From a virus, in the IMG/VR virus record IMGVR_UViG_3300046366_000135, positions 1 through 63,860 of that record: a stretch of 63,860 bases of DNA; one strand, 5' to 3'. A program made the translations under genes and the position numbers. Shown here in pieces: positions 1 through 63,860 of this stretch. Under the pieces are notes generated by a model. The model did not search any database. It saw only the letters and a program-made list of their open reading frames with translations, and had not been told where the DNA came from. Numbering within the stretch: the first letter of the stretch is position 1; every line of letters starts with the position of its first letter.

Positions 1-515
1 GTTGTAAGTCCCATAGCCGAGGCGGTGGCATTAATAGCCTCAGAGAACTTACCCAAAGCTTCAGTAGCCTCTTGCATACTTAATGGTAAAGCACCCATAT
101 CAGCAGACTCAACAAGATCAGACACAAGCTGTGAGTAGTCCTTGTCGGTTTCAACATAGGGTTGTTCAAAAACCTCAGTAGCAATCTCCTCAACTTTCTT
201 AGCCAAGCGAAGAATATTTCCACTTACAGGTTTATTCTGTTGAACTGGTACTGAACTTCCCTTCCCACAAGTAGGGCAAGATGTAGACTGACTACCCTGA
301 ATCCCTGAGTTGCCAAGAGACTTAATCTGAACAGGGTTTTTTATTACCCGTGGCATTGCCGCTTGAGGCAGTAATGGCTGAAAATCAGCAGCACGTCCTT
401 TAAAAGTTTGGGATAGTGTTAATACAATACCCTGAAAAGCTCTGTCTTGTCCTAGAGCAGTAAACTCAGCCTTTACATCTTCTAAGGCTTTAATCAATGT
501 CGTTATATTGTCCAT
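1..515 (-). CDS. Hypothetical protein, 3' end cut by window edge
   Basis: The open frame runs from an ATG at 515 to the left edge without a stop, giving at least 171 residues; the C-terminus lies outside the window. It begins MDNITTLIKALEDVKAEF and has one CPTCG motif near residue 80, a glycine/serine/proline-rich middle and an acidic helical second half. The start overlaps the last 26 bases of the upstream gene (490-963), as in the other tightly packed genes here. I do not recognise a family. Its place just downstream of the terminase suggests a late or packaging-linked transcript, but that is only context. Confidence 0.7.
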   Translation of the reverse strand, partial: MDNITTLIKALEDVKAEFTALGQDRAFQGIVLTLSQTFKGRAADFQPLLPQAAMPRVIKNPVQIKSLGNSGIQGSQSTSCPTCGKGSSVPVQQNKPVSGNILRLAKKVEEIATEVFEQPYVETDKDYSQLVSDLVESADMGALPLSMQEATEALGKFSEAINATASAMGLT

Positions 516-963
516 GTTGGTATTTAAATTTGTCTTTGTTCATAATTCGGACATCGTATCCTTCAATATTCTGGGTAAAAGTGAAACCTTTGTAATCAAC
601 CCCAGCATTAAGAATATCACCCGGTCTTACAATCATCCAAAACTCCCGACTTGTAGGGATAGTAAAATCAACTGCATCAGCCTCACCAGAACGAGTTTTC
701 ATGTTAACATTGACTTTCTGCGCCCTAACATGTAGTACATAGATGTAATGACCACCTGCAAGGGTTGAATCAAGATCAGCCAACTGCATTTCAAGATCAG
801 CCTTTCGGAACTCGGCCTGAGCAATAGCATCAGCCAACTTCTTACCATCTTCTAGGGTAAGTTGTGGTTTTTTAACAGGCTCAACCTTTGGACGGGAGCA
901 CATATAACCAACGCCTAGAAACAAAATGAACGCTGATAAAGCGTAAGCTACAAATTTATTCAT
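490..963 (-). CDS. Membrane-anchored hypothetical protein
   Basis: 157 residues. Residues 4-22 form one hydrophobic segment (FVAYALSAFILFLGVGYM) followed by a basic/proline stretch (SRPKVEPVKKP), so the protein is probably an inner-membrane N-in anchor or carries an uncleaved signal. The Cys after YM does not fit a good lipobox. Residues 35-65 are charged and helical, likely coiled coil, followed by a beta-rich domain of about 85 residues. It lies 16 bases downstream of terL on the same strand. Function unknown. Confidence 0.65.
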   Translation of the reverse strand: MNKFVAYALSAFILFLGVGYMCSRPKVEPVKKPQLTLEDGKKLADAIAQAEFRKADLEMQLADLDSTLAGGHYIYVLHVRAQKVNVNMKTRSGEADAVDFTIPTSREFWMIVRPGDILNAGVDYKGFTFTQNIEGYDVRIMNKDKFKYQHGQYNDID

Positions 964-979
964 TGCTTTTTTATTGTTT

Positions 980-2203
980 TTATCCTACTACCTCCTCGTC
1001 GAAATCTCCCAACTCAGCCTCGGCAAGTACCTCAAGAGCCATATAACGAGTCGCGTCCCAACAATGGTTCCACTTATTTGTTGGTACTTTTTCATAGATA
1101 CCCCCTTTGGTTTTCACCCAAACGTACTTCTCTTGCTCTTCCATCCAAGCATTATGAATTACAATGTATAATTCATAATCCTCAAGTAGTGCAATACCCC
1201 TACGAATAGAACCTCCTGACCTATTGGCAGACTTTATGTTAAAACCATCCTCCTCTCTAAGTAACTCAGCAATTTCTTGAGCCACTGCATCGTCCATAGA
1301 GATTAATTCATCAGTAATCCCTAGCTTATGAAGATTCTCAGCTATCTGAGTTCTCCTCATACCATTACCGTACATCAAGCACCTAAGGTACAAACGATTG
1401 GGATATTCAGTATCTAAACCACCCTCAATAAAGGCCAGGGGGTCTTTATTGAAACCATAATCCAAACCAAATCCCCGCTTTGTCAATGTTCTGGATTCAA
1501 ATTCTCTATTGGTTATCCAATTTACATTAGGAAAAATGGCATCCTCAGTAATACCTGTTAAACCCAAGCCATAAACCCGCCATCTGTTTGGTTTATTCTC
1601 CTTCCAAGACAAGATTTTCCGCAACATCCGTTCTGGAATGAACTTATTGTTGGTGAAATTGCTTATCATCAGGACAGATTTTGGGTCTTTTGCCAAAACC
1701 TCTGTATGTACCCAAAACTTAGCGTTAGGGTTGTAGTCGATGATAGTTTTTAAACGAGTACGAACGTCAATCTGCTCAAAAATGTCAAACTCGATACCGT
1801 TTGCTTCATTCACAAAGGTAATATCTCGTTTACCTGATTTTGCATCCTGAGCATCATCCAAGGCTGAGAACTGTAACTCAGCACCGGATTTGAAATAATA
1901 AATGTTGTTGGTTTTATCGTGTTTAGTTATGTGTTCCTGAAGTAAAGGAGTTGTTTTTAAAATCTCCTTGAAATCAGCCATTGGGCCTTTACGAAGGTTG
2001 GGAAAATCCTGACCAACCACCAGCATTTGATAGGGATGAACCATCCCCTGCAAGCCCAGAACTTGCATTACACTATACGTTTTCGAGCTAGAAGTTCCCC
2101 CCTGTAGGACAAGTGTATCATACTTGTCCCAAACTGATAACACCTGCCAGAATACATCCGTGGTGTTTGTTTCGTTAAAAGGGGAACCTACGCTCTCAGC
2201 CAT
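980..2203 (-). CDS. terL: Terminase large subunit
   Basis: 407 residues, a normal length for TerL, the ATP-driven motor and nuclease that packages DNA into the prohead. The ATPase domain has a Walker A-like P-loop GGTSSSKT at residues 35-42 and a Walker B with catalytic Glu at ITFVNEAN (128-135, E133). The RNase H-like nuclease domain shows its acidic residues at GLDYGFNKDP (D248), SMDDAV (D304/D305) and CWDATRY (D383). The gene starts at the ATG of MAESVGSP and overlaps the upstream MazG-like gene by 8 bases. Family assignment is strong; the packaging type (cos or headful) cannot be read from it. Confidence 0.93.
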   Translation of the reverse strand: MAESVGSPFNETNTTDVFWQVLSVWDKYDTLVLQGGTSSSKTYSVMQVLGLQGMVHPYQMLVVGQDFPNLRKGPMADFKEILKTTPLLQEHITKHDKTNNIYYFKSGAELQFSALDDAQDAKSGKRDITFVNEANGIEFDIFEQIDVRTRLKTIIDYNPNAKFWVHTEVLAKDPKSVLMISNFTNNKFIPERMLRKILSWKENKPNRWRVYGLGLTGITEDAIFPNVNWITNREFESRTLTKRGFGLDYGFNKDPLAFIEGGLDTEYPNRLYLRCLMYGNGMRRTQIAENLHKLGITDELISMDDAVAQEIAELLREEDGFNIKSANRSGGSIRRGIALLEDYELYIVIHNAWMEEQEKYVWVKTKGGIYEKVPTNKWNHCWDATRYMALEVLAEAELGDFDEEVVG

Positions 2204-2744
2204 TTAATTTCTTTATATTGTCTTCAGCTACTTTAGCCAAATCCACTTCAAATTGAACAAGGAGATCAGACCAAGCTAGAAAAGAATCAGCTAAATACTC
2301 CATCAAACGAATTTTCTTTTCGGTAGTCAAGTTCCCTGCATCGTCACGTTGAATTTTCTTTACAATATTAGCTGTTAAGTTGGCTGTATACATCATCTTA
2401 TTAGCTGTGCTCTTTACGTTATCCCAAGTAGCAACATTGGGGAATAGCTTTTGAAGTCCTTGGAAAGAGTCGATGTAAAAAGATCGAAAGGAGGGAAGGT
2501 CAGCTAACTTATGACCTAACTCATGGCAGCAGGTAGCATAATACCAAAGAACATCGCCATACTCAAGAAGATTGTCTCCTTTAAATGAGTCGGTGAGTCC
2601 TTGAGTTGCCCAAAGCTCTGCAACTTCGCCCACTTCACCAATAAGACCCAGAATAGGGTAAGTCAAATTTTTACCAACATTAGGGTATCTAGCTGTTTTC
2701 AGTGCTAGTTCCTGATAGTGGTTCAAAGTCAAGATATTCTGCAT
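2196..2744 (-). CDS. MazG-like nucleotide pyrophosphohydrolase
   Basis: 182 residues from the ATG at 2744. A TTG three codons upstream would extend it, but ATG followed by QNILTLNHYQELA fits the family start. The all-alpha NTP-PPase signature is present: GLIGEVGEVAE supplies an ExxE pair (E37, E40) and LLEYGDVLWYYA supplies ExxD (E61, D64), which in this family bind the Mg ions that activate hydrolysis of NTPs to NMP and PPi. Phage MazG-like enzymes are thought to alter nucleotide pools or lower host alarmones. The remaining 110 residues are helical with no motif I know. It overlaps the upstream gene by 56 bases, unusually long, but the signature supports the frame. Confidence 0.8.
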   Translation of the reverse strand: MQNILTLNHYQELALKTARYPNVGKNLTYPILGLIGEVGEVAELWATQGLTDSFKGDNLLEYGDVLWYYATCCHELGHKLADLPSFRSFYIDSFQGLQKLFPNVATWDNVKSTANKMMYTANLTANIVKKIQRDDAGNLTTEKKIRLMEYLADSFLAWSDLLVQFEVDLAKVAEDNIKKLNG

Positions 2745-3249
2745 ATTTTTCAAGAATTTGCTGCTCTAAATTCAATGCGTCTTGTTCTGTGGAAATTAAT
2801 TGAACCCCGGATAGTTGAGGCATTTCCAGACGAATAGCATTGATTGTTAATGTGTTTATCGGTTTAACTGGGATAGTTGAGTTCCAATGTTTCTTCACAT
2901 CCCAGTGATTTCCAAGCATTTGAAGTCTTTTTGAGACTTCCGGCATTGATTTAGCTGCCTCAAGCTTCAATTGAATTTCAAACTTACTACTATGTAGCTT
3001 TTCAAAAAAAGCATCAATAAAATCTAAATAGTGAGGATTGTCTGAGATCATCTCAAAATCCAAACCCTCAGTATCATAACCCTCAAGTAAACCATTTAAC
3101 CATCTATGATCTATTCTTATAGAATCCCCCTTAGATTTAGCATAAACCCTAAAATAGACACACATATCTTTTATGGACATGGTAAAAAACTCAAAGCCAT
3201 CTAAAGAATCCAGAGCCTCTATGATAATATCAAGATGGGTTTTAGTCAT
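2689..3249 (-). CDS. Hypothetical protein, possible small terminase subunit
   Basis: 186 residues beginning MTKTHLDIIIEALDSLDGFEFF. It is two genes upstream of terL and of a size common for TerS. A C-terminal region with KRLQMLGNHWDVKKHW and IPVKP resembles the tail of small terminase proteins from memory only; no clear N-terminal DNA-binding helix-turn-helix is visible. The start overlaps the end of the HNH endonuclease gene by 8 bases. A 29-codon frame beyond that endonuclease (4138-4227) begins with a similar peptide, suggesting duplication of this gene's 5' end. The terminase role is inference from position. Confidence 0.4.
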   Translation of the reverse strand: MTKTHLDIIIEALDSLDGFEFFTMSIKDMCVYFRVYAKSKGDSIRIDHRWLNGLLEGYDTEGLDFEMISDNPHYLDFIDAFFEKLHSSKFEIQLKLEAAKSMPEVSKRLQMLGNHWDVKKHWNSTIPVKPINTLTINAIRLEMPQLSGVQLISTEQDALNLEQQILEKYAEYLDFEPLSGTSTENS

Positions 3250-4075
3250 TTGCGGTTACTTTTTTACGATCCCTATATCTTTGAGTCTTTTTTCTATTGG
3301 ATGAACGCTCACACTCAATAGAACCACATCGTTTGCTTTTTGCCAAAGCATTTGTAGAGAACTGTTTTGAGCACTCCTCACAAATCACTAATCTAAACTC
3401 CCTATTCTTCACCCTTTCTGAGGCTCTCTTTTTAAATTCCTCACATTGGGAGGGGTGCCTACCCTCTGATGCCAATTGCTTATTCCTTTGACGAGTTTTC
3501 TCTATCCCATCAGCGGTCTGAAAGAATAAACTCCCTTCCTCCGCCCTCCTCTTACTCGCTCTACTAGCTCTTTTAGACTGAGCTTCTTTAAACTCTGTTG
3601 TCTGTGAGGGGTGTAGTCCCTGAGAGGCTAGTAATTTACCCCTTATACTAGAAGAGTGTCTTGCTTCTGGGCTTTGAAGATAATGATTACCCTCAGCAAC
3701 TAAATTCTTCTGAACCTCACTTATTAGAGCTTTTTGTGAGGGTCTTTTTGATGGATTGTTATCCCCAGACATTAACTGAAACCCCAAAGTACCCTCTTCA
3801 GCCCTTTTACTTGAATGTAATGATATGTGATCAAAACAATCCAAACAAGCTAAATTAGAGATTTCGTTATTTTTGTTGTTACCATCAATATGATGAATAT
3901 GAAAGCCTTTTGGTACTTTGACATTATGAAATTCCCATACCAGTACATGAACTTTACCAAAGTACCCTTTATCTATTTCAGGGTAGTACTTACCCCTCCA
4001 CACTTGACATAATCTACCCTTACCATCTGTGAAAATAGTAAAATCGGGAAGATCAGTTTTCAATTTTGCTGGCAT
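3242..4075 (-). CDS. HNH homing endonuclease with NUMOD-like repeats
   Basis: 277 residues. The HNH core is GFHIHHIDGNNKNNEISNL (57-75), with metal-binding and catalytic histidines at 61/62 and the typical NN...NL ending. Residues 92-215 hold repeated short units of the type AEEG/VAEG/ASQG/ASEG followed by (R/L)HPSQ and a basic stretch, like the NUMOD DNA-binding modules of homing endonucleases. The C-terminus has a zinc-finger-like C232-x2-C235...C250-x4-C255. The gene overlaps its downstream neighbour by 8 bases and is preceded by a hairpin terminator. It looks like a free-standing mobile endonuclease lodged beside the terminase genes. Confidence 0.88.
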   Translation of the reverse strand: MPAKLKTDLPDFTIFTDGKGRLCQVWRGKYYPEIDKGYFGKVHVLVWEFHNVKVPKGFHIHHIDGNNKNNEISNLACLDCFDHISLHSSKRAEEGTLGFQLMSGDNNPSKRPSQKALISEVQKNLVAEGNHYLQSPEARHSSSIRGKLLASQGLHPSQTTEFKEAQSKRASRASKRRAEEGSLFFQTADGIEKTRQRNKQLASEGRHPSQCEEFKKRASERVKNREFRLVICEECSKQFSTNALAKSKRCGSIECERSSNRKKTQRYRDRKKVTAND

Positions 4076-4090
4076 AGATTATTTTTTAAA

Positions 4091-4155
4091 TTAAAAAGTG
4101 AAATCCATCCAAAGACTTTGGGGGTAAGAATTAACTCCTAAGCCTTTGGATGGAT
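4091..4155 (-). terminator. Intrinsic terminator upstream of HNH gene
   Basis: A perfect 12-bp inverted repeat, ATCCATCCAAAG at 4103-4114 and CTTTGGATGGAT at 4144-4155, encloses 29 bases. Read on the minus strand the stem is followed within five bases by a run of five T. It would end transcripts coming from the glucosaminidase gene and leave the HNH gene poorly transcribed. Confidence 0.55.
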
Positions 4156-4227
4156 AATGACCCAAAACTCCAAGTTATCTAGCGATTGGAGGGATTCACA
4201 TAGAATATCTATTTCGTCTTTGGTCAT
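4138..4227 (-). pseudogene. 29-codon remnant resembling the 5' end of the 2689-3249 gene
   Basis: The ATG at 4225-4227 overlaps the TGA of the glucosaminidase gene (ATGA), a usual coupled start. It encodes MTKDEIDILCESLQSLDNLEF... and stops at a TAG after 29 codons. The downstream gene starts MTKTHLDIIIEALDSLDGFEFF, which aligns without gaps (identical MTK, D, I, E, L, SLD, EF). I read it as a diverged, truncated copy of that gene's beginning, left behind or created when the HNH endonuclease arrived. It could also be a real short peptide gene. The terminator stem overlaps its last codons. Confidence 0.45.
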
Positions 4228-4778
4228 ATTTTCACATCTGGGTTTTTAACAGGTTGAGTCAAACCATCTGCATAGTAAAGTTTATACTGTTCAATCAGCC
4301 TGATCAGCTTTTGAGGGTAATTTTTGTCCTCAGCATAACCCCTAATTTTGAGCTGATAGGCGGCACTTTTGTAGTTCAATCCGTACTTAGTCCAAATAGA
4401 ACCATAACGTTCATTTTTAAGCAACTTGCTATGATGACGTATTGACCACCAAGCAGATTTGTAAGTACAAAAATACCCCTCAGAATAAAGCTTCTTACCC
4501 GTAGCATAAGTCCTAGTCAATTCATTCCCCCAAGCCTTAATGCCAAAATGGTTATTGGAAGTCTGGGCCATGTAAGAAGTACCAGCGTCACTCTCTAAAA
4601 TGGCCTGAGCCATAGAAATTGCTGCTGGGACTCCGTGAATTACCCGCTCAGCTACAAAAGTCTCCCAATACTTTTTAATAAACTTAGCATGTTTTTCAGG
4701 AACACCCCTCAAATCAGGAGCTAAAGCTTTACCATGCAAATTTAAACTCAAAAACAAAAGTACAATAATTAATCTCAT
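4224..4778 (-). CDS. Exported GH73-type glucosaminidase (endolysin or virion lysin)
   Basis: 184 residues. An N-terminal signal peptide (MRLIIVLLFLSLNLHGKALA, about 1-20) is followed by a glucosaminidase domain: AAISMAQAILESDAGTS, in which E62 is the likely catalytic acid, then SNNHFGIKAWG, TYKSAWWSIRHHSKLLKNE, and RGYAEDKNYPQKLIRLIEQY near the end. GH73 enzymes cut the glycan chain of peptidoglycan. The Sec signal implies holin-independent export to the periplasm. It lies upstream of the terminase genes, while a second lysis cluster sits near 32-33 kb. Confidence 0.85.
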   Translation of the reverse strand: MRLIIVLLFLSLNLHGKALAPDLRGVPEKHAKFIKKYWETFVAERVIHGVPAAISMAQAILESDAGTSYMAQTSNNHFGIKAWGNELTRTYATGKKLYSEGYFCTYKSAWWSIRHHSKLLKNERYGSIWTKYGLNYKSAAYQLKIRGYAEDKNYPQKLIRLIEQYKLYYADGLTQPVKNPDVKI

Positions 4779-4802
4779 ATCCCAACTTTTTATTTAAAAA
4801 TT

Positions 4803-5048
4803 TTACAGTTGTCTAATCATTCTTATAGAATCAGTCCTATTAACCTTAATATCTACATTGCGTAACAAAGTATCGTAATCTGGTTGATTTTCAATTTCTT
4901 CAGCACGTTGTTGCTCATATTCTGGCAACAAAGTTGGAAACCACTTAGCTAAATAAAATTTAATAGCATTTGGTATCCAAGCCCCATTCTGAAAAAAATC
5001 GTAATCGTCAACCTTGATGACTTCCCCATTCTTGCGTTTCCATTCCAT
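4803..5048 (-). CDS. Hypothetical protein
   Basis: 81 residues beginning MEWKRKNGEVIKVDDYDFF, with no membrane segment, cysteine motif or recognisable fold. It lies between the helicase (10 bases upstream) and the glucosaminidase, in the same direction. Compact spacing supports a real gene; function unknown. Confidence 0.6.
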   Translation of the reverse strand: MEWKRKNGEVIKVDDYDFFQNGAWIPNAIKFYLAKWFPTLLPEYEQQRAEEIENQPDYDTLLRNVDIKVNRTDSIRMIRQL

Positions 5049-5058
5049 TTAACAGTGT

Positions 5059-6369
5059 TTAAACAATGATATAAACATTTTTACTAGCCCTAGTTACTGC
5101 TGTATACATCCATCTCCGTTTTGTGTCGTAATCCCAAGGACGGACACTGAGAAGATTGTTTGCTAAAACTACTACATTTTCAACAGTTGCGCCCTGAAGT
5201 TTGTGGGTTGACAAGGCATAAGCATAATCAACCTGAGCGAAGTAAGCTAAGAAACTCTTCCATTGCCGTGCAAGTTCCATATAAGCTTGGCTTTTTGTCG
5301 GATACATTTTCTTAGCTTTGTCAAACTTCTCTACTACCCGGTCGTAATTACTCTGGCTTTGCTCATGTAAAATACGAATCTGAGCAGTTCCTTCTTTAGA
5401 CGTATAAGCTATTTCACAAAGGTAATAAAAGAATGGGAGATTGTCAATAGTTTCCATCTCAGTCTGGTAACTTTTTACAACAAATTCGTCGTTGTTTACC
5501 AAAACTACCCTATCATCGACTAAATGACGACCTCCATTAGCTATCATTTTCTCCCCAAAAAGGATTTTATTCTCCTTAGCCTCATAACCATAAATAGCCT
5601 GACGGACAAAACTGTTCATCTCAGCTACCATTTTATTGGTAGCACATGCGATTTTTGCATAACTCGGATTGGCTGCATATTCACTACTAGAGAACAATTC
5701 GTTGATCTTATCCTTGATGAATTGTCGATCACCTTCCTCTTTAGAGCTGGCTATGTAAGTACCCCCAGATTCATTAACATTGTAAACAAACTCTTCTGGA
5801 AAATCCAAAGTAGTCAAAAAATGAGTTGCAAGATCAATTATTGGGGAACCATTTGCCTGACGTTCAATTTTTGTAAGTCTAACACCTTGAGCATCAGCAC
5901 TATCAACAAAGATGTCTGGCTGACCTCCCTCAACAGGAGCTAATTGCTCAACATCCCCAATAAAGATCAGTTTTGTATCTCCCTTATATGCGATCAAAGC
6001 GTCAAATAAGTCATGGTTCAACATGGATGACTCATCAATGAAGATAATGTCATATTGTTGAATAGCTACCTGAGCTTGTTGAATAAAATTCAAATCAAAA
6101 CTGTTTTCATCATCCCTTAGACCTAGCAGAGAATGGACAGTCCTTGCCCCATCAGTAGCAGGGGATTTTTTCTTGAGTTCTGCTACTGCTCTTTGTGTGG
6201 GGGCTGAGATACAAATAGAATAACCTCTAAGTTTATTCATCGTATCTCCTACAAGGTAAGTTTTCCCGGTTCCTGCTGCTCCGGTAACGTAGACATATTT
6301 GAAATCATCTTGACCTTTTACATGATCAAGGATTATGTCTTGTGCTTTTTGTTGCTGCTCATTCAACAT
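5059..6369 (-). CDS. Dda-like SF1 DNA helicase
   Basis: 436 residues, close to T4 Dda. Walker A is VTGAAGTGKT (P-loop 30-37), motif Ia is SAPTQRAVAEL, Walker B is IIFIDESSM (D112/E113), motif III is LIFIGDVEQLAPV, and the C-terminus carries THKLQGATVENV and the arginine-finger motif WMYTAVTRASK. These place it in the RecD/Dda/Pif1 branch, 5'-3' translocases that clear proteins from DNA and help start replication and recombination. It belongs to the run of replication genes that follows downstream on the map. Confidence 0.9.
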   Translation of the reverse strand: MLNEQQQKAQDIILDHVKGQDDFKYVYVTGAAGTGKTYLVGDTMNKLRGYSICISAPTQRAVAELKKKSPATDGARTVHSLLGLRDDENSFDLNFIQQAQVAIQQYDIIFIDESSMLNHDLFDALIAYKGDTKLIFIGDVEQLAPVEGGQPDIFVDSADAQGVRLTKIERQANGSPIIDLATHFLTTLDFPEEFVYNVNESGGTYIASSKEEGDRQFIKDKINELFSSSEYAANPSYAKIACATNKMVAEMNSFVRQAIYGYEAKENKILFGEKMIANGGRHLVDDRVVLVNNDEFVVKSYQTEMETIDNLPFFYYLCEIAYTSKEGTAQIRILHEQSQSNYDRVVEKFDKAKKMYPTKSQAYMELARQWKSFLAYFAQVDYAYALSTHKLQGATVENVVVLANNLLSVRPWDYDTKRRWMYTAVTRASKNVYIIV

Positions 6370-6373
6370 TAGT

Positions 6374-6658
6374 CTATCTTTTTTCTAGTTCTTGAATTTT
6401 GTTTCTCAAAGCAATACGACTAATTTTGCCGTATTTTTCAAAATTATCTTGAAGATGACTTATAAACTTAGAAACATCCTCAAAAAATCCTTTAGGTAAT
6501 GGGTGGGGTTTATCATAGATAATGACCTCTGACTTATACTGGTTTTGAAGAATTTTACCATTAGTGGCAAAAATACCAGCTTCCCATTTTCTGACAAACT
6601 TCCAAATAAGGATAGTGCCTTTAGGTTTTACTGAGTAGTAAATTTTAGTATTAGCCAT
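6374..6658 (-). CDS. Hypothetical protein, paralogue of the next gene
   Basis: 94 residues. The first half, IYYSVKPKGTILIWKFVRKW...NQYKSEVIIYDKPHPLP, matches the neighbouring gene's IYSAKP...IKVWEFVK...NQYHEVIHTDVVRLP over about 55 residues with the same spacing. The second half of each is a charged helix. The start overlaps the stop of its paralogue by one base. Function unknown; the pair looks like a tandem duplication. Confidence 0.65.
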   Translation of the reverse strand: MANTKIYYSVKPKGTILIWKFVRKWEAGIFATNGKILQNQYKSEVIIYDKPHPLPKGFFEDVSKFISHLQDNFEKYGKISRIALRNKIQELEKR

Positions 6659-6903
6659 TAGTCTCTTTGTTTTTCTAAATAATCAATCCGTTTCTGAAGT
6701 TTGGCTTGAAGCTCATCAATCACCTCATTTTTGGTTAATTTGAGGGCACTCCACGGTAACCTAACCACATCAGTATGAATAACCTCATGGTATTGGTTCT
6801 TGTACTCAGCAATAGTACCAGATACTTGTTTAACAAATTCCCAGACCTTAATCTTTGAGGCTGCGTCCGGCTTTGCTGAGTAGATATATTTTGGAAATTC
6901 CAT
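6658..6903 (-). CDS. Hypothetical protein, tandem paralogue
   Basis: 81 residues from the ATG at 6903, which overlaps the upstream HNH gene's stop as TGATG; a GTG one codon upstream is less likely. It shares with the downstream gene the block Y-S-KP...W-FV...NQY-EVI...LP, then ends in a charged helix (ELQAKLQKRIDYLEKQRD). No known family. Confidence 0.65.
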   Translation of the reverse strand: MEFPKYIYSAKPDAASKIKVWEFVKQVSGTIAEYKNQYHEVIHTDVVRLPWSALKLTKNEVIDELQAKLQKRIDYLEKQRD

Positions 6904-7271
6904 CACACTTCAAATTTATAAGTTTCTAAAGTTCCTTGCTTGAATTTCTCAGTCATTTCTTGCAGTGTCAACCAAGCAATATCCTCATTAATAGGAGTGC
7001 AATTCTCATTTGCAAAATCAATGTGGATAGTTATCTGAGCATTATCATCTATAAAACCAGCTTCACAAGCATCATGGTGATCCCGGCAAAGAGCCATAAG
7101 CTTTTCTGGTCGATCAAGTAACTTTGAACCTCCCTGACCCCTTCCACCAATGTGATGAACATCCACTGATCTAGTATGATCTCCATGCATTACCTTGCAA
7201 ATCTCACAACAAATATCAGTTGAATCACCTCCATAGAAGTGGTCTATGTAGACTTTAGTATGTTTTTTCAT
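6903..7271 (-). CDS. HNH nuclease
   Basis: 122 residues. A zinc-binding HNH fold is visible: CCEIC (C22, C25), then VDVHHIGGRGQGG (H39/H40) and LMALCRDHHD (C62, H65). It lacks the DNA-binding repeats of the 3242-4075 protein and sits tightly between gp46 and the two paralogous genes, with a 4-base overlap to gp46. The compact form and operon position suggest a phage DNA-metabolism nuclease rather than a newly arrived homing enzyme, but either is possible. Confidence 0.8.
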   Translation of the reverse strand: MKKHTKVYIDHFYGGDSTDICCEICKVMHGDHTRSVDVHHIGGRGQGGSKLLDRPEKLMALCRDHHDACEAGFIDDNAQITIHIDFANENCTPINEDIAWLTLQEMTEKFKQGTLETYKFEV

Positions 7272-9046
7272 CGAATTATTTTTGATCCGTCCTCAGTCTT
7301 TACGACCTCAATTGTGTTTGTGTATAAGTGACTTTCGTTCAAATGACTGATAAAGTAAACTGCTTTATCCTTGGAAATCTGTGTGAAGATTTCCCGGATA
7401 GAATCAAGACCATCTTGGTCTAGTCCTATCATGGATTCATCAAAGATTATCAAAGAAGCTTTTGGAGCAATCAATTTAGCTAAGGCAAGTTGGAGGGCAA
7501 GTTCAACCCTAGCTTTTTCTCCCCCTGAAAGATTGCCATAAGGTACACTATCTCCGGTTAATCGCCAAATTTCCAGCTCACTTTTTGTCAACTTTTTCGA
7601 CAAATCCATCGAAAATCTCAAACCAAAGCCAAAAAGTTGACCATAATAACTGATGTATTGATTGAGTTTTTGGAAATAAGACTGAGTAATGTGGGATTTA
7701 AGAGCATTCACCCCTAAAGACTTTACCCAATAATCAGCTTTTACTTTTTCAGTTTCGATTTCCAAAATATCATTTTGGCATTCTTCAATAGCAACCTGAG
7801 CAGAGTATAATTTTTCAGCTAGGTCTGCAAGCCATTGTACAAAATTAGGTTTTGGGGCGTTTTTATGTCTATCTACAGCTTGTTCAGCAGCTACGGTTTT
7901 TGCTTCTAACTTAGCAGTTTCTAAAGCCCAGCGATTATGTTTCTGATCAAACTCTTGTCTAAGCCTGTCAACATTAATAATGTAGCCTTGATACTCATTA
8001 ATCAAATACTCAAGCTTACTTCTTTTCTCAGAGAATTGATTGATTATATCTCCACTAGGCCAATCAGACATAATAGATTCCCCTACTAGTCTCCAAGTGG
8101 CGTATTCGCGTAAGTATTTTTCGTTCAAATCAGCCCAAACCTGCTCATCAACTGTACTTTGCCCACACTTAGGACAAGTAGTTTCAGGTTCTTTCGGCAC
8201 ATTCCTATGATGATTAGCTAATTCCTGCTCCTTTAACTTGACTTTAGTGCCTAATTGATTAACTTCAGACTTTACTAGCTCAAGTTCTTTTTTCGCCTGT
8301 TCTAAAGTTTCCTCGTACTCTGAAGTATCAATAGTCTCATGCTGAGGTTCAGAATTTACATGATTCCTCAACTCAGCCAAACAAAGACGATGCTCAGTTT
8401 CCAAACGCACCAAGATGTCAGCTTGCTCTGCCTCAAAAACTTCTTTGCGTTGCTGGACTGTACCCCCCTCAAGTCTTAAATTCTCTAGTTCCCGATTTAG
8501 GGACTCTAGTTTGGATTTTTGAACTGCTAGAGCCGTATTGAGTTCTTGAGACTTTTGTTTTACTTTTTCACCCAACTGATCAACCCAATCCAACTCAAAC
8601 AAAGTCTCGAAAAATTCACGTCTTTCCTTCTCAGAATAATCAGCTATTCTGACCCCACGTTGAGCCATCAGCACCGAGTTTAGAAACTGCATAGGAGTAA
8701 GTCCCAACACATCAATAATTCGCTGCTGAGTGTCCTTTTTGTACAGCCCTTGGTTTACTCTATTCTCAAGTAAAAGTAACTCTTTTGAATTTCTAGTAAC
8801 TTGGTAGGAGTTATCATTCAATACAAAATGTAAAGAAACTTCAATGGGTTCACCAGATTGACTTTCAACCACTGAACCAGTCTTCAAGGACTCTCCATAA
8901 AGACACCAAAACATTGCTTCAAACAATGAAGTCTTGCCAGCACCATTTTTACCAATAACTTGATGGATACCTGTATCATCCAGATCAAAAACCACTTTGT
9001 TCTTGAATGAACGAAATCCTTTTATTGAAACGTAAGTGAAAATCAT
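7268..9046 (-). CDS. Recombination endonuclease subunit, SbcC/Rad50/T4 gp46-like
   Basis: 592 residues. ABC-type ATPase halves flank a long coiled coil. Walker A is IGKNGAGKTS (32-40); a zinc hook CPKCGQ (C291, C294) lies in the middle of charged heptad-rich helices; the signature LSGGEKARVELALQ begins at 506 and Walker B IIFDESMIGLD at about 533. With the SbcD/gp47 partner immediately upstream (4-base overlap) it forms the Mre11-Rad50-type complex that resects double-strand ends for recombination-dependent replication. Length matches phage gp46 proteins. Confidence 0.93.
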   Translation of the reverse strand: MIFTYVSIKGFRSFKNKVVFDLDDTGIHQVIGKNGAGKTSLFEAMFWCLYGESLKTGSVVESQSGEPIEVSLHFVLNDNSYQVTRNSKELLLLENRVNQGLYKKDTQQRIIDVLGLTPMQFLNSVLMAQRGVRIADYSEKERREFFETLFELDWVDQLGEKVKQKSQELNTALAVQKSKLESLNRELENLRLEGGTVQQRKEVFEAEQADILVRLETEHRLCLAELRNHVNSEPQHETIDTSEYEETLEQAKKELELVKSEVNQLGTKVKLKEQELANHHRNVPKEPETTCPKCGQSTVDEQVWADLNEKYLREYATWRLVGESIMSDWPSGDIINQFSEKRSKLEYLINEYQGYIINVDRLRQEFDQKHNRWALETAKLEAKTVAAEQAVDRHKNAPKPNFVQWLADLAEKLYSAQVAIEECQNDILEIETEKVKADYWVKSLGVNALKSHITQSYFQKLNQYISYYGQLFGFGLRFSMDLSKKLTKSELEIWRLTGDSVPYGNLSGGEKARVELALQLALAKLIAPKASLIIFDESMIGLDQDGLDSIREIFTQISKDKAVYFISHLNESHLYTNTIEVVKTEDGSKIIR

Positions 9047-9951
9047 TGTAGGTATGATTTGATGTATTCAAGAAGAGAGTTATCACCACAGTATTCACCA
9101 AGTATTTGTACCTTATCGTTTGTTTGATAAACTTCAGTCAATTCTTCAGTATTTTCAGTAAGAACTACAACCCCTTGTAAAGAAGCTACAGACTGAGCAA
9201 CTTCTGGATAATTCAACTTAATAGGTTCCCAACTGTCATCTTGAGTATCGTAGAGGTAAATGAACTTATCCTGACCAAAGTCCCCAGCGTCATGTTGATA
9301 AGGATTACCCATTACGATGAGGTTACTGTCTTGACTAGGCTTATGGATATGCCCACACATCACCCAATCAAACTTATACCCATCCAAATCTACATCAGGC
9401 GGGAGGTTAAGGGCATTACCTTGAGGGGTTTGATGCATGACTAAGATATTTCTAGTCATATCACGGCTCTGATACCTATGTAAAATATAATCCAAATAGT
9501 CATTAAAGTCCTGCCCAGAGTTGAAATAAGGCACAAACCACAAAGTAGTACCAAAATTCATGGCAAACTTTTGATTGTCCATTAGATTAAAGTTATGACA
9601 GGCTTGATCAAGACTCCATAAAGAAGTTTTAGGGTAAAGATAATCACCCTCGTCATCAGGATTAAATAGAGCTTTTGTGGCTAAATCATGGTTCCCAGAA
9701 ATCGCAAAAATCTCAACATCTGGAAATTCATTTAAACGCTCAATTGACCAATTCAAAGCATCAATATTCACATTCAAAGGTTGATCAAACCAATCACCGC
9801 CAAAAATGACTTTAGCCCTATGTGTTCTTGCTGTCTCTAGGACTTGGTAAAGTATAGCCAAACCTAAATACAGCATATCTTTACGAGTACCATCTTGAGC
9901 TTTGAGTACGCCAGTTCCTAAATGAAGATCAGAGAAAAATATTAGTTTCAT
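9043..9951 (-). CDS. Recombination endonuclease subunit, SbcD/Mre11/T4 gp47-like
   Basis: 302 residues. All calcineurin-like nuclease motifs are present: FFSDLHLG (D8, H10), FGGDWFDQP (51-59), ISGNHD (85-89), an HQTPQG motif, and MCGHIHKP followed by GNPYQH. These bind two Mn ions. Its stop overlaps the start of the gp46-like gene, and the two products should act as one complex. Assignment is secure at family level. Confidence 0.93.
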   Translation of the reverse strand: MKLIFFSDLHLGTGVLKAQDGTRKDMLYLGLAILYQVLETARTHRAKVIFGGDWFDQPLNVNIDALNWSIERLNEFPDVEIFAISGNHDLATKALFNPDDEGDYLYPKTSLWSLDQACHNFNLMDNQKFAMNFGTTLWFVPYFNSGQDFNDYLDYILHRYQSRDMTRNILVMHQTPQGNALNLPPDVDLDGYKFDWVMCGHIHKPSQDSNLIVMGNPYQHDAGDFGQDKFIYLYDTQDDSWEPIKLNYPEVAQSVASLQGVVVLTENTEELTEVYQTNDKVQILGEYCGDNSLLEYIKSYLQ

Positions 9952-9963
9952 TGCTGCTTAGTT

Positions 9964-10419
9964 TTAGATTAAAGTCTTTTTGTACTCTACCAAACTCACC
10001 CCACTAACTTTGGCTAATACCTCTTTTTGTTGCTTTCTAAGTGCTTGTATTTCTAGCTCCAACATAGCCGCCATTTCTCGGTGAATATCACATTCTGGTG
10101 CTCTTAGGATATATTTCTTATCATCGTGGTGGCTCAGTTGTTTCTTGTTGCCTTTGGCATCCTGCACCATGAAATTACCATCCTTTCTAATACCTATCAC
10201 AGTTAAGATACCATCACCATACATATTGGGCAAAGCCTCAATCACAAATGGTTTGAATGTCTGATTTTCTTTAATGAAATCATCAATCCACTTCTTTACA
10301 GAGGTAAAGCTTTTTCTGGTTTTGTCAACATCATAATGATCCGACACACAGTAGAAACTCTCTGAATCAGTATCAAAGTAAATTTCCCAACCACAATATG
10401 TTTCAATTAGTACTCTCAT
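9964..10419 (-). CDS. Hypothetical protein
   Basis: 151 residues. The first 110 look beta-rich, with ILTVIGIRKDGNFMVQDAKGNKKQLS resembling a small barrel; the last 40 form a charged helix (ECDIHREMAAMLELEIQALRKQ). It lies between the gp47-like gene and an unknown gene inside the replication block. No motif I can name. Confidence 0.6.
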   Translation of the reverse strand: MRVLIETYCGWEIYFDTDSESFYCVSDHYDVDKTRKSFTSVKKWIDDFIKENQTFKPFVIEALPNMYGDGILTVIGIRKDGNFMVQDAKGNKKQLSHHDDKKYILRAPECDIHREMAAMLELEIQALRKQQKEVLAKVSGVSLVEYKKTLI

Positions 10420-10856
10420 AACTCAATTTTTGTTTGAAACCTGACTACAATCTTGTGATTATGTAAGTCAGGTCGAATGTAAAATCTTTTTTTCCCTCGG
10501 TAAGAACCAATCTCAATCACAACCCCAGTGTAGAATTGACCAGTCCCGGATTTTAAATCCCATTTACTAGCCATTACCCTTACTCGATCTCCTATCTTTG
10601 GGGAGATTGTGTAACACTCATTCTTAGCTACCCAGTACTTTGTAGGATCAAATATTACCTCACCTTTGTCATTAAGGACTTTTTTTGGGTGCCAGAGTGG
10701 GCTTCTGTTTTTCCTAGAGAATCCGTAATGATTCAGTAATTTTTTGGGGAGCTTACATTCAGGGAACTCTTTTTGCAGATCGAATATCAATTTCCTAGCT
10801 TCTTTTTCTGGAAGTTCTAATGCAAAAAGCTTTTCGTACTCAGATTTAAGCTGCAT
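10416..10856 (-). CDS. Hypothetical protein
   Basis: 146 residues if started at the ATG at 10856 (MQLKSEYEKLFALELPEKEA), which keeps the overlap with the upstream exonuclease gene to 11 bases; a longer frame reaches an ATG at 10901. The C-terminal part, IGDRVRVMASKWDLKSGTG...YTGVVIEIG, looks like a small SH3- or KOW-like beta domain. Function unknown. Confidence 0.6.
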   Translation of the reverse strand: MQLKSEYEKLFALELPEKEARKLIFDLQKEFPECKLPKKLLNHYGFSRKNRSPLWHPKKVLNDKGEVIFDPTKYWVAKNECYTISPKIGDRVRVMASKWDLKSGTGQFYTGVVIEIGSYRGKKRFYIRPDLHNHKIVVRFQTKIEL

Positions 10857-11706
10857 CCTCATCAAATTTTTTACCAAAAAACTCTGAAAACTTTTCAACA
10901 AATTCTTCTAAAGCTTCACCTCTAACATAATCAATGTAATTACCCCAACTGTAGAAAGTCAAACGCCAATTTCTATCGGCCCTATCGTACAACTCATCAA
11001 GTAGTTCTTCTTGCGCTAATTGCTTCTCAGATAAAGCACGATCAAAAAACCATTGGTAGTTAATAGATTCACCTGTAACAATCTCATCAGCCACAACATC
11101 TAACAATTCAAACCAATCAATCTTTTTAAATTGTGATGGCTTAATTACTGAGGGGATTTTATCTGATTTACATCCCAACAAAATCTTTTCCATTATCGGC
11201 TCAACCAATTCCCTACGATCTAGGCTAGTTAGTTGAAACCAACCTACTGGATTTGTGTATTTGTAGAATCGTTGAGCTGGATGACGCAAAATCGTTTTCC
11301 AGTCATTATCATTAGAGACAAACCAGCAATCTGATAATTGGGTAGACATCAAATAGGCCAGATCATCAGCCTCAAGACCGTCTACCCCAAAATTAATAAT
11401 AGTGGACTTCTCACCAATCAAGCGAATAGCATCCATCTTGATTGACTTGTAGTGCTCATGGTCAGGACGACCTGCCTTGTATTCTGGAAATAGCCGATAA
11501 CGAAAAGACTTACCAATATCGTGAACTAAAACTACCTTGACATTGCTAATTCCAATCAGTCTGGCCTGTAGATTTTGTACAGCTCGTATTGTTAGATCAG
11601 CTAAAAACTCAGCAGTAAGTTGTTCCTCAGAAACATACTTTCTCTGAACGTAGTAATTAGCCATTAACAAACAGGATGAATCAACGACCAAGTATTCTGG
11701 CAGCAT
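10846..11706 (-). CDS. 5'-3' exonuclease / RNase H (FEN family)
   Basis: 286 residues. Flap-nuclease acidic clusters are clear: VVDSSCLL (D9), VHDIGKSFRYR (D63) with the helical-arch basic residues of PEYKAGRP, DGLEADDLAYL (E112, D114, D115), SNDNDWKTIL (D133, D135), and a helix-hairpin-helix-like LGCKSDKIPSV. Family members such as T4 RNase H remove RNA primers and 5' flaps during lagging-strand synthesis. It sits in the replication operon near polymerase, which fits that role. Confidence 0.88.
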   Translation of the reverse strand: MLPEYLVVDSSCLLMANYYVQRKYVSEEQLTAEFLADLTIRAVQNLQARLIGISNVKVVLVHDIGKSFRYRLFPEYKAGRPDHEHYKSIKMDAIRLIGEKSTIINFGVDGLEADDLAYLMSTQLSDCWFVSNDNDWKTILRHPAQRFYKYTNPVGWFQLTSLDRRELVEPIMEKILLGCKSDKIPSVIKPSQFKKIDWFELLDVVADEIVTGESINYQWFFDRALSEKQLAQEELLDELYDRADRNWRLTFYSWGNYIDYVRGEALEEFVEKFSEFFGKKFDEDAA

Positions 11707-12022
11707 GTTCTTTGAAATTTAATGAGTTAATGAATGAAGACGCTATAAAGAAAGCCTGATCTTCTGCTTTATGTATGAATAACATCCCAGAGTGAGGACT
11801 AGCATCTACATAGTTTTTGACAAAATATTTATTTAAGCAGGGTACAGCTAATCCTGAGAATATAGCAGCACCTAATAGAGCCTCAATAACTGTTTCAATT
11901 TTACCTAAATCTAAGTTCATTGATGCAGCAGCGTTGGCTGACTCTATAGCTATTTTTAAAGCCTCAACTAGATTTTTTGGAAATTCTGAGTTGATTTGGG
12001 TCAACCCTTGTGGCTGTCTCAT
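11681..12022 (-). CDS. Hypothetical protein
   Basis: 113 residues, mostly helical, with an alanine-rich centre (AIESANAAASMNLDLG...ALLGAAIFSGLAVP) that is only mildly hydrophobic. It overlaps neighbours on both sides (26 bases with the exonuclease gene, 59 with the NinB-like gene). Function unknown. Confidence 0.55.
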   Translation of the reverse strand: MRQPQGLTQINSEFPKNLVEALKIAIESANAAASMNLDLGKIETVIEALLGAAIFSGLAVPCLNKYFVKNYVDASPHSGMLFIHKAEDQAFFIASSFINSLNFKEHAARILGR

Positions 12023-12530
12023 CTACTTTTAATTTAAGTTCGTAACCAAATACCTCAGCGTAATGCTGAATACACATCTCAACAAGAAGGGAAAACCAAA
12101 TAGTGTCAAATTGAGAACTCCTTGGCTTAACATTTGCCAAGATGCTGGGGTCATGCCCCTGTTCTTTCATTTTAAGTTTAAGAAATTCAACACTAGGCTG
12201 AAGGGTTTCAAAAACAATAGAACCCTTCACCACTAATGTAGGACGTATACCGAATATCTTATATAAATTGTATTCGTGAATTTCGCCCTCTGTCCAAATT
12301 TCACCGTTTTCCTTATGGTATTTCATTACTTGACGAACAATAGCTCCCCAGTATAATCTGTTCTGCTCATTAGAACGAAGTGAAAAAGCTTTCTTAGTTG
12401 CTAGTCCTTGGGTGCCTTTTCCGATCTGATCTTCTAACTCAAGTGCTGCGTATGTTGGAGAATCAACAACAAAGCAAATCTTGTTGTCAATTTTTTCCCA
12501 ATGCCCATTAAATTGAGTACCATCTTTCAT
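11964..12530 (-). CDS. NinB-like recombination protein (putative)
   Basis: 188 residues from the ATG at 12530. A TTG at 12584 would extend it by 18 residues, but translation would then start upstream of a strong terminator hairpin, so ATG is preferred. The block LRSNEQNRLYWGAIVRQVM followed by WTEGEIHEYNLYKIFG, and a late CIQHYAEVFGYEL helix, follow the pattern of phage NinB-type proteins (xxxQNRxxWG...E.HE...). NinB binds ssDNA and acts in recombination. Placement beside an ssDNA-binding candidate agrees. The match is from memory of the pattern, so moderate. Confidence 0.5.
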   Translation of the reverse strand: MKDGTQFNGHWEKIDNKICFVVDSPTYAALELEDQIGKGTQGLATKKAFSLRSNEQNRLYWGAIVRQVMKYHKENGEIWTEGEIHEYNLYKIFGIRPTLVVKGSIVFETLQPSVEFLKLKMKEQGHDPSILANVKPRSSQFDTIWFSLLVEMCIQHYAEVFGYELKLKVDETATRVDPNQLRISKKSS

Positions 12531-12533
12531 AAT

Positions 12534-12569
12534 AAAAATGTTCAGGGGCAAGTTTACTCCCTGCCCCTG
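12534..12569 (-). terminator. Intrinsic terminator after the ssDNA-binding gene
   Basis: Perfect 8-bp GC-rich inverted repeat, CAGGGGCA at 12543-12550 and TGCCCCTG at 12562-12569, loop of 11. On the minus strand the stem is followed by AACATTTTT. It would end transcripts of the 12593-13366 gene, which also has its own promoter. Confidence 0.65.
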
Positions 12570-12592
12570 TGTTGACGTAATCAAACGGTTAA

Positions 12593-13366
12593 TTAGGATT
12601 TCTTTGCGAGGGCAGCAGCCAGAGAGGATTTAGGCTTAGCAATTTCTTGCTTAGGAGTTTCACCAGCTTTCACAGGTTTGTCAGCACCTTCAAATTTCCA
12701 ACGAAGCATAGCCTCACAGTACTCAGAAGTATCCATCCGATCTTTCACACTCTTCACCATGTCAACCTCAGCCAGAGCAGCCAATTCAACCTCAGTGAGA
12801 GTGTAAGTTTTCTTACTCTGTTCAAAGAAATAGTTACGACCGTTCTGATTACCGGGTTTTGGCTCGCTATAACAGCGAATGATGTACTTAGTCCAATCCT
12901 CTGGATCAGCCATTGGGCTTTGAATCATACCATTAATCTGGATGATCATTGAGGGAGTTGCAACAGCAAATTTCAATCCCTTGGAAAGGAAAGCTTTCCC
13001 GTCCCATTCCAGTTCAATCACAGGAAAGACATAGGATTCAGAAAAATTGAAAGATTTGAAATCTTTCAAAATCTCTTTAATTTGTGGGTTTGAACGAAGT
13101 TGCTGAATTTCATCCCAAAGATCACGACCAGCACAAGGCAAACCAACGGAGCTTGGGGACAGGACACGCTCCCCATCAAAAAACCAGCTATATTCAGGCT
13201 GACAAAATAAACCGTCATGCTTTTCTGTTACGTCAAGCATCAAAAAATACACCTCTTTTTGTTTTCCATCCTTACCAATTTGGTTAAGGTAAATAACCGA
13301 GGAGTCACTTTGTTTTTCCTCAATTTGTTGCTTCAATTGAGTCAATTTACTCAGATCAAGTGCCAT
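12593..13366 (-). CDS. Putative single-stranded DNA-binding protein
   Basis: 257 residues. A 200-residue beta-rich body with aromatic and basic residues is followed by a flexible C-terminal tail rich in lysine, proline and alanine (KPVKAGETPKQEIAKPKSS). Its own promoter, own terminator and place between the polymerase and a NinB-like protein fit an abundant gp32-like protein. Against this, the tail is basic rather than acidic and no gp32 zinc motif is visible. I treat the function as inferred from context. Confidence 0.4.
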   Translation of the reverse strand: MALDLSKLTQLKQQIEEKQSDSSVIYLNQIGKDGKQKEVYFLMLDVTEKHDGLFCQPEYSWFFDGERVLSPSSVGLPCAGRDLWDEIQQLRSNPQIKEILKDFKSFNFSESYVFPVIELEWDGKAFLSKGLKFAVATPSMIIQINGMIQSPMADPEDWTKYIIRCYSEPKPGNQNGRNYFFEQSKKTYTLTEVELAALAEVDMVKSVKDRMDTSEYCEAMLRWKFEGADKPVKAGETPKQEIAKPKSSLAAALAKKS

Positions 13367-13398
13367 TTGTTTTTGTTTTTAAGTTATTAATGATGAAA

Positions 13399-13429
13399 CA
13401 AAAGTATAAAATAAATCCCAGAAAGTCAA
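13399..13429 (-). promoter_or_regulatory. Bacteroidetes-type promoter for 12593-13366
   Basis: On the minus strand TTGACT (its TTG at 13427-13429) is followed after 20 bases by TACTTTTG (13399-13406), matching the -33 and TAnnTTTG -7 elements of Bacteroidetes housekeeping promoters. The start codon is about 33 bases downstream of the -7 box. The same TTGACT-N20-TAnnTTTG design recurs at 19216-19246 and 25193-25223. Confidence 0.7.
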
Positions 13430-14484
13430 GATAAAATTGAAAATTTTGAGATTATCTCTTCAACAGAACTTTCTTCCATGTCTGCCCATGACTTTTCAGT
13501 AAAACTCCAATCTACTTTCATAGGCACAACACATTTCTCTTTATCCATGTCAATGTACAACTCAGCCATTGGGTCAATCATAACATCGTTATAAATTGGC
13601 AACAAAGTTTTCACCCAATCCTTACGAATGTATGGATAAACTGCATCATGGATTGTATTGCTGAATCTTCCAAGATGACGTGGAATTAGTTTTGTTAGCA
13701 CAGACATCCCAAATACAGTCCATTCCCCAGCAGACCCCTGAATTGGGGAGTTAATTGCAGCCCTTTTTGCAGCAGACCTTTCGCTTGAAACATATGAATC
13801 AATCATTGGAAGTCTACGTTTCCTACCATAAAGAGTACGAACGTATTTGTATGTCTGGGCTTTTAACTCATACTCACTATGCCAAAATGGGAGCCTAGCG
13901 TAAGTACCAAAGATAGCTTTTTTGTGTTCTCTAGCTATTTCTATAGGCAATAATTTACCGTTTGTAGCTTGCCGATAATATTCTTGATACCCCTCATCTG
14001 AAATATCGTAGACAATACCAAAATTGGCAGTTTTTCCATCCTGACGGTTCTGCTTAAATTTATCTGGATTGCTAGTTTTCAACTCAAGAAATTCTTCAAT
14101 AGTAAGTCCTGCAATAGAAGCCCCAGTGATTGTGTGAAGGTCTAGCCCACTCAGATATGCCTCTTGCATATTTGGATCACTGCTAAAATTAGCAATCATA
14201 CGAAGTTCTGCTTGCGAATAGTCAGCCTGTAAGAAAGCCCATTCACCCTGTGTATCCATAGGAGGAGTAACAAAACATTTCTTAGGTGCTTTGATAGCCC
14301 AGTTTAGCATGTCTGAGTCCTTGATAGGACTACGTGCAATTACGTTCTGTAGGTTTGGATTACCTGAGCTATTATGGCTGACAATCCCATTACCTACATA
14401 AGAATGATCAACAGCTACAGTTATATCTGCTACTGTTTTCATCCCTATTGAAGTAATCCTTTTGATTTTAGATTTTGTAAACAT
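13426..14484 (-). CDS. DNA polymerase I C-terminal part with C-half of a split intein
   Basis: 352 residues. Residues 1-38 are an intein C-half ending VADITVAVDHSYVGNGIVSHN (block F and block G with the terminal His-Asn). The C-extein starts SSGNPNLQN, exactly the continuation of the polymerase motif TTTGRLSS-x-NPNLQN whose first part ends the 15400-17433 product. The extein holds polymerase motif A (ADYSQAELR), motif B (RQDGKTANFGIVYDISDEG) and motif C as TIHDAV, where family A enzymes usually have HDE. Fold and active site are complete only after trans-splicing. The start overlaps the endonuclease gene by 40 bases. Confidence 0.92.
   Translation of the reverse strand: MFTKSKIKRITSIGMKTVADITVAVDHSYVGNGIVSHNSSGNPNLQNVIARSPIKDSDMLNWAIKAPKKCFVTPPMDTQGEWAFLQADYSQAELRMIANFSSDPNMQEAYLSGLDLHTITGASIAGLTIEEFLELKTSNPDKFKQNRQDGKTANFGIVYDISDEGYQEYYRQATNGKLLPIEIAREHKKAIFGTYARLPFWHSEYELKAQTYKYVRTLYGRKRRLPMIDSYVSSERSAAKRAAINSPIQGSAGEWTVFGMSVLTKLIPRHLGRFSNTIHDAVYPYIRKDWVKTLLPIYNDVMIDPMAELYIDMDKEKCVVPMKVDWSFTEKSWADMEESSVEEIISKFSILS
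14371..14484 (-). other. Split intein, C-terminal fragment (38 residues)
   Basis: Encodes the first 38 residues of the 13426-14484 product. It has the hallmarks of an intein C-terminus: an aspartate in VADITVAVDHSYV, then GNGIVSHN, with Ser as the +1 extein nucleophile. Its length fits known split-intein C-halves (about 35-45 residues). Confidence 0.92.
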
Positions 14485-15410
14485 TGATTTACTTGTTTTC
14501 TTATGGTGGACAATTTCTCAGCGGGGGAAGTTATTCTATAAACAACGAAGTTATACTTTTTAGCTAGATTATCTTTGTGTTGATCATTAAGCCTAGAAGA
14601 TTCAGTATTATGATATATTTGAGGGTCTATCTCAATAAGAATATTAGTGCCCTCTAGCAAAATGTCATAATACTTATCCTCAATCCTATGCTCAAAAATA
14701 CAAATATAACCTAACTCAGAAAAAGCAGCACCAAACCTAAAATTCAACCTACTACCAGCAGGTCTACTATTAGGTAAGTCAATGCCTTTGTCCTTTGCAT
14801 ACGAATAATTATTCTTAGTCACATGCTTTAGAGTATCCCTTAGCGATAATAAATGATCATCCAATAGTAACAAAGTGTTATGTATTTCTACAGGATTCCT
14901 TTCACCTAATGTGGAATGCATACCAACTAAGTCCGTACCAAATACAGAGTCTAATTTCTTTAAGTTTAGAATAGTTGCATTGGATAGGAAATGTACATGT
15001 TTACCGTTTATAGGTAAGTCTATCCCATAATAATTTATGTTAGCTTCTACTGTCTGAGGAGCTACTTTAAGGTGCTTCGCAATTGAAAAAACAGTATAAT
15101 CCTTTAAAATTAACTCCTCTAATACTTGTTTATCCAATAAACATCTAGGAATTCCAGCATTTTTAGCATTAGAATTCTTTCTCTTTTGAGAGAACGAAAT
15201 CTTATCGCCAGCGAGTTTAGCTCTCTCATCTCTGGTATAGTGATGCCAGTAACTATAATTAAACATCCTAGCAGATACTCCTAACAATTCCCTAAACTTT
15301 TCTCTAGTGTAAAGCTCAGTAATGAAATAATGATCAAAGCATTCCTTAGTAAGTATCTTAACCGGGGTACTTATACCTGAAACAGTGATATGTTTAAACT
15401 CAATAACCAT
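14445..15410 (-). CDS. Free-standing Vsr-like homing endonuclease within the split intein locus
   Basis: 321 residues. Two helix-turn-helix-like stretches (SREKFRELLGVSAR region near 36-50, and TVFSIAKHLKVAPQTVEANI, 106-125) precede a C-terminal nuclease domain, NILIEIDPQIYHNTE (E260, D262, H267) and DQHKDNLAKKYNFVVYRI (276-292), in the Vsr/EDxHD pattern. The gene overlaps the polymerase N-part (11 bases) and C-part (40 bases). This arrangement, a split intein with a Vsr-like endonuclease gene between the halves, matches the fractured genes described from marine metagenomes. Its presumed target is the intact polymerase gene at the TTTGRL/SS codons. Confidence 0.85.
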   Translation of the reverse strand: MVIEFKHITVSGISTPVKILTKECFDHYFITELYTREKFRELLGVSARMFNYSYWHHYTRDERAKLAGDKISFSQKRKNSNAKNAGIPRCLLDKQVLEELILKDYTVFSIAKHLKVAPQTVEANINYYGIDLPINGKHVHFLSNATILNLKKLDSVFGTDLVGMHSTLGERNPVEIHNTLLLLDDHLLSLRDTLKHVTKNNYSYAKDKGIDLPNSRPAGSRLNFRFGAAFSELGYICIFEHRIEDKYYDILLEGTNILIEIDPQIYHNTESSRLNDQHKDNLAKKYNFVVYRITSPAEKLSTIRKQVNQCLQNLKSKGLLQ

Positions 15411-17433
15411 AATCAGAAGTTATTATGTGTATTTCTGAATTAGAATTGAGTATATCTTTTAAAGATAACCAACCCAGATCAGTTAAAAATATATGGTTAA
15501 GGGTACATTCAATAAGCTTGCCATTTTCAAGCTCCACTTCAAACATCTCCTCCTGCCCTTTATTTATTGCATGGGTTATTGGATGGAATTCCCCTGTGTG
15601 AGTCATAGCTTTGATAGATTGATCTAATTCAGATACTCCCTCACTTGCGGGGATTAAATCACCGATCCGTATTATACCATTATCAGTTACTATATTAGTG
15701 TCTACCCCTACACACAGACGACCTGTTGTAGTACCTGCCACATGGAAATTAGTGTGGATGTAACCTGAACCATCAGCCAACAACTTAAAGTTAGACAAAT
15801 AGGTACTCAAAACCTTCATTGTAATCTTCAGAGTACAAAATAGCTTTAGAACAGGCTTATCATAAATGTTAGCCAACTCAACCACATAGTCCTGTTTCCC
15901 AGTTCTCTCCGATTGCCCATATGAATCTACACGCTCAGGTAATTTCAAATAATCAAACAACCATTCCTGTACTTGTTTCGGAGCATTCAAACTAAACTCA
16001 GACTCAATTTCTTTTTGACCGTCTAGGATTAAAACTATTTGCTCGTTCCACTTTTTAATCCAATGGTGAGATGGCTTTTCTTTAGCCATAGAGGTTCTTA
16101 TCTTATCTCGTAACTCCTGAACAGCAGCATTTATACCATCCTGCTTTTTCTTTGCCACAAATCCAGCTACATCAGGATGATTAAAGAATTCTTGGTTTAG
16201 CTGTTTAATGTTTTCCTCAGCTTGTTTGATGTTCTCTTCAACCACAAACATATCAACAAAAGCTCCTTGATAAGATGCCCAAAACGTAGCAAACATTGCT
16301 GGAATTACATAACTACGATAATGGCGGTATAAACGACCATCACATATATCAGGAAACCCTCCGATCCATTCCTGAGTATCAGTAAGACTAGAACCACTCA
16401 GCAGTTCTTCAGTAAATCGCATGTAAAGACGAAGAGTAACGTCTGTATCTATGGCACAATACTTAGCCAACGTCTCAAGATCAATCTCAGCCCAGGTTTT
16501 ATCCTTCGGCAACTCGAACTGATACCCGGCAAATTCCGGGAAATAAATATCAGTAAGAGGCTTCAAACCTTTAGGACGATTCTCATCAAGTTCATGGGCC
16601 ATCAACATTGTATCATGCCACTCCCCAATGTGTTTATCTACGCCATGTTTTACAAGGTATCCTAATTCAAATTGAGTGTTGTGGGCTATCTTGACTACAT
16701 CAGGATTCTCAAAGATGTTGATCTTCAATAGCTCAAATATTGTCCTAACCTGACTATTAATCAAATACTCCTGATAGGACATAGCCTTACCCCAAACCTC
16801 AGTCTCAAAATGAAACAAAGGAACAATGTAAGAGTATCCCGGTTGAATACTAAAACCAATAATCGTAGGCTTGTTTAACCACCATTCAATTCCAGTAGTC
16901 TCAAAGTCGAAAGAAAAAAGACCAGTTTGTTTGGCCATCTCAATAACTTCCATCAAACGATCATAGGATGTAATTACTTCGTATGGAGTGGACTTTCGCT
17001 CAACTTTATTACTAACACCCTCAAAAGCAAGTTGTAATCCTTGATGAATCCTAGAAGCGATTGTAGCAGCATATCCGGGATTGTATTTCAAAGAGCTAGG
17101 AGAGTAACAAGGTAGAACTGTAAGGTTTTTGTACTTGAACTCTTTGTCAACTACTTCCCCCAACTTACCCTTAATTCCAAAAGCCTCAGTAGCCTTTGTT
17201 CCAAGGGTGATTACATGAGTACAATCACCAAAATAAATGCCTGAAACTACATCACGAAACTCTGCTGGTTTAAGATCAGTATTGGACAAGTAGCCCATGT
17301 AAATCTCGTCTTTTGGATAATCAATTACACCATCCTCAAACAGTTGTTGGATGAACTGGTTAGAACCAGCAGAAAAGTTACCTTGCTTATCATCAAAAGG
17401 CGGAATGTCTGCAATTATAGCTACTTTGTACAT
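15400..17433 (-). CDS. DNA polymerase I N-terminal part with N-half of a split intein
   Basis: 677 residues: 573 of polymerase, then a 104-residue intein N-half. Residues 1-138 resemble a uracil-DNA-glycosylase-like domain (HVITLGTKATEAFG; LPCYSPSSL in place of the usual HPS). The 3'-5' exonuclease follows, with FSFDFETTG (D176, E178), IAHNTQFELGYL (from 249) and YCAIDTDVT (D329). The polymerase thumb follows and ends at HVAGTTTGRL (564-573), where Cys574 starts the intein. Joined to the 13426-14484 product the polymerase would be 887 residues, a normal phage family A length. Without splicing this part has no palm active site. Confidence 0.92.
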   Translation of the reverse strand: MYKVAIIADIPPFDDKQGNFSAGSNQFIQQLFEDGVIDYPKDEIYMGYLSNTDLKPAEFRDVVSGIYFGDCTHVITLGTKATEAFGIKGKLGEVVDKEFKYKNLTVLPCYSPSSLKYNPGYAATIASRIHQGLQLAFEGVSNKVERKSTPYEVITSYDRLMEVIEMAKQTGLFSFDFETTGIEWWLNKPTIIGFSIQPGYSYIVPLFHFETEVWGKAMSYQEYLINSQVRTIFELLKINIFENPDVVKIAHNTQFELGYLVKHGVDKHIGEWHDTMLMAHELDENRPKGLKPLTDIYFPEFAGYQFELPKDKTWAEIDLETLAKYCAIDTDVTLRLYMRFTEELLSGSSLTDTQEWIGGFPDICDGRLYRHYRSYVIPAMFATFWASYQGAFVDMFVVEENIKQAEENIKQLNQEFFNHPDVAGFVAKKKQDGINAAVQELRDKIRTSMAKEKPSHHWIKKWNEQIVLILDGQKEIESEFSLNAPKQVQEWLFDYLKLPERVDSYGQSERTGKQDYVVELANIYDKPVLKLFCTLKITMKVLSTYLSNFKLLADGSGYIHTNFHVAGTTTGRLCVGVDTNIVTDNGIIRIGDLIPASEGVSELDQSIKAMTHTGEFHPITHAINKGQEEMFEVELENGKLIECTLNHIFLTDLGWLSLKDILNSNSEIHIITSDYGY
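15403..15714 (-). other. Split intein, N-terminal fragment (104 residues)
   Basis: Starts at Cys574 of the 15400-17433 product: CVGVDTNIVTDNG (block A), with the block B signature TLNH at intein residues 71-74 in LIECTLNHIFLTDLGW. The frame stops soon after, so there is no in-frame endonuclease or C-half. Size matches other split-intein N-halves. Confidence 0.92.
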
Positions 17434-17822
17434 AATCCATCTTCTTGAACTGTGATAGAATATTCCTGACAGAAAATATCAAACCAATACTCACAAAGTC
17501 TTTTATCTGCCTTTGTTTCTGCCATTAAAACCTCAATGATTTGAAACTTGTAGTATGTACACGACTCAATCTCTGAAGCCCATTCCTCTCTATTAATCAC
17601 GTCAAAGTTAACCAGATCAAAAAATGGCTGCTGTTCTTCCATCTTTTTTACTCGTTGTTTACTTGTTTGGTGTTTTATTGTTTGGCAAAATGCTTTTGCA
17701 GCACATACCTGACACTCGAAAGCGTGAGTGTCAAATTCTTTACCAAAACAATCTGACTCTGGTATTGACATATTTTGATAAAGTGTTGCTGAATCAAACC
17801 CAGTCTCAATTGATTTTTTCAT
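17421..17822 (-). CDS. Cysteine-cluster hypothetical protein
   Basis: 133 residues. Residues 25-46 hold DCFGKEFDTHAFECQVCAAK plus AFC, four or five cysteines spaced like a small zinc- or iron-sulfur-binding knuckle. The rest is helical. It lies directly upstream of the polymerase N-part with a 13-base overlap. I do not know the family. Confidence 0.6.
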   Translation of the reverse strand: MKKSIETGFDSATLYQNMSIPESDCFGKEFDTHAFECQVCAAKAFCQTIKHQTSKQRVKKMEEQQPFFDLVNFDVINREEWASEIESCTYYKFQIIEVLMAETKADKRLCEYWFDIFCQEYSITVQEDGLCTK

Positions 17823-18049
17823 AGTTCAATATAATGAGTTACGTTAGGAATTTCAATTCTCATTTCAATTGGAGCTAAAGAATCTCTAACTCCTATTTGG
17901 TTTCCAAAGATATGGGTAAATAATTTACCGATCAACCTCTCACCAAAATAAATTAATTTAGTATCAAAATTGGCTGCAAGTACTTCACCTTCTGGTAATT
18001 TATCTGGGTCAATCTTTGTCCAGATCAACCCAGCAATCAACTCTTCCAT
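17819..18049 (-). CDS. Hypothetical protein
   Basis: 76 residues with mixed beta/alpha character (AGLIWTKIDPDKLPEGEVLAAN...). The PDKLPEGEVLA phrase is common in small phage proteins of unknown role. It overlaps the next gene by 4 bases and follows the RNA ligase by 2 bases. Confidence 0.55.
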   Translation of the reverse strand: MEELIAGLIWTKIDPDKLPEGEVLAANFDTKLIYFGERLIGKLFTHIFGNQIGVRDSLAPIEMRIEIPNVTHYIEL

Positions 18050-18051
18050 AG

Positions 18052-19194
18052 CTATTTCTTTGAATCGTATTCGTTGTTCATCACCTTGGCACTCAGCTTA
18101 CTAAGTGGGTCACGAACAACAATACCTTCGATCACATTATTTGAAAAATAATTATTACAAGCTTTCTTTAAATCTTCTAAAGAATCAAAACTTTGATTGA
18201 AGACAATTCTTGGGTGCTCGAAACCAAACCCAACGATATTCCCAATGTATTCTAAGTGTGGCATCTTTTGAGCAACCCCATTATAAAAAAAGTCAGCACC
18301 ATAAAAATAAATTGTAGGTTCGACCTGAGAATGTGGGTTGTTTTTATTCCCTGACCCAGCACTTGCACCATACCCAACTAACTCACCACGTAAAGCCATA
18401 TCAATACCTTGTTTGGTACAATATTCCACAAGTTTATTTAGATATGGCAGACCAACAACCACAAATGGGTTCTCGCTTGGGAAAGTGTCATAGATGTTAA
18501 TGTCTTTACCAAAGAAAGCAAGAATACGACTCCACCAATCATTCTTACGATCAATTACCTTTTCTTCAGTCAAAGACAAATTAACATTTCGCGAACAAAT
18601 ACCAAACTCACCCTGACGAAAAAATAGGGTAATAGAACTTCCATCAAGTTTCTCAGAACCAATAAGTTGTAATGGGAAATGCCAATTACAGTTCTCAATT
18701 CTCGGCTCATCAGTCCTATACAGGAAAGACGGAAAAGACTTAGCTGCTTTCCGGCCTTTAGGACTACTTGAATTTGGCTCAGGTTCTTGGTATTTATAAA
18801 TTCCTAACACACTAGCCAAATCACCAAGATTATCCAAATCCACAAGAGCGTAACCTTCAACCTCCTCAATAGTCAATAAGATGCCATTACTATAAACTGG
18901 CTGACCATCACCCTTATGCAAGTTGAACTTTACAGCACGAACTCGTAAATTTTTACCCAACTTTGATTTTTTTGAGTCACCTCCTGGCCTAATCCAATCA
19001 TCGAAAATATCAAACTTCTCACTCAGATTATAATCAGGCTCAACAAGAAAAGCCTTATCACCTACATTAAATCTACCCTTTGCAGAAACCACCTCAAAGC
19101 CTGTCTCCAATAGCTGAAGGACTTCGATAGAATTAGCTGGTTCTTCTCCCTTAAAAAGGGCTACTTTATTTTTGATTGTAACAAGTGAAATCAT
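18052..19194 (-). CDS. ATP-dependent RNA ligase, DRB0094-like
   Basis: 380 residues if started at MISLVTIKNKVALF. An ATG 14 codons upstream exists but lies on the far side of a good promoter -7 box (19216-19223), so the inner ATG is chosen. Residues 1-150 form an N-terminal OB-like domain; the nucleotidyltransferase domain follows, with motif I SEKLDGSS (adenylated Lys182), ICSRN (motif Ia), ALRGELVGYG (motif III) and EGIVVRD (motif IV). This two-domain order is that of the Deinococcus DRB0094-type RNA ligases. Phage RNA ligases often repair tRNAs cut by host defence; no polynucleotide kinase is seen in the window. Confidence 0.8.
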   Translation of the reverse strand: MISLVTIKNKVALFKGEEPANSIEVLQLLETGFEVVSAKGRFNVGDKAFLVEPDYNLSEKFDIFDDWIRPGGDSKKSKLGKNLRVRAVKFNLHKGDGQPVYSNGILLTIEEVEGYALVDLDNLGDLASVLGIYKYQEPEPNSSSPKGRKAAKSFPSFLYRTDEPRIENCNWHFPLQLIGSEKLDGSSITLFFRQGEFGICSRNVNLSLTEEKVIDRKNDWWSRILAFFGKDINIYDTFPSENPFVVVGLPYLNKLVEYCTKQGIDMALRGELVGYGASAGSGNKNNPHSQVEPTIYFYGADFFYNGVAQKMPHLEYIGNIVGFGFEHPRIVFNQSFDSLEDLKKACNNYFSNNVIEGIVVRDPLSKLSAKVMNNEYDSKK

Positions 19195-19215
19195 CTTTTT
19201 GAATTTAATTTTAAA

Positions 19216-19246
19216 CAAAGATAAACTATCTATCATTCGGAGTCAA
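19216..19246 (-). promoter_or_regulatory. Bacteroidetes-type promoter for the RNA ligase
   Basis: Minus strand: TTGACT (TTG at 19244-19246), 20-base spacer, TATCTTTG (19216-19223). The chosen ligase ATG lies 22 bases downstream of the -7 box. It overlaps the 3' end of the helicase gene. Confidence 0.7.
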
Positions 19247-20674
19247 TAGCTGAGGTACAAAATTTTTAGATTTTGTAGGATAATGAGCTTTTATTTCATA
19301 CCCCTCATCTTGATAAATCTTGATTCTTGCTCTTGAATGCTGTCGAACACCATCAGTCATGTCAAAGAAATCAACTACCCATTTAATCCCACCCCCAGCT
19401 TTTCTTAAAATCCTGCCTATGTATTGCTTGAGCTGGATTTTTGATTTACCTCCTTGGGCATAGATCAAACCATGTATAATTAAATTTCCACCCTCCTGAA
19501 GAACTGTAGTAAATAAAACTCTACTAAATCCATCGGGGTTATCAGAGTACTCTTGTTTTACTTGATCCGAGTTTTCCCCTCCCTTCAGTTTGTAAAACTT
19601 TATATGTTGTAAATCAGCCAAAGGATATAGCCAATTGTACATGTAATCCATTTGCTCTGTCCTATCTACAGTTATGATGATATTTTCATTCATTGACTGC
19701 TTTAGAACCTCTTTGATGATACTTAACCTACCTAAGCCAAACATGACTGCCTTTTTGTAGATAGCTGGGTATTTATCAAAGATAACTGATAGAGGATCGC
19801 ATTTATACAGATTGACTGTAATGTTAGCCACCCAATCAGCCACACTCAGATCAGCCACACTAACTGAGTCCAGAACCTTTCCTCCAATAGCACGAACTCG
19901 CATTCTGGCTTTGTCATTTGGAAGATCATATGGAGTCCCTGAGAAGAGAAACTTCGAGTAGATTGGTAACTGAGATAAGAAAGTGAAATACTCATTCCCG
20001 GCTACCTTGTGACACTCATCCACGAATACACACTTACATTCTCGTAGCCAATCAATTACATCAACATCCCCCTCATCAGTGCGATTTACAAGGGATTTGT
20101 ATTTTGCTACGACCACCCTTCCCGGCTTAAATTTCTTACCATCAACCCACCCAGTTTCCCAATACTTACTGAAGAACTCAACGTGTTGTTTGAAAAGGAA
20201 TTGATCATGAACTAGCACCAAAACTCTTGGATCGTTTATCATTGAATCTATCATAGCAGCCATGATAAAGGTTTTGCCGGACGCTGTAGCATGATCAAAA
20301 GTACCAACTGAATTTGAGCAAACTGCTGTTGTTGCTCTGAGCTGGTGATCAGCCAACTCGAAATCCAAATGATTCCTTTGCTGTAATTTCCCACAGTCAA
20401 AGTGAACAAAACGAGTTCTATAATCAATCATTTCACATTCAAAGCCATTCGAGTCAAGATATTCAACAACATCACCAAAGAATCCGGCTTGAAACTCACC
20501 CTTCTTTGTGATGAAGTACGTATCACCCTTCCATCCTTTAATTCCTGAGTATCGGGCAGCAGCACTATCATGTATTGAGAGATATTCCCTGAGTAAGGTT
20601 ATAGCTTGGGCAGCATATAAACCACTTACTTTCACCCTATCGTTATGGACGTGCAATTCTACGATGCGCTTCAT
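19226..20674 (-). CDS. UvsW-like SF2 helicase
   Basis: 482 residues, close to T4 UvsW. An N-terminal domain of about 100 residues precedes motor domain 1 with HQLRATTAV (Q-motif-like), FDHATASGKT (P-loop 129-135) and FVDECHK (DECH 219-222), then LFSGTPYD (motif III). Domain 2 has LFTTVLQEGGN and QYIGRILRKAGG (motifs V/VI). UvsW remodels branched DNA and removes R-loops, favouring recombination-dependent replication. It overlaps the upstream unknown gene by 4 bases. Confidence 0.87.
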   Translation of the reverse strand: MKRIVELHVHNDRVKVSGLYAAQAITLLREYLSIHDSAAARYSGIKGWKGDTYFITKKGEFQAGFFGDVVEYLDSNGFECEMIDYRTRFVHFDCGKLQQRNHLDFELADHQLRATTAVCSNSVGTFDHATASGKTFIMAAMIDSMINDPRVLVLVHDQFLFKQHVEFFSKYWETGWVDGKKFKPGRVVVAKYKSLVNRTDEGDVDVIDWLRECKCVFVDECHKVAGNEYFTFLSQLPIYSKFLFSGTPYDLPNDKARMRVRAIGGKVLDSVSVADLSVADWVANITVNLYKCDPLSVIFDKYPAIYKKAVMFGLGRLSIIKEVLKQSMNENIIITVDRTEQMDYMYNWLYPLADLQHIKFYKLKGGENSDQVKQEYSDNPDGFSRVLFTTVLQEGGNLIIHGLIYAQGGKSKIQLKQYIGRILRKAGGGIKWVVDFFDMTDGVRQHSRARIKIYQDEGYEIKAHYPTKSKNFVPQLLTPNDR

Positions 20675-21399
20675 TTTCTGGATTTATAACTCACGTATCT
20701 CTCCCAAGACTTTTCCCCATAAAGGGCATTAGGTTTTGGTAATGTGTTGAATACAGCAAAAGCATCAAATTGTGCCTGAATCCAATCAGCCGGATCAGCT
20801 TCGTAGTGAACAATGTCCTCAACCATCCTGAAAAAAGGAACAATATCTTGAGCTGCATCGTAAAGAGTTTTGTTATCAACCCTCCTAACAGCATCAAGAT
20901 ATATCCTTTGGAGATCAAGGACTAGTTGCTTATGCTCATATTCTTCAACTTGAATCTTGATAGACTCATTTTCATAGTACTCCAAAGCCCTAGTTGGAAG
21001 GTCTTTACTCTTAATACCTTTAACAAGAATCGCTTCAACTAGACTTTTAATTATTTGATCAGTTGATTTTTGTAACTGATAAAGCTCAAATAAATCTACA
21101 ACAATTTGATCCAACTTTTCAATAACCCACCAGTTTGGACTACTAGGTTTCATTGTTGGGAGCTTGATATGCTTAATGTCAGCAGTAAATTTCAGAATAG
21201 CAGCAAGCTTAGATAAAGAGGTAGTATTAGTCAACCGCTGAACTTGCTTGTCCTTCATTTGGATTGTTCGCCAGTTACAGGACTTTCTTGATAAGTCCTT
21301 CAACAAAGTTTTGAACTGATCATCAGTCAAACAAATCTGATTGTCTCTAAGTACAAATCTCAAAACATCAGCAGTCACATTTATGCTTGGATTTCTCAT
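20671..21399 (-). CDS. Hypothetical protein in replication operon
   Basis: 242 residues, helical, no recognised motif. It lies between primase and UvsW-like helicase, overlapping each by 4 bases (coupled translation). Its fixed place suggests a replication accessory protein such as a loader, but nothing in the sequence proves it. Confidence 0.6.
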   Translation of the reverse strand: MRNPSINVTADVLRFVLRDNQICLTDDQFKTLLKDLSRKSCNWRTIQMKDKQVQRLTNTTSLSKLAAILKFTADIKHIKLPTMKPSSPNWWVIEKLDQIVVDLFELYQLQKSTDQIIKSLVEAILVKGIKSKDLPTRALEYYENESIKIQVEEYEHKQLVLDLQRIYLDAVRRVDNKTLYDAAQDIVPFFRMVEDIVHYEADPADWIQAQFDAFAVFNTLPKPNALYGEKSWERYVSYKSRK

Positions 21400-22304
21400 A
21401 CAAAAAACATTTGTCTCAATGTGAAATAATCAGTTTGTTTCTCAATTTCTTGTACCAACTCAAATCCCCAGTCGTTTACATCCTTTCCTGGAAATTCTTG
21501 AAGATCAAGCAATTTAACTCTTTTTCCCATCTTTGTCAAGTCCACAGCAGTAGTAATTGCTTGTTTTTTGAATCCCCTATCAAAAGGTATGATTATATCA
21601 GCCTTAGTTAAGTTAAGTATTCTAAATTGATTGGCTGATATTTTCCATTTGTAGGTAGCTATTCCGAAAGGCCAACATGTCAAAGCGTCTACAACTCCCT
21701 CGCATAAATAGACTTTATCAAAAAGCAATAAGGCATCTGAGTTATAGACTAGATCACCTGACCCTATGTTATACTTTTCAGAAGAAACGTTTACGTGTTT
21801 CTTGCTTATTGGCAAGAAAGACCTAGCAGAGAAATAAATAATTTCCCCTTTTGACAAAGAAGGGAAGATAATACATCCATAAAACTCACTTTCTGGGTCA
21901 TCATCGTAACCTACAAAGGCTTCTTGGCATACCTCAAAAGGAATTTTCCGCTCACCAATCGCTGAACCAGTCATGTATTTCAAAGCTCTTGTTCCAAACA
22001 ATGTAGACTCATCACCAAGAAGTTTGAAACCTGATGGAAGTTTTACCTTTAGCCTGCCCGGTTTTAAACTTCTACGAACCTTTCCTGCCCATACTTCAGA
22101 ATAGTCTACTTTGAATACTCTCTCAATAAGATATGAGTAAATGGATTTTGAGTAGCCTGTTCTGAAGTCATTGACGTACATGGACTCAAAGTTAAAACAC
22201 AAAGTTTTATCTCTGTGCTCCGAGTCCCCGTTACATCTCCACCAACCATTACTGGATTCGGTCAAATCTGGGTGTAAGTTGCGTATAATTTGAAATACGT
22301 CCAT
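21396..22304 (-). CDS. DNA primase with Toprim domain
   Basis: 302 residues. The Toprim fold is visible: VYLCEGVVDALT (E202), IIIPFDRG (D242) and GKDVNDWG (273-280). The N-terminal region WWRCNGDSEHRDKTLCFNF looks like a reduced zinc-binding domain (only one C-x-H/C pair retained), shorter than in DnaG. The protein would synthesise primers for the DnaB-like helicase encoded at 30186-31559. Confidence 0.82.
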   Translation of the reverse strand: MDVFQIIRNLHPDLTESSNGWWRCNGDSEHRDKTLCFNFESMYVNDFRTGYSKSIYSYLIERVFKVDYSEVWAGKVRRSLKPGRLKVKLPSGFKLLGDESTLFGTRALKYMTGSAIGERKIPFEVCQEAFVGYDDDPESEFYGCIIFPSLSKGEIIYFSARSFLPISKKHVNVSSEKYNIGSGDLVYNSDALLLFDKVYLCEGVVDALTCWPFGIATYKWKISANQFRILNLTKADIIIPFDRGFKKQAITTAVDLTKMGKRVKLLDLQEFPGKDVNDWGFELVQEIEKQTDYFTLRQMFFV

Positions 22305-22305
22305 A

Positions 22306-22545
22306 TCAATTTATGCAAACGCAATTAGCAGTAATCGGGTCTTCATCTTCGTATTCAGAGAAGTTATCCTCAGCTACAAATTCCTTAAAGTACTCATCAC
22401 TACAATGACCTATTGTTGGGGAATTGGTGACTGATTGAAAAGAATTACCTTCATCATCAGAAGCAAAAATAACTTCAAAATCTCTAGCTTCTGGCCTAGC
22501 CTCAATCACTTCTTTTAGAAGCTCGATGTATTGTCCAAGTGTCAT
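22306..22545 (-). CDS. Hypothetical acidic protein
   Basis: 79 residues, strongly acidic (FSEYEDEDPIT). The start MTLGQYIELLKEVIEARPEARDFEV resembles the N-terminus of many small phage proteins (helix, then EVxFASDDEGNSF). One base separates it from the lipoprotein gene upstream. Function unknown. Confidence 0.6.
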   Translation of the reverse strand: MTLGQYIELLKEVIEARPEARDFEVIFASDDEGNSFQSVTNSPTIGHCSDEYFKEFVAEDNFSEYEDEDPITANCVCIN

Positions 22546-22546
22546 T

Positions 22547-22861
22547 TCAAAATTTTTTGAAAGATGTTACAAATTGTTTTGGAGTTTCGACAAAAAAAGC
22601 GGTATCAATATAAGTCCGAGTTTCAGTATTTGTCTGAGTAATTGTGATCCGATAATAAATATCGTTACTCTTAGCACCTAGCATTGTAAACTTGTCAAGA
22701 GCTAGGTGCTCAACAGTAATCAACCCATAAACTGTGTCGGATTGTATCATTGTTCTACGTGGAACATCTTGATTTTTGTATTCTTTTTCACAGGAGAATG
22801 ATAGGTAGGCTATGATGATAGCCCAAATAATTGCAGGAATAAGTTTCTTAAAACGTTTCAT
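22547..22861 (-). CDS. Putative lipoprotein
   Basis: 104 residues from the ATG at 22861, two bases after the helicase stop; a longer frame starts inside the helicase gene. The signal MKRFKKLIPAIIWAIIIAYLSFSC has a basic start, hydrophobic core and a lipobox-like LSFSC, so a lipid-anchored product is likely. The mature part is about 80 residues, beta-rich. A parS-like palindrome lies inside it (22751-22766). Confidence 0.6.
   Translation of the reverse strand: MKRFKKLIPAIIWAIIIAYLSFSCEKEYKNQDVPRRTMIQSDTVYGLITVEHLALDKFTMLGAKSNDIYYRITITQTNTETRTYIDTAFFVETPKQFVTSFKKF
22751..22766. promoter_or_regulatory. parS-like palindrome, one mismatch
   Basis: TGTTCTACGTGGAACA, the same palindrome as at 31970, 34941 and 62843 with one C to T change that breaks the symmetry. 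It lies in the lipoprotein coding sequence. Confidence 0.5.
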
Positions 22862-22862
22862 C

Positions 22863-25175
22863 TCAATGTTTTTTAGGTTTAACAACAAAGTTCAATGTTT
22901 CCTTCGCTCTGGTATAAGCTACATACTCCAAGTTAGTGGCTTGTTCATGCTGCCAATCTTTATCCTTGGGCCTGCGCTTAGTTAAAAGGCTAGGTTCAAT
23001 GATGTAAACGTTAGGCCACTCCAAACCCTTTGCCCGGTGAACTGTAGAGAATAGAATTTCAGGGTTCTTGTCGTCTGAAAAAATTCGACGAATATAAGTT
23101 GTGAGATTGTCAACGGAGGCAATTGTGCCAACTTTGAATATAAGAACTGTAATACAATCCATTTGCTCACTAAACTTGGTGTACAAAGGATTTGAGTAAG
23201 CGTCTTCAGAAGGAAACTTGTCCTCAAGTCGATCAATCAACTGCTGACGTTTTTCATTCATCCTGCGCTGAAGATCACTAAGGCTATTTGACTTGAAGCT
23301 GACAATAAAATTGATTAGGCTCTCACCAATATCTCGGCCCATGATTGTAGCCTTTTTACCTTTTGCGATCATGTCATAACACCCCTCAATCAGTGGAGCA
23401 TTATTCCGGCAAAGTACAGCATCACCAGCTTTGATATTGTCCAAAGTAGTCCCACCACGAACAAGACCTTCTTTGGCATTCTCCCATGCCTTAATGTCTG
23501 GGTCAATCTTATTTACGTACTTAATAACTTCTTTGGGACAACGGAAACAAGTGTTTAGAGACATTACTTTGCATTGAGCTGAGAATGTGTCAAAACTCTC
23601 AGAGTCACTACCAGCGAAGCCGTAGATAGCTTGGCAATTATGGGTAACTATACTATCAGCAACATAGGTCTGATATTTACTAACCGATAAGCTGTACACA
23701 AACCCATCGTAAAATTCCTTAGATATAGTTGCAGGACACCAATCCTGCTTCAACTCATGACGCTTACCCTCAAAATGAGGCAGTACCAAACAACCATTAA
23801 ATAAATTACAAGCACGAACTTCCATTGGTCGTTTCATGGACAAACACTTCTTACTACCATCATTCAAAAATAACGGGTATTGGATGTCCTTACCAAAAAA
23901 GTCTAAACAATCTAAGGCCCGTCCAGTGTTATCACCAATGAACTTCCAAACCCTATCTACATTTAGCTGTATTTTAGAACCACTAAATAAAGTTTGGGGT
24001 AGGCCAAATTTACCAGATATGGCTTGTTCCATTTCATAAGATTCTGCCCTACTATCATAAAGACCCAAAATCCAACAGCAATCAGCAACCTCATCCCGCA
24101 TTCTCTTAATCAGACCAGATACTTTAGTTTTAGGGTAATCCACACAGCAAGTCCCAATCCTAAAATTATCCCCTCTACGCATCATGTAAACACAAAACTT
24201 ATCCCGTAAAGCAGAAAAAGATGCTATACATATATGGTTAGGGGTATATTTAGAAGTAGCTCCACTAGGCGTACTGCACACAATAAGATCACCTTTATAA
24301 GGTCTTTTTGTTATTCCATCTACCTTCTGCGAGTTGTAGAAAGAGCTATCATTGACACTATAAGCTACCACAGAGTCACCTACTGATAAAGATTCTATAG
24401 GTACTTTCTTGTATACTGAGGGTATCGAACCTCTTAAGCCTTTTTTATAGTTAGACTGACTAAAGTCCTTAACAGTTACCATAGTACCAGCAGGTTGACA
24501 CCTATCCCCAACAGCAAAAAGACGGCCCATAGGCTTTAAAAATTTAAAAACGAGTTCTCTTTGTGCTTTACTAACGTCCTGGCACTCATCCAAGTATATA
24601 TAATCATATTTAAAAATAGGATTCAAATTCCTTACAATTGGCTGACGAATTTGATCAACAAAATCAATATTCTTAATATCACCATCAGCCAATTCAATAG
24701 CTCTTTTTACCACCCGTAACTCATCGTTGGTAAATCGGTATCCGTATTTATCCTGACAGTTTGTAAAATCTTCAGCAGTTTCTACCAAATTTAACCGACA
24801 AAGATCAGTGAACTTTTTCATGTCCCAAAGAAGTTCCCCAAACCCTTCTTGAGATTTCAGCCAAGAAGCCTCTTCTTTGAGAAGGAAATTGTAGATTTCG
24901 GCCATTTTCTTCGTGTTCATCTGAGAACCACGAAGTAAGGAAAATCCAAGCCCATGACAAGTCTTTATGTCAATCCCAGACATTCGCTGGGTAAGTTCGT
25001 CTTTGATGCTGACGTTGAATGCACAGGCTAGTGTAGACTTATTTTTTGGGATAAGTTTAACTGCCTCTACAAGAGTTGAAGTCTTTCCTGATCCGGCTTT
25101 TGCTGATAGTAACACATTACCAGAACCAGAAGTCACTTCGTCAAAAAAGTTCTGCTGCTCAATTGTTGGATTCAT
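22863..25175 (-). CDS. UvrD-like SF1 helicase interrupted by an intein
   Basis: 770 residues: extein 1-225, intein 226-513, extein 514-770. The spliced protein would be 482 residues. Helicase motifs: LLSAKAGSGKTSTL (P-loop 27-32), CAFNVSIKDEL (Ia), YIYLDECQD (196-200), and LFAVGDR joined to CQAIYGFAGSD (motif III, the usual VGDxxQAIYGFRGA). The end has TVHRAKGLEWPNVYII (motif V) and EYVAYTRAKETL (motif VI). UvrD/PcrA-like enzymes unwind 3'-5'; here probably in repair or recombination. The gene has its own promoter upstream. Confidence 0.9.
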   Translation of the reverse strand: MNPTIEQQNFFDEVTSGSGNVLLSAKAGSGKTSTLVEAVKLIPKNKSTLACAFNVSIKDELTQRMSGIDIKTCHGLGFSLLRGSQMNTKKMAEIYNFLLKEEASWLKSQEGFGELLWDMKKFTDLCRLNLVETAEDFTNCQDKYGYRFTNDELRVVKRAIELADGDIKNIDFVDQIRQPIVRNLNPIFKYDYIYLDECQDVSKAQRELVFKFLKPMGRLFAVGDRCQPAGTMVTVKDFSQSNYKKGLRGSIPSVYKKVPIESLSVGDSVVAYSVNDSSFYNSQKVDGITKRPYKGDLIVCSTPSGATSKYTPNHICIASFSALRDKFCVYMMRRGDNFRIGTCCVDYPKTKVSGLIKRMRDEVADCCWILGLYDSRAESYEMEQAISGKFGLPQTLFSGSKIQLNVDRVWKFIGDNTGRALDCLDFFGKDIQYPLFLNDGSKKCLSMKRPMEVRACNLFNGCLVLPHFEGKRHELKQDWCPATISKEFYDGFVYSLSVSKYQTYVADSIVTHNCQAIYGFAGSDSESFDTFSAQCKVMSLNTCFRCPKEVIKYVNKIDPDIKAWENAKEGLVRGGTTLDNIKAGDAVLCRNNAPLIEGCYDMIAKGKKATIMGRDIGESLINFIVSFKSNSLSDLQRRMNEKRQQLIDRLEDKFPSEDAYSNPLYTKFSEQMDCITVLIFKVGTIASVDNLTTYIRRIFSDDKNPEILFSTVHRAKGLEWPNVYIIEPSLLTKRRPKDKDWQHEQATNLEYVAYTRAKETLNFVVKPKKH
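23637..24500 (-). other. Intein in UvrD-like helicase with GIY-YIG-like insert
   Basis: 288 residues from Cys226 (CQPAGTMVTVKDF, block A) to Asn513 (TYVADSIVTHN, blocks F/G) with Cys514 as the +1 residue. Block B is YTPNHI (311-314). Between the splicing blocks, FCVYMMRRGDNFRIGTC (VY 329-330, IG 340-341), then KRMRDE and ESYEMEQAISGKFG, follow the spacing of a GIY-YIG nuclease with altered first motif. No LAGLIDADG motif was found. The insertion point is the conserved VGDR/QAIYGF site. Confidence 0.85.
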
Positions 25176-25192
25176 CTTTTTAAATTATAAAA

Positions 25193-25223
25193 CAAAGTTA
25201 CAATTTTAAATCTAAAAAGTCAA
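25193..25223 (-). promoter_or_regulatory. Bacteroidetes-type promoter for UvrD-like helicase
   Basis: Minus strand: TTGACT (TTG at 25221-25223), 20-base spacer, TAACTTTG (25193-25200), start codon 18 bases on. It is one of three promoters in the replication region sharing this form. Confidence 0.72.
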
Positions 25224-25225
25224 CC

Positions 25226-25729
25226 CTAATTTTTATTTTCTTGAATTTTCTTTACCAAAGCCTCTAGGGCTTGATGGTAGAATGAATTATAAATGTGACG
25301 GTAATCCTTGGCTCCTAGGCCGATTGTTTTGGATTGTTTAGCTGTTAGTCCTAGAGACTTAGATTCTTCGCGCCAGAGGCGTTTCTGAGCCTTTACAGCG
25401 ATTTTAGACAAAGATATGAGATTGTGTAGGAGAAAGTCTAAAGATGTCGCTAACTGCAAAGAATCAGCCATAGGAACGGAAATTTCACAGATACCTTTAG
25501 TACCTACGTCAGAAATTACTGCTTCAGGATTTACAAGTTGAACCATCAATCTAATGCAACCCATAAAGTAAGCTGAGGTATAAGAAATGTATTTAGTCTT
25601 CATCCTTGTTGGGTAAAAAGAAGTAGTCTCAACAGTAGACATTAATTTAACTGCTGCTTCTGCCCATTCATCAAATGTTGTAATTTCATTTGAATGATAA
25701 TAACCTAGAATCTTATCAAACTGTGTCAT
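25226..25729 (-). CDS. Hypothetical protein
   Basis: 167 residues, helical. It has no clear membrane segment; the middle (YISYTSAYFMGCIRLMVQLV) is moderately hydrophobic. It ends in a basic helix (AQKRLWREESKSLGLTAKQ). The 88 bases upstream to 25817 hold no gene. Function unknown. Confidence 0.6.
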   Translation of the reverse strand: MTQFDKILGYYHSNEITTFDEWAEAAVKLMSTVETTSFYPTRMKTKYISYTSAYFMGCIRLMVQLVNPEAVISDVGTKGICEISVPMADSLQLATSLDFLLHNLISLSKIAVKAQKRLWREESKSLGLTAKQSKTIGLGAKDYRHIYNSFYHQALEALVKKIQENKN

Positions 25730-25817
25730 AAGTTAATTTTTTGAAATAGTTAGCCCATAAAGGCAAAAATTACCAGTTCATGTAGTAGTGCATTTTACTT
25801 AACTACAATTACAAAAA

Positions 25818-27233
25818 TTATGATTTTGGGTTACTTTTAGTAACCATGCCCTGAGAATTCAAAGAATACAAAGTACCTTCAAATTCCCATTTCAGTAACT
25901 CTACAAAGCTGTAATTCTTTGGTAGTTTCTCCTTAGCTTTAGAGTCAGGAGCTATACAGTTGAGTTCAAGACGAATTTTCTTTACAAACTTAGCTTTTGT
26001 TTTGTTAAGTTCTTTTAGTAAATTCAATCCTTGAATAGCAACTTGTTGAGAATACCAAGAAGTACCTTTAGATAGCATACACAAAGCTTGATCTAAGCTA
26101 TAATCCTTTCCAGTAAAAACTTTTTTAGGATCAAAATAAGGAGCAAATTGAGTGTATAGGAGATTTGGTTTAGGTTCAGCACCAATACTCTGCAAAAACG
26201 TAGAGGAAAGCTTTGCTTTTCTCGGAGTAGTTGCAGAGTATTGCACCAGTGTAGGCGAAGCCGGAACGGTTAACCTTTTATGTACTGCCCCTTCGCTAAA
26301 GCTCCGGGGCTGAGTAATGTAAGTAAGTTCTCCGACTACGGCTGCGCCTTCGTCTCCACGCTTACTTACATTACTTAGTGAACGTACAAAGTTCTCTTTA
26401 GCTATCTTTCTTCTAAGAGATTTACTTGAATAGCATTTTGTGGGTTTAAAATTCTTGATAATCAAAAGCTTTTCCATTCTCATGGAATAATAACCTTGAT
26501 CGTTAAGTACAAATCTTTGTGGATGATACTTTTCTGGATTTCTTTGTGTATTACCAAATGCTAAACACTCTTGTATGGATTCGACTTTTTTAGACTCGAA
26601 TGTTGGACAAAAATAGCTTTGGTCTTCCATCAAAAAAATGTCAATAGCCTTTTTCCGTTGATTGTGTATTTCAACATGACTTAGGTTAAGGTTTCTGCCT
26701 TGACTTCTTAAAGGATAAAACCCTTGATCACTTGTCATCATAAAGCTAGACTTATTCCCTTGTGTATCTGAGTATAGTCTAGGATCATTCTTATCAGTGA
26801 TCTCAATATTTTTAGCTGTCAGAAGTTTATACTTCTGTTTAGCTTCTTTAGATTTTTCTGTTAAAACAGATTTACCATCAACGATAATTACCCACCTCAT
26901 AAACTCATCAAAGTTTGTAACAAGTCCAAAGTAGTAAGGCATAGCCTTGTAGCTTTTAGCCTTTCCTTCAATTGCCTCAGTTACTTTTATAATGGAGGTA
27001 AGTTTGTATTTGTGGTTGGATTCAGATAGAAGACCTAATTCAATCAAGGTATTTATCCTCTTGTTGATGGTTCTTTTATCTTTATTGATTTTGTTGAGTA
27101 AATTCTTAGCTTGGGATTTGTAGATGTATCCTCCCTTAGCTTGTTGGAATAGCTGGATGTAATAAAATAATTCTTTACCTGCTTTATAGCGGACGAAATG
27201 ATTTACAATTGATATGGGTATATTTTTAACCAT
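25818..27233 (-). CDS. Winged-helix DNA-binding protein, possible replication initiator
   Basis: 471 residues. Residues 1-75 look like a winged helix: SQAKNLLNKINKDKRTINKRINTLIELGLLSES. The rest has no family I know. About residues 280-350 are encoded by DNA rich in palindromes (26183-26378) that is GC-richer than its surroundings and gives a low-complexity peptide (KRGDEGAAVVGELTYIT...). The gene has its own promoter (27413-27443) and a long structured leader. A winged-helix start plus palindromes inside the coding region recalls phage initiators whose origin lies within the gene (as in lambda O), but this is inference; a transcriptional regulator is equally possible. Confidence 0.55.
   Translation of the reverse strand: MVKNIPISIVNHFVRYKAGKELFYYIQLFQQAKGGYIYKSQAKNLLNKINKDKRTINKRINTLIELGLLSESNHKYKLTSIIKVTEAIEGKAKSYKAMPYYFGLVTNFDEFMRWVIIVDGKSVLTEKSKEAKQKYKLLTAKNIEITDKNDPRLYSDTQGNKSSFMMTSDQGFYPLRSQGRNLNLSHVEIHNQRKKAIDIFLMEDQSYFCPTFESKKVESIQECLAFGNTQRNPEKYHPQRFVLNDQGYYSMRMEKLLIIKNFKPTKCYSSKSLRRKIAKENFVRSLSNVSKRGDEGAAVVGELTYITQPRSFSEGAVHKRLTVPASPTLVQYSATTPRKAKLSSTFLQSIGAEPKPNLLYTQFAPYFDPKKVFTGKDYSLDQALCMLSKGTSWYSQQVAIQGLNLLKELNKTKAKFVKKIRLELNCIAPDSKAKEKLPKNYSFVELLKWEFEGTLYSLNSQGMVTKSNPKS
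26183..26243. repeat. Nested palindrome inside the winged-helix gene
   Basis: Outer arms CAATACTCTGCAA (26183-26195) and TTGCAGAGTATTG (26231-26243) are a perfect 13-bp inverted repeat. Inside is a second stem, GAGGAAAGC/GCTTTTCTC (26203-26211, 26215-26223), eight of nine paired with a TTT loop. Confidence 0.8.
26310..26378. repeat. 18-bp inverted repeat inside the winged-helix gene
   Basis: CTGAGTAATGTAAGTAAG (26310-26327) pairs with 26361-26378 at 17 of 18 positions around a 33-base GC-rich loop. A shorter stem GCCCC/GGGGC (26287-26291, 26306-26310) lies directly before it. Confidence 0.8.
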
Positions 27234-27300
27234 TTGCCTTGAGTGTTAAATGGTTAAAAAAAAGAATAGGCATCCAAGCCGAATGCTCAGTGCCTATTGC

Positions 27301-27398
27301 TGTTAATGCTCTCAAATAATATATATCAACCTTAAATACGTTACCGTATTTAGTATTAATAGTCGTTAATTTTTTGTAGTTATTTGAGTGCATTAATA
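27301..27398 (-). ncRNA. Structured 5' leader of the winged-helix gene
   Basis: The transcript from the promoter at 27413-27443 would have a leader of about 170 bases. It holds a 19-bp imperfect outer stem (27301-27319 with 27380-27398, 17 of 19 paired) enclosing a perfect hairpin TAAATACG-TTAC-CGTATTTA (27333-27352). No riboswitch class is recognised. This explains most of the 228-base gene-free stretch 27234-27461. Confidence 0.5.
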
Positions 27399-27412
27399 CA
27401 ATTATTATGCCT

Positions 27413-27443
27413 CAAACCTACGACTATTTGTATTATTATGCAA
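27413..27443 (-). promoter_or_regulatory. Promoter with flanking direct repeats
   Basis: Minus strand: TTGCAT (TTG at 27441-27443), 20-base spacer, TAGGTTTG (27413-27420). The 10-mer ATTATTATGC occurs at 27401-27410 and again at 27432-27441, about three helical turns apart on either side of the -7 box, so it may be an operator, perhaps for the winged-helix protein itself. Confidence 0.6.
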
Positions 27444-27461
27444 GTTTTTAAACAAAAATCT

Positions 27462-27656
27462 TCAAACTTTTTTTAAGTCTTCTCTAATTCTCATAATCAG
27501 CTTACCTAATTCATTTTTTCCTTCTTTAGTTCTCAGGCAAACCCCCCAAAACTTATCTCCCCAATGATTCCCCTCCTCGATAATTGCATCTCCTGTCGCT
27601 TTGAGCTGACTTCTAAAAGGTTCTTTGTTGAACTTCTGTCTCAAACAATCCTCCAT
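27462..27656 (-). pseudogene. NADAR-domain protein, C-terminal remnant
   Basis: 64 residues from an internal ATG. LRQKFNKEPFRSQLKATGDAIIEEGNHWGDKFWGV and GKNELGKLIMRIRE match the C-terminal half of NADAR/YbiA-like proteins (TGD..L.EGN.WGD.FWG...G.N.LGK.LM.IR). NADAR enzymes cleave N-glycosidic bonds in riboflavin intermediates or ADP-ribosylated DNA. The N-terminal half is missing: the same frame extends a little upstream (AYEKLQV) and then meets a stop inside methylase sequence. Probably a broken gene. Confidence 0.65.
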
Positions 27657-27970
27657 AACTTGGAGCTTTTCATAGGCATCTTTCGTGCATTCAGATTACC
27701 TGTTTTTAGGTTTTTTCTCCATATCATGTTATACTTATAATAACTCATTCCATGTGTTATCATCGTAGTCACAAACGGCTGATTACCAAAAAGTACTATT
27801 ATAGCTCCCTGCTCAATAAATTTTGAGTATTCTTTCCATAGCTTTTGGGGGTCTATAATAGAGTCCCACTTATTTTGTGTAGTGCCATAAGGTAAATCAC
27901 ATAGGACTAAATCTACATCCTTTATGTTTTTTAATTCACTAAGGCAATCACCTAGGATTAATTTCATCAT
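27641..27970 (-). pseudogene. Adenine DNA methyltransferase, N-terminal remnant
   Basis: 109 residues. MKLILGDCLSELKNI and LVLCDLPYGTTQNKWD (catalytic DPPY motif as DLPYG) belong to the N4/N6 amino methyltransferases; GNLNARKMPMKSSK is the usual sequence just after it. The frame then runs into NADAR sequence out of frame and stops. The C-terminal half, with the cofactor FxGxG motif, is absent, so methyltransferase activity is unlikely. The break joins it to the NADAR remnant near 27675-27700. Confidence 0.7.
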
Positions 27971-28256
27971 TAACGCTTTTGTATTTATTCAAATAGTTTT
28001 GATAGCACTGTTCACAAAAGTAATGGTTGTTGCAATCTTCTCGTCTCAATGCAGGTTCAGGGCAGTATTTGTTTTCTTCTGGTGAGAAAGTTTCACAAAC
28101 CCCTTTTACATCTGGTTCTTTGTAGTGTGGTATGATCCCCATAGATGAATACTCATAGGATACTTTTGAAAGTCCTTGAGTAAATCGTTTGATTTTTTCT
28201 TGAGTAATGTCACTACCTTGGTGTATGTTAATTCTAAAATCCCTAGTATCACTCAT
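27948..28256 (-). CDS. Cysteine-rich hypothetical protein
   Basis: 102 residues. Five cysteines lie between residues 55 and 85 (VCETF...YCPEP...DCNNHYFCEQC), consistent with a zinc-binding site. It overlaps the 58-residue membrane protein gene as ATGA and the methylase remnant by 23 bases. Function unknown. Confidence 0.6.
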   Translation of the reverse strand: MSDTRDFRINIHQGSDITQEKIKRFTQGLSKVSYEYSSMGIIPHYKEPDVKGVCETFSPEENKYCPEPALRREDCNNHYFCEQCYQNYLNKYKSVNDEINPR

Positions 28257-28429
28257 CGTAGTTCAGCTAGAAGGTGATCAAACATACCATACATCAATTT
28301 GTAATTATGTATGGCTAGAACCAAAAGAACAGCAATCAGCATAAGATTACCATTGCTAATCTTCAAAAAACTTCCCATAATCAACAGGTAGAAGATTATG
28401 AGAATTACATGTGTTGATTTATTTTTCAT
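28253..28429 (-). CDS. 58-residue membrane protein, possible holin
   Basis: Starts MKNKSTHVILIIFYLLIMGSF and has two hydrophobic stretches (about 8-22 and 29-46) separated by a short polar turn, then a charged tail (DHLLAELR). The start overlaps the end of the spanin-like gene by 4 bases and the stop overlaps the next gene as ATGA. Size, topology and the spanin-like neighbour suggest a holin or lysis regulator; no family match is claimed. Confidence 0.6.
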   Translation of the reverse strand: MKNKSTHVILIIFYLLIMGSFLKISNGNLMLIAVLLVLAIHNYKLMYGMFDHLLAELR

Positions 28430-28869
28430 TGTTGTTTTTTAGTTCCACGGTAAAGTCCGTACCCAAATACAGCTACAATGACAGCAATCCACCAAGGTAA
28501 CTTAACATCTGGTTTTGACTCAGACTTTTGAAGTTGGGTTTCCAGTTCATCAATTTTATCCTGAAGTACTTTCTCCTTTGCAGTATCTCTGACCTTTACG
28601 ATTTTTTCTACTCTTTCCTTAGTTCCAGCTTTCCATTTGATTACAGGTACATAGGAAATAGAGTCTTTCCAAATTACAGAGTCTTTTCTGTGTATTTCAG
28701 GATACGGAACTTTTACAAACTCAATATAAGGAGTTGAGTCTGGAATACCTATGCCAACATAAGTAGTTGAATCCTTGCAAGGGTAGGTCTCAGCACATTT
28801 TTGGGCTAATTTGTTATTGCATGAGGCCAATAACAAGGTTATTGATAAGATGCCAATAAGTCGAACCAT
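28426..28869 (-). CDS. Lipoprotein with C-terminal membrane helix, candidate unimolecular spanin
   Basis: 147 residues. MVRLIGILSITLLLASC is a lipoprotein signal with lipobox LASC. The mature part ends in a charged helix likely to form a coiled coil (KEKVLQDKIDELETQLQKS) and then WWIAVIVAVFGYGLYRG as a C-terminal transmembrane segment. An outer-membrane lipid anchor plus an inner-membrane helix in one chain is the layout of unimolecular spanins, which fuse the two membranes at the last step of Gram-negative lysis. Function is inferred from topology. Confidence 0.6.
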   Translation of the reverse strand: MVRLIGILSITLLLASCNNKLAQKCAETYPCKDSTTYVGIGIPDSTPYIEFVKVPYPEIHRKDSVIWKDSISYVPVIKWKAGTKERVEKIVKVRDTAKEKVLQDKIDELETQLQKSESKPDVKLPWWIAVIVAVFGYGLYRGTKKQQ

Positions 28870-29147
28870 GTCTCGGTGATTTTGAGTTTGTCTTTTGATT
28901 TTTCCAAGTACCCTTTCTTGATAAGTCCTCTAGCAGCATTATGTGCATTGATATACTTTAGATTATACACCCGGCACAGATCAGCTAAGTTGAGAATACA
29001 AAAAGGTTTTCCTTCAATAATGAAGCTAATTTTTTCACAGGTCAGTCTGATAGCTTCCATTAACATTGCCTGATTTGCAGTTACATGCCCATCCATCAAC
29101 ATAGCTGTGTCAATTTCGATGGGGTGAATGAAGTCGTTTTTAATCAT
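28839..29147 (-). CDS. Hypothetical protein, possible winged helix
   Basis: 102 residues. The second half, LADLCRVYNLKYINAHNAARGLIKKGYLEKSKDKLKIT, resembles a winged-helix unit (helix, helix, basic recognition helix, then a beta wing). It overlaps the spanin-like gene by 31 bases and has a promoter candidate just upstream. It may be a small regulator. Confidence 0.5.
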   Translation of the reverse strand: MIKNDFIHPIEIDTAMLMDGHVTANQAMLMEAIRLTCEKISFIIEGKPFCILNLADLCRVYNLKYINAHNAARGLIKKGYLEKSKDKLKITETWFDLLASYQ

Positions 29148-29160
29148 AGTATTTTGATTG

Positions 29161-29190
29161 TAAAAGTACGAATTAAAATTGATTTTGCAA
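29161..29190 (-). promoter_or_regulatory. Promoter candidate for the spanin cluster
   Basis: Minus strand: TTGCAA (TTG at 29188-29190), 19-base spacer, TACTTTTA (29161-29168), one base off TAnnTTTG. It overlaps the 3' end of the methyltransferase gene. Confidence 0.4.
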
Positions 29191-30189
29191 ATTTGATTTC
29201 AAAAAATTTAGAATGTGAGTTATAACATCAATCGTCCACCCGTTTCCGATCATTTTGGTTCGCGCAGTTTTTGGAGCAACTGAAGTGTACCCGTCTGGCA
29301 TTGTTTGAAGACGTTCGCACTCCGTAATTGTGAGGTTGCGGTAGTGCAATAAGTCCTCAGTAATCAATCCTGTCCCATTTGCTGTTCCACCCATCTGAGC
29401 CGAGAGTGTAGGGTTCTTACCGTTGACTACAAAAATACGTTCACCTTGACGGTAAGCACGAACAGTATTTCCGTTAGTTCTTTTTGACTTTCCAGTATGC
29501 CCCACGAAAACCAAGTTGTCTTTGCTTACAGTCGTTAATGTGTTTGATTTTCCATCAAGACGATTTTCGATGCACTGAACGATCTTTGGTCGCGCAACGT
29601 CATCCCGAGTCCCATCTTCGTTTAAGTACCGGCCACGCATTCCGGCCACTGTGTCGCCGTCCTCCAAAATGTCCTTTAAAAGGATACCTCTATCCGCTGG
29701 CTGTGAGATATAAAAATTCGCCCAGTATAGTCTCTTGCGGTTTTGGGCAGAAACTAGCGCAGAATTGATTTCTACGGGTTCTACGCCTAAAATTTCAGAG
29801 ATCACTGCAACCCATTCTTTTTTCATCTTCACGTTTTCGAGCAAGAACTTGATGTCAGGGTTGATTTCGCGTAGTTCTTTGAGGATGCGAACGTATTCAA
29901 AGAAAAGAGCAGAGCGAGGATCATCAAAGTTGAGCCTTTTTCCAGATGAACTGAATCCTTGACAAGGCGACCCCCCAATAAGAAGATCAATCTTTGGTAG
30001 ATCGGATGCTTTCACATTCCGTACATCCCCAATTTGGAGCGTATTGGGGAAGTTTTTCATAGTGACTGCAATGGCATGCTTGTCAAGCTCAGAGGCATAA
30101 TAGTTACTAACCGGAATTTCGGCGCGTTGGAGCGCTAATTGGCCGCAACTACAACCGTCAAAAAGTGATAACACATTTACTGGATTCAT
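29173..30189 (-). CDS. C5-cytosine DNA methyltransferase
   Basis: 338 residues. Motif I is VLSLFDGCSCGQLAL; motif IV GGSPCQGFS carries the catalytic Cys76; motif VI is FLLENV (E118); motif VIII is SAQNRKRLYW; motif X is KMIGNGWTIDVI. All needed parts are present, so it is probably active. Such phage enzymes protect DNA from host restriction. The gene uses more G/C at third positions (for example around 29630-29690) than its neighbours, a hint of recent transfer. The start overlaps the DnaB-like gene by 4 bases. Target site cannot be read. Confidence 0.9.
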   Translation of the reverse strand: MNPVNVLSLFDGCSCGQLALQRAEIPVSNYYASELDKHAIAVTMKNFPNTLQIGDVRNVKASDLPKIDLLIGGSPCQGFSSSGKRLNFDDPRSALFFEYVRILKELREINPDIKFLLENVKMKKEWVAVISEILGVEPVEINSALVSAQNRKRLYWANFYISQPADRGILLKDILEDGDTVAGMRGRYLNEDGTRDDVARPKIVQCIENRLDGKSNTLTTVSKDNLVFVGHTGKSKRTNGNTVRAYRQGERIFVVNGKNPTLSAQMGGTANGTGLITEDLLHYRNLTITECERLQTMPDGYTSVAPKTARTKMIGNGWTIDVITHILNFLKSNLQNQF

Positions 30190-31559
30190 CGGTCTGATAA
30201 GTTGATTTTAAAGTTAGACAAATTTACTTTCGGAGCAACTAGTTCCTTTCCATTAGATGCAAGAAGATTCATAATCTCCTCATCATTTTCATCAATTTCA
30301 CAGATTATCTGAGTTTCTGGATTGACCTTAAGCCACATGTGATGATCCGGGTGAGGTCTCTTACCCTCACGTTGGGCTTTGATTACTAACTTGAACAACC
30401 CAGCAGCCAGCTCCTCCTCAGTTCCCTCAATCGCATAGATACCACCAGCTAGGGCAATCTTACCAATCGACCGGGAGATACCTGTAGTTTTCTTATTCTT
30501 CTGCTCAATACCCTCCCTATTTAACTGAGAGGCAGTAAAAGAAAACATATTTCTCCTAGTATTCAAGGCGATGGCTTCAACATAAACTTGATCAATGTTT
30601 TCGTGACTACTTTTCTTGTAGTCACTGGGCTTTAGATGATCAATGTCATCATAGATAACAAAGTCGGGAATAAATCCATGCTCAGCTTCAAGTTCATCAA
30701 GGATGTCCTCAACGTCCTCAATAGTACTTCCCGGTTTAAGGTACTGAAGATAGATGTCAGCATTCTCATAAAAAACTAAGCAACGCTCGGCAGCATTATT
30801 CGCTTTTTCCAAATCAAAGTCTTTGAACGATTGGAACGATATATTTTGAAGCCCTCGCTGAGCAAGGTTAGACATACCATTCTCTGTGTCTATGTAGATA
30901 CCTTTAGCTTTGTCTTTACGAACAAAGCCAAGTGCTAGGTTGATAAGATTTGTAGTCTTGAATGATTTCATTTCAGCCATAATGATATACATCTCTGGGC
31001 AATAGAACCCTCCTTTGTTTCTCCAACTGTTCAAAGTGTCCCACTCTGATCTGAAGACTTTGGCCTTGAACTCCTCAACTTTCAACGCATCCTTGAACAA
31101 AAACATGCCTGAAGAATCTTGCTCAGTAAGGCGAGTAATTTTCTTGGCCTGTTTCATAAAGTTGTCATAATCGAACTTAAAAGACAGGTCTTGCACATTC
31201 ATTGCAAACTCACCCATCAGATTAACCAGAGACAATCTTTTAGCTATGTCAATACAATTTGTTTTAACATAATTTAAATCAAACTTTAATGGTTCAAAAC
31301 TTTGATTTATCAATACTTTAACGTAAGTTTGTAAGTCCTCTGTGTCTACACCAAGCTCAAGGGCATGAATATCAAAGTAGTTGATTAGAGTCTCCTTGCT
31401 TTCTGGCAAGGAGTCAAACTGCTTATAGTATTCCTGATAAATTGAGAAAAGAACATTAAGATCAGTATTGAACACATCTGGAACAAACTTCTTAAAAATT
31501 TTCTTTTTAGTCCTGACGTATCGAATTACGTCCATCTGCAAGTTCTCATTTATTTCCAT
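30186..31559 (-). CDS. DnaB-like replicative helicase
   Basis: 457 residues. An N-terminal helical domain of about 170 residues precedes a RecA-type motor: GGFYCPEMYIIMAEMKSFKTT (P-loop 195-203), GIYIDTEN, Walker B FVIYDDIDHL, and SFTASQLNREG (motif H4-like). The P-loop AEMKSFKTT has Phe where helicases of this family have Gly before KT, which is unusual. With the primase at 21396 it would form the primosome. The gene has its own promoter and is divergent from the plus-strand nuclease operon. Confidence 0.75.
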   Translation of the reverse strand: MEINENLQMDVIRYVRTKKKIFKKFVPDVFNTDLNVLFSIYQEYYKQFDSLPESKETLINYFDIHALELGVDTEDLQTYVKVLINQSFEPLKFDLNYVKTNCIDIAKRLSLVNLMGEFAMNVQDLSFKFDYDNFMKQAKKITRLTEQDSSGMFLFKDALKVEEFKAKVFRSEWDTLNSWRNKGGFYCPEMYIIMAEMKSFKTTNLINLALGFVRKDKAKGIYIDTENGMSNLAQRGLQNISFQSFKDFDLEKANNAAERCLVFYENADIYLQYLKPGSTIEDVEDILDELEAEHGFIPDFVIYDDIDHLKPSDYKKSSHENIDQVYVEAIALNTRRNMFSFTASQLNREGIEQKNKKTTGISRSIGKIALAGGIYAIEGTEEELAAGLFKLVIKAQREGKRPHPDHHMWLKVNPETQIICEIDENDEEIMNLLASNGKELVAPKVNLSNFKINLSDR

Positions 31560-31575
31560 AAATTAGATTTTGCAG

Positions 31576-31605
31576 CAAGGTACAATTTAAAATCTAAACA
31601 TGCAA
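31576..31605 (-). promoter_or_regulatory. Promoter for the DnaB-like helicase
   Basis: Minus strand: TTGCAT (TTG at 31603-31605), 20-base spacer, TACCTTG (31576-31582), a TAnnTTG form of the -7 box. The start codon is 17 bases on. No clear plus-strand promoter for the divergent gene at 31614 was found in the same 54 bases. Confidence 0.55.
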
Positions 31606-31613
31606 TTTTAATT

Positions 31614-32075
31614 ATGTCACTTTCACAAGAATTATGGCCAAAGAAAAAAATGGTCAACGGTAATAAGAAAGGAAAACAAAATGAGTGGTTATTAGCTAGA
31701 ACTTTAACTGCATGGTCAGGTGTTTTATTTACGAGGGTTCCCGGCAGTGGTTCATTCTCAAAGAGAATTGATAATCTTAGGTGTGATATTATAGCTGATG
31801 GGTTCGATTTTGGAATTGAAACCAAGCATTACGCTACTATTACTATGACCAAGATTTTCCAGATTTGGGAAAAGGCTAAAACAGAACATCCTAACCCTTT
31901 GTTGTTTATTAGAACTAATGGAACAAAAAGTTGGTTAATATACTCTGAGATCGATTTCAAAATTCCAAATGTTCCACGTGGAACATTATTTGAATACACT
32001 TCAGAAGAGTGGTTAAAAATGGATTATAAAACCGTATGTAGTTATGTCGAAAATGCTTCCATCAGGCCGTCCTAA
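31614..32075 (+). CDS. PDDEXK nuclease, Holliday-junction-resolvase-like
   Basis: 153 residues; an in-frame ATG at 31650 (MVNGNKKGKQ) is an alternative start. GKQNEWLLARTL (E24), FTRVPGSGSFSKR, CDIIADGFDFGIETKHY (D58, E69-x-K71) give the E...GSG...D...ExK pattern of archaeal Hjc-like and related PDDEXK enzymes. It may resolve branches before packaging or act as an endonuclease on host DNA. A parS-like palindrome lies inside the gene. Confidence 0.72.
   Translation: MSLSQELWPKKKMVNGNKKGKQNEWLLARTLTAWSGVLFTRVPGSGSFSKRIDNLRCDIIADGFDFGIETKHYATITMTKIFQIWEKAKTEHPNPLLFIRTNGTKSWLIYSEIDFKIPNVPRGTLFEYTSEEWLKMDYKTVCSYVENASIRPS
31970..31985. promoter_or_regulatory. parS-like perfect palindrome
   Basis: TGTTCCACGTGGAACA, a perfect 16-bp palindrome in coding sequence, one symmetric base pair different from canonical parS TGTTTCACGTGAAACA. 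Confidence 0.65.
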
Positions 32076-32604
32076 TCTAAATAGGCAACAGGCTTTAGAA
32101 CTTTTAGGTGAGTGGGATTTTGATGTCCATCCCATTGCAATTCTAGGTATCCGAGGTTACTATGAAAATAGTATGGGAAAACCTAATCAAAATGACATTG
32201 GTATTTATGACGATGCCTGCTGTGTGATCACTAAAGAAAAATTCCGAACATTCAATTTCAATACTGATCCTTCCAGCATGGGTGAGGGTAGGGCAATGTT
32301 GGACTTAGGCACTTGGCACTCATATAAACTTGGAAAACACAAGAATCAATACCTAGCTGTTGTTCAAAGAATGGCTAAGGTACGAGTTATCAGAAAGGAT
32401 AGTTCAGCTCCAAAAGGATTTAGATATGCTACTGGTTGGTTTGGAATAAACATTCATAAGGGTGGGGTAAACACAACCGGGTCTTTAGGTTGTCAGACAA
32501 TCCCACCATCTCAATGGGAAGAGTTCATCCATCTTGTAGAATCTTCTCAGAAAAATCTTGGCCGCAAAGACGGCTTAATCTCTTACAAGCTAATTCAGAA
32601 CTAA
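32044..32604 (+). CDS. Candidate peptidoglycan hydrolase with H...S-x-GC site
   Basis: 186 residues, overlapping the nuclease gene by 32 bases. FGINIHKGGVNTTGSLGCQTIPPSQW (H138, S147, C150) resembles the active site of a group of phage lysozyme-like or L,D-transpeptidase-fold proteins, where a His and a Cys in SxGC act on peptide crosslinks. No signal peptide, so it would depend on a holin; a 44-residue membrane protein follows directly. This would be the cytoplasmic endolysin, in contrast to the exported GH73 enzyme at 4224. Confidence 0.6.
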   Translation: MSKMLPSGRPNLNRQQALELLGEWDFDVHPIAILGIRGYYENSMGKPNQNDIGIYDDACCVITKEKFRTFNFNTDPSSMGEGRAMLDLGTWHSYKLGKHKNQYLAVVQRMAKVRVIRKDSSAPKGFRYATGWFGINIHKGGVNTTGSLGCQTIPPSQWEEFIHLVESSQKNLGRKDGLISYKLIQN

Positions 32605-32738
32605 TGGAATGGTTGTATATCGCACTAGGTAGCCTAGCAGCTACGATTGGTCTATTTGCTCTATTACTGAAGCTTATTGCCCACTCTTTGACTAACGTAA
32701 TAGAATACATAATTGCTACCTTATTCAGATTATTCTAA
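32604..32738 (+). CDS. 44-residue single-pass membrane protein, holin-like
   Basis: Start ATG overlaps the previous stop (TAATG). Nearly the whole product is hydrophobic: MEWLYIALGSLAATIGLFALL..., followed by an amphipathic helix. A longer frame from 32490 lies inside the previous gene and is not preferred. Position after a lysin gene suggests a holin or antiholin. Confidence 0.6.
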   Translation: MEWLYIALGSLAATIGLFALLLKLIAHSLTNVIEYIIATLFRLF

Positions 32739-32753
32739 ACAAGGTAGCAATTA
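32710..32753. terminator. Bidirectional terminator between convergent genes
   Basis: Perfect 13-bp inverted repeat, TAATTGCTACCTT (32710-32722) and AAGGTAGCAATTA (32741-32753), loop of 18. It lies exactly where the plus-strand operon (ending 32738) meets the minus-strand holin gene (stop 32754). T-runs are short, so it may work mainly as a hairpin. Confidence 0.65.
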
Positions 32754-33053
32754 TTACTTAGTTTCAGTATCAACAGTCAGTGTAACTTGCTTAGGAGCAG
32801 TGAACCCAGCAATGATGCTAGAGGTACGTGGGGAAATCAAAATCATCAAAGCGTAGTTAATCCAAGTAGCAACGGTTTTGAAGATAGGTGCAAGGCACCA
32901 TCCCAATTCCTCACAATTCAGCAAGAATCCTGCAATGGTCAAAAGACCTAACTGCACTGCAATGAAGATTTTTGGGTTTTTAATTTTTAGTTTATCCAGC
33001 AACCCAGCCAGAATTACCTGAATCAGATCAGGCTCTTTTTTTACAACAGACAT
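32754..33053 (-). CDS. Holin-like membrane protein
   Basis: 99 residues with two membrane helices (IFIAVQLGLLTIAGFLLNC, about 29-47, and WINYALMILISPRTSSIIAGF, about 64-84). An N-terminal amphipathic part and a polar C-terminus match class II holins and the phage-holin-like families of Bacteroidetes phages. It would make pores for endolysin release or depolarise the membrane. Confidence 0.65.
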   Translation of the reverse strand: MSVVKKEPDLIQVILAGLLDKLKIKNPKIFIAVQLGLLTIAGFLLNCEELGWCLAPIFKTVATWINYALMILISPRTSSIIAGFTAPKQVTLTVDTETK

Positions 33054-33058
33054 AGTTT

Positions 33059-33286
33059 TTATTTTTGTTGATCAACAATTTTTTCTAATTCTCTTACCCG
33101 GCTCAAGAGACGGTCAGAAAATTCTTGTTCAGCTTTCAGCATTCTTTTGAGGGCTTCTTTTTCCTGAACATGCTCGTCCTCCTGAGCTTTGTACTTAGCC
33201 ACTACGTGCGATGTGTAGGCAGTAGCGACAGCAGTAATTACGGTTGCTAACCCACCACATATGGCAGATAGTACGGCAATAGACAT
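33059..33286 (-). CDS. Small membrane protein with coiled coil
   Basis: 75 residues: one N-terminal hydrophobic helix (IAVLSAICGGLATVITAVATAY) and then a charged coiled coil of about 45 residues (KALKRMLKAEQEFSDRLLSRVRELEKIV). The layout recalls Rz-like inner-membrane spanins, but it is short. It sits 5 bases upstream of the holin-like gene and probably belongs to the lysis cassette. Confidence 0.6.
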   Translation of the reverse strand: MSIAVLSAICGGLATVITAVATAYTSHVVAKYKAQEDEHVQEKEALKRMLKAEQEFSDRLLSRVRELEKIVDQQK

Positions 33287-33288
33287 TT

Positions 33289-34209
33289 TTACAAGATAAT
33301 TTCATTATGGACTTTGAATGAGTCTTGGAAAACCTCAACACGTGCAAAGCCATGATTCCACTTACTTTTTCCAGCGTACTTAGGGTCTAGCTTACATAGA
33401 CAACCAGTAGCCCAGGCCCCAACATACTCATCGTTCAATTTACGGTCAATGTCTGTTTGAGTCCGGTGGAAGTGGCCAAGTACCACATTTGTCCCAGCTT
33501 TCAAACGAGTCGATCTTGCATGGTAAATTCCTCCTCCAAACATGGATTTATATTCGTGTCCATGAACAATGTGTAGATGACTTACTTTAGCAATTTGGTT
33601 TTCCTCAACATGAATAATTCCCAAATTCTCTAAATCAAGTTTTTCACTCAAACTCAAAGTAATGTCAGACATCTCAGGCGCATTGTTAACCATGTAATCA
33701 ACAAAACGTTTTTCATGGTTCCCCTCTTTGTAGTAAATTGAGGCTTGAGGGAAAAGCTCTCTGACTTTTACAAGAAACTCTTTGGTGATTTTTATTTCAT
33801 CAGACATGGATGGAACATGCTTCCCGTTTTGAAATCTGGAAATCCTCTCGCAGTCCATAATATCACCATTAAGATAAACAGCATTTACTCGGTGATTGAT
33901 TCCATACCTTAGAGAATACAGTAATGCGTCCTTATGATGACGTGGGAAGTGAATGTCTGATAGGACTAAGATATTGTCCCCTTGAATTTCAATAGGAGCA
34001 ATAGCTTCATCAAACCCGTCATCAAAGTCACTAAAAACTGTATCAACCACAAGATCATCATTCAAGTCAAGTTCGTTATTTTCTAACGCTCTGACATAGA
34101 TAGTTGCTGCTCTGGCTTCTTGTTCGGAAATACCTAATTGTTCTGCAATTTTAGTCCTCCCAAAGCCTTGCTTAGCTAATTCAATAGCATTTTGAAATTT
34201 CTCATTCAT
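33289..34209 (-). CDS. Calcineurin-like phosphoesterase with N-terminal helix-turn-helix
   Basis: 306 residues from the ATG at 34209; the frame can extend two codons to a TTG. Residues 10-40 (QGFGRTKIAEQLGISEQEAR) are a helix-turn-helix of the kind found in terminase-like and resolvase-like DNA-binding domains. The phosphoesterase follows: LSDIHFPRHH (D85, H87), LNGDIMDCE (D116), EGNHEKR (163-169), IVHGHE and VLGHFHRTQ. Phage enzymes of this type are usually of unknown substrate; DNA or cyclic nucleotides are possible. It overlaps the protease gene by 8 bases. Confidence 0.82.
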   Translation of the reverse strand: MNEKFQNAIELAKQGFGRTKIAEQLGISEQEARAATIYVRALENNELDLNDDLVVDTVFSDFDDGFDEAIAPIEIQGDNILVLSDIHFPRHHKDALLYSLRYGINHRVNAVYLNGDIMDCERISRFQNGKHVPSMSDEIKITKEFLVKVRELFPQASIYYKEGNHEKRFVDYMVNNAPEMSDITLSLSEKLDLENLGIIHVEENQIAKVSHLHIVHGHEYKSMFGGGIYHARSTRLKAGTNVVLGHFHRTQTDIDRKLNDEYVGAWATGCLCKLDPKYAGKSKWNHGFARVEVFQDSFKVHNEIIL

Positions 34210-35530
34210 ACTCAACGGTATAAGTTTCTGTTTTATATCCGCAAGTTAGTGATTTCAGTTTGAAAGTATCAGAAATTTTAGAAATATTTTCAGCAATTTC
34301 TTGGAAATTGTCGTAGAAATACTTACTTTTAAAAGTTGGTGTATATTGTTTTATTTTGAACAAAACATCTTCATAGTGTTCTTTAGCTGAGTCGCCTTGG
34401 CCTGAATAGATACCTGTAATGTCTCCAACAATAGTCATTGATAGTTCATGTGTTCCCAACTTAATTGAGTGCATAAACAAAGCTCCTTTGTAGACTTCAA
34501 CAGTCTTTTCCAAAAGCTCAGTCAATAAAGGCAGCCCATAACCGTATTGCTCATCCCGACCTTTTACTCCAAGATCAACCGACTTCTCAGAAAGCAGTTT
34601 TATGATCTCTTTATTTGTCAATTTAGGACGACATGAAGCTATGATAGCACAGACTGCCCCAGCGTGTGGAGTACTCATACTAGTTCCAGAAATAGTTTCA
34701 AATCCACCATCTAACCAAGTGGAGTAAATAGATTCTCCCGGAGTTGAGATATAAACCTGAGCACCAAAAGTAGAGTAACTTGATCTAGTTAAGGTTTTTC
34801 CTTTTTGCGTCAAAGAGCCAATACCCAAAGTCCATTGAGAACTCCCCGGATAATTAACCCCAGCTTTTCCAGTATTACCAGCAGCAGCAACAGTTAAAAC
34901 TCCCATATCATAGGCTTGTTTCAACAATTTATCTGTACTGTTCCACGTGGAACTTCCACCACCTAAAGAGAAATTGTAAATAACGAAATAGCCTTTAGAG
35001 ATAAATTCCTGGGCTTTTTCATTTGCCCATTTGATGCCTTGGTCAATAACAAATATTGTTCCATTGCCTTTTTCAAGAACTTTTACAGGTACAAGTTCAA
35101 TCAAATCTCGTTCTATCAAAGGCTTACAAAGACCAATATCCATTCCTTCTTTTACCGCTACATAAGAACCAGCTACATGTGTACCGTGACCTCCGTCATC
35201 CTTTTTATTGACAAATGATGAGAATGAAAGTCCTTTATTTGCTGCTTGATTAGCCGGGTGATTGTTATTTCCAGAAGTATCAAATACAAACACAACAACC
35301 TTACGACTTGCTGAAGTTTTGATGTAGTCATAGTTATCCTCAACACCTAAAGCTTTATAAGCCCAGTTCTCAGCAGACAAAGCCCCAATTTGTGGAACCG
35401 TTTCGATAGGCTCCAAAACTACGTCAAAGTTCTTTTGATCTTTGTCTGCCTTTAGTTTTGCAGCAATGATGTGAGCAAGTTGGCCAGAGCCATGAGGGGC
35501 ATTGAGGCCATAACGAATAGCATTAAGCAT
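34202..35530 (-). CDS. Subtilisin-like (S8) serine protease
   Basis: 442 residues. The catalytic triad is complete: FVFDTSGNNNHP (D84), DGGHGTHVAGSY (H115) and ISGTSMSTPHAGA (S284), with oxyanion Asn219 in VAAAGN. The first 75 residues could be a short propeptide; no signal peptide is visible, so it acts in the cytoplasm or is packed in the virion. The C-terminal 120 residues are a separate beta-rich domain. Subtilases are uncommon in phages; roles could be virion maturation or host protein destruction. A parS-like palindrome is in its coding sequence. Confidence 0.88.
   Translation of the reverse strand: MLNAIRYGLNAPHGSGQLAHIIAAKLKADKDQKNFDVVLEPIETVPQIGALSAENWAYKALGVEDNYDYIKTSASRKVVVFVFDTSGNNNHPANQAANKGLSFSSFVNKKDDGGHGTHVAGSYVAVKEGMDIGLCKPLIERDLIELVPVKVLEKGNGTIFVIDQGIKWANEKAQEFISKGYFVIYNFSLGGGSSTWNSTDKLLKQAYDMGVLTVAAAGNTGKAGVNYPGSSQWTLGIGSLTQKGKTLTRSSYSTFGAQVYISTPGESIYSTWLDGGFETISGTSMSTPHAGAVCAIIASCRPKLTNKEIIKLLSEKSVDLGVKGRDEQYGYGLPLLTELLEKTVEVYKGALFMHSIKLGTHELSMTIVGDITGIYSGQGDSAKEHYEDVLFKIKQYTPTFKSKYFYDNFQEIAENISKISDTFKLKSLTCGYKTETYTVEYE
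34941..34956. promoter_or_regulatory. parS-like palindrome
   Basis: TGTTCCACGTGGAACT: the central 14-bp palindrome GTTCCACGTGGAAC (34942-34955) is perfect. It lies in the protease gene. Confidence 0.6.
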
Positions 35531-35627
35531 ATATGCGTATTTTAGTGTTTGGGTTTGGTTTTTTAGATTCTAAAGCTAAGGCCCTTCTCTTTTTGGCTTC
35601 AGCTACTTTTTCTTTGATAGACTTCAT
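35523..35627 (-). CDS. 34-residue basic peptide
   Basis: MKSIKEKVAEAKKRRALAL... is very rich in lysine and arginine. Its ATG overlaps the stop of the upstream gene (TGATG) and its stop overlaps the start of the protease gene by 8 bases, a fully coupled arrangement that fills the otherwise empty 96 bases. It may be a small regulator or a nucleic-acid-binding peptide. Confidence 0.5.
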   Translation of the reverse strand: MKSIKEKVAEAKKRRALALESKKPNPNTKIRIYA

Positions 35628-36277
35628 CACTTTATTTTATATCCGTAAATAGTTGTTTTCTGAGAAGTCACTCCACCAAAGTTACCATCATCATCTTTTC
35701 CTCCAAACCACAACCAGATTTCTTTGGAAGGAGCCCATTTGTAATCAACCTCATCGGCTTCAATGTACCAAAGCAATTGTCCAGTAGTGTTGTAAGCTGA
35801 AACACAGGGAAGTAACTTGTTTTTATTGAATTTCTTGAACTCAAGATACAACCCATAAACTTCAGTTACGTTAAAAACTTTCAAAGACTGGTAAGCAAAA
35901 GCAAAATCCTTGTTTTGATAAAGGCAAAGCTCCATCATTAAAGAATCAGCCGTGGGCCTAGCAGCGAACATTACTCCGTTTTTGTTGTGCTGTTCAAGTA
36001 AAGGACTCACACCAAAAATCTTGTAATTCCAGTCATACACATCACTGTCTACTTCACCATTTGGAAGCTTCCAACTGAACCAAGTATTTGGATCAAAACG
36101 AACACACGATGTAGGTGTACTTCTACCACCAAGCAGCCAGTATAGTCTAGGCTTAATTGTGGAAGGACGGAAATCATGCTCACCCTTTTCCGCTGTGTAT
36201 TCTCTTAAGTAATTTTCATACTTTTGAGAAAAGCCAAGGATGGGTAATAAAAGCAACAGCAGGATTCGAGTTATCAT
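35627..36277 (-). CDS. Secreted hypothetical protein
   Basis: 216 residues with an N-terminal signal peptide, MITRILLLLLLPILGFSQ, typical of Bacteroidetes. The mature part is aromatic-rich and beta-like (RLYWLLGGRST, EIWLWFGGKDDDGNFGG), which could be a lectin- or jelly-roll-like fold. It overlaps the next gene by 4 bases. Function unknown; it is one of four consecutive exported products. Confidence 0.65.
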   Translation of the reverse strand: MITRILLLLLLPILGFSQKYENYLREYTAEKGEHDFRPSTIKPRLYWLLGGRSTPTSCVRFDPNTWFSWKLPNGEVDSDVYDWNYKIFGVSPLLEQHNKNGVMFAARPTADSLMMELCLYQNKDFAFAYQSLKVFNVTEVYGLYLEFKKFNKNKLLPCVSAYNTTGQLLWYIEADEVDYKWAPSKEIWLWFGGKDDDGNFGGVTSQKTTIYGYKIK

Positions 36278-36714
36278 TCTTTTTTATTTAGTCGTTGCAG
36301 AATGGTTTCATAAGTTTCTTCGGGTACTATAGGCACAACTGGTTTAGGATTTGGGTCTTCATCCTGTTCAACAATATGCCGATAGCATTTACTACAAATA
36401 CTCTTACGAGTTTGTATAGTCCATGAGCATCGAATACCCGGAGCGTGCATTACAGCACAGCTAATTGAGAAACCAGCGCCGAAACCATTGGAATAAGAGC
36501 CAGGTTCACTGCTATACCATTTGTGAGCACAACTATCAACACCGACTTCCAGAGTATCAATAGGATACCAGATAGTTTCTGGTACATAAAGATTGCGTAG
36601 AAATGGCATTTCAGCAGTTGTAAGTAGGCTATTGCTACCTGAGATGATGTAGCCGGTTTGGCCACTTAGAGTAAGCGACAACAAACCAGCTACAAGTATT
36701 AGAATGTTTTTCAT
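36274..36714 (-). CDS. Secreted hypothetical protein with cysteines
   Basis: 146 residues. Signal peptide MKNILILVAGLLSLTLSGQ, then a domain with seven cysteines including SICSKCYRHIVEQ near residue 108, and a proline-rich C-terminus (DPNPKPVVPIVPEE). Conserved cysteines suit an extracytoplasmic protein. Three bases separate it from the fibre-like gene. Confidence 0.62.
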   Translation of the reverse strand: MKNILILVAGLLSLTLSGQTGYIISGSNSLLTTAEMPFLRNLYVPETIWYPIDTLEVGVDSCAHKWYSSEPGSYSNGFGAGFSISCAVMHAPGIRCSWTIQTRKSICSKCYRHIVEQDEDPNPKPVVPIVPEETYETILQRLNKKE

Positions 36715-36717
36715 TGG

Positions 36718-39700
36718 TTATTTGATGATCCAGTCGAAAGTTACGCCTGTAGAAGTTATTGCAGCTTTGGTACTAGTATCGTAAGCTCTTACGGTGAAAG
36801 TAGTAGCGGTCTTCGCGGTAATAGTGTAGCCAACTCCTAAAGTAGTTCCAGTCCCCTGAATATCCACCACATAGTTAGTGTGGTTTTTATTGTGGGTAAT
36901 TACAACATCCCCAGAGCCATCGGTAGAAGCACTTGAGCTACCTTTATCATTAGTAGCGTTATCCACTACTACCCAACGATATGTAGTAGGCCCAGTTCCT
37001 ACAATATTGCACACAAACTCGGTAGGTTTAGTGAGATGCATAGTAGCTGTAGAAGCTCCATCCAGCTCGATTGAACCTGTGGCATTGATATTGTAGCTAG
37101 TATTTAAATCGCGTGGGGAAAGCAAAATAGATTTACCAAACGCTCCAGCATTTGCAGTAGGTAAAGGAATATCTGTATCCGCAGAAGCACCACTAGTAAG
37201 CTCTACAACAGCCGAGTATCTTTGATAGTTACTTGTACCAAAAGCAGACAAAGAAGGAGTTCCTGTGGTGAACTGACCGTCTACAAGCGTAGTAGATCGA
37301 GATACCCAGCCTGTATTCCCCGTACCCGTTTCCTTAAAGTAAATAGTAGTTCCGGCCCCACCTAATGTATTTATGTAGATAGAGCCGGGTGGGGCTGTCA
37401 CTACTGTTTCTGGTGATCCTGACCCACGATAAGTTAAAGTTACATCTAAGACGACCCCTGATGTAGGCGTGTACAGTAGGCGGGTTCCATCTGTGCTAGG
37501 TTCTAGTAATCCTTCCTCTGTGATTGTTTTTTGAGTATGTCCAGATAGAGTAAATTTTAATGGGCCTGTGTTGGCTGCTGCTGAACCTGCTGGCAAATGT
37601 AGTCTTGCAGTGGGGTTTTGGCTATTCACCCCGCCTATTCCTACTCTACCTGTATTTGTTACTAAAAAATGGTTCGTTCCACTTGATGGGTCGGAAGCGT
37701 TTGAATTGAGTTTTACACGCCCATCACTTGCGTCAAGTCCAAAAGACCAATATTCGACTGAAGTGTTGCCGAAAAACAACGACGCATCTGCATTACTACC
37801 CGTTGCGAGTACTGTCATTGTGGCTTTTGCATTTGTCGCTGAACTTGTGTTGTATAGTAAGCCCTGTAGGCCTGTTGAACTAGATACAGAAATATCTAAA
37901 GGAGTGGACGAACCCGTTACTGTTCCAGTTATATTCAACGCGTTTGATCCTGTAAAGTTAGATAGGATGTTTAGACCTGTTCCGGTTATTCCTGTTTCAA
38001 CAAACACAGGTTTCTGAAAAACAAATTTACTCCCAGTCGTTGCGTTAAATGAATTTGTTCCATCTGCTCCAATAGTCCAATTTATTTCTTTTGTTGCTTC
38101 TGAGTTTAAAAACCTCCATACGGCTGAACTGGTAGCAGTTGCGGTACTTTTAAATCCTCCTGCTCTTGAGAAAGATAAAAGGTCCGTATCGTCTGAAGCC
38201 AACAAATTATAACTATCTGCGCGATATGTCCAAACCCCTGATTTTATATCTTTTCGACCTTCCCATGATGCAGGTCTAAATACAGTGCCATCAGTAAGCC
38301 TAACTTCAGGTGCGTGGAACTCTTGCCAGTAATACCCAGCACCCGGAAAGGGCATGTAGTGTCTTTCGATACCTAGTCTGATATTACTATTGTCTCCCGT
38401 AGAGCTATTATCCCAATTAAAACCTAGTGAAATTACTTCATTTGGCCGTGACTGCCTATCAGGTAGCCTTGTTTTATCATACCACAACCCCGCGTTTCCT
38501 GTTCCTGCATCAAGCGAACTGAAAATTATCTTCTTGTTGTCAGTGGAATCGAGTTTCACGTTCAACGCCCGAACCGAAACGGTTGAACCATCGTAGGTCG
38601 CGTTGCCATTGCCAGCAAATGCGCCGGAACTGTTGTATTGCAATTGAGTATTAGAACCTCCAGGTGTTCCGCTCCCCCCACTCGCATCCCGTCCAGCCCA
38701 TTTACTCCCCGTCCAAGTAAGCACCTGATTAGTTGAAGCCCCCGCGCCCACAAGGTCGTTTGGCGAAAGGTTTGCTGCTTTGGTGCTGTCTACGGCGTTT
38801 GATGCCAGTTTTGCCGTAGAGATTGCACCGTTGTCTACCGTCCATGTTGAACCAGAGCCAGAAACAGTAATATCCCCTTTGTCGCCGTCTGAGATTCCAC
38901 CACCGCCTGATGGGGTTGAAATCCAGACAGGTACACCTGATTGCCACTCAATCATTTTGTTTCCTGATCCTGGAGAGGAGTTGGGAAAGACGTATTTGTT
39001 GTTGTAAAAGCTTATTCGGTTGCTCGTTGTGTCTGTGTCTAGGTTGTCGACTCGCAACCAGTCGAATTTAGTGCTAGAGTTGTAGAAGTTGGTTTGAAGC
39101 AACCAGGATTTAGTAGGTGCAATTATTGTACTTTGTCCTGATGTTTGCGATTTGTAGGCAAACCCAGAAATATGTGCTCTCCCGCCACCAGATATAGAAT
39201 CTGACTTAAATTGAAGGTAATTATACATCCTGCTACTTGAATCTATTTGTACTCTGTGTCGTAAAATAAAGTCACCAGAAGCCCTTCTTAAATCTAGGTC
39301 ATAAAAAACGCCCGTATTTACAGTAGCGTTTCTTTCCGCTAGAGCATTAAAATTAATTGAATAAGTTCTATTTGAAGGTCCATAAATATAATGCCCCCAG
39401 GTCAAGTTACTATAATTATTTTTCGTGTCTGTTTTAGATGTTTGAAATGTAAAAAACCCGTCATTATTGTACTGCCCATCTGCCGAGAAATACAAACCCA
39501 GTTTTTTATTATTTTGGGTTCCATTTATATTTACATAATCACCATTTGCCCCACCTAAATTTATTGTTCGTGAACTTGAAATTGTCCCGTCTTGGTTATA
39601 AATACTATTATCTGTAGCATACCCCGTCGTTCCTGTCGACGAATTGTATTTCAAGACCTGTTGATCTGTTGCACCGGACACACCTAATTTAACGGGTGAA

Positions 39701-40674
39701 ATTGCACGGTTTTTGACCTTGTTGCTGTCTATGGTTTGGCTTGCGAGATCGGCATTAACTAACGTCCCGTCGAGCACATTAGCAGAAATCACAACCCCGG
39801 TGCCTAATGCCGGGTTTGGATAGGTTCCGGTTAGGTCTCCCCCGGCTGCTCCCGTTGGTGCGCCACTGCCAGAAATAACAGTATTGTCCCAAAGCAAATT
39901 AACTGCCCATTTATACGCACCTGCCTGCCGCTGATCACGTAACGCACGAACCTGAGCCATTTCTCCTGGCTTAAGTAAATATGAAGTCTTGGTATTTGAA
40001 AGATGAGCATCCGACAGAATCCGAGTCTCAACCAATCCTGAGTCATTTTTCACATTATACACCACACCATAATGATCGGAGTTGGGAGCTGCAAGGAATG
40101 CCACAACAGAAGTATCTGTATTTCCCTTACAAGAAATATAGATGTTGTTATAAAATCGAGAAGGAGTTGCGATAACAAGGTTGGGAATATAGTTGGTTGA
40201 ATGAGCTACTGTGATAGACGTATCCTTCTTAACTATAATCTCGTTGAGCAACGAAACCAAGTATTCGTTATATACTTGCTGATCGGCATTACTAAGCCCG
40301 GACACAAAAGGAAAATAGCCTTTAGACGTAGGATGAAAAATAGCTTTCATCCCTGAGCCTACAGAGCTGATTTGTGTGATACCTACTTTAGAGACTTTCA
40401 CCGATAATGTTGGATGCATTGCACTCACAATTTCAGTTATAGGCAAAAAGAAGGTATAAGCACCATCAGAGAAGAATACAACATCTCCTACCTGAACACC
40501 AGAGGCATCATAGACACCAGAAGCGTCGTTAAATACTCCCGTCAAAGTCCATGTGGTAAGATCACCCATAGATTGAGAAGCGTTAAAAGTACCACTTAAA
40601 TTAGGCTGACGCTCTGCCTGTCCATAGAGTACTACGGACAGGCAGGTTAATATGATTAAAAGAACGTTCTTCAT
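36718..40674 (-). CDS. Fibre-like protein with signal peptide
   Basis: 1318 residues. N-terminus MKNVLLIILTCLSVVLYGQA is a Sec signal. The rest has repeats typical of phage tail fibres: GGDLTGTYPNPALG (about 280), two related blocks of the type IDSNKVKNRAISPVKLG and ISTAKLASNAVDSTKAANLS, SNTQLQYNSSGAFAGNG, and late VGIGGVNSQNPTARLHLPAG with TLSGHTQKTITEEGLL. These are trimeric beta-structured shafts and binding heads. The DNA is GC-richer in parts (38.4-39.0 kb) than its neighbours. Receptor binding is the likely role; the signal peptide makes its route to the virion, if any, unclear. Confidence 0.8.
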   Translation of the reverse strand: MKNVLLIILTCLSVVLYGQAERQPNLSGTFNASQSMGDLTTWTLTGVFNDASGVYDASGVQVGDVVFFSDGAYTFFLPITEIVSAMHPTLSVKVSKVGITQISSVGSGMKAIFHPTSKGYFPFVSGLSNADQQVYNEYLVSLLNEIIVKKDTSITVAHSTNYIPNLVIATPSRFYNNIYISCKGNTDTSVVAFLAAPNSDHYGVVYNVKNDSGLVETRILSDAHLSNTKTSYLLKPGEMAQVRALRDQRQAGAYKWAVNLLWDNTVISGSGAPTGAAGGDLTGTYPNPALGTGVVISANVLDGTLVNADLASQTIDSNKVKNRAISPVKLGVSGATDQQVLKYNSSTGTTGYATDNSIYNQDGTISSSRTINLGGANGDYVNINGTQNNKKLGLYFSADGQYNNDGFFTFQTSKTDTKNNYSNLTWGHYIYGPSNRTYSINFNALAERNATVNTGVFYDLDLRRASGDFILRHRVQIDSSSRMYNYLQFKSDSISGGGRAHISGFAYKSQTSGQSTIIAPTKSWLLQTNFYNSSTKFDWLRVDNLDTDTTSNRISFYNNKYVFPNSSPGSGNKMIEWQSGVPVWISTPSGGGGISDGDKGDITVSGSGSTWTVDNGAISTAKLASNAVDSTKAANLSPNDLVGAGASTNQVLTWTGSKWAGRDASGGSGTPGGSNTQLQYNSSGAFAGNGNATYDGSTVSVRALNVKLDSTDNKKIIFSSLDAGTGNAGLWYDKTRLPDRQSRPNEVISLGFNWDNSSTGDNSNIRLGIERHYMPFPGAGYYWQEFHAPEVRLTDGTVFRPASWEGRKDIKSGVWTYRADSYNLLASDDTDLLSFSRAGGFKSTATATSSAVWRFLNSEATKEINWTIGADGTNSFNATTGSKFVFQKPVFVETGITGTGLNILSNFTGSNALNITGTVTGSSTPLDISVSSSTGLQGLLYNTSSATNAKATMTVLATGSNADASLFFGNTSVEYWSFGLDASDGRVKLNSNASDPSSGTNHFLVTNTGRVGIGGVNSQNPTARLHLPAGSAAANTGPLKFTLSGHTQKTITEEGLLEPSTDGTRLLYTPTSGVVLDVTLTYRGSGSPETVVTAPPGSIYINTLGGAGTTIYFKETGTGNTGWVSRSTTLVDGQFTTGTPSLSAFGTSNYQRYSAVVELTSGASADTDIPLPTANAGAFGKSILLSPRDLNTSYNINATGSIELDGASTATMHLTKPTEFVCNIVGTGPTTYRWVVVDNATNDKGSSSASTDGSGDVVITHNKNHTNYVVDIQGTGTTLGVGYTITAKTATTFTVRAYDTSTKAAITSTGVTFDWIIK

Positions 40675-40677
40675 AGA

Positions 40678-42303
40678 TTAGATATTTGTAAATTTAGCAT
40701 GGAACCCTTGGCTGCCTACAGATAAGCCACCAATACGCAAAGTAATATTGCCAGAACCTACCCCTACAACAGACAGAGCAGGGTTATTGTCAAGATCAAG
40801 GGTGGCTGCGTTAGTAACTGATAGAGCACCAGAAGCAGGAATAGCTGTTTTTTGCATAACTGGTACATTGAGATCAGCAATACCTGTGTTACCCCCGGTT
40901 CCTTGAAATTCAACCGTAACCCAGTTTGTAACCCCACCAGCATCAGCACTAGCCTGTACATCAGCACTAACTAAACGCCAATCAGCAGACATGACCTGTA
41001 CTCCACTAGGAATTACAATAGTCAATTTGTTAGATGCAAAACTTGCGGAAACCCCCGCACCATAAGATACAATAGTCAAAGTAGAACCAGAGTTTGCACC
41101 AGTGATACCCACACTGTATTTAGTTAATGCTTGTGGGGCATTAGTATAAGTTTGCCCTGTACTTTGTTTATGATATACAGTAGGATCGTTATTTAATTTA
41201 TACAGAGCATTATTCGTAACCCCTGCCCAAGCTAAAGCATGTGTAGAGAAGCGTTGAATATCTGTATAAATAAATTCTTTTCTGGTCTGGGTGTAAATAG
41301 TCAAATCAGAACCTTCCGAACCATCAATCACATCGATTGTGTATACAGGCTGCCCAGCACTTGCTTGAGTTTGTGCTCTTGCCCATGACCCACTTGATTC
41401 TAGGATTGTTTGTACAGTAGTTCCATTCCCAGCTACACTAATATCAGAGATATTTGTAGTACTACGTGATCCAATATAAGTACCATAACTTGAGGCACTA
41501 CCCCCATTAAAATGAACCCTACCACCTAAAGAACCTGATGCCCAAGTACCTTGATTAATCATAAAAGGATACGTAGCTGTAGTTATCGTAGTACTTTCCC
41601 CTAGTGTTCCACCTAATTTAAAATTACTTGTAGCTAGTGTAAGACCATTACTAGCAGTATAACTACCACCACCACCAGAGTTAAGGTTATTCAAAACAGT
41701 TTGTAGTGAAGTAGCATCAGAACCACCCACAGTAGGATCATCTACAATACCTGTTGCAAAAGTACGCCAGTTTGTATTTGTGCCATTGTAGTAAGGAATA
41801 GAATGAGCACTAGCCCCTGTGACATCCCAATCGAGTGTAAGAGTAGAACCTACAAGAGTAGATTTCAATACATTACCTGTCAAGATAGAAAGTTCTCCAC
41901 TAATACTATCCTCTCCTACATCAGCCACAAGATTAAAGGAACCTACCCCACCACCTCCACCAGAAGCAGGACAGTTACAGTCAGTAAGTTCAGCAACAAC
42001 TGCTGGAACATTACCATAGATTGTTTCAGTAGCCTTAAAAGAAATAGACTTTCCAGTATAGTCAGTTAAGGTAAAAACTTGACCTGACACAAACCAAGAA
42101 AATGGCTTTTTAATAAATACCCGGTTAGATGGCCCACGATCTACTACGATACCAGAAGTGTATTCTGTACCTGTTAAACCTGTAGCACAGGGAGCACAAT
42201 AAGCTTTAGGAATTGCTTCGCAATTATAGCAGGTAAGTTTAGTTGTTTGAGAAAACCCTAAGACTGAAATAAGTAAGCTAAGGGTTAAAATAATATGTTT
42301 CAT
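40678..42303 (-). CDS. Fibre-like protein with signal peptide
   Basis: 541 residues. Signal MKHIILTLSLLISVLGFSQ, then a cysteine-bearing domain (LTCYNCEAIPKAYCAPC, 23-39), a glycine linker ASGGGGGVGSF, and a beta-repeat body (LTLATSNFKLGGTLGESTTI...). The last domain resembles phage fibre tips (GITGANSGSTLTIVSYGAG...LDNNPALSVVGVG). It is separated by 3 bases from the larger fibre-like gene and probably forms a complex or is an alternative adhesin. Confidence 0.72.
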   Translation of the reverse strand: MKHIILTLSLLISVLGFSQTTKLTCYNCEAIPKAYCAPCATGLTGTEYTSGIVVDRGPSNRVFIKKPFSWFVSGQVFTLTDYTGKSISFKATETIYGNVPAVVAELTDCNCPASGGGGGVGSFNLVADVGEDSISGELSILTGNVLKSTLVGSTLTLDWDVTGASAHSIPYYNGTNTNWRTFATGIVDDPTVGGSDATSLQTVLNNLNSGGGGSYTASNGLTLATSNFKLGGTLGESTTITTATYPFMINQGTWASGSLGGRVHFNGGSASSYGTYIGSRSTTNISDISVAGNGTTVQTILESSGSWARAQTQASAGQPVYTIDVIDGSEGSDLTIYTQTRKEFIYTDIQRFSTHALAWAGVTNNALYKLNNDPTVYHKQSTGQTYTNAPQALTKYSVGITGANSGSTLTIVSYGAGVSASFASNKLTIVIPSGVQVMSADWRLVSADVQASADAGGVTNWVTVEFQGTGGNTGIADLNVPVMQKTAIPASGALSVTNAATLDLDNNPALSVVGVGSGNITLRIGGLSVGSQGFHAKFTNI

Positions 42304-42321
42304 TTTTTGAATTAGTTTTGG

Positions 42322-42348
42322 TTAAGGGTGAGTATAACCCACCCTTAA
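42322..42348 (-). terminator. Stem-loop after the structural gene block
   Basis: TTAAGGGTG (42322-42330) and CACCCTTAA (42340-42348) form a perfect 9-bp stem. No T-run follows on the minus strand, so it may be an RNA-processing or weak termination site between the head genes and the fibre-like genes. Confidence 0.35.
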
Positions 42349-42365
42349 ATGATGCTCGTTAATGT

Positions 42366-43160
42366 TTAATCGCAAAGGAAACGTTCGGTCATCTCGCAGA
42401 ATGCAAATTGACCGTCAGAACCAACCAATACAGGTTCATCCTCCAAAGTGTAAATTTTAATGGTGTAACCACCCTCAGCATTGTTCACGCTTACTTCTAC
42501 ATCAATATAACTGTAACCATTAGCGGATACCAAAGTATCTAATGTATCAATAACATCAGCTTTCAGAGTGGCAGCAGTTACAAGGTCAGTTGATGTACCA
42601 GTGTAATTATAAGGGTTGTTAGCAAGGGCAGCAGGAGTACCACCATTGAAAACAAAGTTTCCAATTTGATCAACCCCAACATACTTCCACACCCGAACTG
42701 GTACGATCTCACAACAAGGAGTCGGAGTAGACATTGTACTTGCATTGTCGAAAGTAATTGCAGACAACACAGCACGACCCCGATGAGTGATGGTCAACGC
42801 GCCTCCGGCATAAGAAACTCGCAGGTAAATGTCATACTCATACAGTTCCAATACTTTAGTCAACCACTCCTCTACTTTAGCCGCATCAGTTACAGCAATC
42901 TGACCATAGGCAGGAGCAATAACTTTCCCATTTGCTTGGGTAATAGGCATGGTAGTCAAGGCAGTAATGCTAGAGCCGTCAGGGTGAGTGATAGTTACAC
43001 TTGCCAATTTCCGGGTGTTAGCCACAGTATTGGTGAAAATACGCTGACAATTGTCAGGAGCATTTTCAGTACAGCAACCATATACCCCACCGAGTTTGAA
43101 CAGATTCTCAGGGTCAGCATGATAGTTTCCACGCAATTTCCCAAATTCGATCAGCTTCAT
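42366..43160 (-). CDS. Structural protein, unknown role
   Basis: 264 residues from the ATG at 43160 (MKLIEFGKLRGNYHAD); a longer frame overlaps the upstream stop. It is beta-rich with two related segments (VEVSVNNAEGGYTIKIYTL and LRVSYAGGALTITHRG) and a cysteine pair PCC. No signal peptide. Position at the end of the head-tail block suggests a virion or decoration protein. Confidence 0.5.
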   Translation of the reverse strand: MKLIEFGKLRGNYHADPENLFKLGGVYGCCTENAPDNCQRIFTNTVANTRKLASVTITHPDGSSITALTTMPITQANGKVIAPAYGQIAVTDAAKVEEWLTKVLELYEYDIYLRVSYAGGALTITHRGRAVLSAITFDNASTMSTPTPCCEIVPVRVWKYVGVDQIGNFVFNGGTPAALANNPYNYTGTSTDLVTAATLKADVIDTLDTLVSANGYSYIDVEVSVNNAEGGYTIKIYTLEDEPVLVGSDGQFAFCEMTERFLCD

Positions 43161-43171
43161 TCGCTTCAAAA

Positions 43172-43525
43172 TTAAATTGCCCATTTATCCCCATCAGGGT
43201 GAGGGCAGGTTATTAAAACTAATTCAAAGTCACCAACTCCCAAAGCCTTTTGTCCTAGCTCCGAGGCACTTAAAGGTTGATCTTCATGGCCTTTAAGTCG
43301 TTTAATTGTTTTCAGTCTTCCCTTCGTAGCCAAGGGACAGCCACATTTAGTGCATCCTGGCATTTTAAAAGAAGTAACAGGAGTAGTAATTGTAACTTCA
43401 CCGAACAAAGGACAACCAGCACAGACTGATTTTCTATGTTCAAAAGTTTTTTGATCTACTGCCTCACCCCCCTCAGAGATAAGAGAAGACAAATTATCAA
43501 ACACAAATTGTTGTAAGATATTCAT
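43172..43525 (-). CDS. Zinc-ribbon hypothetical protein
   Basis: 117 residues. KSVCAGCPLFG (C35, C38) and MPGCTKCGCPLATKGRLK (C58, C61, C63), then a late ITCPHPDGDKW, give a treble-clef or ribbon arrangement like small proteins near the head-completion genes of Bacteroidetes phages. Overlaps the upstream gene by 4 bases. Function unknown. Confidence 0.6.
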   Translation of the reverse strand: MNILQQFVFDNLSSLISEGGEAVDQKTFEHRKSVCAGCPLFGEVTITTPVTSFKMPGCTKCGCPLATKGRLKTIKRLKGHEDQPLSASELGQKALGVGDFELVLITCPHPDGDKWAI

Positions 43526-44181
43526 GCGAAAAGGTATTCGTGTCCTTGGTGTTCTTTATTGCAGTCACAGTTTTGTTTTCCACAATCAGAGCAGCCAAAT
43601 CCAATATAGTTTTCGTAACAAGTATTCGTTTTGTTCTTTTTCAAAAAGCGCAGCATATTTGCCTGAGCTATTTGAATTTGTCGAAGGATTGCAGCATCAA
43701 GACTTTCATAATCCTTACGATCAGAGGTTTTAAAGTCCTGTCCCTCATATTGAATTGTGCCTCTACCTTCAATCTTAGTTCTGATAAAGGGCAACCTCAA
43801 TCGAAGGATAATGTGTGCTAGATAGTACACTAGATATTTACAGAAAAAGTCCTCATAACAATCACTTTCAAATCGTCTTCCCGGTTTCCAGTAATCTTTA
43901 TTTGGAGGTTCAATTCCTTCAACTACTGCAATAGCTTCGTAAGCTTCACCATCAAAGAAAACAGTATTTCCAATAATATAAGAAGTTAAAGGACTATACT
44001 CTTCAGTATCAGAATAGTCTACAAGATCATCAATCATATCTTGATAAAAATCCTCACCAAGACATTCAATCATCTCATACTCCTCATTCATTGCGAGCAC
44101 ATTAAAATCACACACGGGGAAATTTAAAGAAATTCCACTATGCCGGATTACTAGGCTTGGGGTCATTATTGTTTTTCGCAT
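43522..44181 (-). CDS. Probable head-tail connector protein
   Basis: 219 residues. ECLGEDFYQDMIDDLVDYSD resembles the start of connector or adaptor proteins, and YIIGNTVFFDGEAYEAIAVV...DYWKPG resembles a small carbohydrate-binding-like beta unit. The last 25 residues hold a cysteine cluster (GFGCSDCGKQNCDC). It overlaps the portal gene by 44 bases. Role assigned from neighbourhood. Confidence 0.5.
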   Translation of the reverse strand: MRKTIMTPSLVIRHSGISLNFPVCDFNVLAMNEEYEMIECLGEDFYQDMIDDLVDYSDTEEYSPLTSYIIGNTVFFDGEAYEAIAVVEGIEPPNKDYWKPGRRFESDCYEDFFCKYLVYYLAHIILRLRLPFIRTKIEGRGTIQYEGQDFKTSDRKDYESLDAAILRQIQIAQANMLRFLKKNKTNTCYENYIGFGCSDCGKQNCDCNKEHQGHEYLFA

Positions 44182-45451
44182 TGCTACTACCTTTTTGTTG
44201 TAATTTGTTACGCTCTTCCAAAGTTTTACTTAGGATAGGATCAAGCATTGTGTGTAATGGCAATCCCATACCATAAACTTTCCAAATCTCGTCCAAACAA
44301 TAATTTAAAACCCACTCCCAACGATTCTGAGTAGGCTTAATAACAGACATGTTTTTGGTCTCAAGTAAAGACCAATAGACATCCCCTCCGTTATTTGCAC
44401 CTACAGTATTTAGTCCTCCTAATTGCTTATCCCAGTGATGGGCAGCATAAATTTGGGCAGCAGCAGTTTCCATGATCAATCTCTTGTACTCCGAGTCTCG
44501 ATTGTAAGTCAAGTCAATTGCAGTTGGGGCTTTACCTCCTACTGGGTATTTTACTCCCGCCAAAACTTTGGCATCTTCACCTTCAACTGTAACTATCTGT
44601 CTTAAAGCATCAACTTTAGCTTTGAATCCAGTTTCTTTATTATCCCTACCTCCCTTAACTCGTTCAGTAGGAACCTCTTCAAAGGCTAGAATTTTCTGCC
44701 CAACATAATCAGTCCTGCCAATTTTTACTGCTTGATGAGAGGCCATTACCTCTACGTACATCCAAAAAAGGGAATTGATAATTCGAGGTCTTCCATAAAA
44801 CTTAGAGCCTTTAGGAACTCTTAAATGGAGCATAGTTTCAACTCCATCAGTGCATTTCTGCCAGTTAAATGGCTGACCTATATATGAAGCCTTAATCAAC
44901 AAAGGCTTTTTCTCTCTCCAATAATTTTCATCCCATTTCTCAGTTTGAACTAGGACTTTATCTCTCTTACTTGTACCTTTTAGGTAAGCTACTTCAGGAT
45001 ACCACACAGGCTGCATGATTACCTTTTTAGCCCGGTTTAGTTTTAGTACTTTGATATGAAGATAAGCATTGCCAGATTCTTGCTCATAACCATACAGAGT
45101 TTCCAGAATGTCCTTTAAAGGAATAGGAGCAAGTCCCATATCCAATAACTGAGACTCAAACGCTTCTTTTTGGGAGATAGAAATCTCCCCAGTTTTTTTA
45201 TAGGCAACTCCCGGAGTCTGCCTTACAGTAAAGTCTAAGCCCCCACCAAAGGCATAACCACCTTTATCATCGACACAAGACCCATGCGAAGGACTAAGTT
45301 CACATAGGTCTTTTAGGACGCTTAGCATCTCATGGCTGCTACTCTCCCAATTCCCGTAATATGGAATTATCCCATACTTTTTGAACGTTTCCGTGACTTG
45401 TTTTTCGTCGTTTACGCTTTCTAGTATCGGATTTTGTACTTGCAACAGCAT
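44138..45451 (-). CDS. Portal protein
   Basis: 437 residues. The N-terminal pattern NWESSSHEMLSVLKDLCELSPSHGSCV...GGYAFGGGLDF is a typical portal start (membrane-less clip and wing), followed by YEQESGNAYLHIKVL and a long helical crown ending in EERNKLQQKGSSNAKNNN. The portal is the 12-subunit DNA entry ring that binds the terminase. It overlaps two neighbours. Confidence rests on pattern and location between the capsid and connector genes. Confidence 0.72.
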   Translation of the reverse strand: MLLQVQNPILESVNDEKQVTETFKKYGIIPYYGNWESSSHEMLSVLKDLCELSPSHGSCVDDKGGYAFGGGLDFTVRQTPGVAYKKTGEISISQKEAFESQLLDMGLAPIPLKDILETLYGYEQESGNAYLHIKVLKLNRAKKVIMQPVWYPEVAYLKGTSKRDKVLVQTEKWDENYWREKKPLLIKASYIGQPFNWQKCTDGVETMLHLRVPKGSKFYGRPRIINSLFWMYVEVMASHQAVKIGRTDYVGQKILAFEEVPTERVKGGRDNKETGFKAKVDALRQIVTVEGEDAKVLAGVKYPVGGKAPTAIDLTYNRDSEYKRLIMETAAAQIYAAHHWDKQLGGLNTVGANNGGDVYWSLLETKNMSVIKPTQNRWEWVLNYCLDEIWKVYGMGLPLHTMLDPILSKTLEERNKLQQKGSSNAKNNNDPKPSNPA

Positions 45452-45647
45452 CTATCAAATCGGTTAAACCTATGTTATAAAAATATTCGTATTGCTCCTG
45501 AGTACATTCAGGGATTACGATTATCAAAGGTAGTTTGGGTGGGGTATTTGTAATGTGAATTTCACCTCCAATCCCAACGAACCCAAACCCCTTTAAGAAA
45601 GCCCTACGTGGTTTGAGTAAGGCTTTCTCAGTGGGTTTATAAATCAT
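45339..45647 (-). CDS. Hypothetical protein upstream of portal
   Basis: 102 residues. LPLIIVIPECTQEQYEYFYNIGLTDLIDAV and a basic tail (RKRKRRKTSHGN). It overlaps the portal gene by 113 bases, so the portal start may be shorter than given or both frames are used. Role unknown. Confidence 0.5.
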   Translation of the reverse strand: MIYKPTEKALLKPRRAFLKGFGFVGIGGEIHITNTPPKLPLIIVIPECTQEQYEYFYNIGLTDLIDAVASTKSDTRKRKRRKTSHGNVQKVWDNSILRELGE

Positions 45648-46354
45648 GCAAGGACTAGTTCAGTTAGGTCTACATTACAATAGATTGGTGCAACCAAAGA
45701 TTCACCTACCAAAGTAATGTCATTACCTGCTTTAGAAGTACCAAGCTCACCAGAACGGTCAACGTGAGTACCAAAACGCAAGGTCTTAACCTGTTTGATG
45801 AATGCAGTACCATTCCATTCAACCCCTACAAGACGTTGATTACAGTTATTGTCTACAATCAACAAAACAAGGTTACAGCACTTAAAGGAGTTTTTGATCT
45901 TCAAACGGAATGCAGCAGAACCACCCTCAAAGTTGATTACAATTTCTTGTTCGTAGACAGCAGTGTCTTCACCAAAAGTAAAGGTATACTGAGAAGTTTT
46001 ACGTTCAGGGCTGATTTTTTTCCATACAGCAGCCCCTTCCATGATAAAACCAGTTAGTACTTCAGTAGTCGGGTTAAACAGTTGGTCAGGAGCGACTGCC
46101 GCTACAGTTGCAGCCCAGTCAATATCTCCATACTGACACCAGTAGGCTTCTTGGATACCTCCTGAAGTATTACAAGAATCATCAGTTTCCAAATCATCCA
46201 AGGTACAAGCGTAGGCACAAGCAAAAAGTACCTTATTGTGAATGCCAGTCATCAACGCCCCAAAAGAGCTGGACAAAATGAAATTTGTCCAGTCGCCTTG
46301 AGCAGCGAAGAAAAGACTAAGCCCCATATTGAAAATGCTTAGAATCTTTTTCAT
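45644..46354 (-). CDS. Structural protein, possible tail tube
   Basis: 236 residues. The start overlaps the capsid stop (TAATG). The N-terminus MKKILSIFNMGLSLFFAAQGDW is hydrophobic and signal-like; after that a domain with FIMEGAAVWKKISPERKTSQYTFTFGED and IVINFEGGSAAFRLKI suggests a tail-tube or head decoration protein. Several cysteines. Assigned only from position. Confidence 0.45.
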   Translation of the reverse strand: MKKILSIFNMGLSLFFAAQGDWTNFILSSSFGALMTGIHNKVLFACAYACTLDDLETDDSCNTSGGIQEAYWCQYGDIDWAATVAAVAPDQLFNPTTEVLTGFIMEGAAVWKKISPERKTSQYTFTFGEDTAVYEQEIVINFEGGSAAFRLKIKNSFKCCNLVLLIVDNNCNQRLVGVEWNGTAFIKQVKTLRFGTHVDRSGELGTSKAGNDITLVGESLVAPIYCNVDLTELVLA

Positions 46355-47559
46355 TATTCAGCATAGATTTGTGAGCCTACAACATAGTTCACATCCGCAA
46401 TTGCGTTTGCAAACATAGCCTCAGACAAAATGAAGTATTTACCACGTTCAACATTGCTAGTACCACGTTCAATACGGATACCAATGTTGTTGGTCTCAAT
46501 GTCAGGGATTTCACCAAAACTACCACCAAGACCAATGTTACGACCCATTGTGAGGTAGCTGAAATGGTATCCACCTTCCAAGTACTGATCATACTCAGCA
46601 GTAGCGTCAATTGGAATCAATGGAACATTGTCTACAAAATAAACATAAATTGTAGCACCTCCATTTTGATATTCCCGGCGAGTCAGACGAGGTTGGATCA
46701 GAACATTATTGATGTTGTATACAGCCTGTTCGTTGTACTGAGCAGCAGCGCGGTTGTTGATAGAATCGCTAACCAACCATACAGCAGAAGGTACAATACC
46801 ATTAATTGCCCGGCCATTTACACCACCTACGTTCAATTGTTTAACCATTGGGCCTTTAGCCTTAGCTACCAATTCATCCTTCAACGCGATCACATCACCA
46901 ATGAACTGCTTACCGTCGAACATACTTGCAGTGAAGTAGTTAGGCAGGTTCAGGTGTGTGAATGCAGAACCTTGATCAGCAGTCTCTTTCAACAAAGGCA
47001 GCCATCCCCGACAAGCGGAGTTAGTCTTCTTCATCAAAGAACGAAGATCGTTAGATACATCATCCCGGAAAGTTTGATCGGTAAAGTTGAACAGACCCCC
47101 AGCAGTCAAGGTGAGATAAGCACCATAAGTGTAGTTCTCAATCAAGATTTCTGTGAATTGATTGATCAAAGCTTCAGCAGTAGCGTCCAATGTTTTGTAG
47201 CCATTCGCAGACCAAGTAAACAGGTGCTTGAAGCATTCATCCATCAATTCATCCCAGCAATGCTGCTCATTGATCTTGGCATCACATGGAGTGATTTCCT
47301 GACGATCCATACGCAAGCTACCAGTAGGTTCCCAAGAACAAGACTGGTTTTTCTGCCAAACAAAGGGGGTAGCCTTAGCGCTGTGAATAATATATTTCAA
47401 CTTCTGGTTCATAGGCATCCATTGGAAAATGCCGAATATACGCTGATAAAAAGAGAAGTTGTCATAAATATGCTCACGCGCAAAGGAGTTGGTCTCAGCA
47501 ACAGGAAAGACCAATGTCTGTTCCCGACGATTAAAAGTGGGTTTTACTCTCAGGGCCAT
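46354..47559 (-). CDS. Probable major capsid protein
   Basis: 401 residues, directly after the S49-type prohead protease in the transcript. It begins MALRVKPTFNRREQTLVFPV and has a long helical domain (KINEQHCWDELMDECFKHLF; ALINQFTEILIENY) and beta regions (YFVDNVPLIPIDATAEYDQYLEGG) compatible with an HK97-like fold. No strong motif exists for this family, so the call rests on size, order and lack of another candidate. Confidence 0.6.
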   Translation of the reverse strand: MALRVKPTFNRREQTLVFPVAETNSFAREHIYDNFSFYQRIFGIFQWMPMNQKLKYIIHSAKATPFVWQKNQSCSWEPTGSLRMDRQEITPCDAKINEQHCWDELMDECFKHLFTWSANGYKTLDATAEALINQFTEILIENYTYGAYLTLTAGGLFNFTDQTFRDDVSNDLRSLMKKTNSACRGWLPLLKETADQGSAFTHLNLPNYFTASMFDGKQFIGDVIALKDELVAKAKGPMVKQLNVGGVNGRAINGIVPSAVWLVSDSINNRAAAQYNEQAVYNINNVLIQPRLTRREYQNGGATIYVYFVDNVPLIPIDATAEYDQYLEGGYHFSYLTMGRNIGLGGSFGEIPDIETNNIGIRIERGTSNVERGKYFILSEAMFANAIADVNYVVGSQIYAE

Positions 47560-48905
47560 TATTGTACAGTTACAAAGCCATCATAGAGGGCTTCAAATTT
47601 TTGAATCGAATTAAGTTTATCGTTGGCCGAGTTATCACCAGAACCTTCTGCCTCATAACCAAGAACTCGCTCACTGAGGGTTTTATTCTCAGCACTAAGT
47701 TCAGTCATTTTAGTTTCAAGTTCAGTGATCTTAGAAGCCATAGAAGCACTAGCTACATTTGCGGTAGATAGTCCATTCAGAGCCTCAGTCAATCGACCTT
47801 CCAAATTTGCTACCTTAGCCGTAAGGTCAGCAGTTACAGCAGAGATTTGAGTGGCTACGGGTTCCATAGCCTCAAGCTGGTTGGCTGCCTGCTCCATACC
47901 AGCTTCAGTTGAAGTTACGCTGATACCCAAAACTCGGAGGAATTGGTTGGCCAGCTTGTCAAATACAGTCATATTTTCAGTTGTTTTAAGCACAGTCATT
48001 TCCTCTTCAGAATCTACTTGATCTTCTAAGGATTTTTCTTGAGATGTGGAAAGGTTTAATTCATCACCAATTTCTTGAACCAGCTCACTCAAAGATCGAA
48101 TACCATCTACAAGACCCGTTTCAATAGCCTTAGATGCTTTAACCATATCCCCTTTCAGCATTTCTTTGCTTACTTGAGGTCTATGCAAAAGCACTTTAGA
48201 ATGAAATAGATCAGCGGTTTCGTTCAACTCCTGAGTGATAGGTTTATAATTACCCTTCAAAATTTCCCTCCATTCGAGGTTTTTATTGGGTGATTTTTCA
48301 GAATAAATGTCAATCACATTCTCCCGATACCAAGTTACAAACTCTTTATCCAAGGAGAGCATTACACCAATAGACCCTGCCTCAGCAAAGTCTGATTTAA
48401 GGTAGATTTTTTTAGCTGGGGCAGCAGTCATATAAGCAGCAGAGCCAATAAAATTACCAAGTACATAGACAGGTTTTTTGAGACTTTTCATAGTCTCATA
48501 CATCATAGCTCCGGCTGAAACAGCCCCACCACCAGAATCAATATCCACAATATGAGCTACAACATCAGATTTGGCATCAGCAGTAGTAAGGAAATTTGAC
48601 CAATCATCAGCACCATAAGAGCACATTCCCCCATAAGGCTGCATCACTCCAATTATTTGGACATAGTTGATGAATTGGTTTGATTTACCCTCTCTTCGTT
48701 CGTAATTTTGTTCCCAACGATCTGCTAGAACAATCTCAGAAGCAGCTCTTTTCGTAGCTTCATAACCTAATTCTTTGATCGACACACCTTTCTCAAGAAG
48801 CTCAATTTCACCAAGATATTTGGATAGCTGTCGCATACCCCAATTGATGTCAATTAGCCATTCAGAACTTGTAATTAGATTGTCAATAATTTTATTACTT
48901 GGCAT
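47559..48905 (-). CDS. Prohead protease, S49 family, with C-terminal scaffold
   Basis: 448 residues. The SppA-like core has IVDIDSGGGAVSAG (about 119-132), VYVLGNFIGSAAYMTAAPAKKIYL with nucleophile Ser155, AEAGSIGVML, and a lysine-containing EKSPNKNLEW. From about residue 300 the protein is a coiled coil (AEMEQAANQLEAMEPVATQISAV...LSAENKTLSERVL), the usual scaffold fused to capsid proteases. It cleaves scaffold and capsid during maturation. The transcript has a -7-like TAAGTTTG 18 bases upstream. Confidence 0.85.
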   Translation of the reverse strand: MPSNKIIDNLITSSEWLIDINWGMRQLSKYLGEIELLEKGVSIKELGYEATKRAASEIVLADRWEQNYERREGKSNQFINYVQIIGVMQPYGGMCSYGADDWSNFLTTADAKSDVVAHIVDIDSGGGAVSAGAMMYETMKSLKKPVYVLGNFIGSAAYMTAAPAKKIYLKSDFAEAGSIGVMLSLDKEFVTWYRENVIDIYSEKSPNKNLEWREILKGNYKPITQELNETADLFHSKVLLHRPQVSKEMLKGDMVKASKAIETGLVDGIRSLSELVQEIGDELNLSTSQEKSLEDQVDSEEEMTVLKTTENMTVFDKLANQFLRVLGISVTSTEAGMEQAANQLEAMEPVATQISAVTADLTAKVANLEGRLTEALNGLSTANVASASMASKITELETKMTELSAENKTLSERVLGYEAEGSGDNSANDKLNSIQKFEALYDGFVTVQ

Positions 48906-48910
48906 ATTTT

Positions 48911-48985
48911 CTAAAATTCGATCAAACTTATATAGTTTAAATCGAAAAACCTAGACTTTAGTTTCTTCTGGTAGTATCCACTCAT
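48911..48985 (-). CDS. 24-codon frame between structural genes
   Basis: MSGYYQKKLKSRFFDLNYIS...: its ATG overlaps the stop of the upstream gene (ATGA) and it ends six bases before the protease gene. It fills most of the 76-base gap. It could be a translated linker peptide or chance, since the -7-like TAAGTTTG lies inside it. Confidence 0.3.
   Translation of the reverse strand: MSGYYQKKLKSRFFDLNYISLIEF
48923..48930 (-). promoter_or_regulatory. -7 promoter element for the capsid genes
   Basis: Minus strand TAAGTTTG matches TAnnTTTG perfectly; the -33 position (TAGGTTTT) is weak. It would start a late transcript at the protease gene. Confidence 0.4.
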
Positions 48986-49272
48986 AACCTTTTAATAAAT
49001 TTACTAGGAATTAGCCTATCAACCAGTCTCATACCCCATTTAATATAGAGATCATTCACCAGCACAAGTTTAAACCCAGTAATTTGGGCTACTTTACGAG
49101 CTGACTTCTTAGACTGTAGTAAAGATAGAATCCAATATCTTTTAATATCCGCCTCTCTAACAGAATTGAAAAAGTCTACCCATTCTTGAGGTAACTCACT
49201 GACTGTCTCTATACTCGATTTTGTCAGTTTGTTGTACGTGTACAAATACTTCTTGATAGAATCTTCTCGCAT
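48982..49272 (-). CDS. Hypothetical protein, helix-turn-helix-like
   Basis: 96 residues. QSKKSARKVAQITGFKLVLVNDLYIKWGM looks like a helix-turn-helix. The frame overlaps the next gene by 75 bases, so its start may be later. Lies between the tail-tip and protease genes; no assigned role. Confidence 0.4.
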   Translation of the reverse strand: MREDSIKKYLYTYNKLTKSSIETVSELPQEWVDFFNSVREADIKRYWILSLLQSKKSARKVAQITGFKLVLVNDLYIKWGMRLVDRLIPSKFIKRL

Positions 49273-49456
49273 TTTCGTTTGTTTCGATTAACCAATTCAT
49301 CCATTGTACATAAACATTTGTAGCGATACAAGTTGTACATTGGACAGCTTTATGAGTCTGCAAAAGTGCCTTACCTTCCTGAAGTCTGCCATTAGCATAA
49401 TGTCCCATTAACTCTTTTAAGGCAGACTCATTTAATATAATTAGAGATAAATCCAT
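49196..49456 (-). CDS. Hypothetical protein
   Basis: 86 residues from the ATG overlapping the upstream stop (TGATG). MDLSLIILNESALKELMGHYANGRLQEGKALL is helical; the middle has QCTTCIATNVYV. Overlaps the next frame strongly. Unknown. Confidence 0.5.
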   Translation of the reverse strand: MDLSLIILNESALKELMGHYANGRLQEGKALLQTHKAVQCTTCIATNVYVQWMNWLIETNENARRFYQEVFVHVQQTDKIEYRDSQ

Positions 49457-52203
49457 CACACAAATTTTGATTTAATTACTGCTGGACAGCCGTCACTGAA
49501 TGTTACTTCTCTCCTCACTTCAAGTGGATAGTAGATAAGTTGATTTGTACGGTCAGAATCAATAAATACCAAAATACTTGAGCAAGAACTTCCAAAAGCA
49601 ATAACTTTTATGGCTTTGCTCAGAGTTCCTATAGGCGTAGCCCGTGTAGCTACGATGTAGCTGGTTCCCAAAGAAACTAGAGTACTTACTGGGATTACAA
49701 GAGAACTAGTCACAACCCCCCAAAAATCTACTGCTTGATTCAGTGAATTATAGAGAGTTACTGATCCAAGGTAATCTGTACAATCACTATTGTCAGTAAT
49801 TGTAAAATCAGAGCCAGAACATAAATAAGTAAAGTCTAAATACTCTCGTACATCACACCCACAAACCGGAGCTGAGTAAACAGTCCAAGAACCTCCAACA
49901 CGTCTCCAAGATACTACATCAGTGCTGATTTGAGAAGTAATTCCAGCTAATCTTTCTACAATAAGACAACTATCATTTAATGTAGCTTCAAAGTTAGGGT
50001 CATTGTTGCAATTATATACAACATCACAGGCATCTGTATTTAAAGGAACAGGCCGGAAAGTGACATCAGCTTTTGTGCCAGTGTAATCAGTAATCTCAGT
50101 TAACCTACCTACGTAATGTTTGTTACCAATTAATACATTCAACCAGCGACGAAAATTCAACTGATCAAATTCAATAGGATTGATAATCAATTGGAAATCA
50201 ATTTCTAAGTTGGCTATAAGCTCTAGTATGAATAATTCCCAGAATTGAGAAGTAACATCATTAGTTCGATCCCCATAAATTAAATGGATTTCTGGGACTT
50301 CAGCAGTCTCATCAGTTCCTATACTTTCATTACTTACTTGATAAGCATAAGGTATAAGAGTCTCAGTGATACCTTTAAATTTCCAGTTAGCTACTACATC
50401 AACCCCACCACTAGTTTTTCCCCTGTATTGAGAAACATACCCTAAAGCATACAAAATTCTAGGAGTGAGTTTAGTGCTTTCTTTGTGATCAGAATTATCC
50501 CAACAAGCCGGGATATTTACAGCACATTCAATGTTTGGTGTGTATACTGCCTGAAGGTCTTTTGACAAATAATTGTCAGACGCTTCAAAGAAAGGATTGT
50601 AATTGTTACTTGTGGCCTCTTCGTACTTATCCCCAAAGTCCAGCTTTTTAGCAAAGATTGGATTATCTCCATCGTAATTTTGACTTTTAACCCAGTCATC
50701 GTCAGGAGCTTTAAACCCGATTTGTAGATAGCGGTTCTCAACAAGTCTACGATAAGTTTCTTTTGTTGAGGTACAATCATACTCAGCGTTAGCTGTCTGC
50801 CCATTAAAAAATGGTTCAGGCTGTTCCCCTGATTGTAATGTAAGCTTATCTGGGTGCAATAACCATACAGTTCTAGTAGATTCATCAGAAATCAACCTAC
50901 CTTGAATAAGATGTATAACCCCAGATAGTAATTTATCAAATTGATATTCACAATTAACCCAGGCTTTTAGGATTAATTGCATATCTGGTTGAAATTTTAC
51001 AGTTTTAGGCTTCACTTTAATACCCCCATTACTAATGGTGTGTTCTCCATCACCCGTATAGTTATCAAAGAATAGATTAAAACTAATTGCGTAGTTAGGC
51101 TGAGTTATGTTTAATACCCTAGTTTTCCATCTTATAGTTTTCTTTTCACCGACTGCTATAAAATTGGGGGAAATATCGACAACCCCTCCCGGCAGAAATC
51201 CAGTAGAGTCTGTGGCAGAACAGAATATCCTGAATAATACAGTATCTCCACTACCTGAAGTGTCTATGTCAAACTCAACCTCAAACTCATATTCCCCGGA
51301 CATTCCTTTAAAATAATAAAATACATAGGAACCATTGGGAAAGGGAACTCCTAATGTGTTTATGTAATAAAATCCATTGTCAAAGCCTCTAAATGAATTG
51401 TCAATGAATTGCAACTCATGTTTGAATGTATCTACAACCCAAGGGGGGTTAGGGTAAGCAGTAGGGTCAGCGAATGCGCTATCTCTATAAGTTTCAGTTT
51501 GATAAACATTTACTTTAAATCCATCAAGGCTATTATCCCCAGCTAAATCTACCAGAATATAGGTGATCAATCTACGTCCCCAATCAGTTTCTAAAATTGG
51601 CGAACGAAATTTATAACCAATAGAGCAAAATCCTTTCTGTAGGATGTAAAGAATATGAAACCAAGGCCGAAAATCGGCTTCATGTGCCCCTCCCGGAGTA
51701 GTTAATACATCCCCGTCCCATACAGCAGAAGTACCAGACCAATTTCCATAGTTTATAAGAGGAAAATAGAGTCCAGAATCTCCATCATTATATTTGGGTT
51801 TAACCCAGTTATTCCTTAAATTTGTCTCAGTGAGGTGGAAATTACCCAAGGCAATTTGACACAACTTGACTTTACGAATTTGGATAGCCCAAAAGCTTGC
51901 ATCCATCACAAGCTCTACTTCCATACCTCTTTTAGTTCTATTGTAAACTCTTAAATAAGTTTGAGGTAAAGGAACTCCATCCTGCCAAGCTTGCACAAAA
52001 GCAAAGTTATCTTTTAATGCCCATTCGTTTTTCTCTGTGTTTATCAAGAAAAATCCCAACACACCTTCAGCAGATACTCGATCTAGCTCAGCCTGATCAG
52101 CTTTCTTGCTCCTTTTGAAATCAGGGCAAAAATCCAGAATTAGCCTACCATCAGTGAGATAGTGATCTGGGGTATTTACCGGAACGTATTGAAGTATAAT
52201 CAT
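49456..52203 (-). CDS. Large tail-tip or baseplate protein
   Basis: 915 residues without signal peptide. Beta-rich; segments such as YLRVYNRTKRGMEVELV, GYKFRSPILETDWGRRL and RRWLNVLIGNKHYVGRLTEI suggest a tail hub or tip that adopts a tail-protein fold, with cysteine-bearing domains at the end (VCGCDVREYLDFTYLC). It overlaps the upstream structural gene by 4 bases, and the tape measure is two genes upstream. Placement after the tape measure is where siphophage tip proteins lie. Confidence 0.6.
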   Translation of the reverse strand: MIILQYVPVNTPDHYLTDGRLILDFCPDFKRSKKADQAELDRVSAEGVLGFFLINTEKNEWALKDNFAFVQAWQDGVPLPQTYLRVYNRTKRGMEVELVMDASFWAIQIRKVKLCQIALGNFHLTETNLRNNWVKPKYNDGDSGLYFPLINYGNWSGTSAVWDGDVLTTPGGAHEADFRPWFHILYILQKGFCSIGYKFRSPILETDWGRRLITYILVDLAGDNSLDGFKVNVYQTETYRDSAFADPTAYPNPPWVVDTFKHELQFIDNSFRGFDNGFYYINTLGVPFPNGSYVFYYFKGMSGEYEFEVEFDIDTSGSGDTVLFRIFCSATDSTGFLPGGVVDISPNFIAVGEKKTIRWKTRVLNITQPNYAISFNLFFDNYTGDGEHTISNGGIKVKPKTVKFQPDMQLILKAWVNCEYQFDKLLSGVIHLIQGRLISDESTRTVWLLHPDKLTLQSGEQPEPFFNGQTANAEYDCTSTKETYRRLVENRYLQIGFKAPDDDWVKSQNYDGDNPIFAKKLDFGDKYEEATSNNYNPFFEASDNYLSKDLQAVYTPNIECAVNIPACWDNSDHKESTKLTPRILYALGYVSQYRGKTSGGVDVVANWKFKGITETLIPYAYQVSNESIGTDETAEVPEIHLIYGDRTNDVTSQFWELFILELIANLEIDFQLIINPIEFDQLNFRRWLNVLIGNKHYVGRLTEITDYTGTKADVTFRPVPLNTDACDVVYNCNNDPNFEATLNDSCLIVERLAGITSQISTDVVSWRRVGGSWTVYSAPVCGCDVREYLDFTYLCSGSDFTITDNSDCTDYLGSVTLYNSLNQAVDFWGVVTSSLVIPVSTLVSLGTSYIVATRATPIGTLSKAIKVIAFGSSCSSILVFIDSDRTNQLIYYPLEVRREVTFSDGCPAVIKSKFV

Positions 52204-53588
52204 TTGTCGAAACGTAGATTAATTCTATAAAGTCTATCTTTTACATAGAAGTTTGTTGAGCCAGGTCGTAGGAATACCTCTTTGAATTGGCCGTACTCAT
52301 AAATATAGTGTTTTGGTGAGTTCAGAAAAACTCCCATACTACGTTTAAATTCTTCTAGGTTATTTCCAGTAGTTGATACAATGAAATTTTCTTTAAGCTC
52401 AAGCCTAGCTTTACGATTTTTACAAGTATCGCATTCAACAGCTACTTCAAGAGTTTCATGTTCATCTACCCACTCAGCCTCATCCAAAGCCTCAAAAATC
52501 ATTTGACTCCATCCACCATCCATGTACCAAATAGGAAAGCATTTACAACCAACACAATTCTTAATAACTGGGAAAGTTTCACTCAATACCTCATCGTTTC
52601 CGTCAATATTTCCAATTACTTGTACTTCCATTCTCACAGCGTCAGATGGCCAGAGTATAGTTTTACCAATAGGTATTTGATAAACACCTGTATTGGATAA
52701 GGTAAAAGGTCTTACTTGTGCTGTAAATCCTCCCCCGGCATCGTAAAAAGTGTATTGAACAAACAAGTCAGTTACTTCAGTAGCCCCAAAATCCAATATG
52801 ATCCATAAAGACTCATAAGTGTCATCACAAATCTTAATAGGTCTTTCCCTTCTAGTTAAAAACTCCACATTCTCAGTCCCCCAATCAACAAAAGAGCCTT
52901 GTACGATACTGAAGATGTCGGTATTTTCAAATCTGTTAAAAGCAGTACCACAAGGAATAGCTTTTTGACTGTCACCATACCGCATAAACGATGGTAGAAA
53001 AGAAGCCTGATCAAACACAGCAGTATTCCCGGTTACTGGGAGCGATGGCACTAGGTCAAGCTTTAGCTCAAAGCATTGATTCTGAGCTATACCCCCATTG
53101 TACAACATTGGAATATTGTACAACGATCCATAAGGGAGGTTGCTCGTAAAAAACTGATAGTGAAATCTATACCCATCAGGAGCATCAGAATCACTACCTG
53201 CATTTGAGCTTACAGTAGGAGGAAATGACAAATCAGATACATCGAATAGCCAATTAGAGTCAAAACCTACATTGTAAGCTTCCAGAAGTACTTGGGTTGT
53301 TGCTATAACTCTAGCATTTGCTCTAGTAAAGAATTCAGGGTTACTATTTAATGCTTCTGCTAAGCTTTGTGCATTAGTAGCTGCTAAATTTGAAGTTAAA
53401 TCACAGTCAGCCCCAACTTCCAGTTTAACACCAGCAATAGTCAACATCTCCCCAAAGACATTAGGCTCTAAGTTCTCGAATATAATTAACGCTGAAGGTC
53501 TTACAGCACTAAAATCATAAGCAAAACAAACTTTAGGGCATGTCTTAGACCCTACATATAGATCAGGTTGGCTGATTAATTCGATCAT
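52200..53588 (-). CDS. Tail protein, probable distal tail or tip component
   Basis: 462 residues. Begins MIELISQPDLYVGSKTCPKVCF; the middle has paired cysteines (CVGCKCFP) and beta repeats; the end VFLRPGSTNFYVKDRLYRINLRF is like a tail-assembly domain. It is the gene right after the tape measure in transcript order, interrupted only by the plus-strand TnpB. Role is by position. Confidence 0.5.
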   Translation of the reverse strand: MIELISQPDLYVGSKTCPKVCFAYDFSAVRPSALIIFENLEPNVFGEMLTIAGVKLEVGADCDLTSNLAATNAQSLAEALNSNPEFFTRANARVIATTQVLLEAYNVGFDSNWLFDVSDLSFPPTVSSNAGSDSDAPDGYRFHYQFFTSNLPYGSLYNIPMLYNGGIAQNQCFELKLDLVPSLPVTGNTAVFDQASFLPSFMRYGDSQKAIPCGTAFNRFENTDIFSIVQGSFVDWGTENVEFLTRRERPIKICDDTYESLWIILDFGATEVTDLFVQYTFYDAGGGFTAQVRPFTLSNTGVYQIPIGKTILWPSDAVRMEVQVIGNIDGNDEVLSETFPVIKNCVGCKCFPIWYMDGGWSQMIFEALDEAEWVDEHETLEVAVECDTCKNRKARLELKENFIVSTTGNNLEEFKRSMGVFLNSPKHYIYEYGQFKEVFLRPGSTNFYVKDRLYRINLRFDK

Positions 53589-53604
53589 ATTAGAGTTACT
53601 TTTG

Positions 53605-53674
53605 GTAAAATTAACAAATTTATTAAAAACGAAACAAAAAGTTTTGCTATTTTAAATTTATTTGTTAATTTTAC
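53605..53674. repeat. 15-bp perfect palindrome next to TnpB
   Basis: GTAAAATTAACAAAT (53605-53619) and ATTTGTTAATTTTAC (53660-53674) form a perfect inverted repeat around 40 bases. It sits between the divergent starts of the tail gene and tnpB. It may be the left-end structure of the TnpB element or an operator for either gene. Confidence 0.55.
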
Positions 53675-53677
53675 AAG

Positions 53678-54763
53678 ATGAAATTGATTTTGAAAATAAA
53701 ACTTAATCCAACCACTGATCAAAGTAAGTTGCTCTATAGCACAATTATAGAGACGAACTTGGCATGCAATGCTATTTCTCAAGACGGATGGGATAATGAA
53801 ATATTCAAACAATTCAAGTTGCATCATCTTTGTTATTATAAGATCAAAAAATCTTTTAATCTCACAAGCCAGATAGTTGTGAGGGCAATTAGTAAAGTTT
53901 CTGACGCTTATAAAGTAAATAAAACTAAACTTGCAAAATTTAAGGAGTTGGGAAGCATTTGCTATGATAGTAGAGTGCTTAAATACAAAAGTGATGCTAT
54001 TGTAGATATTTGGACTGTAGGTGGCAGACAAAAAATAAGGTTTAGTTACCATAATAAAGGGTACTTCCCTTACATAAAGGGGGAGGCTGATTTGGTCTAT
54101 AAAAAAGGAAAGTTTTATCTTTTTCAAACTATTGAGTTTCCCGAACCACCCATTGAATCTGTACAAGAATTTATAGGGGTTGATCTTGGACTTACAGACA
54201 TTGCAGTAACTTCTGATGGAATTAAACATTCCGCAGATCGGATCAACAACTACAGAGAAAAAAGGCAAAATATTCGTAGTTCTATTCAACGCAAAGGCAC
54301 AAAAGGAGCTAAAAAACTCTTGAAACGGCTTTCTGGCAGAGAAAGCACTACTGCAACAATAATTAACCATACTATTTCTAAATCCATTGTGGAATCTGCT
54401 AAAAATCAAAACAAGGGAATCTCTATTGAGGACTTGACCAACATTAGAACTACTTCCAAGCGTAGGAATAGAAAATTTAGAACTAAGCTTGGGCGTTGGT
54501 CTTTCTATCAGTTGCGTTCCTTCTTGGAGTACAAATCCAGACTTAGTGGAGTTAGGTTTGTGGTTGTAAATCCTGCTTATACTTCTCAAACTTGTTCTTC
54601 TTGCTATTATATTGGGACAAGAACTAATAAATCTTTTAAGTGCAAAAATTGTGGAAACAATATGGATGCGGATGCTAACGCATCGCTCAATATTGCTACA
54701 CTTGGGGCTGTTATAAACCAGCCTGAAAAATCGGAAATTTATAGCTGTGCTGTTCATTTCTAG
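53678..54763 (+). CDS. tnpB: TnpB, RNA-guided nuclease of IS200/IS605 type
   Basis: 361 residues, normal TnpB length. RuvC catalytic residues are intact: FIGVDLGLTDIA (D169), ISIEDLTNIR (E251) and MDADANASLNIA (330-341). The zinc finger is TCSSC...CKNC (C306, C309, C322, C325). The N-terminal RNA-binding region is basic. TnpB uses an RNA made from the element's 3' end to cut DNA and maintain the element. No tnpA is nearby. It is on the opposite strand to, and inserted within, the tail gene cluster without breaking a gene. Only 19 bases separate it from the tape measure stop. Confidence 0.92.
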   Translation: MKLILKIKLNPTTDQSKLLYSTIIETNLACNAISQDGWDNEIFKQFKLHHLCYYKIKKSFNLTSQIVVRAISKVSDAYKVNKTKLAKFKELGSICYDSRVLKYKSDAIVDIWTVGGRQKIRFSYHNKGYFPYIKGEADLVYKKGKFYLFQTIEFPEPPIESVQEFIGVDLGLTDIAVTSDGIKHSADRINNYREKRQNIRSSIQRKGTKGAKKLLKRLSGRESTTATIINHTISKSIVESAKNQNKGISIEDLTNIRTTSKRRNRKFRTKLGRWSFYQLRSFLEYKSRLSGVRFVVVNPAYTSQTCSSCYYIGTRTNKSFKCKNCGNNMDADANASLNIATLGAVINQPEKSEIYSCAVHF

Positions 54764-54782
54764 GTTAAAGTCTTTAGACAGT

Positions 54783-57700
54783 TTATCCGGTTATAGTTTG
54801 TAAGTTTTTACGTCTCGCAGCCTCTAAAGCAGCCTCTCTATATCCTTCAACGATGGCATCAGATACAGAAGAACTTACTTCATCAGCTACAATCGTAGCA
54901 AATCTATCAATTTGGCTGTCCTCTAAGGTCAGTTTATATACTGTAGTTCTAGCAGAACCAATACTATCATTCTGAGATGCTGGAAGAACAAAACCTCCTA
55001 CAGCATAGGCAGCGTAATTAGGTGATCCTTTTTTAGTTCTCAAAGACTCTGCCTGAGCAGCCAAAGAAGCCCCAGCAGGAGTATCCAAAACATGTTTAGG
55101 GATTACATACTCATCTTCATGCACAACTCCGGCTACTCTAAAACCAGTATGATCACGTTGACCTGTAGCAGTAGTATAACCACCGACAGCATATGATCTA
55201 GCCCGGATAGCTGAGGTTTGCAAAGCATACTGACCTGTTAAGAAAGCAAGTTGGATGCCTTTGTAGATGGCATCGAATGGTTGCTTAATCACAGAAGCAG
55301 CAGTCAGGATGTTAATGATACCTTGAGCGTAGCTAATGGCAGCCTGGGCTAATTCAATTTTCTTGTTCTTCTCAAATTGCTCTCTTTTCAGAGCATCAAT
55401 CTTACTAGCTTTCTCTTTTTCCAACCGCTCTACAACTTCTTTGTTGCCTCTAGCGGCTTCAATCTCTTTGTCGTAGTATTTCTCAAGGCTCTTAATCCTT
55501 TCATCGAACTGAACGTTGATTAACTCATTGAGAGAATCACCTAGCCCACTAATTTGAGATAGGGTCAGATCGACAAACGTCAGAATATTCTGAGTCTTAG
55601 CATCCAAAGCAAAAACGTCATTATCAGCCTCAAGTTGGCCTAACTGTTGTAGTTTATCATAGTATTGCCTCTGTAAAATTAACCGTTGTTCTAAGGACAG
55701 CTTGGTATTAGATAGTTGAGTTTCAAGGATTTTTATCTCACCCTCAAGCTCTAACCTTTCTACATTTTTTTGATACTCTTCGTAAGATTTACTTTTAGTC
55801 TGAAGTACCTTTCTATCAGTATCAATTTGAATTTTAGCAATTGCCTCAGCTTCGGTAATTGCTGAGCTAATTCCCCCCAACTTAGCCCTTTCTGACTGAA
55901 GTTGTTTGTCAATATCCAAAAACTCCTTACTACCCTCTTTATAGAGTTGCTTTCTAGCTTCAAGGGTTTGGATTTCAGCAGTAATAGCAATAGCTTTCTT
56001 AGTCTCAGCTAAGACGCGCTCATTAGTTATGGTATCCTCAGCATTTTGATCAGCTAAATCTTTAGCAGTTTTGATACTGTCAATCAAAGGCTGTACGTCA
56101 GTTTCTAATAACGCAGTAAACGAACTATTAGAAGCAGCTCTTTGGAGACGCTTGATAGCATCCTCAGCTAACTTCAAATCCTTCTCGGCCTTATCTAAAT
56201 TACCAACAATTTTATTGATTGCTTCAGGCTTCGCTGACTCAAGTTCTTTTTTAAGACTGGATACTTTTTGTTGATAAAACTCAACACTACCAGCAGCCCC
56301 TCGTACAGCCAAGTCCAAAGAATCTAATGTATCTTGCCATTCTTTTTCAGCAGCATTTATTTTGAAAGTAATATCATAGTACTCAGCAAGAAGGTCTGCA
56401 TAAGGTTTACCTTTTACAATTGATTCTTGGATAGCATTTTTTAGTTCAGTCTGTCTTTTAGTTAGTTTCTCTAACTCACTAGCAGCATCCTTATCTCCTT
56501 TAGTTCCATACTGGAACGAAGCTCTCCTACGAAGGTTATCCAAGTCAAATTTGTCAAAAGACAAGACATCTTTGGGAGCTAGTTTTTTCTCCAAAGATTT
56601 TCTAGCCTCTTCAGCAGATTTTTCCAGAGCTTTATTGTCAAGCTTTAGGTTTTTGTTTATAGTTTTACCGACTCCGGCACTAAAAATACCTAGACCATCA
56701 AGCTGTTTTTTGTTTTTTTCAAGATACTGATCATTCTGAATATTACGTTTGGCAATTTCAGTAGCATTATCCTTTGTGATGTTTTGCTGAGTCTTTTTGT
56801 TAAATTGTTCCATTAATTTCTCCCCAAGTACAAAGTTAGCAACATAAGCTACTGGGTTAAATATAGCTAGTAATTTTTTACCTAGATCAGCAGCAAACTC
56901 AAAGACCTTACGAAGTAATTTTGCAAATTCAGAAGTTGAAGTATAGGCATAGTAAATTGCAGATACTAAAGCCCCAACTGCTACAATAGCTATTCCAATA
57001 GGGTTAGCAGTAATGGCTGCATTCCAAGCCCATTGAACAGCAGTTATAAGTCTAGTAATTCCAGTCAATTTAGAAATATTAGCAATCCATTTACCAATAG
57101 CTACACCTGCATTATAAGCGGTTGCTTTAGAATTAAAAACGATAGCCACAGTAAAAGCAGCAATAATCGGGATTAATGCACCCACGATGGCTTTTACTTC
57201 ATTAAACTTAGCAACAGCCTCTTCCTCGCCTTGAACTAAACGAGCAAAAAACTGAACAATGTCAGCTATTCCTTTAACAAAAGCAGCTATTGGCCCGCTC
57301 TGGGTACTAAATATTGCAATTCCCAGAGTTTCAGTAGCCCCCGTCAATTCGTCAAAGGCACCTTTAAGGTCTTTGCGCATTGCTTCAGCAGTAGCTTTGG
57401 AACTGCCCTCAGCATTATCTAACTCAGCGATTAAGTCAACGAGTTTATCTTCTTGTTTAGCCAGAGCGATAGCAACAACAGAAGCATCTTTTCCAAACAA
57501 GGCGTTAGCAACTGCTAGTTTATTCTCAGCATTATTGATAAGATCAAAGGCTTCTTGCAAACTTCTGCCAGAGTTAGCAGTTTCAATAAAGATGTTGCGT
57601 AATGAAGTTCCAGCAGTAGACGCATCAATACTTTCATCTTTAAGAATAGACAACAAACCCGCAGTTGTTTTTAAATCAACACCCACAGCACTGGCTGCTG

Positions 57701-58790
57701 GCCCAACTATACCAATAGCTGTGCCAAAACTTTGTACATCCAGAGCCCCTGAATTAAATGCTTTAGCTAAAATATCTCCGGCTAAAGCAGCATCTTCAGC
57801 TTTCAATTGGAAGATATTCAAAACACCCCCAATAGTTTCTGCTACTTTAGCTAAATCCTCCCCAGAAGTTGTGGCAATATCTGTACTTACGGCTAAAAGA
57901 CTAGTAATCTCTGTTGCAGTTAAGCCTAATTTACCATAAGCAATGGCTAATGCACCAATTTCTTGTGAAGTAAACTCAGAACTAGCCCCAACTTTAAGAA
58001 TTTCATCCTTCAGAATAGTAAATTCCTCTGGGGTAGCTTGAGTGACGGCCCTAATTGTAGACAACTGACGACTAAAATTGATCGTATTATTCAAAGCAGT
58101 CTTGATTGCTGTATCTAGTAGGCCCACAGCAGCGGTAATACCACCAGTGGCAATACCAAAAGTTAGAATATCGGCCACAGAACCAATAGCCGATCTGTAA
58201 TTACCCACATTTCGTTGGTAAAGCCCTAACTTTTTGTCTAAATCTTGTAGTCTTGTAGCTAAAACATTAGCCTGAGAGGCAATTTGAGTACCTACAGGGC
58301 TATTCCTTACATCCTCACTAAGATTTTTGTACTCATTACGTAGTTTGACTAACTCAGCAGACATAGCCCGGTAAGAGCCAATAGGGAATTGTTGTTTTTG
58401 GAGAGTTCCTTTTAATTCCCCATCAATTTTTGTAAGTTCTTGACGAAGTTTTGATATATTTTTGAGTAAATTTGCACCTACATCAGAATCTCGATCTTCT
58501 TTAACTAGTGTTTGGTACTGTTCTATTAGGTTTTTTAATTCTTGTTTTATAGTATTATAACTTTTCTTTATTGTGTCAGTAGCATCAACATTTTCTCTTT
58601 TAAATTGGGAGGTTAGCCCAATAAGAAAATTAAGGGTTTGTTTTAACGGCTCTAGCCCTTCTTTAGAATCACCCAAAGCAGCTATAGCACTACGAGTATC
58701 TATCAGTGCTTCGTTTAAACTTTGAAGGGTATTTAGAACTACTTTACCATTTGGTAAAGTTATCTCTAAACTAATTACTTTTGCGGCCAT
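54783..58790 (-). CDS. Tape measure protein
   Basis: 1335 residues. A central region FSRQLSTIRAVTQATPEEF...LKDEILKVGASSEFTSQEIGALAIAYGKLGL...TSGEDLAKVAETIGGVLNIF is the TP901-type tape-measure core. Long coiled coils lie before and after it, a hydrophobic block around 535-625 is typical of the membrane-passing part, and the C-terminus has SYAVGGYTTATG-like loops. At the usual 0.15 nm per residue the tail would be about 200 nm, a long siphovirus tail. Confidence 0.92.
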   Translation of the reverse strand: MAAKVISLEITLPNGKVVLNTLQSLNEALIDTRSAIAALGDSKEGLEPLKQTLNFLIGLTSQFKRENVDATDTIKKSYNTIKQELKNLIEQYQTLVKEDRDSDVGANLLKNISKLRQELTKIDGELKGTLQKQQFPIGSYRAMSAELVKLRNEYKNLSEDVRNSPVGTQIASQANVLATRLQDLDKKLGLYQRNVGNYRSAIGSVADILTFGIATGGITAAVGLLDTAIKTALNNTINFSRQLSTIRAVTQATPEEFTILKDEILKVGASSEFTSQEIGALAIAYGKLGLTATEITSLLAVSTDIATTSGEDLAKVAETIGGVLNIFQLKAEDAALAGDILAKAFNSGALDVQSFGTAIGIVGPAASAVGVDLKTTAGLLSILKDESIDASTAGTSLRNIFIETANSGRSLQEAFDLINNAENKLAVANALFGKDASVVAIALAKQEDKLVDLIAELDNAEGSSKATAEAMRKDLKGAFDELTGATETLGIAIFSTQSGPIAAFVKGIADIVQFFARLVQGEEEAVAKFNEVKAIVGALIPIIAAFTVAIVFNSKATAYNAGVAIGKWIANISKLTGITRLITAVQWAWNAAITANPIGIAIVAVGALVSAIYYAYTSTSEFAKLLRKVFEFAADLGKKLLAIFNPVAYVANFVLGEKLMEQFNKKTQQNITKDNATEIAKRNIQNDQYLEKNKKQLDGLGIFSAGVGKTINKNLKLDNKALEKSAEEARKSLEKKLAPKDVLSFDKFDLDNLRRRASFQYGTKGDKDAASELEKLTKRQTELKNAIQESIVKGKPYADLLAEYYDITFKINAAEKEWQDTLDSLDLAVRGAAGSVEFYQQKVSSLKKELESAKPEAINKIVGNLDKAEKDLKLAEDAIKRLQRAASNSSFTALLETDVQPLIDSIKTAKDLADQNAEDTITNERVLAETKKAIAITAEIQTLEARKQLYKEGSKEFLDIDKQLQSERAKLGGISSAITEAEAIAKIQIDTDRKVLQTKSKSYEEYQKNVERLELEGEIKILETQLSNTKLSLEQRLILQRQYYDKLQQLGQLEADNDVFALDAKTQNILTFVDLTLSQISGLGDSLNELINVQFDERIKSLEKYYDKEIEAARGNKEVVERLEKEKASKIDALKREQFEKNKKIELAQAAISYAQGIINILTAASVIKQPFDAIYKGIQLAFLTGQYALQTSAIRARSYAVGGYTTATGQRDHTGFRVAGVVHEDEYVIPKHVLDTPAGASLAAQAESLRTKKGSPNYAAYAVGGFVLPASQNDSIGSARTTVYKLTLEDSQIDRFATIVADEVSSSVSDAIVEGYREAALEAARRKNLQTITG

Positions 58791-58808
58791 AATTCAAACA
58801 ATTCATAG

Positions 58809-58816
58809 CAAATGTA
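58809..58816 (-). promoter_or_regulatory. -7 element for the tape measure transcript
   Basis: Minus strand TACATTTG (TAnnTTTG), 18 bases upstream of the tape measure ATG. The -33 region is TTTAAAT, lacking TTG, so the site is tentative. Confidence 0.35.
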
Positions 58817-58897
58817 ATGATAAAAGCAAGTAATTTAAACTTTTTGTTTTAATAATCAAGGAAATTCATCAATTTTGAACTTTTGTAGAAATAAAAT

Positions 58898-58928
58898 TTG
58901 CATCTTAAATTTTAAATCTATACCTTTG
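58898..58928 (+). promoter_or_regulatory. Strong promoter for the plus-strand early genes
   Basis: Plus strand: TTTGCAT (TTG at 58898-58900), 20-base spacer, TACCTTTG (58921-58928), ATG 16 bases downstream. Both elements fit the Bacteroidetes consensus. It is divergent from the tape measure promoter. Confidence 0.75.
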
Positions 58929-58944
58929 AGGAAAATTCAAAGCA

Positions 58945-59253
58945 ATGGAAAAGAAAGTTTATTTTGCAGATAGCCAGTACGAAGGTGAGGCTGCGATTTT
59001 AGCGGATAATTCAAGTTGGTTAGTAGGCTTGGAATTTTCAGTCTATAAAAATCAGAAACGGTTTACCAAATTATTGGATGAAATTATCAAAGGCTACGAG
59101 TCCAGTCCTTTAGCAATTAAATTAAAGGACTTGTCAAATGACGTATTGCTTTATGAGAATTATTATGAAGAAAGGGGAGAACATGGTTTTGTTGAGTTTG
59201 ATATTTATGAGTATAACCATGCTATTGTAAAAGTAGCAAGACGTAAAGACTAA
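58945..59253 (+). CDS. Hypothetical early protein
   Basis: 102 residues, acidic (MEKKVYFADSQYEGEAAILADNSSWLV), no motif. First gene of the plus-strand operon after the promoter at 58898. Short intergenic gaps and same-direction genes suggest a cotranscribed early block. Function unknown. Confidence 0.65.
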   Translation: MEKKVYFADSQYEGEAAILADNSSWLVGLEFSVYKNQKRFTKLLDEIIKGYESSPLAIKLKDLSNDVLLYENYYEERGEHGFVEFDIYEYNHAIVKVARRKD

Positions 59254-59265
59254 AAATCCACAGTA

Positions 59266-59511
59266 ATGAAGGAAAAGTGGAATCTTTGGGTTGAGTTTAA
59301 ATCTGAGATACAATTCAGAAAATTCTTAACCAAAGTCAGAACAACTTCTGCATTGAGGGGGTTTCTATCCTCTAATGATGCCTCAACAAAAATCATGGAG
59401 TTTAGATTTGAACTGAACCCAGAACCATTCGCAAAAACATTCCCAAAATCAGCATGTAATTCTGTAATTTATGCAAAAGAAGGAACAACAGAAAGATTTG
59501 TCATCATATAA
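59266..59511 (+). CDS. Hypothetical protein
   Basis: 81 residues, MKEKWNLWVEFKSEIQFRKFL..., with basic helical N-terminus. No known family. Twelve bases after the previous gene. Confidence 0.6.
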   Translation: MKEKWNLWVEFKSEIQFRKFLTKVRTTSALRGFLSSNDASTKIMEFRFELNPEPFAKTFPKSACNSVIYAKEGTTERFVII

Positions 59512-59523
59512 AAGCTATCATCG

Positions 59524-59829
59524 ATGGAATACAATGAAGAAACTGGGGAAGTGGAATCTATGAAAGTTCATTTCTTAGATTTAGACCCAAATTATGAATA
59601 TCATGTGCAATGGTGTGATGTCATGGTGTGGAGATTTAAAAATGCTCCTTATTGGGCAAAATACCTTTCTATTAATGGTGGAGATGAGGATTGGTTAGCT
59701 ATCTGCACAGTTAAATTCTGGAACCAACAAAATCATTACATCCCTTGGATTGACCGTATGGGAGTTTGTGATGTAGATGTGTTTGAAGTTGATGAAAAAT
59801 TCATGGTCTTTATTGGCTCACACGCTTAA
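59524..59829 (+). CDS. Hypothetical protein
   Basis: 101 residues, aromatic-rich (DPNYEYHVQWCDVMVWRFKNAPYWAKYL). No motif recognised. Its stop lies at the start of the first copy of the 18-base repeat shared with the next start. Confidence 0.6.
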   Translation: MEYNEETGEVESMKVHFLDLDPNYEYHVQWCDVMVWRFKNAPYWAKYLSINGGDEDWLAICTVKFWNQQNHYIPWIDRMGVCDVDVFEVDEKFMVFIGSHA

Positions 59830-60001
59830 AACCTTGACAATAATGAGGACTTTATTAATATCTGTAATCTACATTATTCTACTCAACCTATGTTACTACA
59901 TACCTGATGAGTTTTGGTTCCATTTTGCTTTGGCACTAATTACCCTTACCTTTATGTCAATAACTCATAGAAATTTTAAAACCAAACCTTGACAATAATG
60001 A
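59829..60001 (+). repeat. 18-base direct repeat over two start codons
   Basis: AAACCTTGACAATAATGA occurs at 59829-59846 and 59984-60001. Each copy contains the start codon of the following short gene (59843 and 59998). It may reflect duplication of a translation-start region or a shared RNA control element. Confidence 0.75.
59843..59992 (+). CDS. 49-residue membrane protein
   Basis: MRTLLISVIYIILLNLCYYIPDEFWFHFALALITLTFM... has two hydrophobic stretches. A longer frame from 59777 lies inside the previous gene; the ATG at 59843 in the repeated start region is preferred. Unknown role. Confidence 0.55.
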   Translation: MRTLLISVIYIILLNLCYYIPDEFWFHFALALITLTFMSITHRNFKTKP

Positions 60002-60108
60002 AAAAGTTACTTATCTTTGTCTTGATTTTACTTACTTCATGTGGCACTATTCGCAGACCTGATGGCTATCAAGCTAAAGCTCGTTGTGGATACCATAAAC
60101 CTAACTAA
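59998..60108 (+). CDS. 36-residue lipoprotein-like peptide
   Basis: MKKLLIFVLILLTSCG is a complete lipoprotein signal with lipobox LTSC, leaving only about 22 mature residues (TIRRPDGYQAKARCGYHKPN). Such tiny lipoproteins could be superinfection-exclusion or lysis factors. Four bases after the stop the next gene starts. Confidence 0.55.
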   Translation: MKKLLIFVLILLTSCGTIRRPDGYQAKARCGYHKPN

Positions 60109-60111
60109 CAA

Positions 60112-60372
60112 ATGATCACTCAAGAAAATGTCAAAACCGGGAAGGTTCAAACACTAAAAACACTACCTCTGGGCCTTAGTTTTGAAAACTACTCTCTTTT
60201 AGATGTACTAACAGGTACAGTAGAATGGAGACATGGTAGTTTCTATACAACAGCTCCTATCTCAATGGTAGAAAAAGCTAAAGGAGAACCAGTTAATTGG
60301 TGCAAGTTTTGCGAAAAATACGTTGTTAATAAATGTATTTGGCAGTCACAGAAAAAACATTGTAAAGAATAA
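60112..60372 (+). CDS. Small protein with zinc-finger-like cysteines
   Basis: 86 residues. WCKFCEKYVVNKCIWQSQKKHC near the C-terminus has C-x2-C...C...C spacing. No known family. Its stop overlaps the next ATG (TAATG). Confidence 0.58.
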   Translation: MITQENVKTGKVQTLKTLPLGLSFENYSLLDVLTGTVEWRHGSFYTTAPISMVEKAKGEPVNWCKFCEKYVVNKCIWQSQKKHCKE

Positions 60373-60503
60373 TGTCAGAAATTAAAGGAATACTTGAACT
60401 AACTGCACTATTTAGTACAGGGTGTAAAAGGACTCAAGCAGAAGTTGAATTTCTTGCTGTGGAGGATTTGAAAAATAATTCTGAACTTTATAATAGAATG
60501 TAA
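60372..60503 (+). CDS. 43-residue hypothetical protein
   Basis: MSEIKGILELTALFSTGCKRTQAEVEFLAVEDLKNNS..., charged and helical. Start overlaps the previous stop; the next gene begins directly after its stop. Too short to assign. Confidence 0.5.
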   Translation: MSEIKGILELTALFSTGCKRTQAEVEFLAVEDLKNNSELYNRM

Positions 60504-60800
60504 ATGGCTTTAGGAATCAGACATTTGGAAATTATGGGACATTCTCTTGGGATTAATGTCTATCATGCCATTAATTCTAAACAGAAGAGAGACAAAAAGC
60601 TTCCCGAAGAATACTACCAGAATCGTTTCTGTGCTGGTGAAAACCATGATGATTATGTTGACCTTTTCTATCTTGAGAAATTAGGTTACATGGCCAGAGG
60701 CCGGACTATCAATGAAGGTCAAGATATTCTGTGGTATGTTACTGAGGACGGTAAGGATAGGTTCGAGATTTTATTTCATCAATATGTAAATGCTAGGTGA
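60504..60800 (+). CDS. Hypothetical protein
   Basis: 98 residues (MALGIRHLEIMGHSLGINVYHAINS...). DYVDLFYLEKLGYMARGR and a final FEILFHQYVNAR recall small phage proteins of unknown role. The stop overlaps the next ATG (TGATG). Confidence 0.58.
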   Translation: MALGIRHLEIMGHSLGINVYHAINSKQKRDKKLPEEYYQNRFCAGENHDDYVDLFYLEKLGYMARGRTINEGQDILWYVTEDGKDRFEILFHQYVNAR

Positions 60801-61033
60801 TGAAACAGTGGAAATTAATCAATCCCAGGAAAAATATTAGGTTTGCCGTTATTGAGTTTCAGTGGAATAGATACTATTTGAGATTTGGTTCTAGTCCTTT
60901 CAATAGGGATGGACAAGATTTCAAAACCCTACTCGCAGCGAAGATGTGGTATGGTCGGGAAGTTCAAAGCCCTAAACACTACGAAAGGGCAAAATGGGTA
61001 GAAGTAATTGAAGAATCAAAATCACAAAAATAA
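60800..61033 (+). CDS. Hypothetical protein
   Basis: 77 residues from the ATG at 60800; a GTG one codon upstream is less likely. Basic, aromatic (IRFAVIEFQWNRYYLRFG). Unknown. Confidence 0.55.
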   Translation: MKQWKLINPRKNIRFAVIEFQWNRYYLRFGSSPFNRDGQDFKTLLAAKMWYGREVQSPKHYERAKWVEVIEESKSQK

Positions 61034-61209
61034 TGAATAACACACATCAACCTTTAACTTTCCTAGAGGCACTGTTTCTACTTCTAGTTTACATGAAAGT
61101 CACCCATGCAATTGACGCTAATTGGTGGCTAGTAGCTTTACCTCTTTTCGCTCCCTCCGTCGCTAGGGCAATTTATAAAACTTATCAAAAATACAAAAAC
61201 CATGAATGA
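61033..61209 (+). CDS. 58-residue membrane protein
   Basis: MNNTHQPLTFLEALFLLLVYMKV... then ANWWLVALPLFAPSVARAIY, two hydrophobic stretches and a basic tail (KTYQKYKNHE). Start overlaps the previous stop (TAATG) and its stop lies within the next start region. A small membrane modulator; function unknown. Confidence 0.55.
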   Translation: MNNTHQPLTFLEALFLLLVYMKVTHAIDANWWLVALPLFAPSVARAIYKTYQKYKNHE

Positions 61210-61453
61210 TAAAATAAAATTGCCAGCAACGTGGATTTATCCACAAGTTATTAAGGGATGGGTTATTATGACTGATTGCCATCCTAACTCAGGGAATCCC
61301 TATGTTCATTGGAGTTCTTTTTCTGAAAAAAGAAAAGAGGCAATTGAGATATTCTTAGCAGGCACTACAACAGAATGGCAGTGGTGGAGAAAAAAATACG
61401 GCTTTAAAGCTGTAAAAGCAGAATCAACAATTTCAATAAATCAAACATTGTGA
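61202..61453 (+). CDS. Hypothetical protein
   Basis: 83 residues (MNDKIKLPATWIYPQVIKGWVIMTDCHPNS...), aromatic-rich, overlapping its upstream neighbour by 8 bases. Unknown. Confidence 0.55.
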   Translation: MNDKIKLPATWIYPQVIKGWVIMTDCHPNSGNPYVHWSSFSEKRKEAIEIFLAGTTTEWQWWRKKYGFKAVKAESTISINQTL

Positions 61454-61454
61454 T

Positions 61455-61721
61455 ATGGCAACTATTTATTATGGTACTATCAAAACCGTTAGTCCATTTA
61501 TTGCGTTACCCACCTCAGAAATCAAGAAAATTATTTTTCTCGCTCTTGAGAACTATAAACACCCAGCCTCAGGGTTCAGGTTAGAATCAACTGAGGTTCA
61601 TGTCCAAATAGAAGAACCAGAAAGCGAACTGAAACAGGGCATCCTAACCGGACTCCTGATGGCTAGAGAGCTTTTGAAAAGAGGGGGTGATCTGGATGAA
61701 TTAATCAGTTTAAACCGATAA
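61455..61721 (+). CDS. Hypothetical protein
   Basis: 88 residues (MATIYYGTIKTVSPFIALPTSEIKKIIFLALENY...); likely alpha/beta. Last small gene before the HNH endonuclease. Unknown. Confidence 0.55.
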   Translation: MATIYYGTIKTVSPFIALPTSEIKKIIFLALENYKHPASGFRLESTEVHVQIEEPESELKQGILTGLLMARELLKRGGDLDELISLNR

Positions 61722-61723
61722 TC

Positions 61724-62698
61724 ATGGAAAAGATACCAATAGAAATCAACAAAGACCCAAGAATATCCTTAGGCTATCCTCATAGGCCAGACGATATGCC
61801 AGAACAGGCACATAATGTTTTTAAATTAAGTCAAATGAGTAATAAAGACCATTTAGATTTTGGGGTTCACCCAAAACTGTCAAAGTATATTATATTAGAG
61901 GATGGAACAATTTTGTACCCTGTAGTAAAAACCAAGAATTCGTTCATGTACCGAGGTAAACAATACGGGATTTGTAATCAAAAAATTAAGGCTGGTACAT
62001 TTAGGGCTAATCTAAGCTTTGATGTGGGTAGGGTGAACCTAGCTTCAGTGTATAGGTTAGTATACCAAACATTTATAGATTCTACTTTAGATAAAAATTA
62101 CCCTATAATTTTCAAAGATGGTAATAGCTTAAACCACCATCGAGATAACCTTGATTTACCAGAGATAAAGCAGATTGACCCTAAATTAGAATATAGGTTA
62201 TTGGATAAATTCCCTGATTATGTTTTCTTTGAGAATGGATTTATTCTACAGAGGGGCTTTGGTAGCTCAGATTTATATAATTTCAATGGTGAGTTATATC
62301 GATCTGCTTCTATAGCTGTAAATCAGGGAGGGTATAAACAGGCCAGTCTAAGAACTAAGAATAACAAATGGATTTGGAAGCCGACTCATTATTTTACGGC
62401 AGTGGCTTTTTTAGGCGAACCTGATAGTTACGATGTAGTTCGGCACTTAGATGGATATAAAAGAAACAATCATTATACTAATCTAGCTTTTGGGAGTTAT
62501 AAAGATAATGCAGAAGACACTATTAGGAATAATTCAGTAACTCATCCTAATGAGAGATTATTACTACCAGAAGAGTGGCAATTATTTAAACATGCCAAGC
62601 TCAGCGGTTTAAGTGATAGCGAGTTAATGCAGAAGTTCCAGTTGTGTAGATATGATTTTAGGCAGATTTTGAAATATCCTAGTCAAACTTTGGCTTGA
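61724..62698 (+). CDS. HNH homing endonuclease with a degenerate second copy
   Basis: 324 residues. DVVRHLDGYKRNNHYTNLAFGSYKDNAED (237-265) is an HNH_3-type core. An earlier block, YRLVYQTFIDSTL...IIFKDGNSLNHHRDNLDL (about 110-145), has the same layout but a degenerate catalytic centre (IIFKDGN). The final 40 residues (LSGLSDSELMQKFQLCRYDFRQ) look like a helix-turn-helix. Such enzymes are mobile; it follows the small plus-strand genes with a 2-base gap. Confidence 0.8.
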   Translation: MEKIPIEINKDPRISLGYPHRPDDMPEQAHNVFKLSQMSNKDHLDFGVHPKLSKYIILEDGTILYPVVKTKNSFMYRGKQYGICNQKIKAGTFRANLSFDVGRVNLASVYRLVYQTFIDSTLDKNYPIIFKDGNSLNHHRDNLDLPEIKQIDPKLEYRLLDKFPDYVFFENGFILQRGFGSSDLYNFNGELYRSASIAVNQGGYKQASLRTKNNKWIWKPTHYFTAVAFLGEPDSYDVVRHLDGYKRNNHYTNLAFGSYKDNAEDTIRNNSVTHPNERLLLPEEWQLFKHAKLSGLSDSELMQKFQLCRYDFRQILKYPSQTLA

Positions 62699-62700
62699 CC

Positions 62701-62778
62701 ACAGTCACTTATTATTTTCGCGTGTGGTGACTAACCACAGGGGTATGCCCTCAGGGCGCGAGAGTGTCCACAAACTCT
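62701..62778 (+). ncRNA. Structured GC-rich intergenic element
   Basis: The bases after the endonuclease gene contain TGTGG/CCACA (62723-62727, 62735-62739), GCCC/GGGC (62747-62750, 62754-62757), AGAGT/ACTCT (62761-62765, 62774-62778), and CGCG at 62719-62722 that can pair with 62757-62760. GC content is much higher than around it. It does not fit a tRNA cloverleaf. It could be an RNA, a terminator group or a protein-binding site. The other bases of the gap to 62885 hold a parS-like palindrome. Confidence 0.45.
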
Positions 62779-62842
62779 ATCAACTTAATAGACTTTTAAA
62801 AATAAAAAATCCGAACTCAGTAATTAAACCAAGTCCGGTCAT

Positions 62843-62858
62843 TGTTCCACGTGGAACA
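62843..62858. promoter_or_regulatory. Intergenic parS-like perfect palindrome
   Basis: TGTTCCACGTGGAACA, perfect, between the endonuclease and the ArdA-like gene; the only one of the four sites outside coding sequence, so not explained by codon needs. Confidence 0.7.
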
Positions 62859-62885
62859 TTTAAACTCTACTATTTCTATCTAGTT

Positions 62886-63407
62886 TTATGAATTAAAATA
62901 ATAACCGTTAATTTCTGTTACGTCATGACAATAGTCTGCCCAAACCGCATCCCAATCAATATAAGGTCGTATATTATCAGGACATTCAAACACCTCCTCA
63001 CAATAATCTTTAGCAGATTTGTAGTAGCCAATGTGCGCTTGCTCAGCATCTTCTAAACTACCTCCATTGGCATATTCAATACAAGCCTCTGCAAAGTCCT
63101 CGTCATGGTTGTTAATAAGCTCGTTCAATACATCCCATTCATCACTAATAACTTTGTCTAAAGCTTTCCTAACGTGGTCTTCAGTAGCTTGGTTTAGCTT
63201 TAATCCTTCACCTTGTACTATATTCAATAACTCAGTATCGAATTTAGATAGATCAATGATATTCTTAGGTAGCTCAGTATTACCTTGTGTTAGGTCATAC
63301 CCCGCCTGCCATACGTCAAACAACTCATCAATTAACTCATCTTTAGTATAAGTTGCTACATCATAGCAAGTACCTGCGGCATAAGGGAAATAAATAGATA
63401 GATTCAT
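62886..63407 (-). CDS. ArdA-like antirestriction protein
   Basis: 173 residues, near the usual 165-170, and strongly acidic. The C-terminal block EVFECPDNIRPYIDWDAVWADYCHDVTEINGYYF follows the ArdA pattern (PE..L..YIDYEA.A.DL......GYYVF). ArdA mimics B-form DNA and blocks type I restriction enzymes. The N-terminal third is less similar (NLSIYFPYAAGTCYDVATY), so a related family is possible. It stands apart from the plus-strand genes, in opposite direction. Confidence 0.7.
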   Translation of the reverse strand: MNLSIYFPYAAGTCYDVATYTKDELIDELFDVWQAGYDLTQGNTELPKNIIDLSKFDTELLNIVQGEGLKLNQATEDHVRKALDKVISDEWDVLNELINNHDEDFAEACIEYANGGSLEDAEQAHIGYYKSAKDYCEEVFECPDNIRPYIDWDAVWADYCHDVTEINGYYFNS

Positions 63408-63443
63408 TGTTTTAGATTTTGTTAGTTATGAAAAATTATCTTA

Positions 63444-63476
63444 AAGGGTTGTACAAGTAAATGGGCTTAAACCCTT
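63444..63476 (-). terminator. Possible terminator between the two rightmost genes
   Basis: AAGGGTT (63444-63450) and AACCCTT (63470-63476) can form a 7-bp stem after the stop codon region of the 63467-63727 gene; a T-run follows nine bases on. Weak. Confidence 0.35.
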
Positions 63477-63727
63477 GATTTTAGCCATTTTTGAAAATCA
63501 TCCTCAGTTAACTCTTTTTCCTCTACATCCATAAACTTAGATTGTGCATCAACTAAGCTTATACCGTAGATAACATGTTTATCATTTGCAGAGGAGTTAA
63601 ACAAACTCCAGTACAGATTATTTCTTCCATCGCCATACTCCACATGCATGTATTTAACAACCTGCATAAAATTAGGGTTGTCAGGGTGTTTATGGCTAGT
63701 CCACTTTGTTATTGTCTCGTTATGCAT
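63467..63727 (-). CDS. Hypothetical protein
   Basis: 86 residues (MHNETITKWTSHKHPDNPNFMQVVKYMHVEYGDGRNNLYWSLF...), ending in an acidic helix (EKELTEDDFQKWLK). First gene after the rightmost promoter. Unknown; may be an early gene cotranscribed with the ArdA-like gene. Confidence 0.55.
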   Translation of the reverse strand: MHNETITKWTSHKHPDNPNFMQVVKYMHVEYGDGRNNLYWSLFNSSANDKHVIYGISLVDAQSKFMDVEEKELTEDDFQKWLKSRV

Positions 63728-63772
63728 TATGTTAAATTTTGCGGCTTGTAGCCCTTGTTACCAATTATGATG

Positions 63773-63802
63773 CAATATACAATGGTTTTAGTTATTTGTC
63801 AA
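63773..63802 (-). promoter_or_regulatory. Promoter for the 63467-63727 gene
   Basis: Minus strand: TTGACA (TTG at 63800-63802), 20-base spacer, TATATTG (63773-63779), a TAnnTTG form. The start codon is about 45 bases downstream. Confidence 0.5.
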
Positions 63803-63860
63803 GTCTTTTATTAATTTATTTTCAGAAAAAACAAAAAAAAATTCCCAACCCTAACTAAAG

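Follow-up and report, generated by a model that had tools for sequence, protein, structure and literature searches.

Export signals on the fibre genes of a tailed phage: probable production of particle components outside the cytoplasm and their addition at cell burst

Background

Signal peptidase I of the Bacteroidota follows a "Q-rule": its substrates have a Sec signal peptide with a small residue at position -1 and Gln at position +1 of the cleavage site (PMC5837995). This rule has been described for cellular proteins, whereas in the virus analysed here the same combination of Sec signal, small -1 residue and +1 Gln is found on phage fibre genes. Signals of this kind have been noted on phage genes before: Porphyromonas gingivalis phages carry five Q-rule genes with no assigned function, for which a role in changing the host envelope was suggested (PMC10367356, 2023), a point repeated in a second paper (PMC10653852), but the original study did not recognise the products as fibres or as virion proteins (PMC10367356). 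The target proteins of phage DGRs are reported in one paper to be without signal peptides (PMC6199706).

Conventional tail fibres and tailspikes resemble the proteins described below in that they are modular, are encoded at the end of the structural operon and have modules in common with the largest of the four, but they lack a signal peptide. In the textbook view, the cytoplasm is where the virions of tailed phages are assembled. Phages such as T4 and P22 are known to acquire fibres late, or in vitro, when the particle is otherwise complete. In the open-access literature searched, virion fibres of Bacteroidota phages were not reported to have signal peptides, and there was no comment on the signals of the Cellulophaga phage phi10:1, phi18:3 and phiSM proteins discussed below. 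Joining the known secretion rule with this known class of virion protein thus appears unreported.

Results and Discussion

Genome context and host

The window (the whole stretch of DNA analysed) is a virus record of 63,860 bp with a GC content of 38%. Its genes include those for a large terminase, a tape measure protein and an S49/ClpP-type head protease. The features used here are as follows; L220 is a contig of an uncultured relative.

54783..58790, minus strand: tape measure protein (context gene)
47559..48905, minus strand: S49/ClpP-type head maturation protease, grouping the phage with Flavobacterium, Cellulophaga, Polaribacter and Porphyromonas phages
46354..47559, minus strand: probable major capsid protein, 401 aa, no signal peptide, distant homologue of the L220 capsid candidate
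44138..45451, minus strand: probable portal-type head gene (from position and homology), 437 aa, no signal peptide
42366..43184, minus strand: 272-aa protein directly upstream of the cassette, no signal peptide
40678..42303, minus strand: 541-aa fibre-like protein, first cassette gene; predicted signal residues 1-18 (42303-42250), mature N-terminus Gln19
36718..40674, minus strand: 1318-aa tail fibre/tailspike; predicted signal residues 1-18 (40674-40621), mature N-terminus Gln19
36274..36714, minus strand: 146-aa small Cys-containing protein; predicted signal residues 1-18 (36714-36661), mature N-terminus Gln19
35627..36277, minus strand: 216-aa protein; predicted signal residues 1-17 (36277-36227), mature N-terminus Gln18
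4224..4778, minus strand: endolysin with a Sec-type signal (MRLIIVLLFLSLNLHGKALA) that is not of the Q-rule type

The cassette is located at the 3' end of the late minus-strand operon, where it is preceded on the same strand by the tape measure, head protease, capsid-like and portal-like genes. The head protease matches mainly phages of Flavobacterium, Cellulophaga and Porphyromonas, which makes the Bacteroidota the putative host phylum. A genome scan for the host matched only two contigs, both apparently misbinned (an alphaproteobacterial MAG and a Richelia MAG).

The endolysin signal listed above suggests that the same phage seems to send its lysis enzyme through Sec too. Directly downstream of the cassette is a subtilase without a signal peptide (34202-35530, minus strand; Peptidase_S8, E 5e-35), and two small lipoproteins are predicted at 28426-28869 and 22547-22888 (both minus strand; LLASC and SFSC, respectively).

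Four adjacent late genes with Q-rule signals

An earlier note on this DNA had proposed four consecutive genes with signal peptides at 35627-42303. The corresponding open reading frames (ORFs) are present, and the signals are found by a written rule: four adjacent late genes on the minus strand, encoding proteins of 541, 1318, 146 and 216 aa, each begin with a cleavable-looking Sec signal peptide. The predicted N-termini (arrows mark cleavage) are MKHIILTLSLLISVLGFS↓Q for the 541-aa protein (GFS↓Q), MKNVLLIILTCLSVVLYG↓Q for the 1318-aa protein (LYG↓Q), MKNILILVAGLLSLTLSG↓Q for the 146-aa protein (LSG↓Q) and MITRILLLLLLPILGFS↓Q for the 216-aa protein (GFS↓Q). All four have a charged n-region, a hydrophobic core and a small residue at -1 by our home-made rule, and Gln at +1 in four of four is the Q-rule of Bacteroidota signal peptidase I. 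The earlier note placed the cleavage sites roughly correctly but missed this feature common to all of them.

Signals were called by this home-made rule and not by SignalP; it requires a charged n-region, a hydrophobic core and a small residue at -1, followed by Gln, a lipobox or a plain AXA site. Applied to the whole window, the rule finds no Gln-class signals other than those of the cassette ORFs. When the first 45 residues of each cassette protein were shuffled, a Gln-class signal arose in 1.9, 1.8, 1.5 and 0.06% of trials; the rate was 0.55% for spurious ORFs of all loci examined, 0.2% for shuffled gene N-termini and 3.1% for gene-like ORFs. For four genes drawn at random from 77, the probability of all being neighbours is about 5e-5.

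The start codons of the last three cassette genes are separated from the preceding stop by a gap of a few nucleotides or overlap it by 4 nt (ATGA), and the first gene (541 aa) has an A-rich leader before its start. An artefact of start codon choice was ruled out, since three starts are coupled to the preceding stop within a few bases. Two other classes of exported protein were also considered. No type IX C-terminal sorting domain was matched in any of the four proteins with Pfam or NCBIfam (E 0.1), and a reading as type IX cargo was dropped for this reason. A lipobox with Cys at +1 is absent from all four: each signal ends [S/G]↓Q, and a lipoprotein reading was dropped accordingly.

Identity of the four proteins

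Two of the products had been called fibre-like in the earlier note. This description holds for the 1318-aa protein, which has fibre and tailspike modules; the 541-aa protein is fibre-like in composition and has a weak PHROG match only. The latter has a Cys-rich stretch past the cleavage site followed by Gly/Ser/Thr-rich repeats of the fibre type, and no Pfam domain was detected in it. In the 1318-aa protein, a fibre motif (GGDLTGTYPNP) is found near residue 270 and a module of the tailspike type near residues 1020-1130. Residues of about 980-1135 match annotated tail fibre and tailspike proteins; matches to the C-terminal region of the protein come from phages of Klebsiella, Escherichia, Acinetobacter and others. 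The protein is 41% identical over 426 aa to a fibre of 1449 aa encoded on viral contig L002, and this fibre itself has a Q-rule signal together with a glycosyl hydrolase 28 (GH28) domain.

The 216-aa and 146-aa proteins are only partly fibre-like. The 146-aa protein has no match in Pfam, NCBIfam or PHROG, and a homologue search with it found nothing. The 216-aa protein is a divergent member of a "YTIKKGxH..DxNKLFG..YFGGNxxAPH" family of Bacteroidota phages (family HMM E=6e-16). Its AlphaFold2 model is a beta-sandwich (pLDDT 78). Compared with the PDB, the model matches alginate lyases and legume-type lectins best, with TM no higher than 0.5, and the fold is predicted to be lectin-like. Members of the family are about 150-220 aa in length with a YFGGNxxAPH motif at the C-terminus and are widespread in Bacteroidota-type phages (73 viral loci between L100 and L178). 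Elsewhere they are lipoproteins or lack a signal, and a lipobox-like site is present in the homologues of L002, L098, L099 and L169. No PHROG or NCBIfam model matched the members tested.

An 8-mer pattern search of the viral contigs found no relatives of the 541-, 216-, 915- or 437-aa proteins, and a search of annotated phages found none of the 541-, 216-, 915- or 401-aa proteins. The fibre motif search returned mostly phages with signal-less fibres that are not Bacteroidota-like, which were kept as a contrast. Fibre-like proteins with signal-peptide-like starts are encoded at L052:8906-12058 and L063:9188-12133, the L063 signal being of the plain AXA type without Gln; these contigs may not be Bacteroidota phages, and signal-bearing fibres may therefore exist outside this phylum. 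An ORF with a GroEL-like N-terminus at L044:12457-14046 has as its neighbours a Q-rule fibre of 2092 aa and two further ORFs in which Q-rule starts are internal.

Cultured phages and virion proteomics

Runs of three to five consecutive Q-rule genes are found at the fibre/depolymerase locus of the Cellulophaga phages phi10:1, phi18:3, phi46:3 (five), Ingeline_2 (four) and Nekkels_1 (three; the rule labelled the first gene of this run a lipoprotein, but its sequence reads INAQ). For some Cellulophaga phages, GenBank annotation notes mark virion proteins identified by MS/MS. In the genome parts examined of six Cellulophaga phages, 8 of the 78 proteins so marked have Q-rule signals: gp091-094 of phi10:1 and gp085-087 of phi18:3, both consecutive sets, and gp08 of phiSM. 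Their predicted mature N-terminal peptides include QTTDVVK (phi10:1 gp091), QVLVPENTGYGYDNLTTVQLNALTK (phi18:3 gp085) and QNPTSFR (phiSM gp08). Bulk contamination with periplasmic protein is a poor explanation of these marks, because phi10:1 encodes further proteins with predicted export, among them a 104-aa Q-rule product (gene at 23531-23845), that do not carry the virion mark. Several proteins of Cellulophaga-type cassettes have a common signal and N-terminus but differ in their C-terminal parts; a constant N-terminus with variable C-terminal parts is the usual layout of fibres and tailspikes.

Like the four proteins of the window, those of phi10:1, phi18:3 and phiSM are products of large, mostly adjacent genes at a fibre/depolymerase locus and have Q-rule signals, but there is no detectable sequence homology between the two sets. 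The comparison is therefore one of organisation and signal type and not of descent. Q-rule signals were not found on the tail genes of phi13:1, phi18:1 and phi14:2, which are phages with proteomics, or in the stretches examined of 6H, FCL-2, laban6-1 and P. gingivalis phage019b, indicating that the feature is common but not universal.

The MS/MS marks bear directly on a reading in which the exported proteins stay out of the particle and serve as fibre-like decoys, adhesins, capsule-degrading enzymes or exclusion factors, either in the periplasm or once released at lysis. Such roles would agree with the envelope modification suggested for the Q-rule proteins of P. gingivalis phages (PMC10367356; repeated in PMC10653852), with the 216-aa family being a lipoprotein in many phages and having a lectin-like predicted fold, and with the GH28 domain of the L002 fibre. 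We nevertheless consider this reading unlikely: MS/MS annotation places eight proteins of this class in virions, tail fibre/tailspike modules are present in the large members of the cassette, which lies within a structural operon, and a conserved stretch past the cleavage site followed by a variable remainder is the layout of a virion fibre. Release of decoys is possible as a side role or side effect.

Signals of uncultured relatives

Contig L169/L220 encodes distant homologues of the 401-aa capsid-like and 437-aa portal-like proteins of the window, the latter being homologous to a 485-aa L220 protein in the same gene order. The order common to this contig and the window is capsid, portal, fibre (Q-rule), small protein (Q-rule) and 216-aa family member. 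A search with its capsid gene gave 80 viral loci. In contig L301, a Q-rule fibre, a protein with a lipoprotein-like start and a further Q-rule protein are encoded upstream of the capsid gene.

Past the cleavage point, the fibres of these relatives begin Q[YF]P..GN..xLGxQTTxDGL. This one mature N-terminus is preceded by three unrelated signals, all ending A↓Q or G↓Q: a form of 57-62 residues (MIEKPKKERRFLKALG...PSILFLFLSISLFA), MKQLLSLFLFLLPCLAWA and MKHNILLFLLLIPAFLFA. In a search that used the inner part of the module as the query and did not require Gln, a hydrophobic core with A↓Q or G↓Q precedes the mature fibre module in 43 of 43 ORFs. Among the 37 distinct sequences with the long-form signal, dN/dS is 0.10 for the n-region, 0.39 for the core and c-region and 0.16 for the first 60 mature codons. 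Only Ala or Gly occurs at -1, almost all changes in the core are between hydrophobic residues, and Gln is at +1 in all 37, a set picked by a pattern requiring Gln. The signal region of the relatives is under purifying selection.

The fibre at L226:13665-16142 and about 30 related fibre ORFs have about 44 conserved, positively charged, amphipathic-looking residues before the hydrophobic core. The start of this type overlaps the preceding stop by 4 nt, and the n-region has a dN/dS of 0.10. In layout, these long signals resemble the extended signal peptides of autotransporters.

These data can be set against two further readings. In the first, the signal is not cleaved: the hydrophobic N-terminus is kept as a membrane-inserting or tail-docking peptide, and the fibres assemble in the cytoplasm. 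Presence in the virion alone is no proof of cleavage, and one group of relatives has a long n-region, with about 58 residues before Gln in all. However, A↓Q or G↓Q is invariant at the predicted cleavage point and would have no purpose unless signal peptidase cuts there, and three unrelated signals precede one conserved mature N-terminus, which makes retention of the signal improbable.

We regard as similarly improbable the second reading, in which the genes derive by capture from polysaccharide-degrading enzymes or fibre-like proteins that the host secretes and their signals are relics without present importance, enough protein staying in the cytoplasm for assembly. Host-like enzyme domains (pectate lyase, GDSL lipase and GH28) do occur in some cassette members, but non-enzymatic structural members also bear signals, dN/dS across the signal is low, and unrelated, functional-looking signals have been swapped in.

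A proposed two-compartment assembly route

The reading that we favour, and hold to be probable, is that the fibres, once exported by Sec and processed, remain in the periplasm until around lysis, when they are joined to the tails. The cassette would comprise late genes for tail fibre/tailspike proteins and small partners that are targeted to the host Sec translocon. Signal peptidase I would remove 17-18 residues, exposing a Gln that host glutaminyl cyclase would convert to pyroglutamate. Folded fibres would build up in the periplasm during the cytoplasmic assembly of heads and tails and, once the membrane is breached at lysis, would dock on the tail tip, giving a virion built from two compartments.

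The steps of this route are not equally firm. Predicted targeting of the cassette proteins to Sec is strongly supported by the signals themselves, by selection on them in relatives and by their replacement with unrelated signals. Actual export in this phage is likely, and cleavage and formation of pyroglutamate on the cassette proteins are predicted from the invariant Gln. Against the route, a domain of the relatives' fibres is present without a signal in the tail protein of Nitrincola phage 1M3-16, the one relative outside the Bacteroidota that was checked, so that such a fibre can work unexported, and many Bacteroidota phages have tail genes free of Q-rule signals. The fibres of the window are presumably virion components, as suggested by their fibre modules and by the MS/MS notes on the analogous Cellulophaga proteins. 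The time and place of docking, around lysis, would follow from the lack of signals on head and tail proteins: with the fibres confined to a separate compartment, the two could meet only after a breach of the inner membrane.

The earlier note suggested three roles, of which fibres attached outside the cytoplasm is the best supported, as proteins with the same kind of signal in a similar cassette are annotated by MS/MS in the virions of phi10:1, phi18:3 and phiSM. Surface display by infected or lysogenic cells, another of its proposals, with the fibres serving as adhesins or possibly as blockers of receptors, would have export as its first step and would suit the receptor-binding-type modules, but it is very improbable, given that none of the four proteins has a type IX C-terminal domain or a lipobox and hence a known route to the Bacteroidota surface.

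Implications for Bacteroidota phages

Extended to Bacteroidota phages in general, the proposal is that heads and tails are made in the cytoplasm and receptor-binding fibres in the periplasm by way of Sec, signal peptidase I and glutaminyl cyclase, the two being joined around lysis; we put this at slightly better than even. Its range would include the Cellulophaga isolates and a large group of uncultured phages. If many Bacteroidota phages do export their fibres first, folding can make use of disulfides, pyroglutamate and periplasmic chaperones. Intracellular particles would then be without receptor-binding parts until lysis, which may prevent early binding to host material, and infectivity would depend on the Sec system, signal peptidase and glutaminyl cyclase of the host. 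Annotation pipelines that discard or truncate signal-bearing fibres, or file them as host proteins, would need to be changed.

What the first reader, a model, noticed from the sequence alone, without database searches (positions are those of the whole stretch)
53605..54782. Intact TnpB lodged antisense in the tail gene cluster
All three RuvC motifs and the zinc finger are present, and the gene sits between two tail genes without disrupting them, on the opposite strand. A perfect 15-bp palindrome precedes it, and only 19 bases follow before the next stop, so any guide RNA would overlap the end of tnpB or the tape measure terminus. It may act as a phage-encoded guided nuclease, for example against rival phages lacking the element.
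Basis: partly seen in the sequence, partly recalled or inferred. Interest (0 to 1): 0.52.

Follow-up and report, generated by a model that had tools for sequence, protein, structure and literature searches.

The report
Phage TnpB element at silent junction
A small mobile element carrying an RNA-guided DNA-cutting enzyme sits in a phage exactly where one tail gene's stop codon met the next gene's start codon, in such a way that neither protein changes, and relatives in other phages use the same trick.

Summary
In detail: window 53678-54763 encodes an intact 361-aa TnpB between two antisense tail genes. Comparison with 75 related loci sets the element at 53589-54786 (1198 bp). Its left edge follows NTCAT, the antisense start codon of the 462-aa tail gene; its right edge ends GTTTAT; the guide would start at 54787, in the tape-measure gene. 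Joining the flanks restores an ATGA stop/start overlap; with the element in place its antisense TAA replaces that stop and both proteins stay unchanged. Exact empty sites exist for a family member (L019: three contigs), not for the window. An omega-RNA hairpin and a pseudoknot between tnpB codons 346-347 and the right end covary across 48 family members; the window keeps both. Most likely a TnpA-less IS200/IS605-type element whose RNP cuts unoccupied copies of its own site (retention, homing). A general weapon against rivals is not supported. New at family level: insertions sit at stop/start overlaps, and the right end is element end, pseudoknot strand and replacement stop codon at once. Against: the window lacks the usual left-end hairpin, its right-end hairpin is very short, its TAM is ATCAT, and no activity was measured.

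The parts
53589..54786 (+). whole TnpB element (1198 bp)
   Evidence: left edge after NTCAT and right edge after GTTTAY from family comparison; rule verified by empty sites of relative L019; joined flanks restore an ATGA overlap
53584..53588 (+). ATCAT at the TAM position (family TTCAT); its CAT is the antisense ATG of the tail gene
53605..53619 (+). left arm of the perfect 15-bp inverted repeat
   Evidence: shuffles
53660..53674 (+). right arm of the inverted repeat; holds TAATTTTA at the position of the family's promoter-like TAnnTTTG
   Evidence: promoter role is inference
53678..54763 (+). tnpB, 361 aa
54706..54723 (+). omega-RNA hairpin inside the tnpB coding sequence: arms GGCTG/CAGCC, loop ATAAAC at 54713-54718
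   Evidence: arm and loop covariation
54770..54779 (+). reduced right-end hairpin GTC-TTTA-GAC
   Evidence: position homologous to the longer hairpins of relatives; weakly supported by folding
54781..54786 (+). GTTTAT: 3' strand of the pseudoknot, right end of the element, and antisense stop codon TAA at 54783-54785
54787..54806 (+). predicted guide region CCGGTTATAGTTTGTAAGTT, antisense to the tape-measure 3' end
   Evidence: position directly after the right end; length is inference
52200..53588 (-). 462-aa tail-cluster gene starting at the left edge of the element
   Evidence: no family match
54783..58790 (-). tape-measure gene, 1335 codons, stop codon supplied by the element

Best explanation
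It is a TnpA-less IS200/IS605-type element: tnpB plus an overlapping omega-RNA. Shown or strongly indicated by sequence: exact edges; an intact RuvC triad; omega-RNA hairpin and pseudoknot; insertion at the junction where the tape-measure TGA overlapped the tail-gene ATG, with the element's antisense TAA replacing that stop so that neither protein changes. Inferred: TnpB binds an RNA cut from its own mRNA whose last ~16-20 nt copy the tape-measure 3' end, and cleaves phage DNA carrying NTCAT followed by that sequence, i.e. copies of the same phage without the element. Repair from an occupied copy, or loss of the cut genome, keeps and spreads the element during phage replication or co-infection. 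A Y1 transposase acting in trans in the host would be needed for new insertions. This copy, lacking the family's usual left-end hairpin, may no longer transpose and may persist only by vertical descent and homing.
For: NCBIfam guided_TnpB above cut-off; triad in 51 of 51 distinct proteins; 77 of 80 otherwise invariant columns kept in the window. Pseudoknot loop/right end: all six pairs in 42 of 48 elements (shuffle mean 28.9, max 36 of 20,000), 44 of 48 after shifting L066 and L067 by one base (mean 30.5, max 37); end pair G-C in 34 and A-U in 14 of 48; hairpin arms 5/5 in 42 of 48 (shuffled mean 6.3, max 14). Window: six Watson-Crick pairs. TCAT within 26 nt of the left-end motif in 41 of 44 distinct sites (37 TTCAT) against 227 of 1435 control windows. 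Empty sites of L019 in L114, L115 and L116, gap-free across the junction at 90.9, 87.8 and 98.9% identity (L111-L113 are the occupied copies themselves). Antisense gene open into the right end in the 1-/4-nt-overlap frame at 21 of 27 sites (p 2.9e-6). Window junction: the joined tape-measure ORF keeps 1335 codons and its C-terminus.
Against: No empty site for the window itself. The window lacks the canonical left-end hairpin, its right-end hairpin has 3 bp and the 46-nt end does not fold better than shuffles (z 0.03); TAM position reads ATCAT. No Y1 TnpA in the window record and in only 2 of 47 viral records of relatives, one a contig-edge fragment. No transcript or cleavage data. The window branch is long (0.61), compatible with relaxed constraint.
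Confidence: 0.72

Rival explanations
1. Stranded remnant: the copy has lost transposon ends and survives because the insertion is silent; nuclease and guide RNA are decaying and have no present function.
For: No canonical left end, shortest right-end hairpin of the set by eye, TAM position mutated, long branch, no TnpA.
Against: Open frame over 361 codons, catalytic triad and Cys kept, 77 of 80 otherwise invariant columns kept, pseudoknot fully Watson-Crick in its own variant ATAAAC/GTTTAT.
Confidence: 0.18
2. Phage-encoded weapon: TnpB-RNA excludes competing phages in general, a superinfection-exclusion nuclease.
For: Active-site residues intact; the tape-measure terminus as target could be shared by close relatives.
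Against: A single guide, fixed by the insertion site; no CRISPR-like array in the window; target string absent from IMG/VR; relatives sit at unrelated sites in unrelated phages, as expected of mobility rather than of a fixed target.
Confidence: 0.06
3. TldR-like RNA-guided repressor of tail genes.
For: Sits at a start codon, where a bound complex could block transcription; this is conjecture.
Against: TldRs are defined by a lost RuvC active site (PMC13418256, passages read); here the triad is intact in 51 of 51, and in the occupied genome TAM and guide match are split by the element.
Confidence: 0.04

Closest known systems
ISDra2 TnpB / omega-RNA (IS200/IS605)
   Same: TnpB fold family (sequence hit 8h1j; Foldseek hit E 4.8e-13), DED RuvC triad, zinc finger, guide RNA overlapping the tnpB 3' end and right end, pseudoknot, guide starting right after the right end, insertion 3' of a short motif (PMC10097598 passages; PMC10711439 passages)
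   Different: TAM TTCAT instead of TTGAT; no tnpA beside it; right end doubles as an antisense stop codon; carried by phages; window copy without canonical left end
[quoted passage not shown]
   Same: proposed cutting of element-free copies of a multicopy replicon
   Different: there shown by experiment in plasmids; here inferred for phages from occupied and empty alleles
TldR of flagellin-remodelling prophages (PMC13418256, passages read)
   Same: TnpB-derived protein carried by a phage
   Different: TldR has lost the nuclease site; here it is intact
IStrons (PMC4227781, abstract start in the search listing)
   Same: insertion-sequence elements whose insertions are rendered harmless to the host
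   Different: IStrons splice out of RNA; here the ends keep both reading frames, without splicing
Phage homing endonuclease genes (PMC10448857, abstract start in the search listing)
   Same: selfish nuclease gene carried between phage genes; empty alleles in relatives (recalled for those; shown here for L019)
   Different: RNA-guided and re-programmed at each new site rather than protein-defined specificity

Membership tests
TnpB RNA-guided nuclease (OMEGA) | full-length match to curated TnpB model | tested here: met
   NF040570 182.7 bits, cut-off 100
TnpB RNA-guided nuclease (OMEGA) | RuvC D-E-D triad and zinc finger | tested here: met
   D169, E251, D332; C306, C309, C322, C325
TnpB RNA-guided nuclease (OMEGA) | omega-RNA overlapping tnpB 3' end and right end, with pseudoknot next to the guide | tested here: met
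   covariation; by computation only, no transcript seen
TnpB RNA-guided nuclease (OMEGA) | TAM beside the left end | tested here: inconclusive
   family TTCAT; window ATCAT. In SisTnpB the -5 base is tolerant (PMC11043419 passage)
TnpB RNA-guided nuclease (OMEGA) | guided DNA cleavage | not testable with these tools
IS200/IS605 element | precise insertion 3' of a short motif, no target duplication | tested here: met
   shown for relative L019 by three empty sites; inferred for the window from the restored ATGA
IS200/IS605 element | left-end and right-end hairpins | tested here: not met
   window has no canonical left-end hairpin and only a 3-bp right-end hairpin; 44 distinct sites of relatives have the left-end motif. 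So the window copy is described as IS200/IS605-type or derived, not as a complete member
IS200/IS605 element | Y1 transposase TnpA in cis | tested here: not met
   PF01797: 0 in the window record; 2 of 47 viral records of relatives. tnpB-only members are known (recalled)
IS607 element | serine recombinase TnpA and dinucleotide crossover | not tested
   no resolvase search of the window; insertion pattern at L019 is of the IS200/IS605 kind
TldR repressor | inactivated RuvC site | tested here: not met
   triad intact
CRISPR-Cas12f | CRISPR array | tested here: not met
   no array-like repeat in the window, although PADLOC Cas12f profiles match

The most novel reading that the evidence does not exclude
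This TnpB lineage is adapted to live in the densely packed operons of phages without cost: its TAM is the antisense start codon (TTCAT, also TTCAC), and its right-end hexamer GTTTAY (RTAAAC on the antisense strand) is at once transposon end, omega-RNA pseudoknot strand and replacement stop codon, so insertion into ATGA or TAATG stop/start overlaps leaves both proteins essentially unchanged. Copies that lose the left end then persist as homing-only, RNA-guided drives.
Probability: 0.45. Interest if true: 0.66.

Novelty: new variant of a known kind. Interest (0 to 1): 0.5.

Why it matters
How elements persist in phage genomes that have almost no spare DNA is an open question. Here an answer can be read in the sequence: the target motif and the element's own end together rebuild the stop/start junction they break. 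It gives occupied and empty natural alleles in sister phages, with the predicted guide, so RNA-guided homing in phages can be tested directly. It also gives a compact TnpB family (about 360 aa) with a TTCAT-type TAM and a structure-defined guide RNA.

Tried and rejected
Search for an empty site of the window: tail-gene and tape-measure relatives in IMG/VR, phage records and the exact junction string gave none; tape-measure hits were remote (28%). Empty site for L041: only its own contig.

A clade of homing-only elements that lost the left end together: rejected. On the tree the 10 'no left end' rows need 9 changes (shuffled mean 9.3), so loss looks scattered. The labels were given by eye.

Boundary after TTTA rather than TTTAY: rejected, because the last base is Y in all right ends counted, pairs with R in the loop (48 of 48), and the empty sites of L019 lack it.

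Linking a TnpA gene to the same ends: the Y1 loci L103-L110 scanned by pattern carried no matching pair of ends (two single right-end-like matches, in L106 and L110; the L106 one is the right end of L009's own element). CRISPR array near the gene: none. Rfam: no match at gathering threshold. Phage enrichment over bacteria: not claimed; 5 of 395 genomes of the phylum of G001 match at E<=1e-40, and two of these at E<=1e-100, G001 among them, but collections differ in make-up. The codon test at Asn347 (AAC 23, AAT 17, against 333 and 689 elsewhere) is only suggestive.

Rows dropped before counts: L047-L049 and L084-L095 (distant) and L083; 76 loci, the window included, remained. Right ends of L078, L080-L082, L033, L034, L044, L046 and the truncated loci were not counted; L013 was added by hand. 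48 of 51 protein clusters had a right end.

Literature searches listed no paper whose title or shown abstract start describes TnpB insertion at stop/start overlaps; this is a statement about those searches only, and most listed papers were seen as listings.

Full report
Observation. The ORF at 53678-54763 (+) encodes 361 aa. It matches the TNB domain of Pfam, NCBIfam guided_TnpB above its cut-off, solved TnpB and Cas12f structures by sequence, and an AlphaFold2 model (mean pLDDT 85.4) is closest to Cas12f and TnpB structures (TM about 0.5 at best, overall rmsd high).

Relatives. 40 IMG/VR loci, enlarged to 79 with a 30-row alignment, and 8 bacterial or archaeal loci were fetched. Nearest to the window is L006 at 68% identity. 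Of 64 proteins taken as full-length 51 are distinct at 97%; all 51 keep D, E and D of the RuvC site. The four closest cellular carriers are Bacteroidota (Proteiniphilum, Paludibacter, a Chitinophagaceae and a Bacteroidia genome); 5 of 395 genomes of the phylum of G001 had a match at E<=1e-40.

Edges. Printing the flanks showed one kind of right end, usually hairpin-GTAGTTTA(C/T), and one left neighbour, TTCAT. Among 44 distinct sites with the recognisable left-end motif, 41 have TCAT within 26 nt before it, 37 of them TTCAT, at a spacing of 11-15 nt in 39; in control windows of equal width TCAT occurs in 227 of 1435. Two of the three exceptions read TTCAC and CTCAC, the antisense of GTG start codons; L023 is unexplained. 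In 30 of the 41 the CAT begins an antisense ORF of at least 40 codons, against 519 of 1596 other TTCATs in the same loci.

Empty sites. The protein left of the L019 element led to three contigs without the element, L114-L116. The joined flanks of L019 align to them without a gap across the junction, at 90.9, 87.8 and 98.9% identity. The excised unit is 1274 bp, starts right after TTCAT and ends with TTTAC; there is no target duplication. In the empty state the upstream gene ends in TGA overlapping the next ATG (ATGA); in the occupied state it ends in the element's TAA, with one Ile-to-Met change. L114 and L115 match the predicted guide over at least its first 20 nt, and L116 differs at guide position 3 (read).

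The window's site. The same rule puts the element at 53589-54786. Joining the flanks gives CCGG|ATGATC on the minus strand: the tape-measure TGA overlaps the tail-gene ATG, and the joined tape-measure ORF has the same 1335 codons and C-terminus. So the element's antisense TAA stands in for the lost TGA and nothing changes in either protein. A distant phage, Peternella_1, also has a 4-base overlap between its tape measure and the next gene (annotation). No empty site for the window was found.

The stop/start rule. Of 52 distinct right ends, 27 have an antisense frame open for at least 90 codons; 21 of these are in the one frame that fits a 4- or 1-base stop/start overlap, 4 and 2 in the others (p 2.9e-6 against one third). 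In 17 of the 21 the stop is the element's own TAA; in 4 it is formed at the edge itself. Survivor selection, rather than aimed insertion, may explain the location; it does not by itself explain why the end carries a stop in the needed frame, though that hexamer is also held by the RNA pseudoknot, so the stop could be a by-product of it.

Guide RNA. Codons 346-347 of tnpB form a loop (window ATAAAC, 54713-54718) complementary to the last six bases of the element (GTTTAT). All six pairs form in 42 of 48 elements; random re-pairing of ends gives 28.9 on average and at most 36 in 20,000 trials. Two further elements, L066 and L067, keep the loop one base out of codon register; counted so, 44 of 48 (mean 30.5, maximum 37). 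The first loop base and the last end base are G-C in 34 and A-U in 14 of 48. The arms around the loop pair 5 of 5 in 42 of 48 (shuffled mean 6.3, maximum 14). Relatedness inflates such tests, but the compensatory types are several, and more distant relatives such as L085, L087, L088 and L090 show matching loop/end pairs by eye. A pseudoknot is reported for the ISDra2 omega-RNA (PMC10097598, passages). The window keeps arms and pseudoknot intact.

What is weak in the window. Its left end lacks the outer-stem/inner-hairpin motif of most relatives; instead it has the 15-bp inverted repeat, whose right arm overlaps the promoter-like position (TAnnTTTG ends 2-9 nt before the start codon in 26 of 51 family members, against 45 of 10,200 random places; the window itself has TAATTTTA). 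The arm facing outward repeats the same core towards the tail gene, so a two-way promoter that feeds the tail gene is possible; this is conjecture. The right-end hairpin has 3 bp, and folding does not favour it clearly. The TAM position reads ATCAT; in one studied TnpB the first TAM base is tolerant (PMC11043419, passage). No Y1 transposase lies in the window.

Verdict. A real, well-preserved TnpB element of the IS200/IS605 type without its own transposase, inserted silently at a stop/start overlap, most likely a selfish RNA-guided element that destroys or converts copies of its phage that lack it. Active nuclease and homing remain inference. The ordinary part is a TnpB in a phage; the unusual part is the junction design shared by its family.

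Noticed in passing
L002:8607-11009 (-): An 800-aa terminase-like ORF seems to hold an intein-like insert (block starting near CFLGNTLVATKRG and ending near HHEYYANNILVSNC), with a separate HNH-like 212-aa ORF (8797-9435) nested in another frame (by eye).
   Followed up: no
25-40 nt upstream of tnpB in most relatives: A conserved dyad (TTTCNNATATNNGAAA or TCAAATATTTGA) near the promoter-like TAnnTTTG; possibly an operator.
   Followed up: no
window 59829-59865 and 59984-60020: Two 37-nt direct repeats (78% alike) among small plus-strand genes; promoter-like (TTGACA).
   Followed up: no
L071:1-375: A copy of the L069/L070 element (at least 97% identical protein) at another site with only the right half of the left end left: left-end loss in progress.
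   Followed up: partly
L019 and L039: TnpBs at least 97% identical at different insertion sites, so recent movement.
   Followed up: partly
L066 and L067, 3' end of tnpB: Pseudoknot loop GTAAAC kept one base out of the codon register used by the others: RNA kept while the peptide changed.
   Followed up: partly
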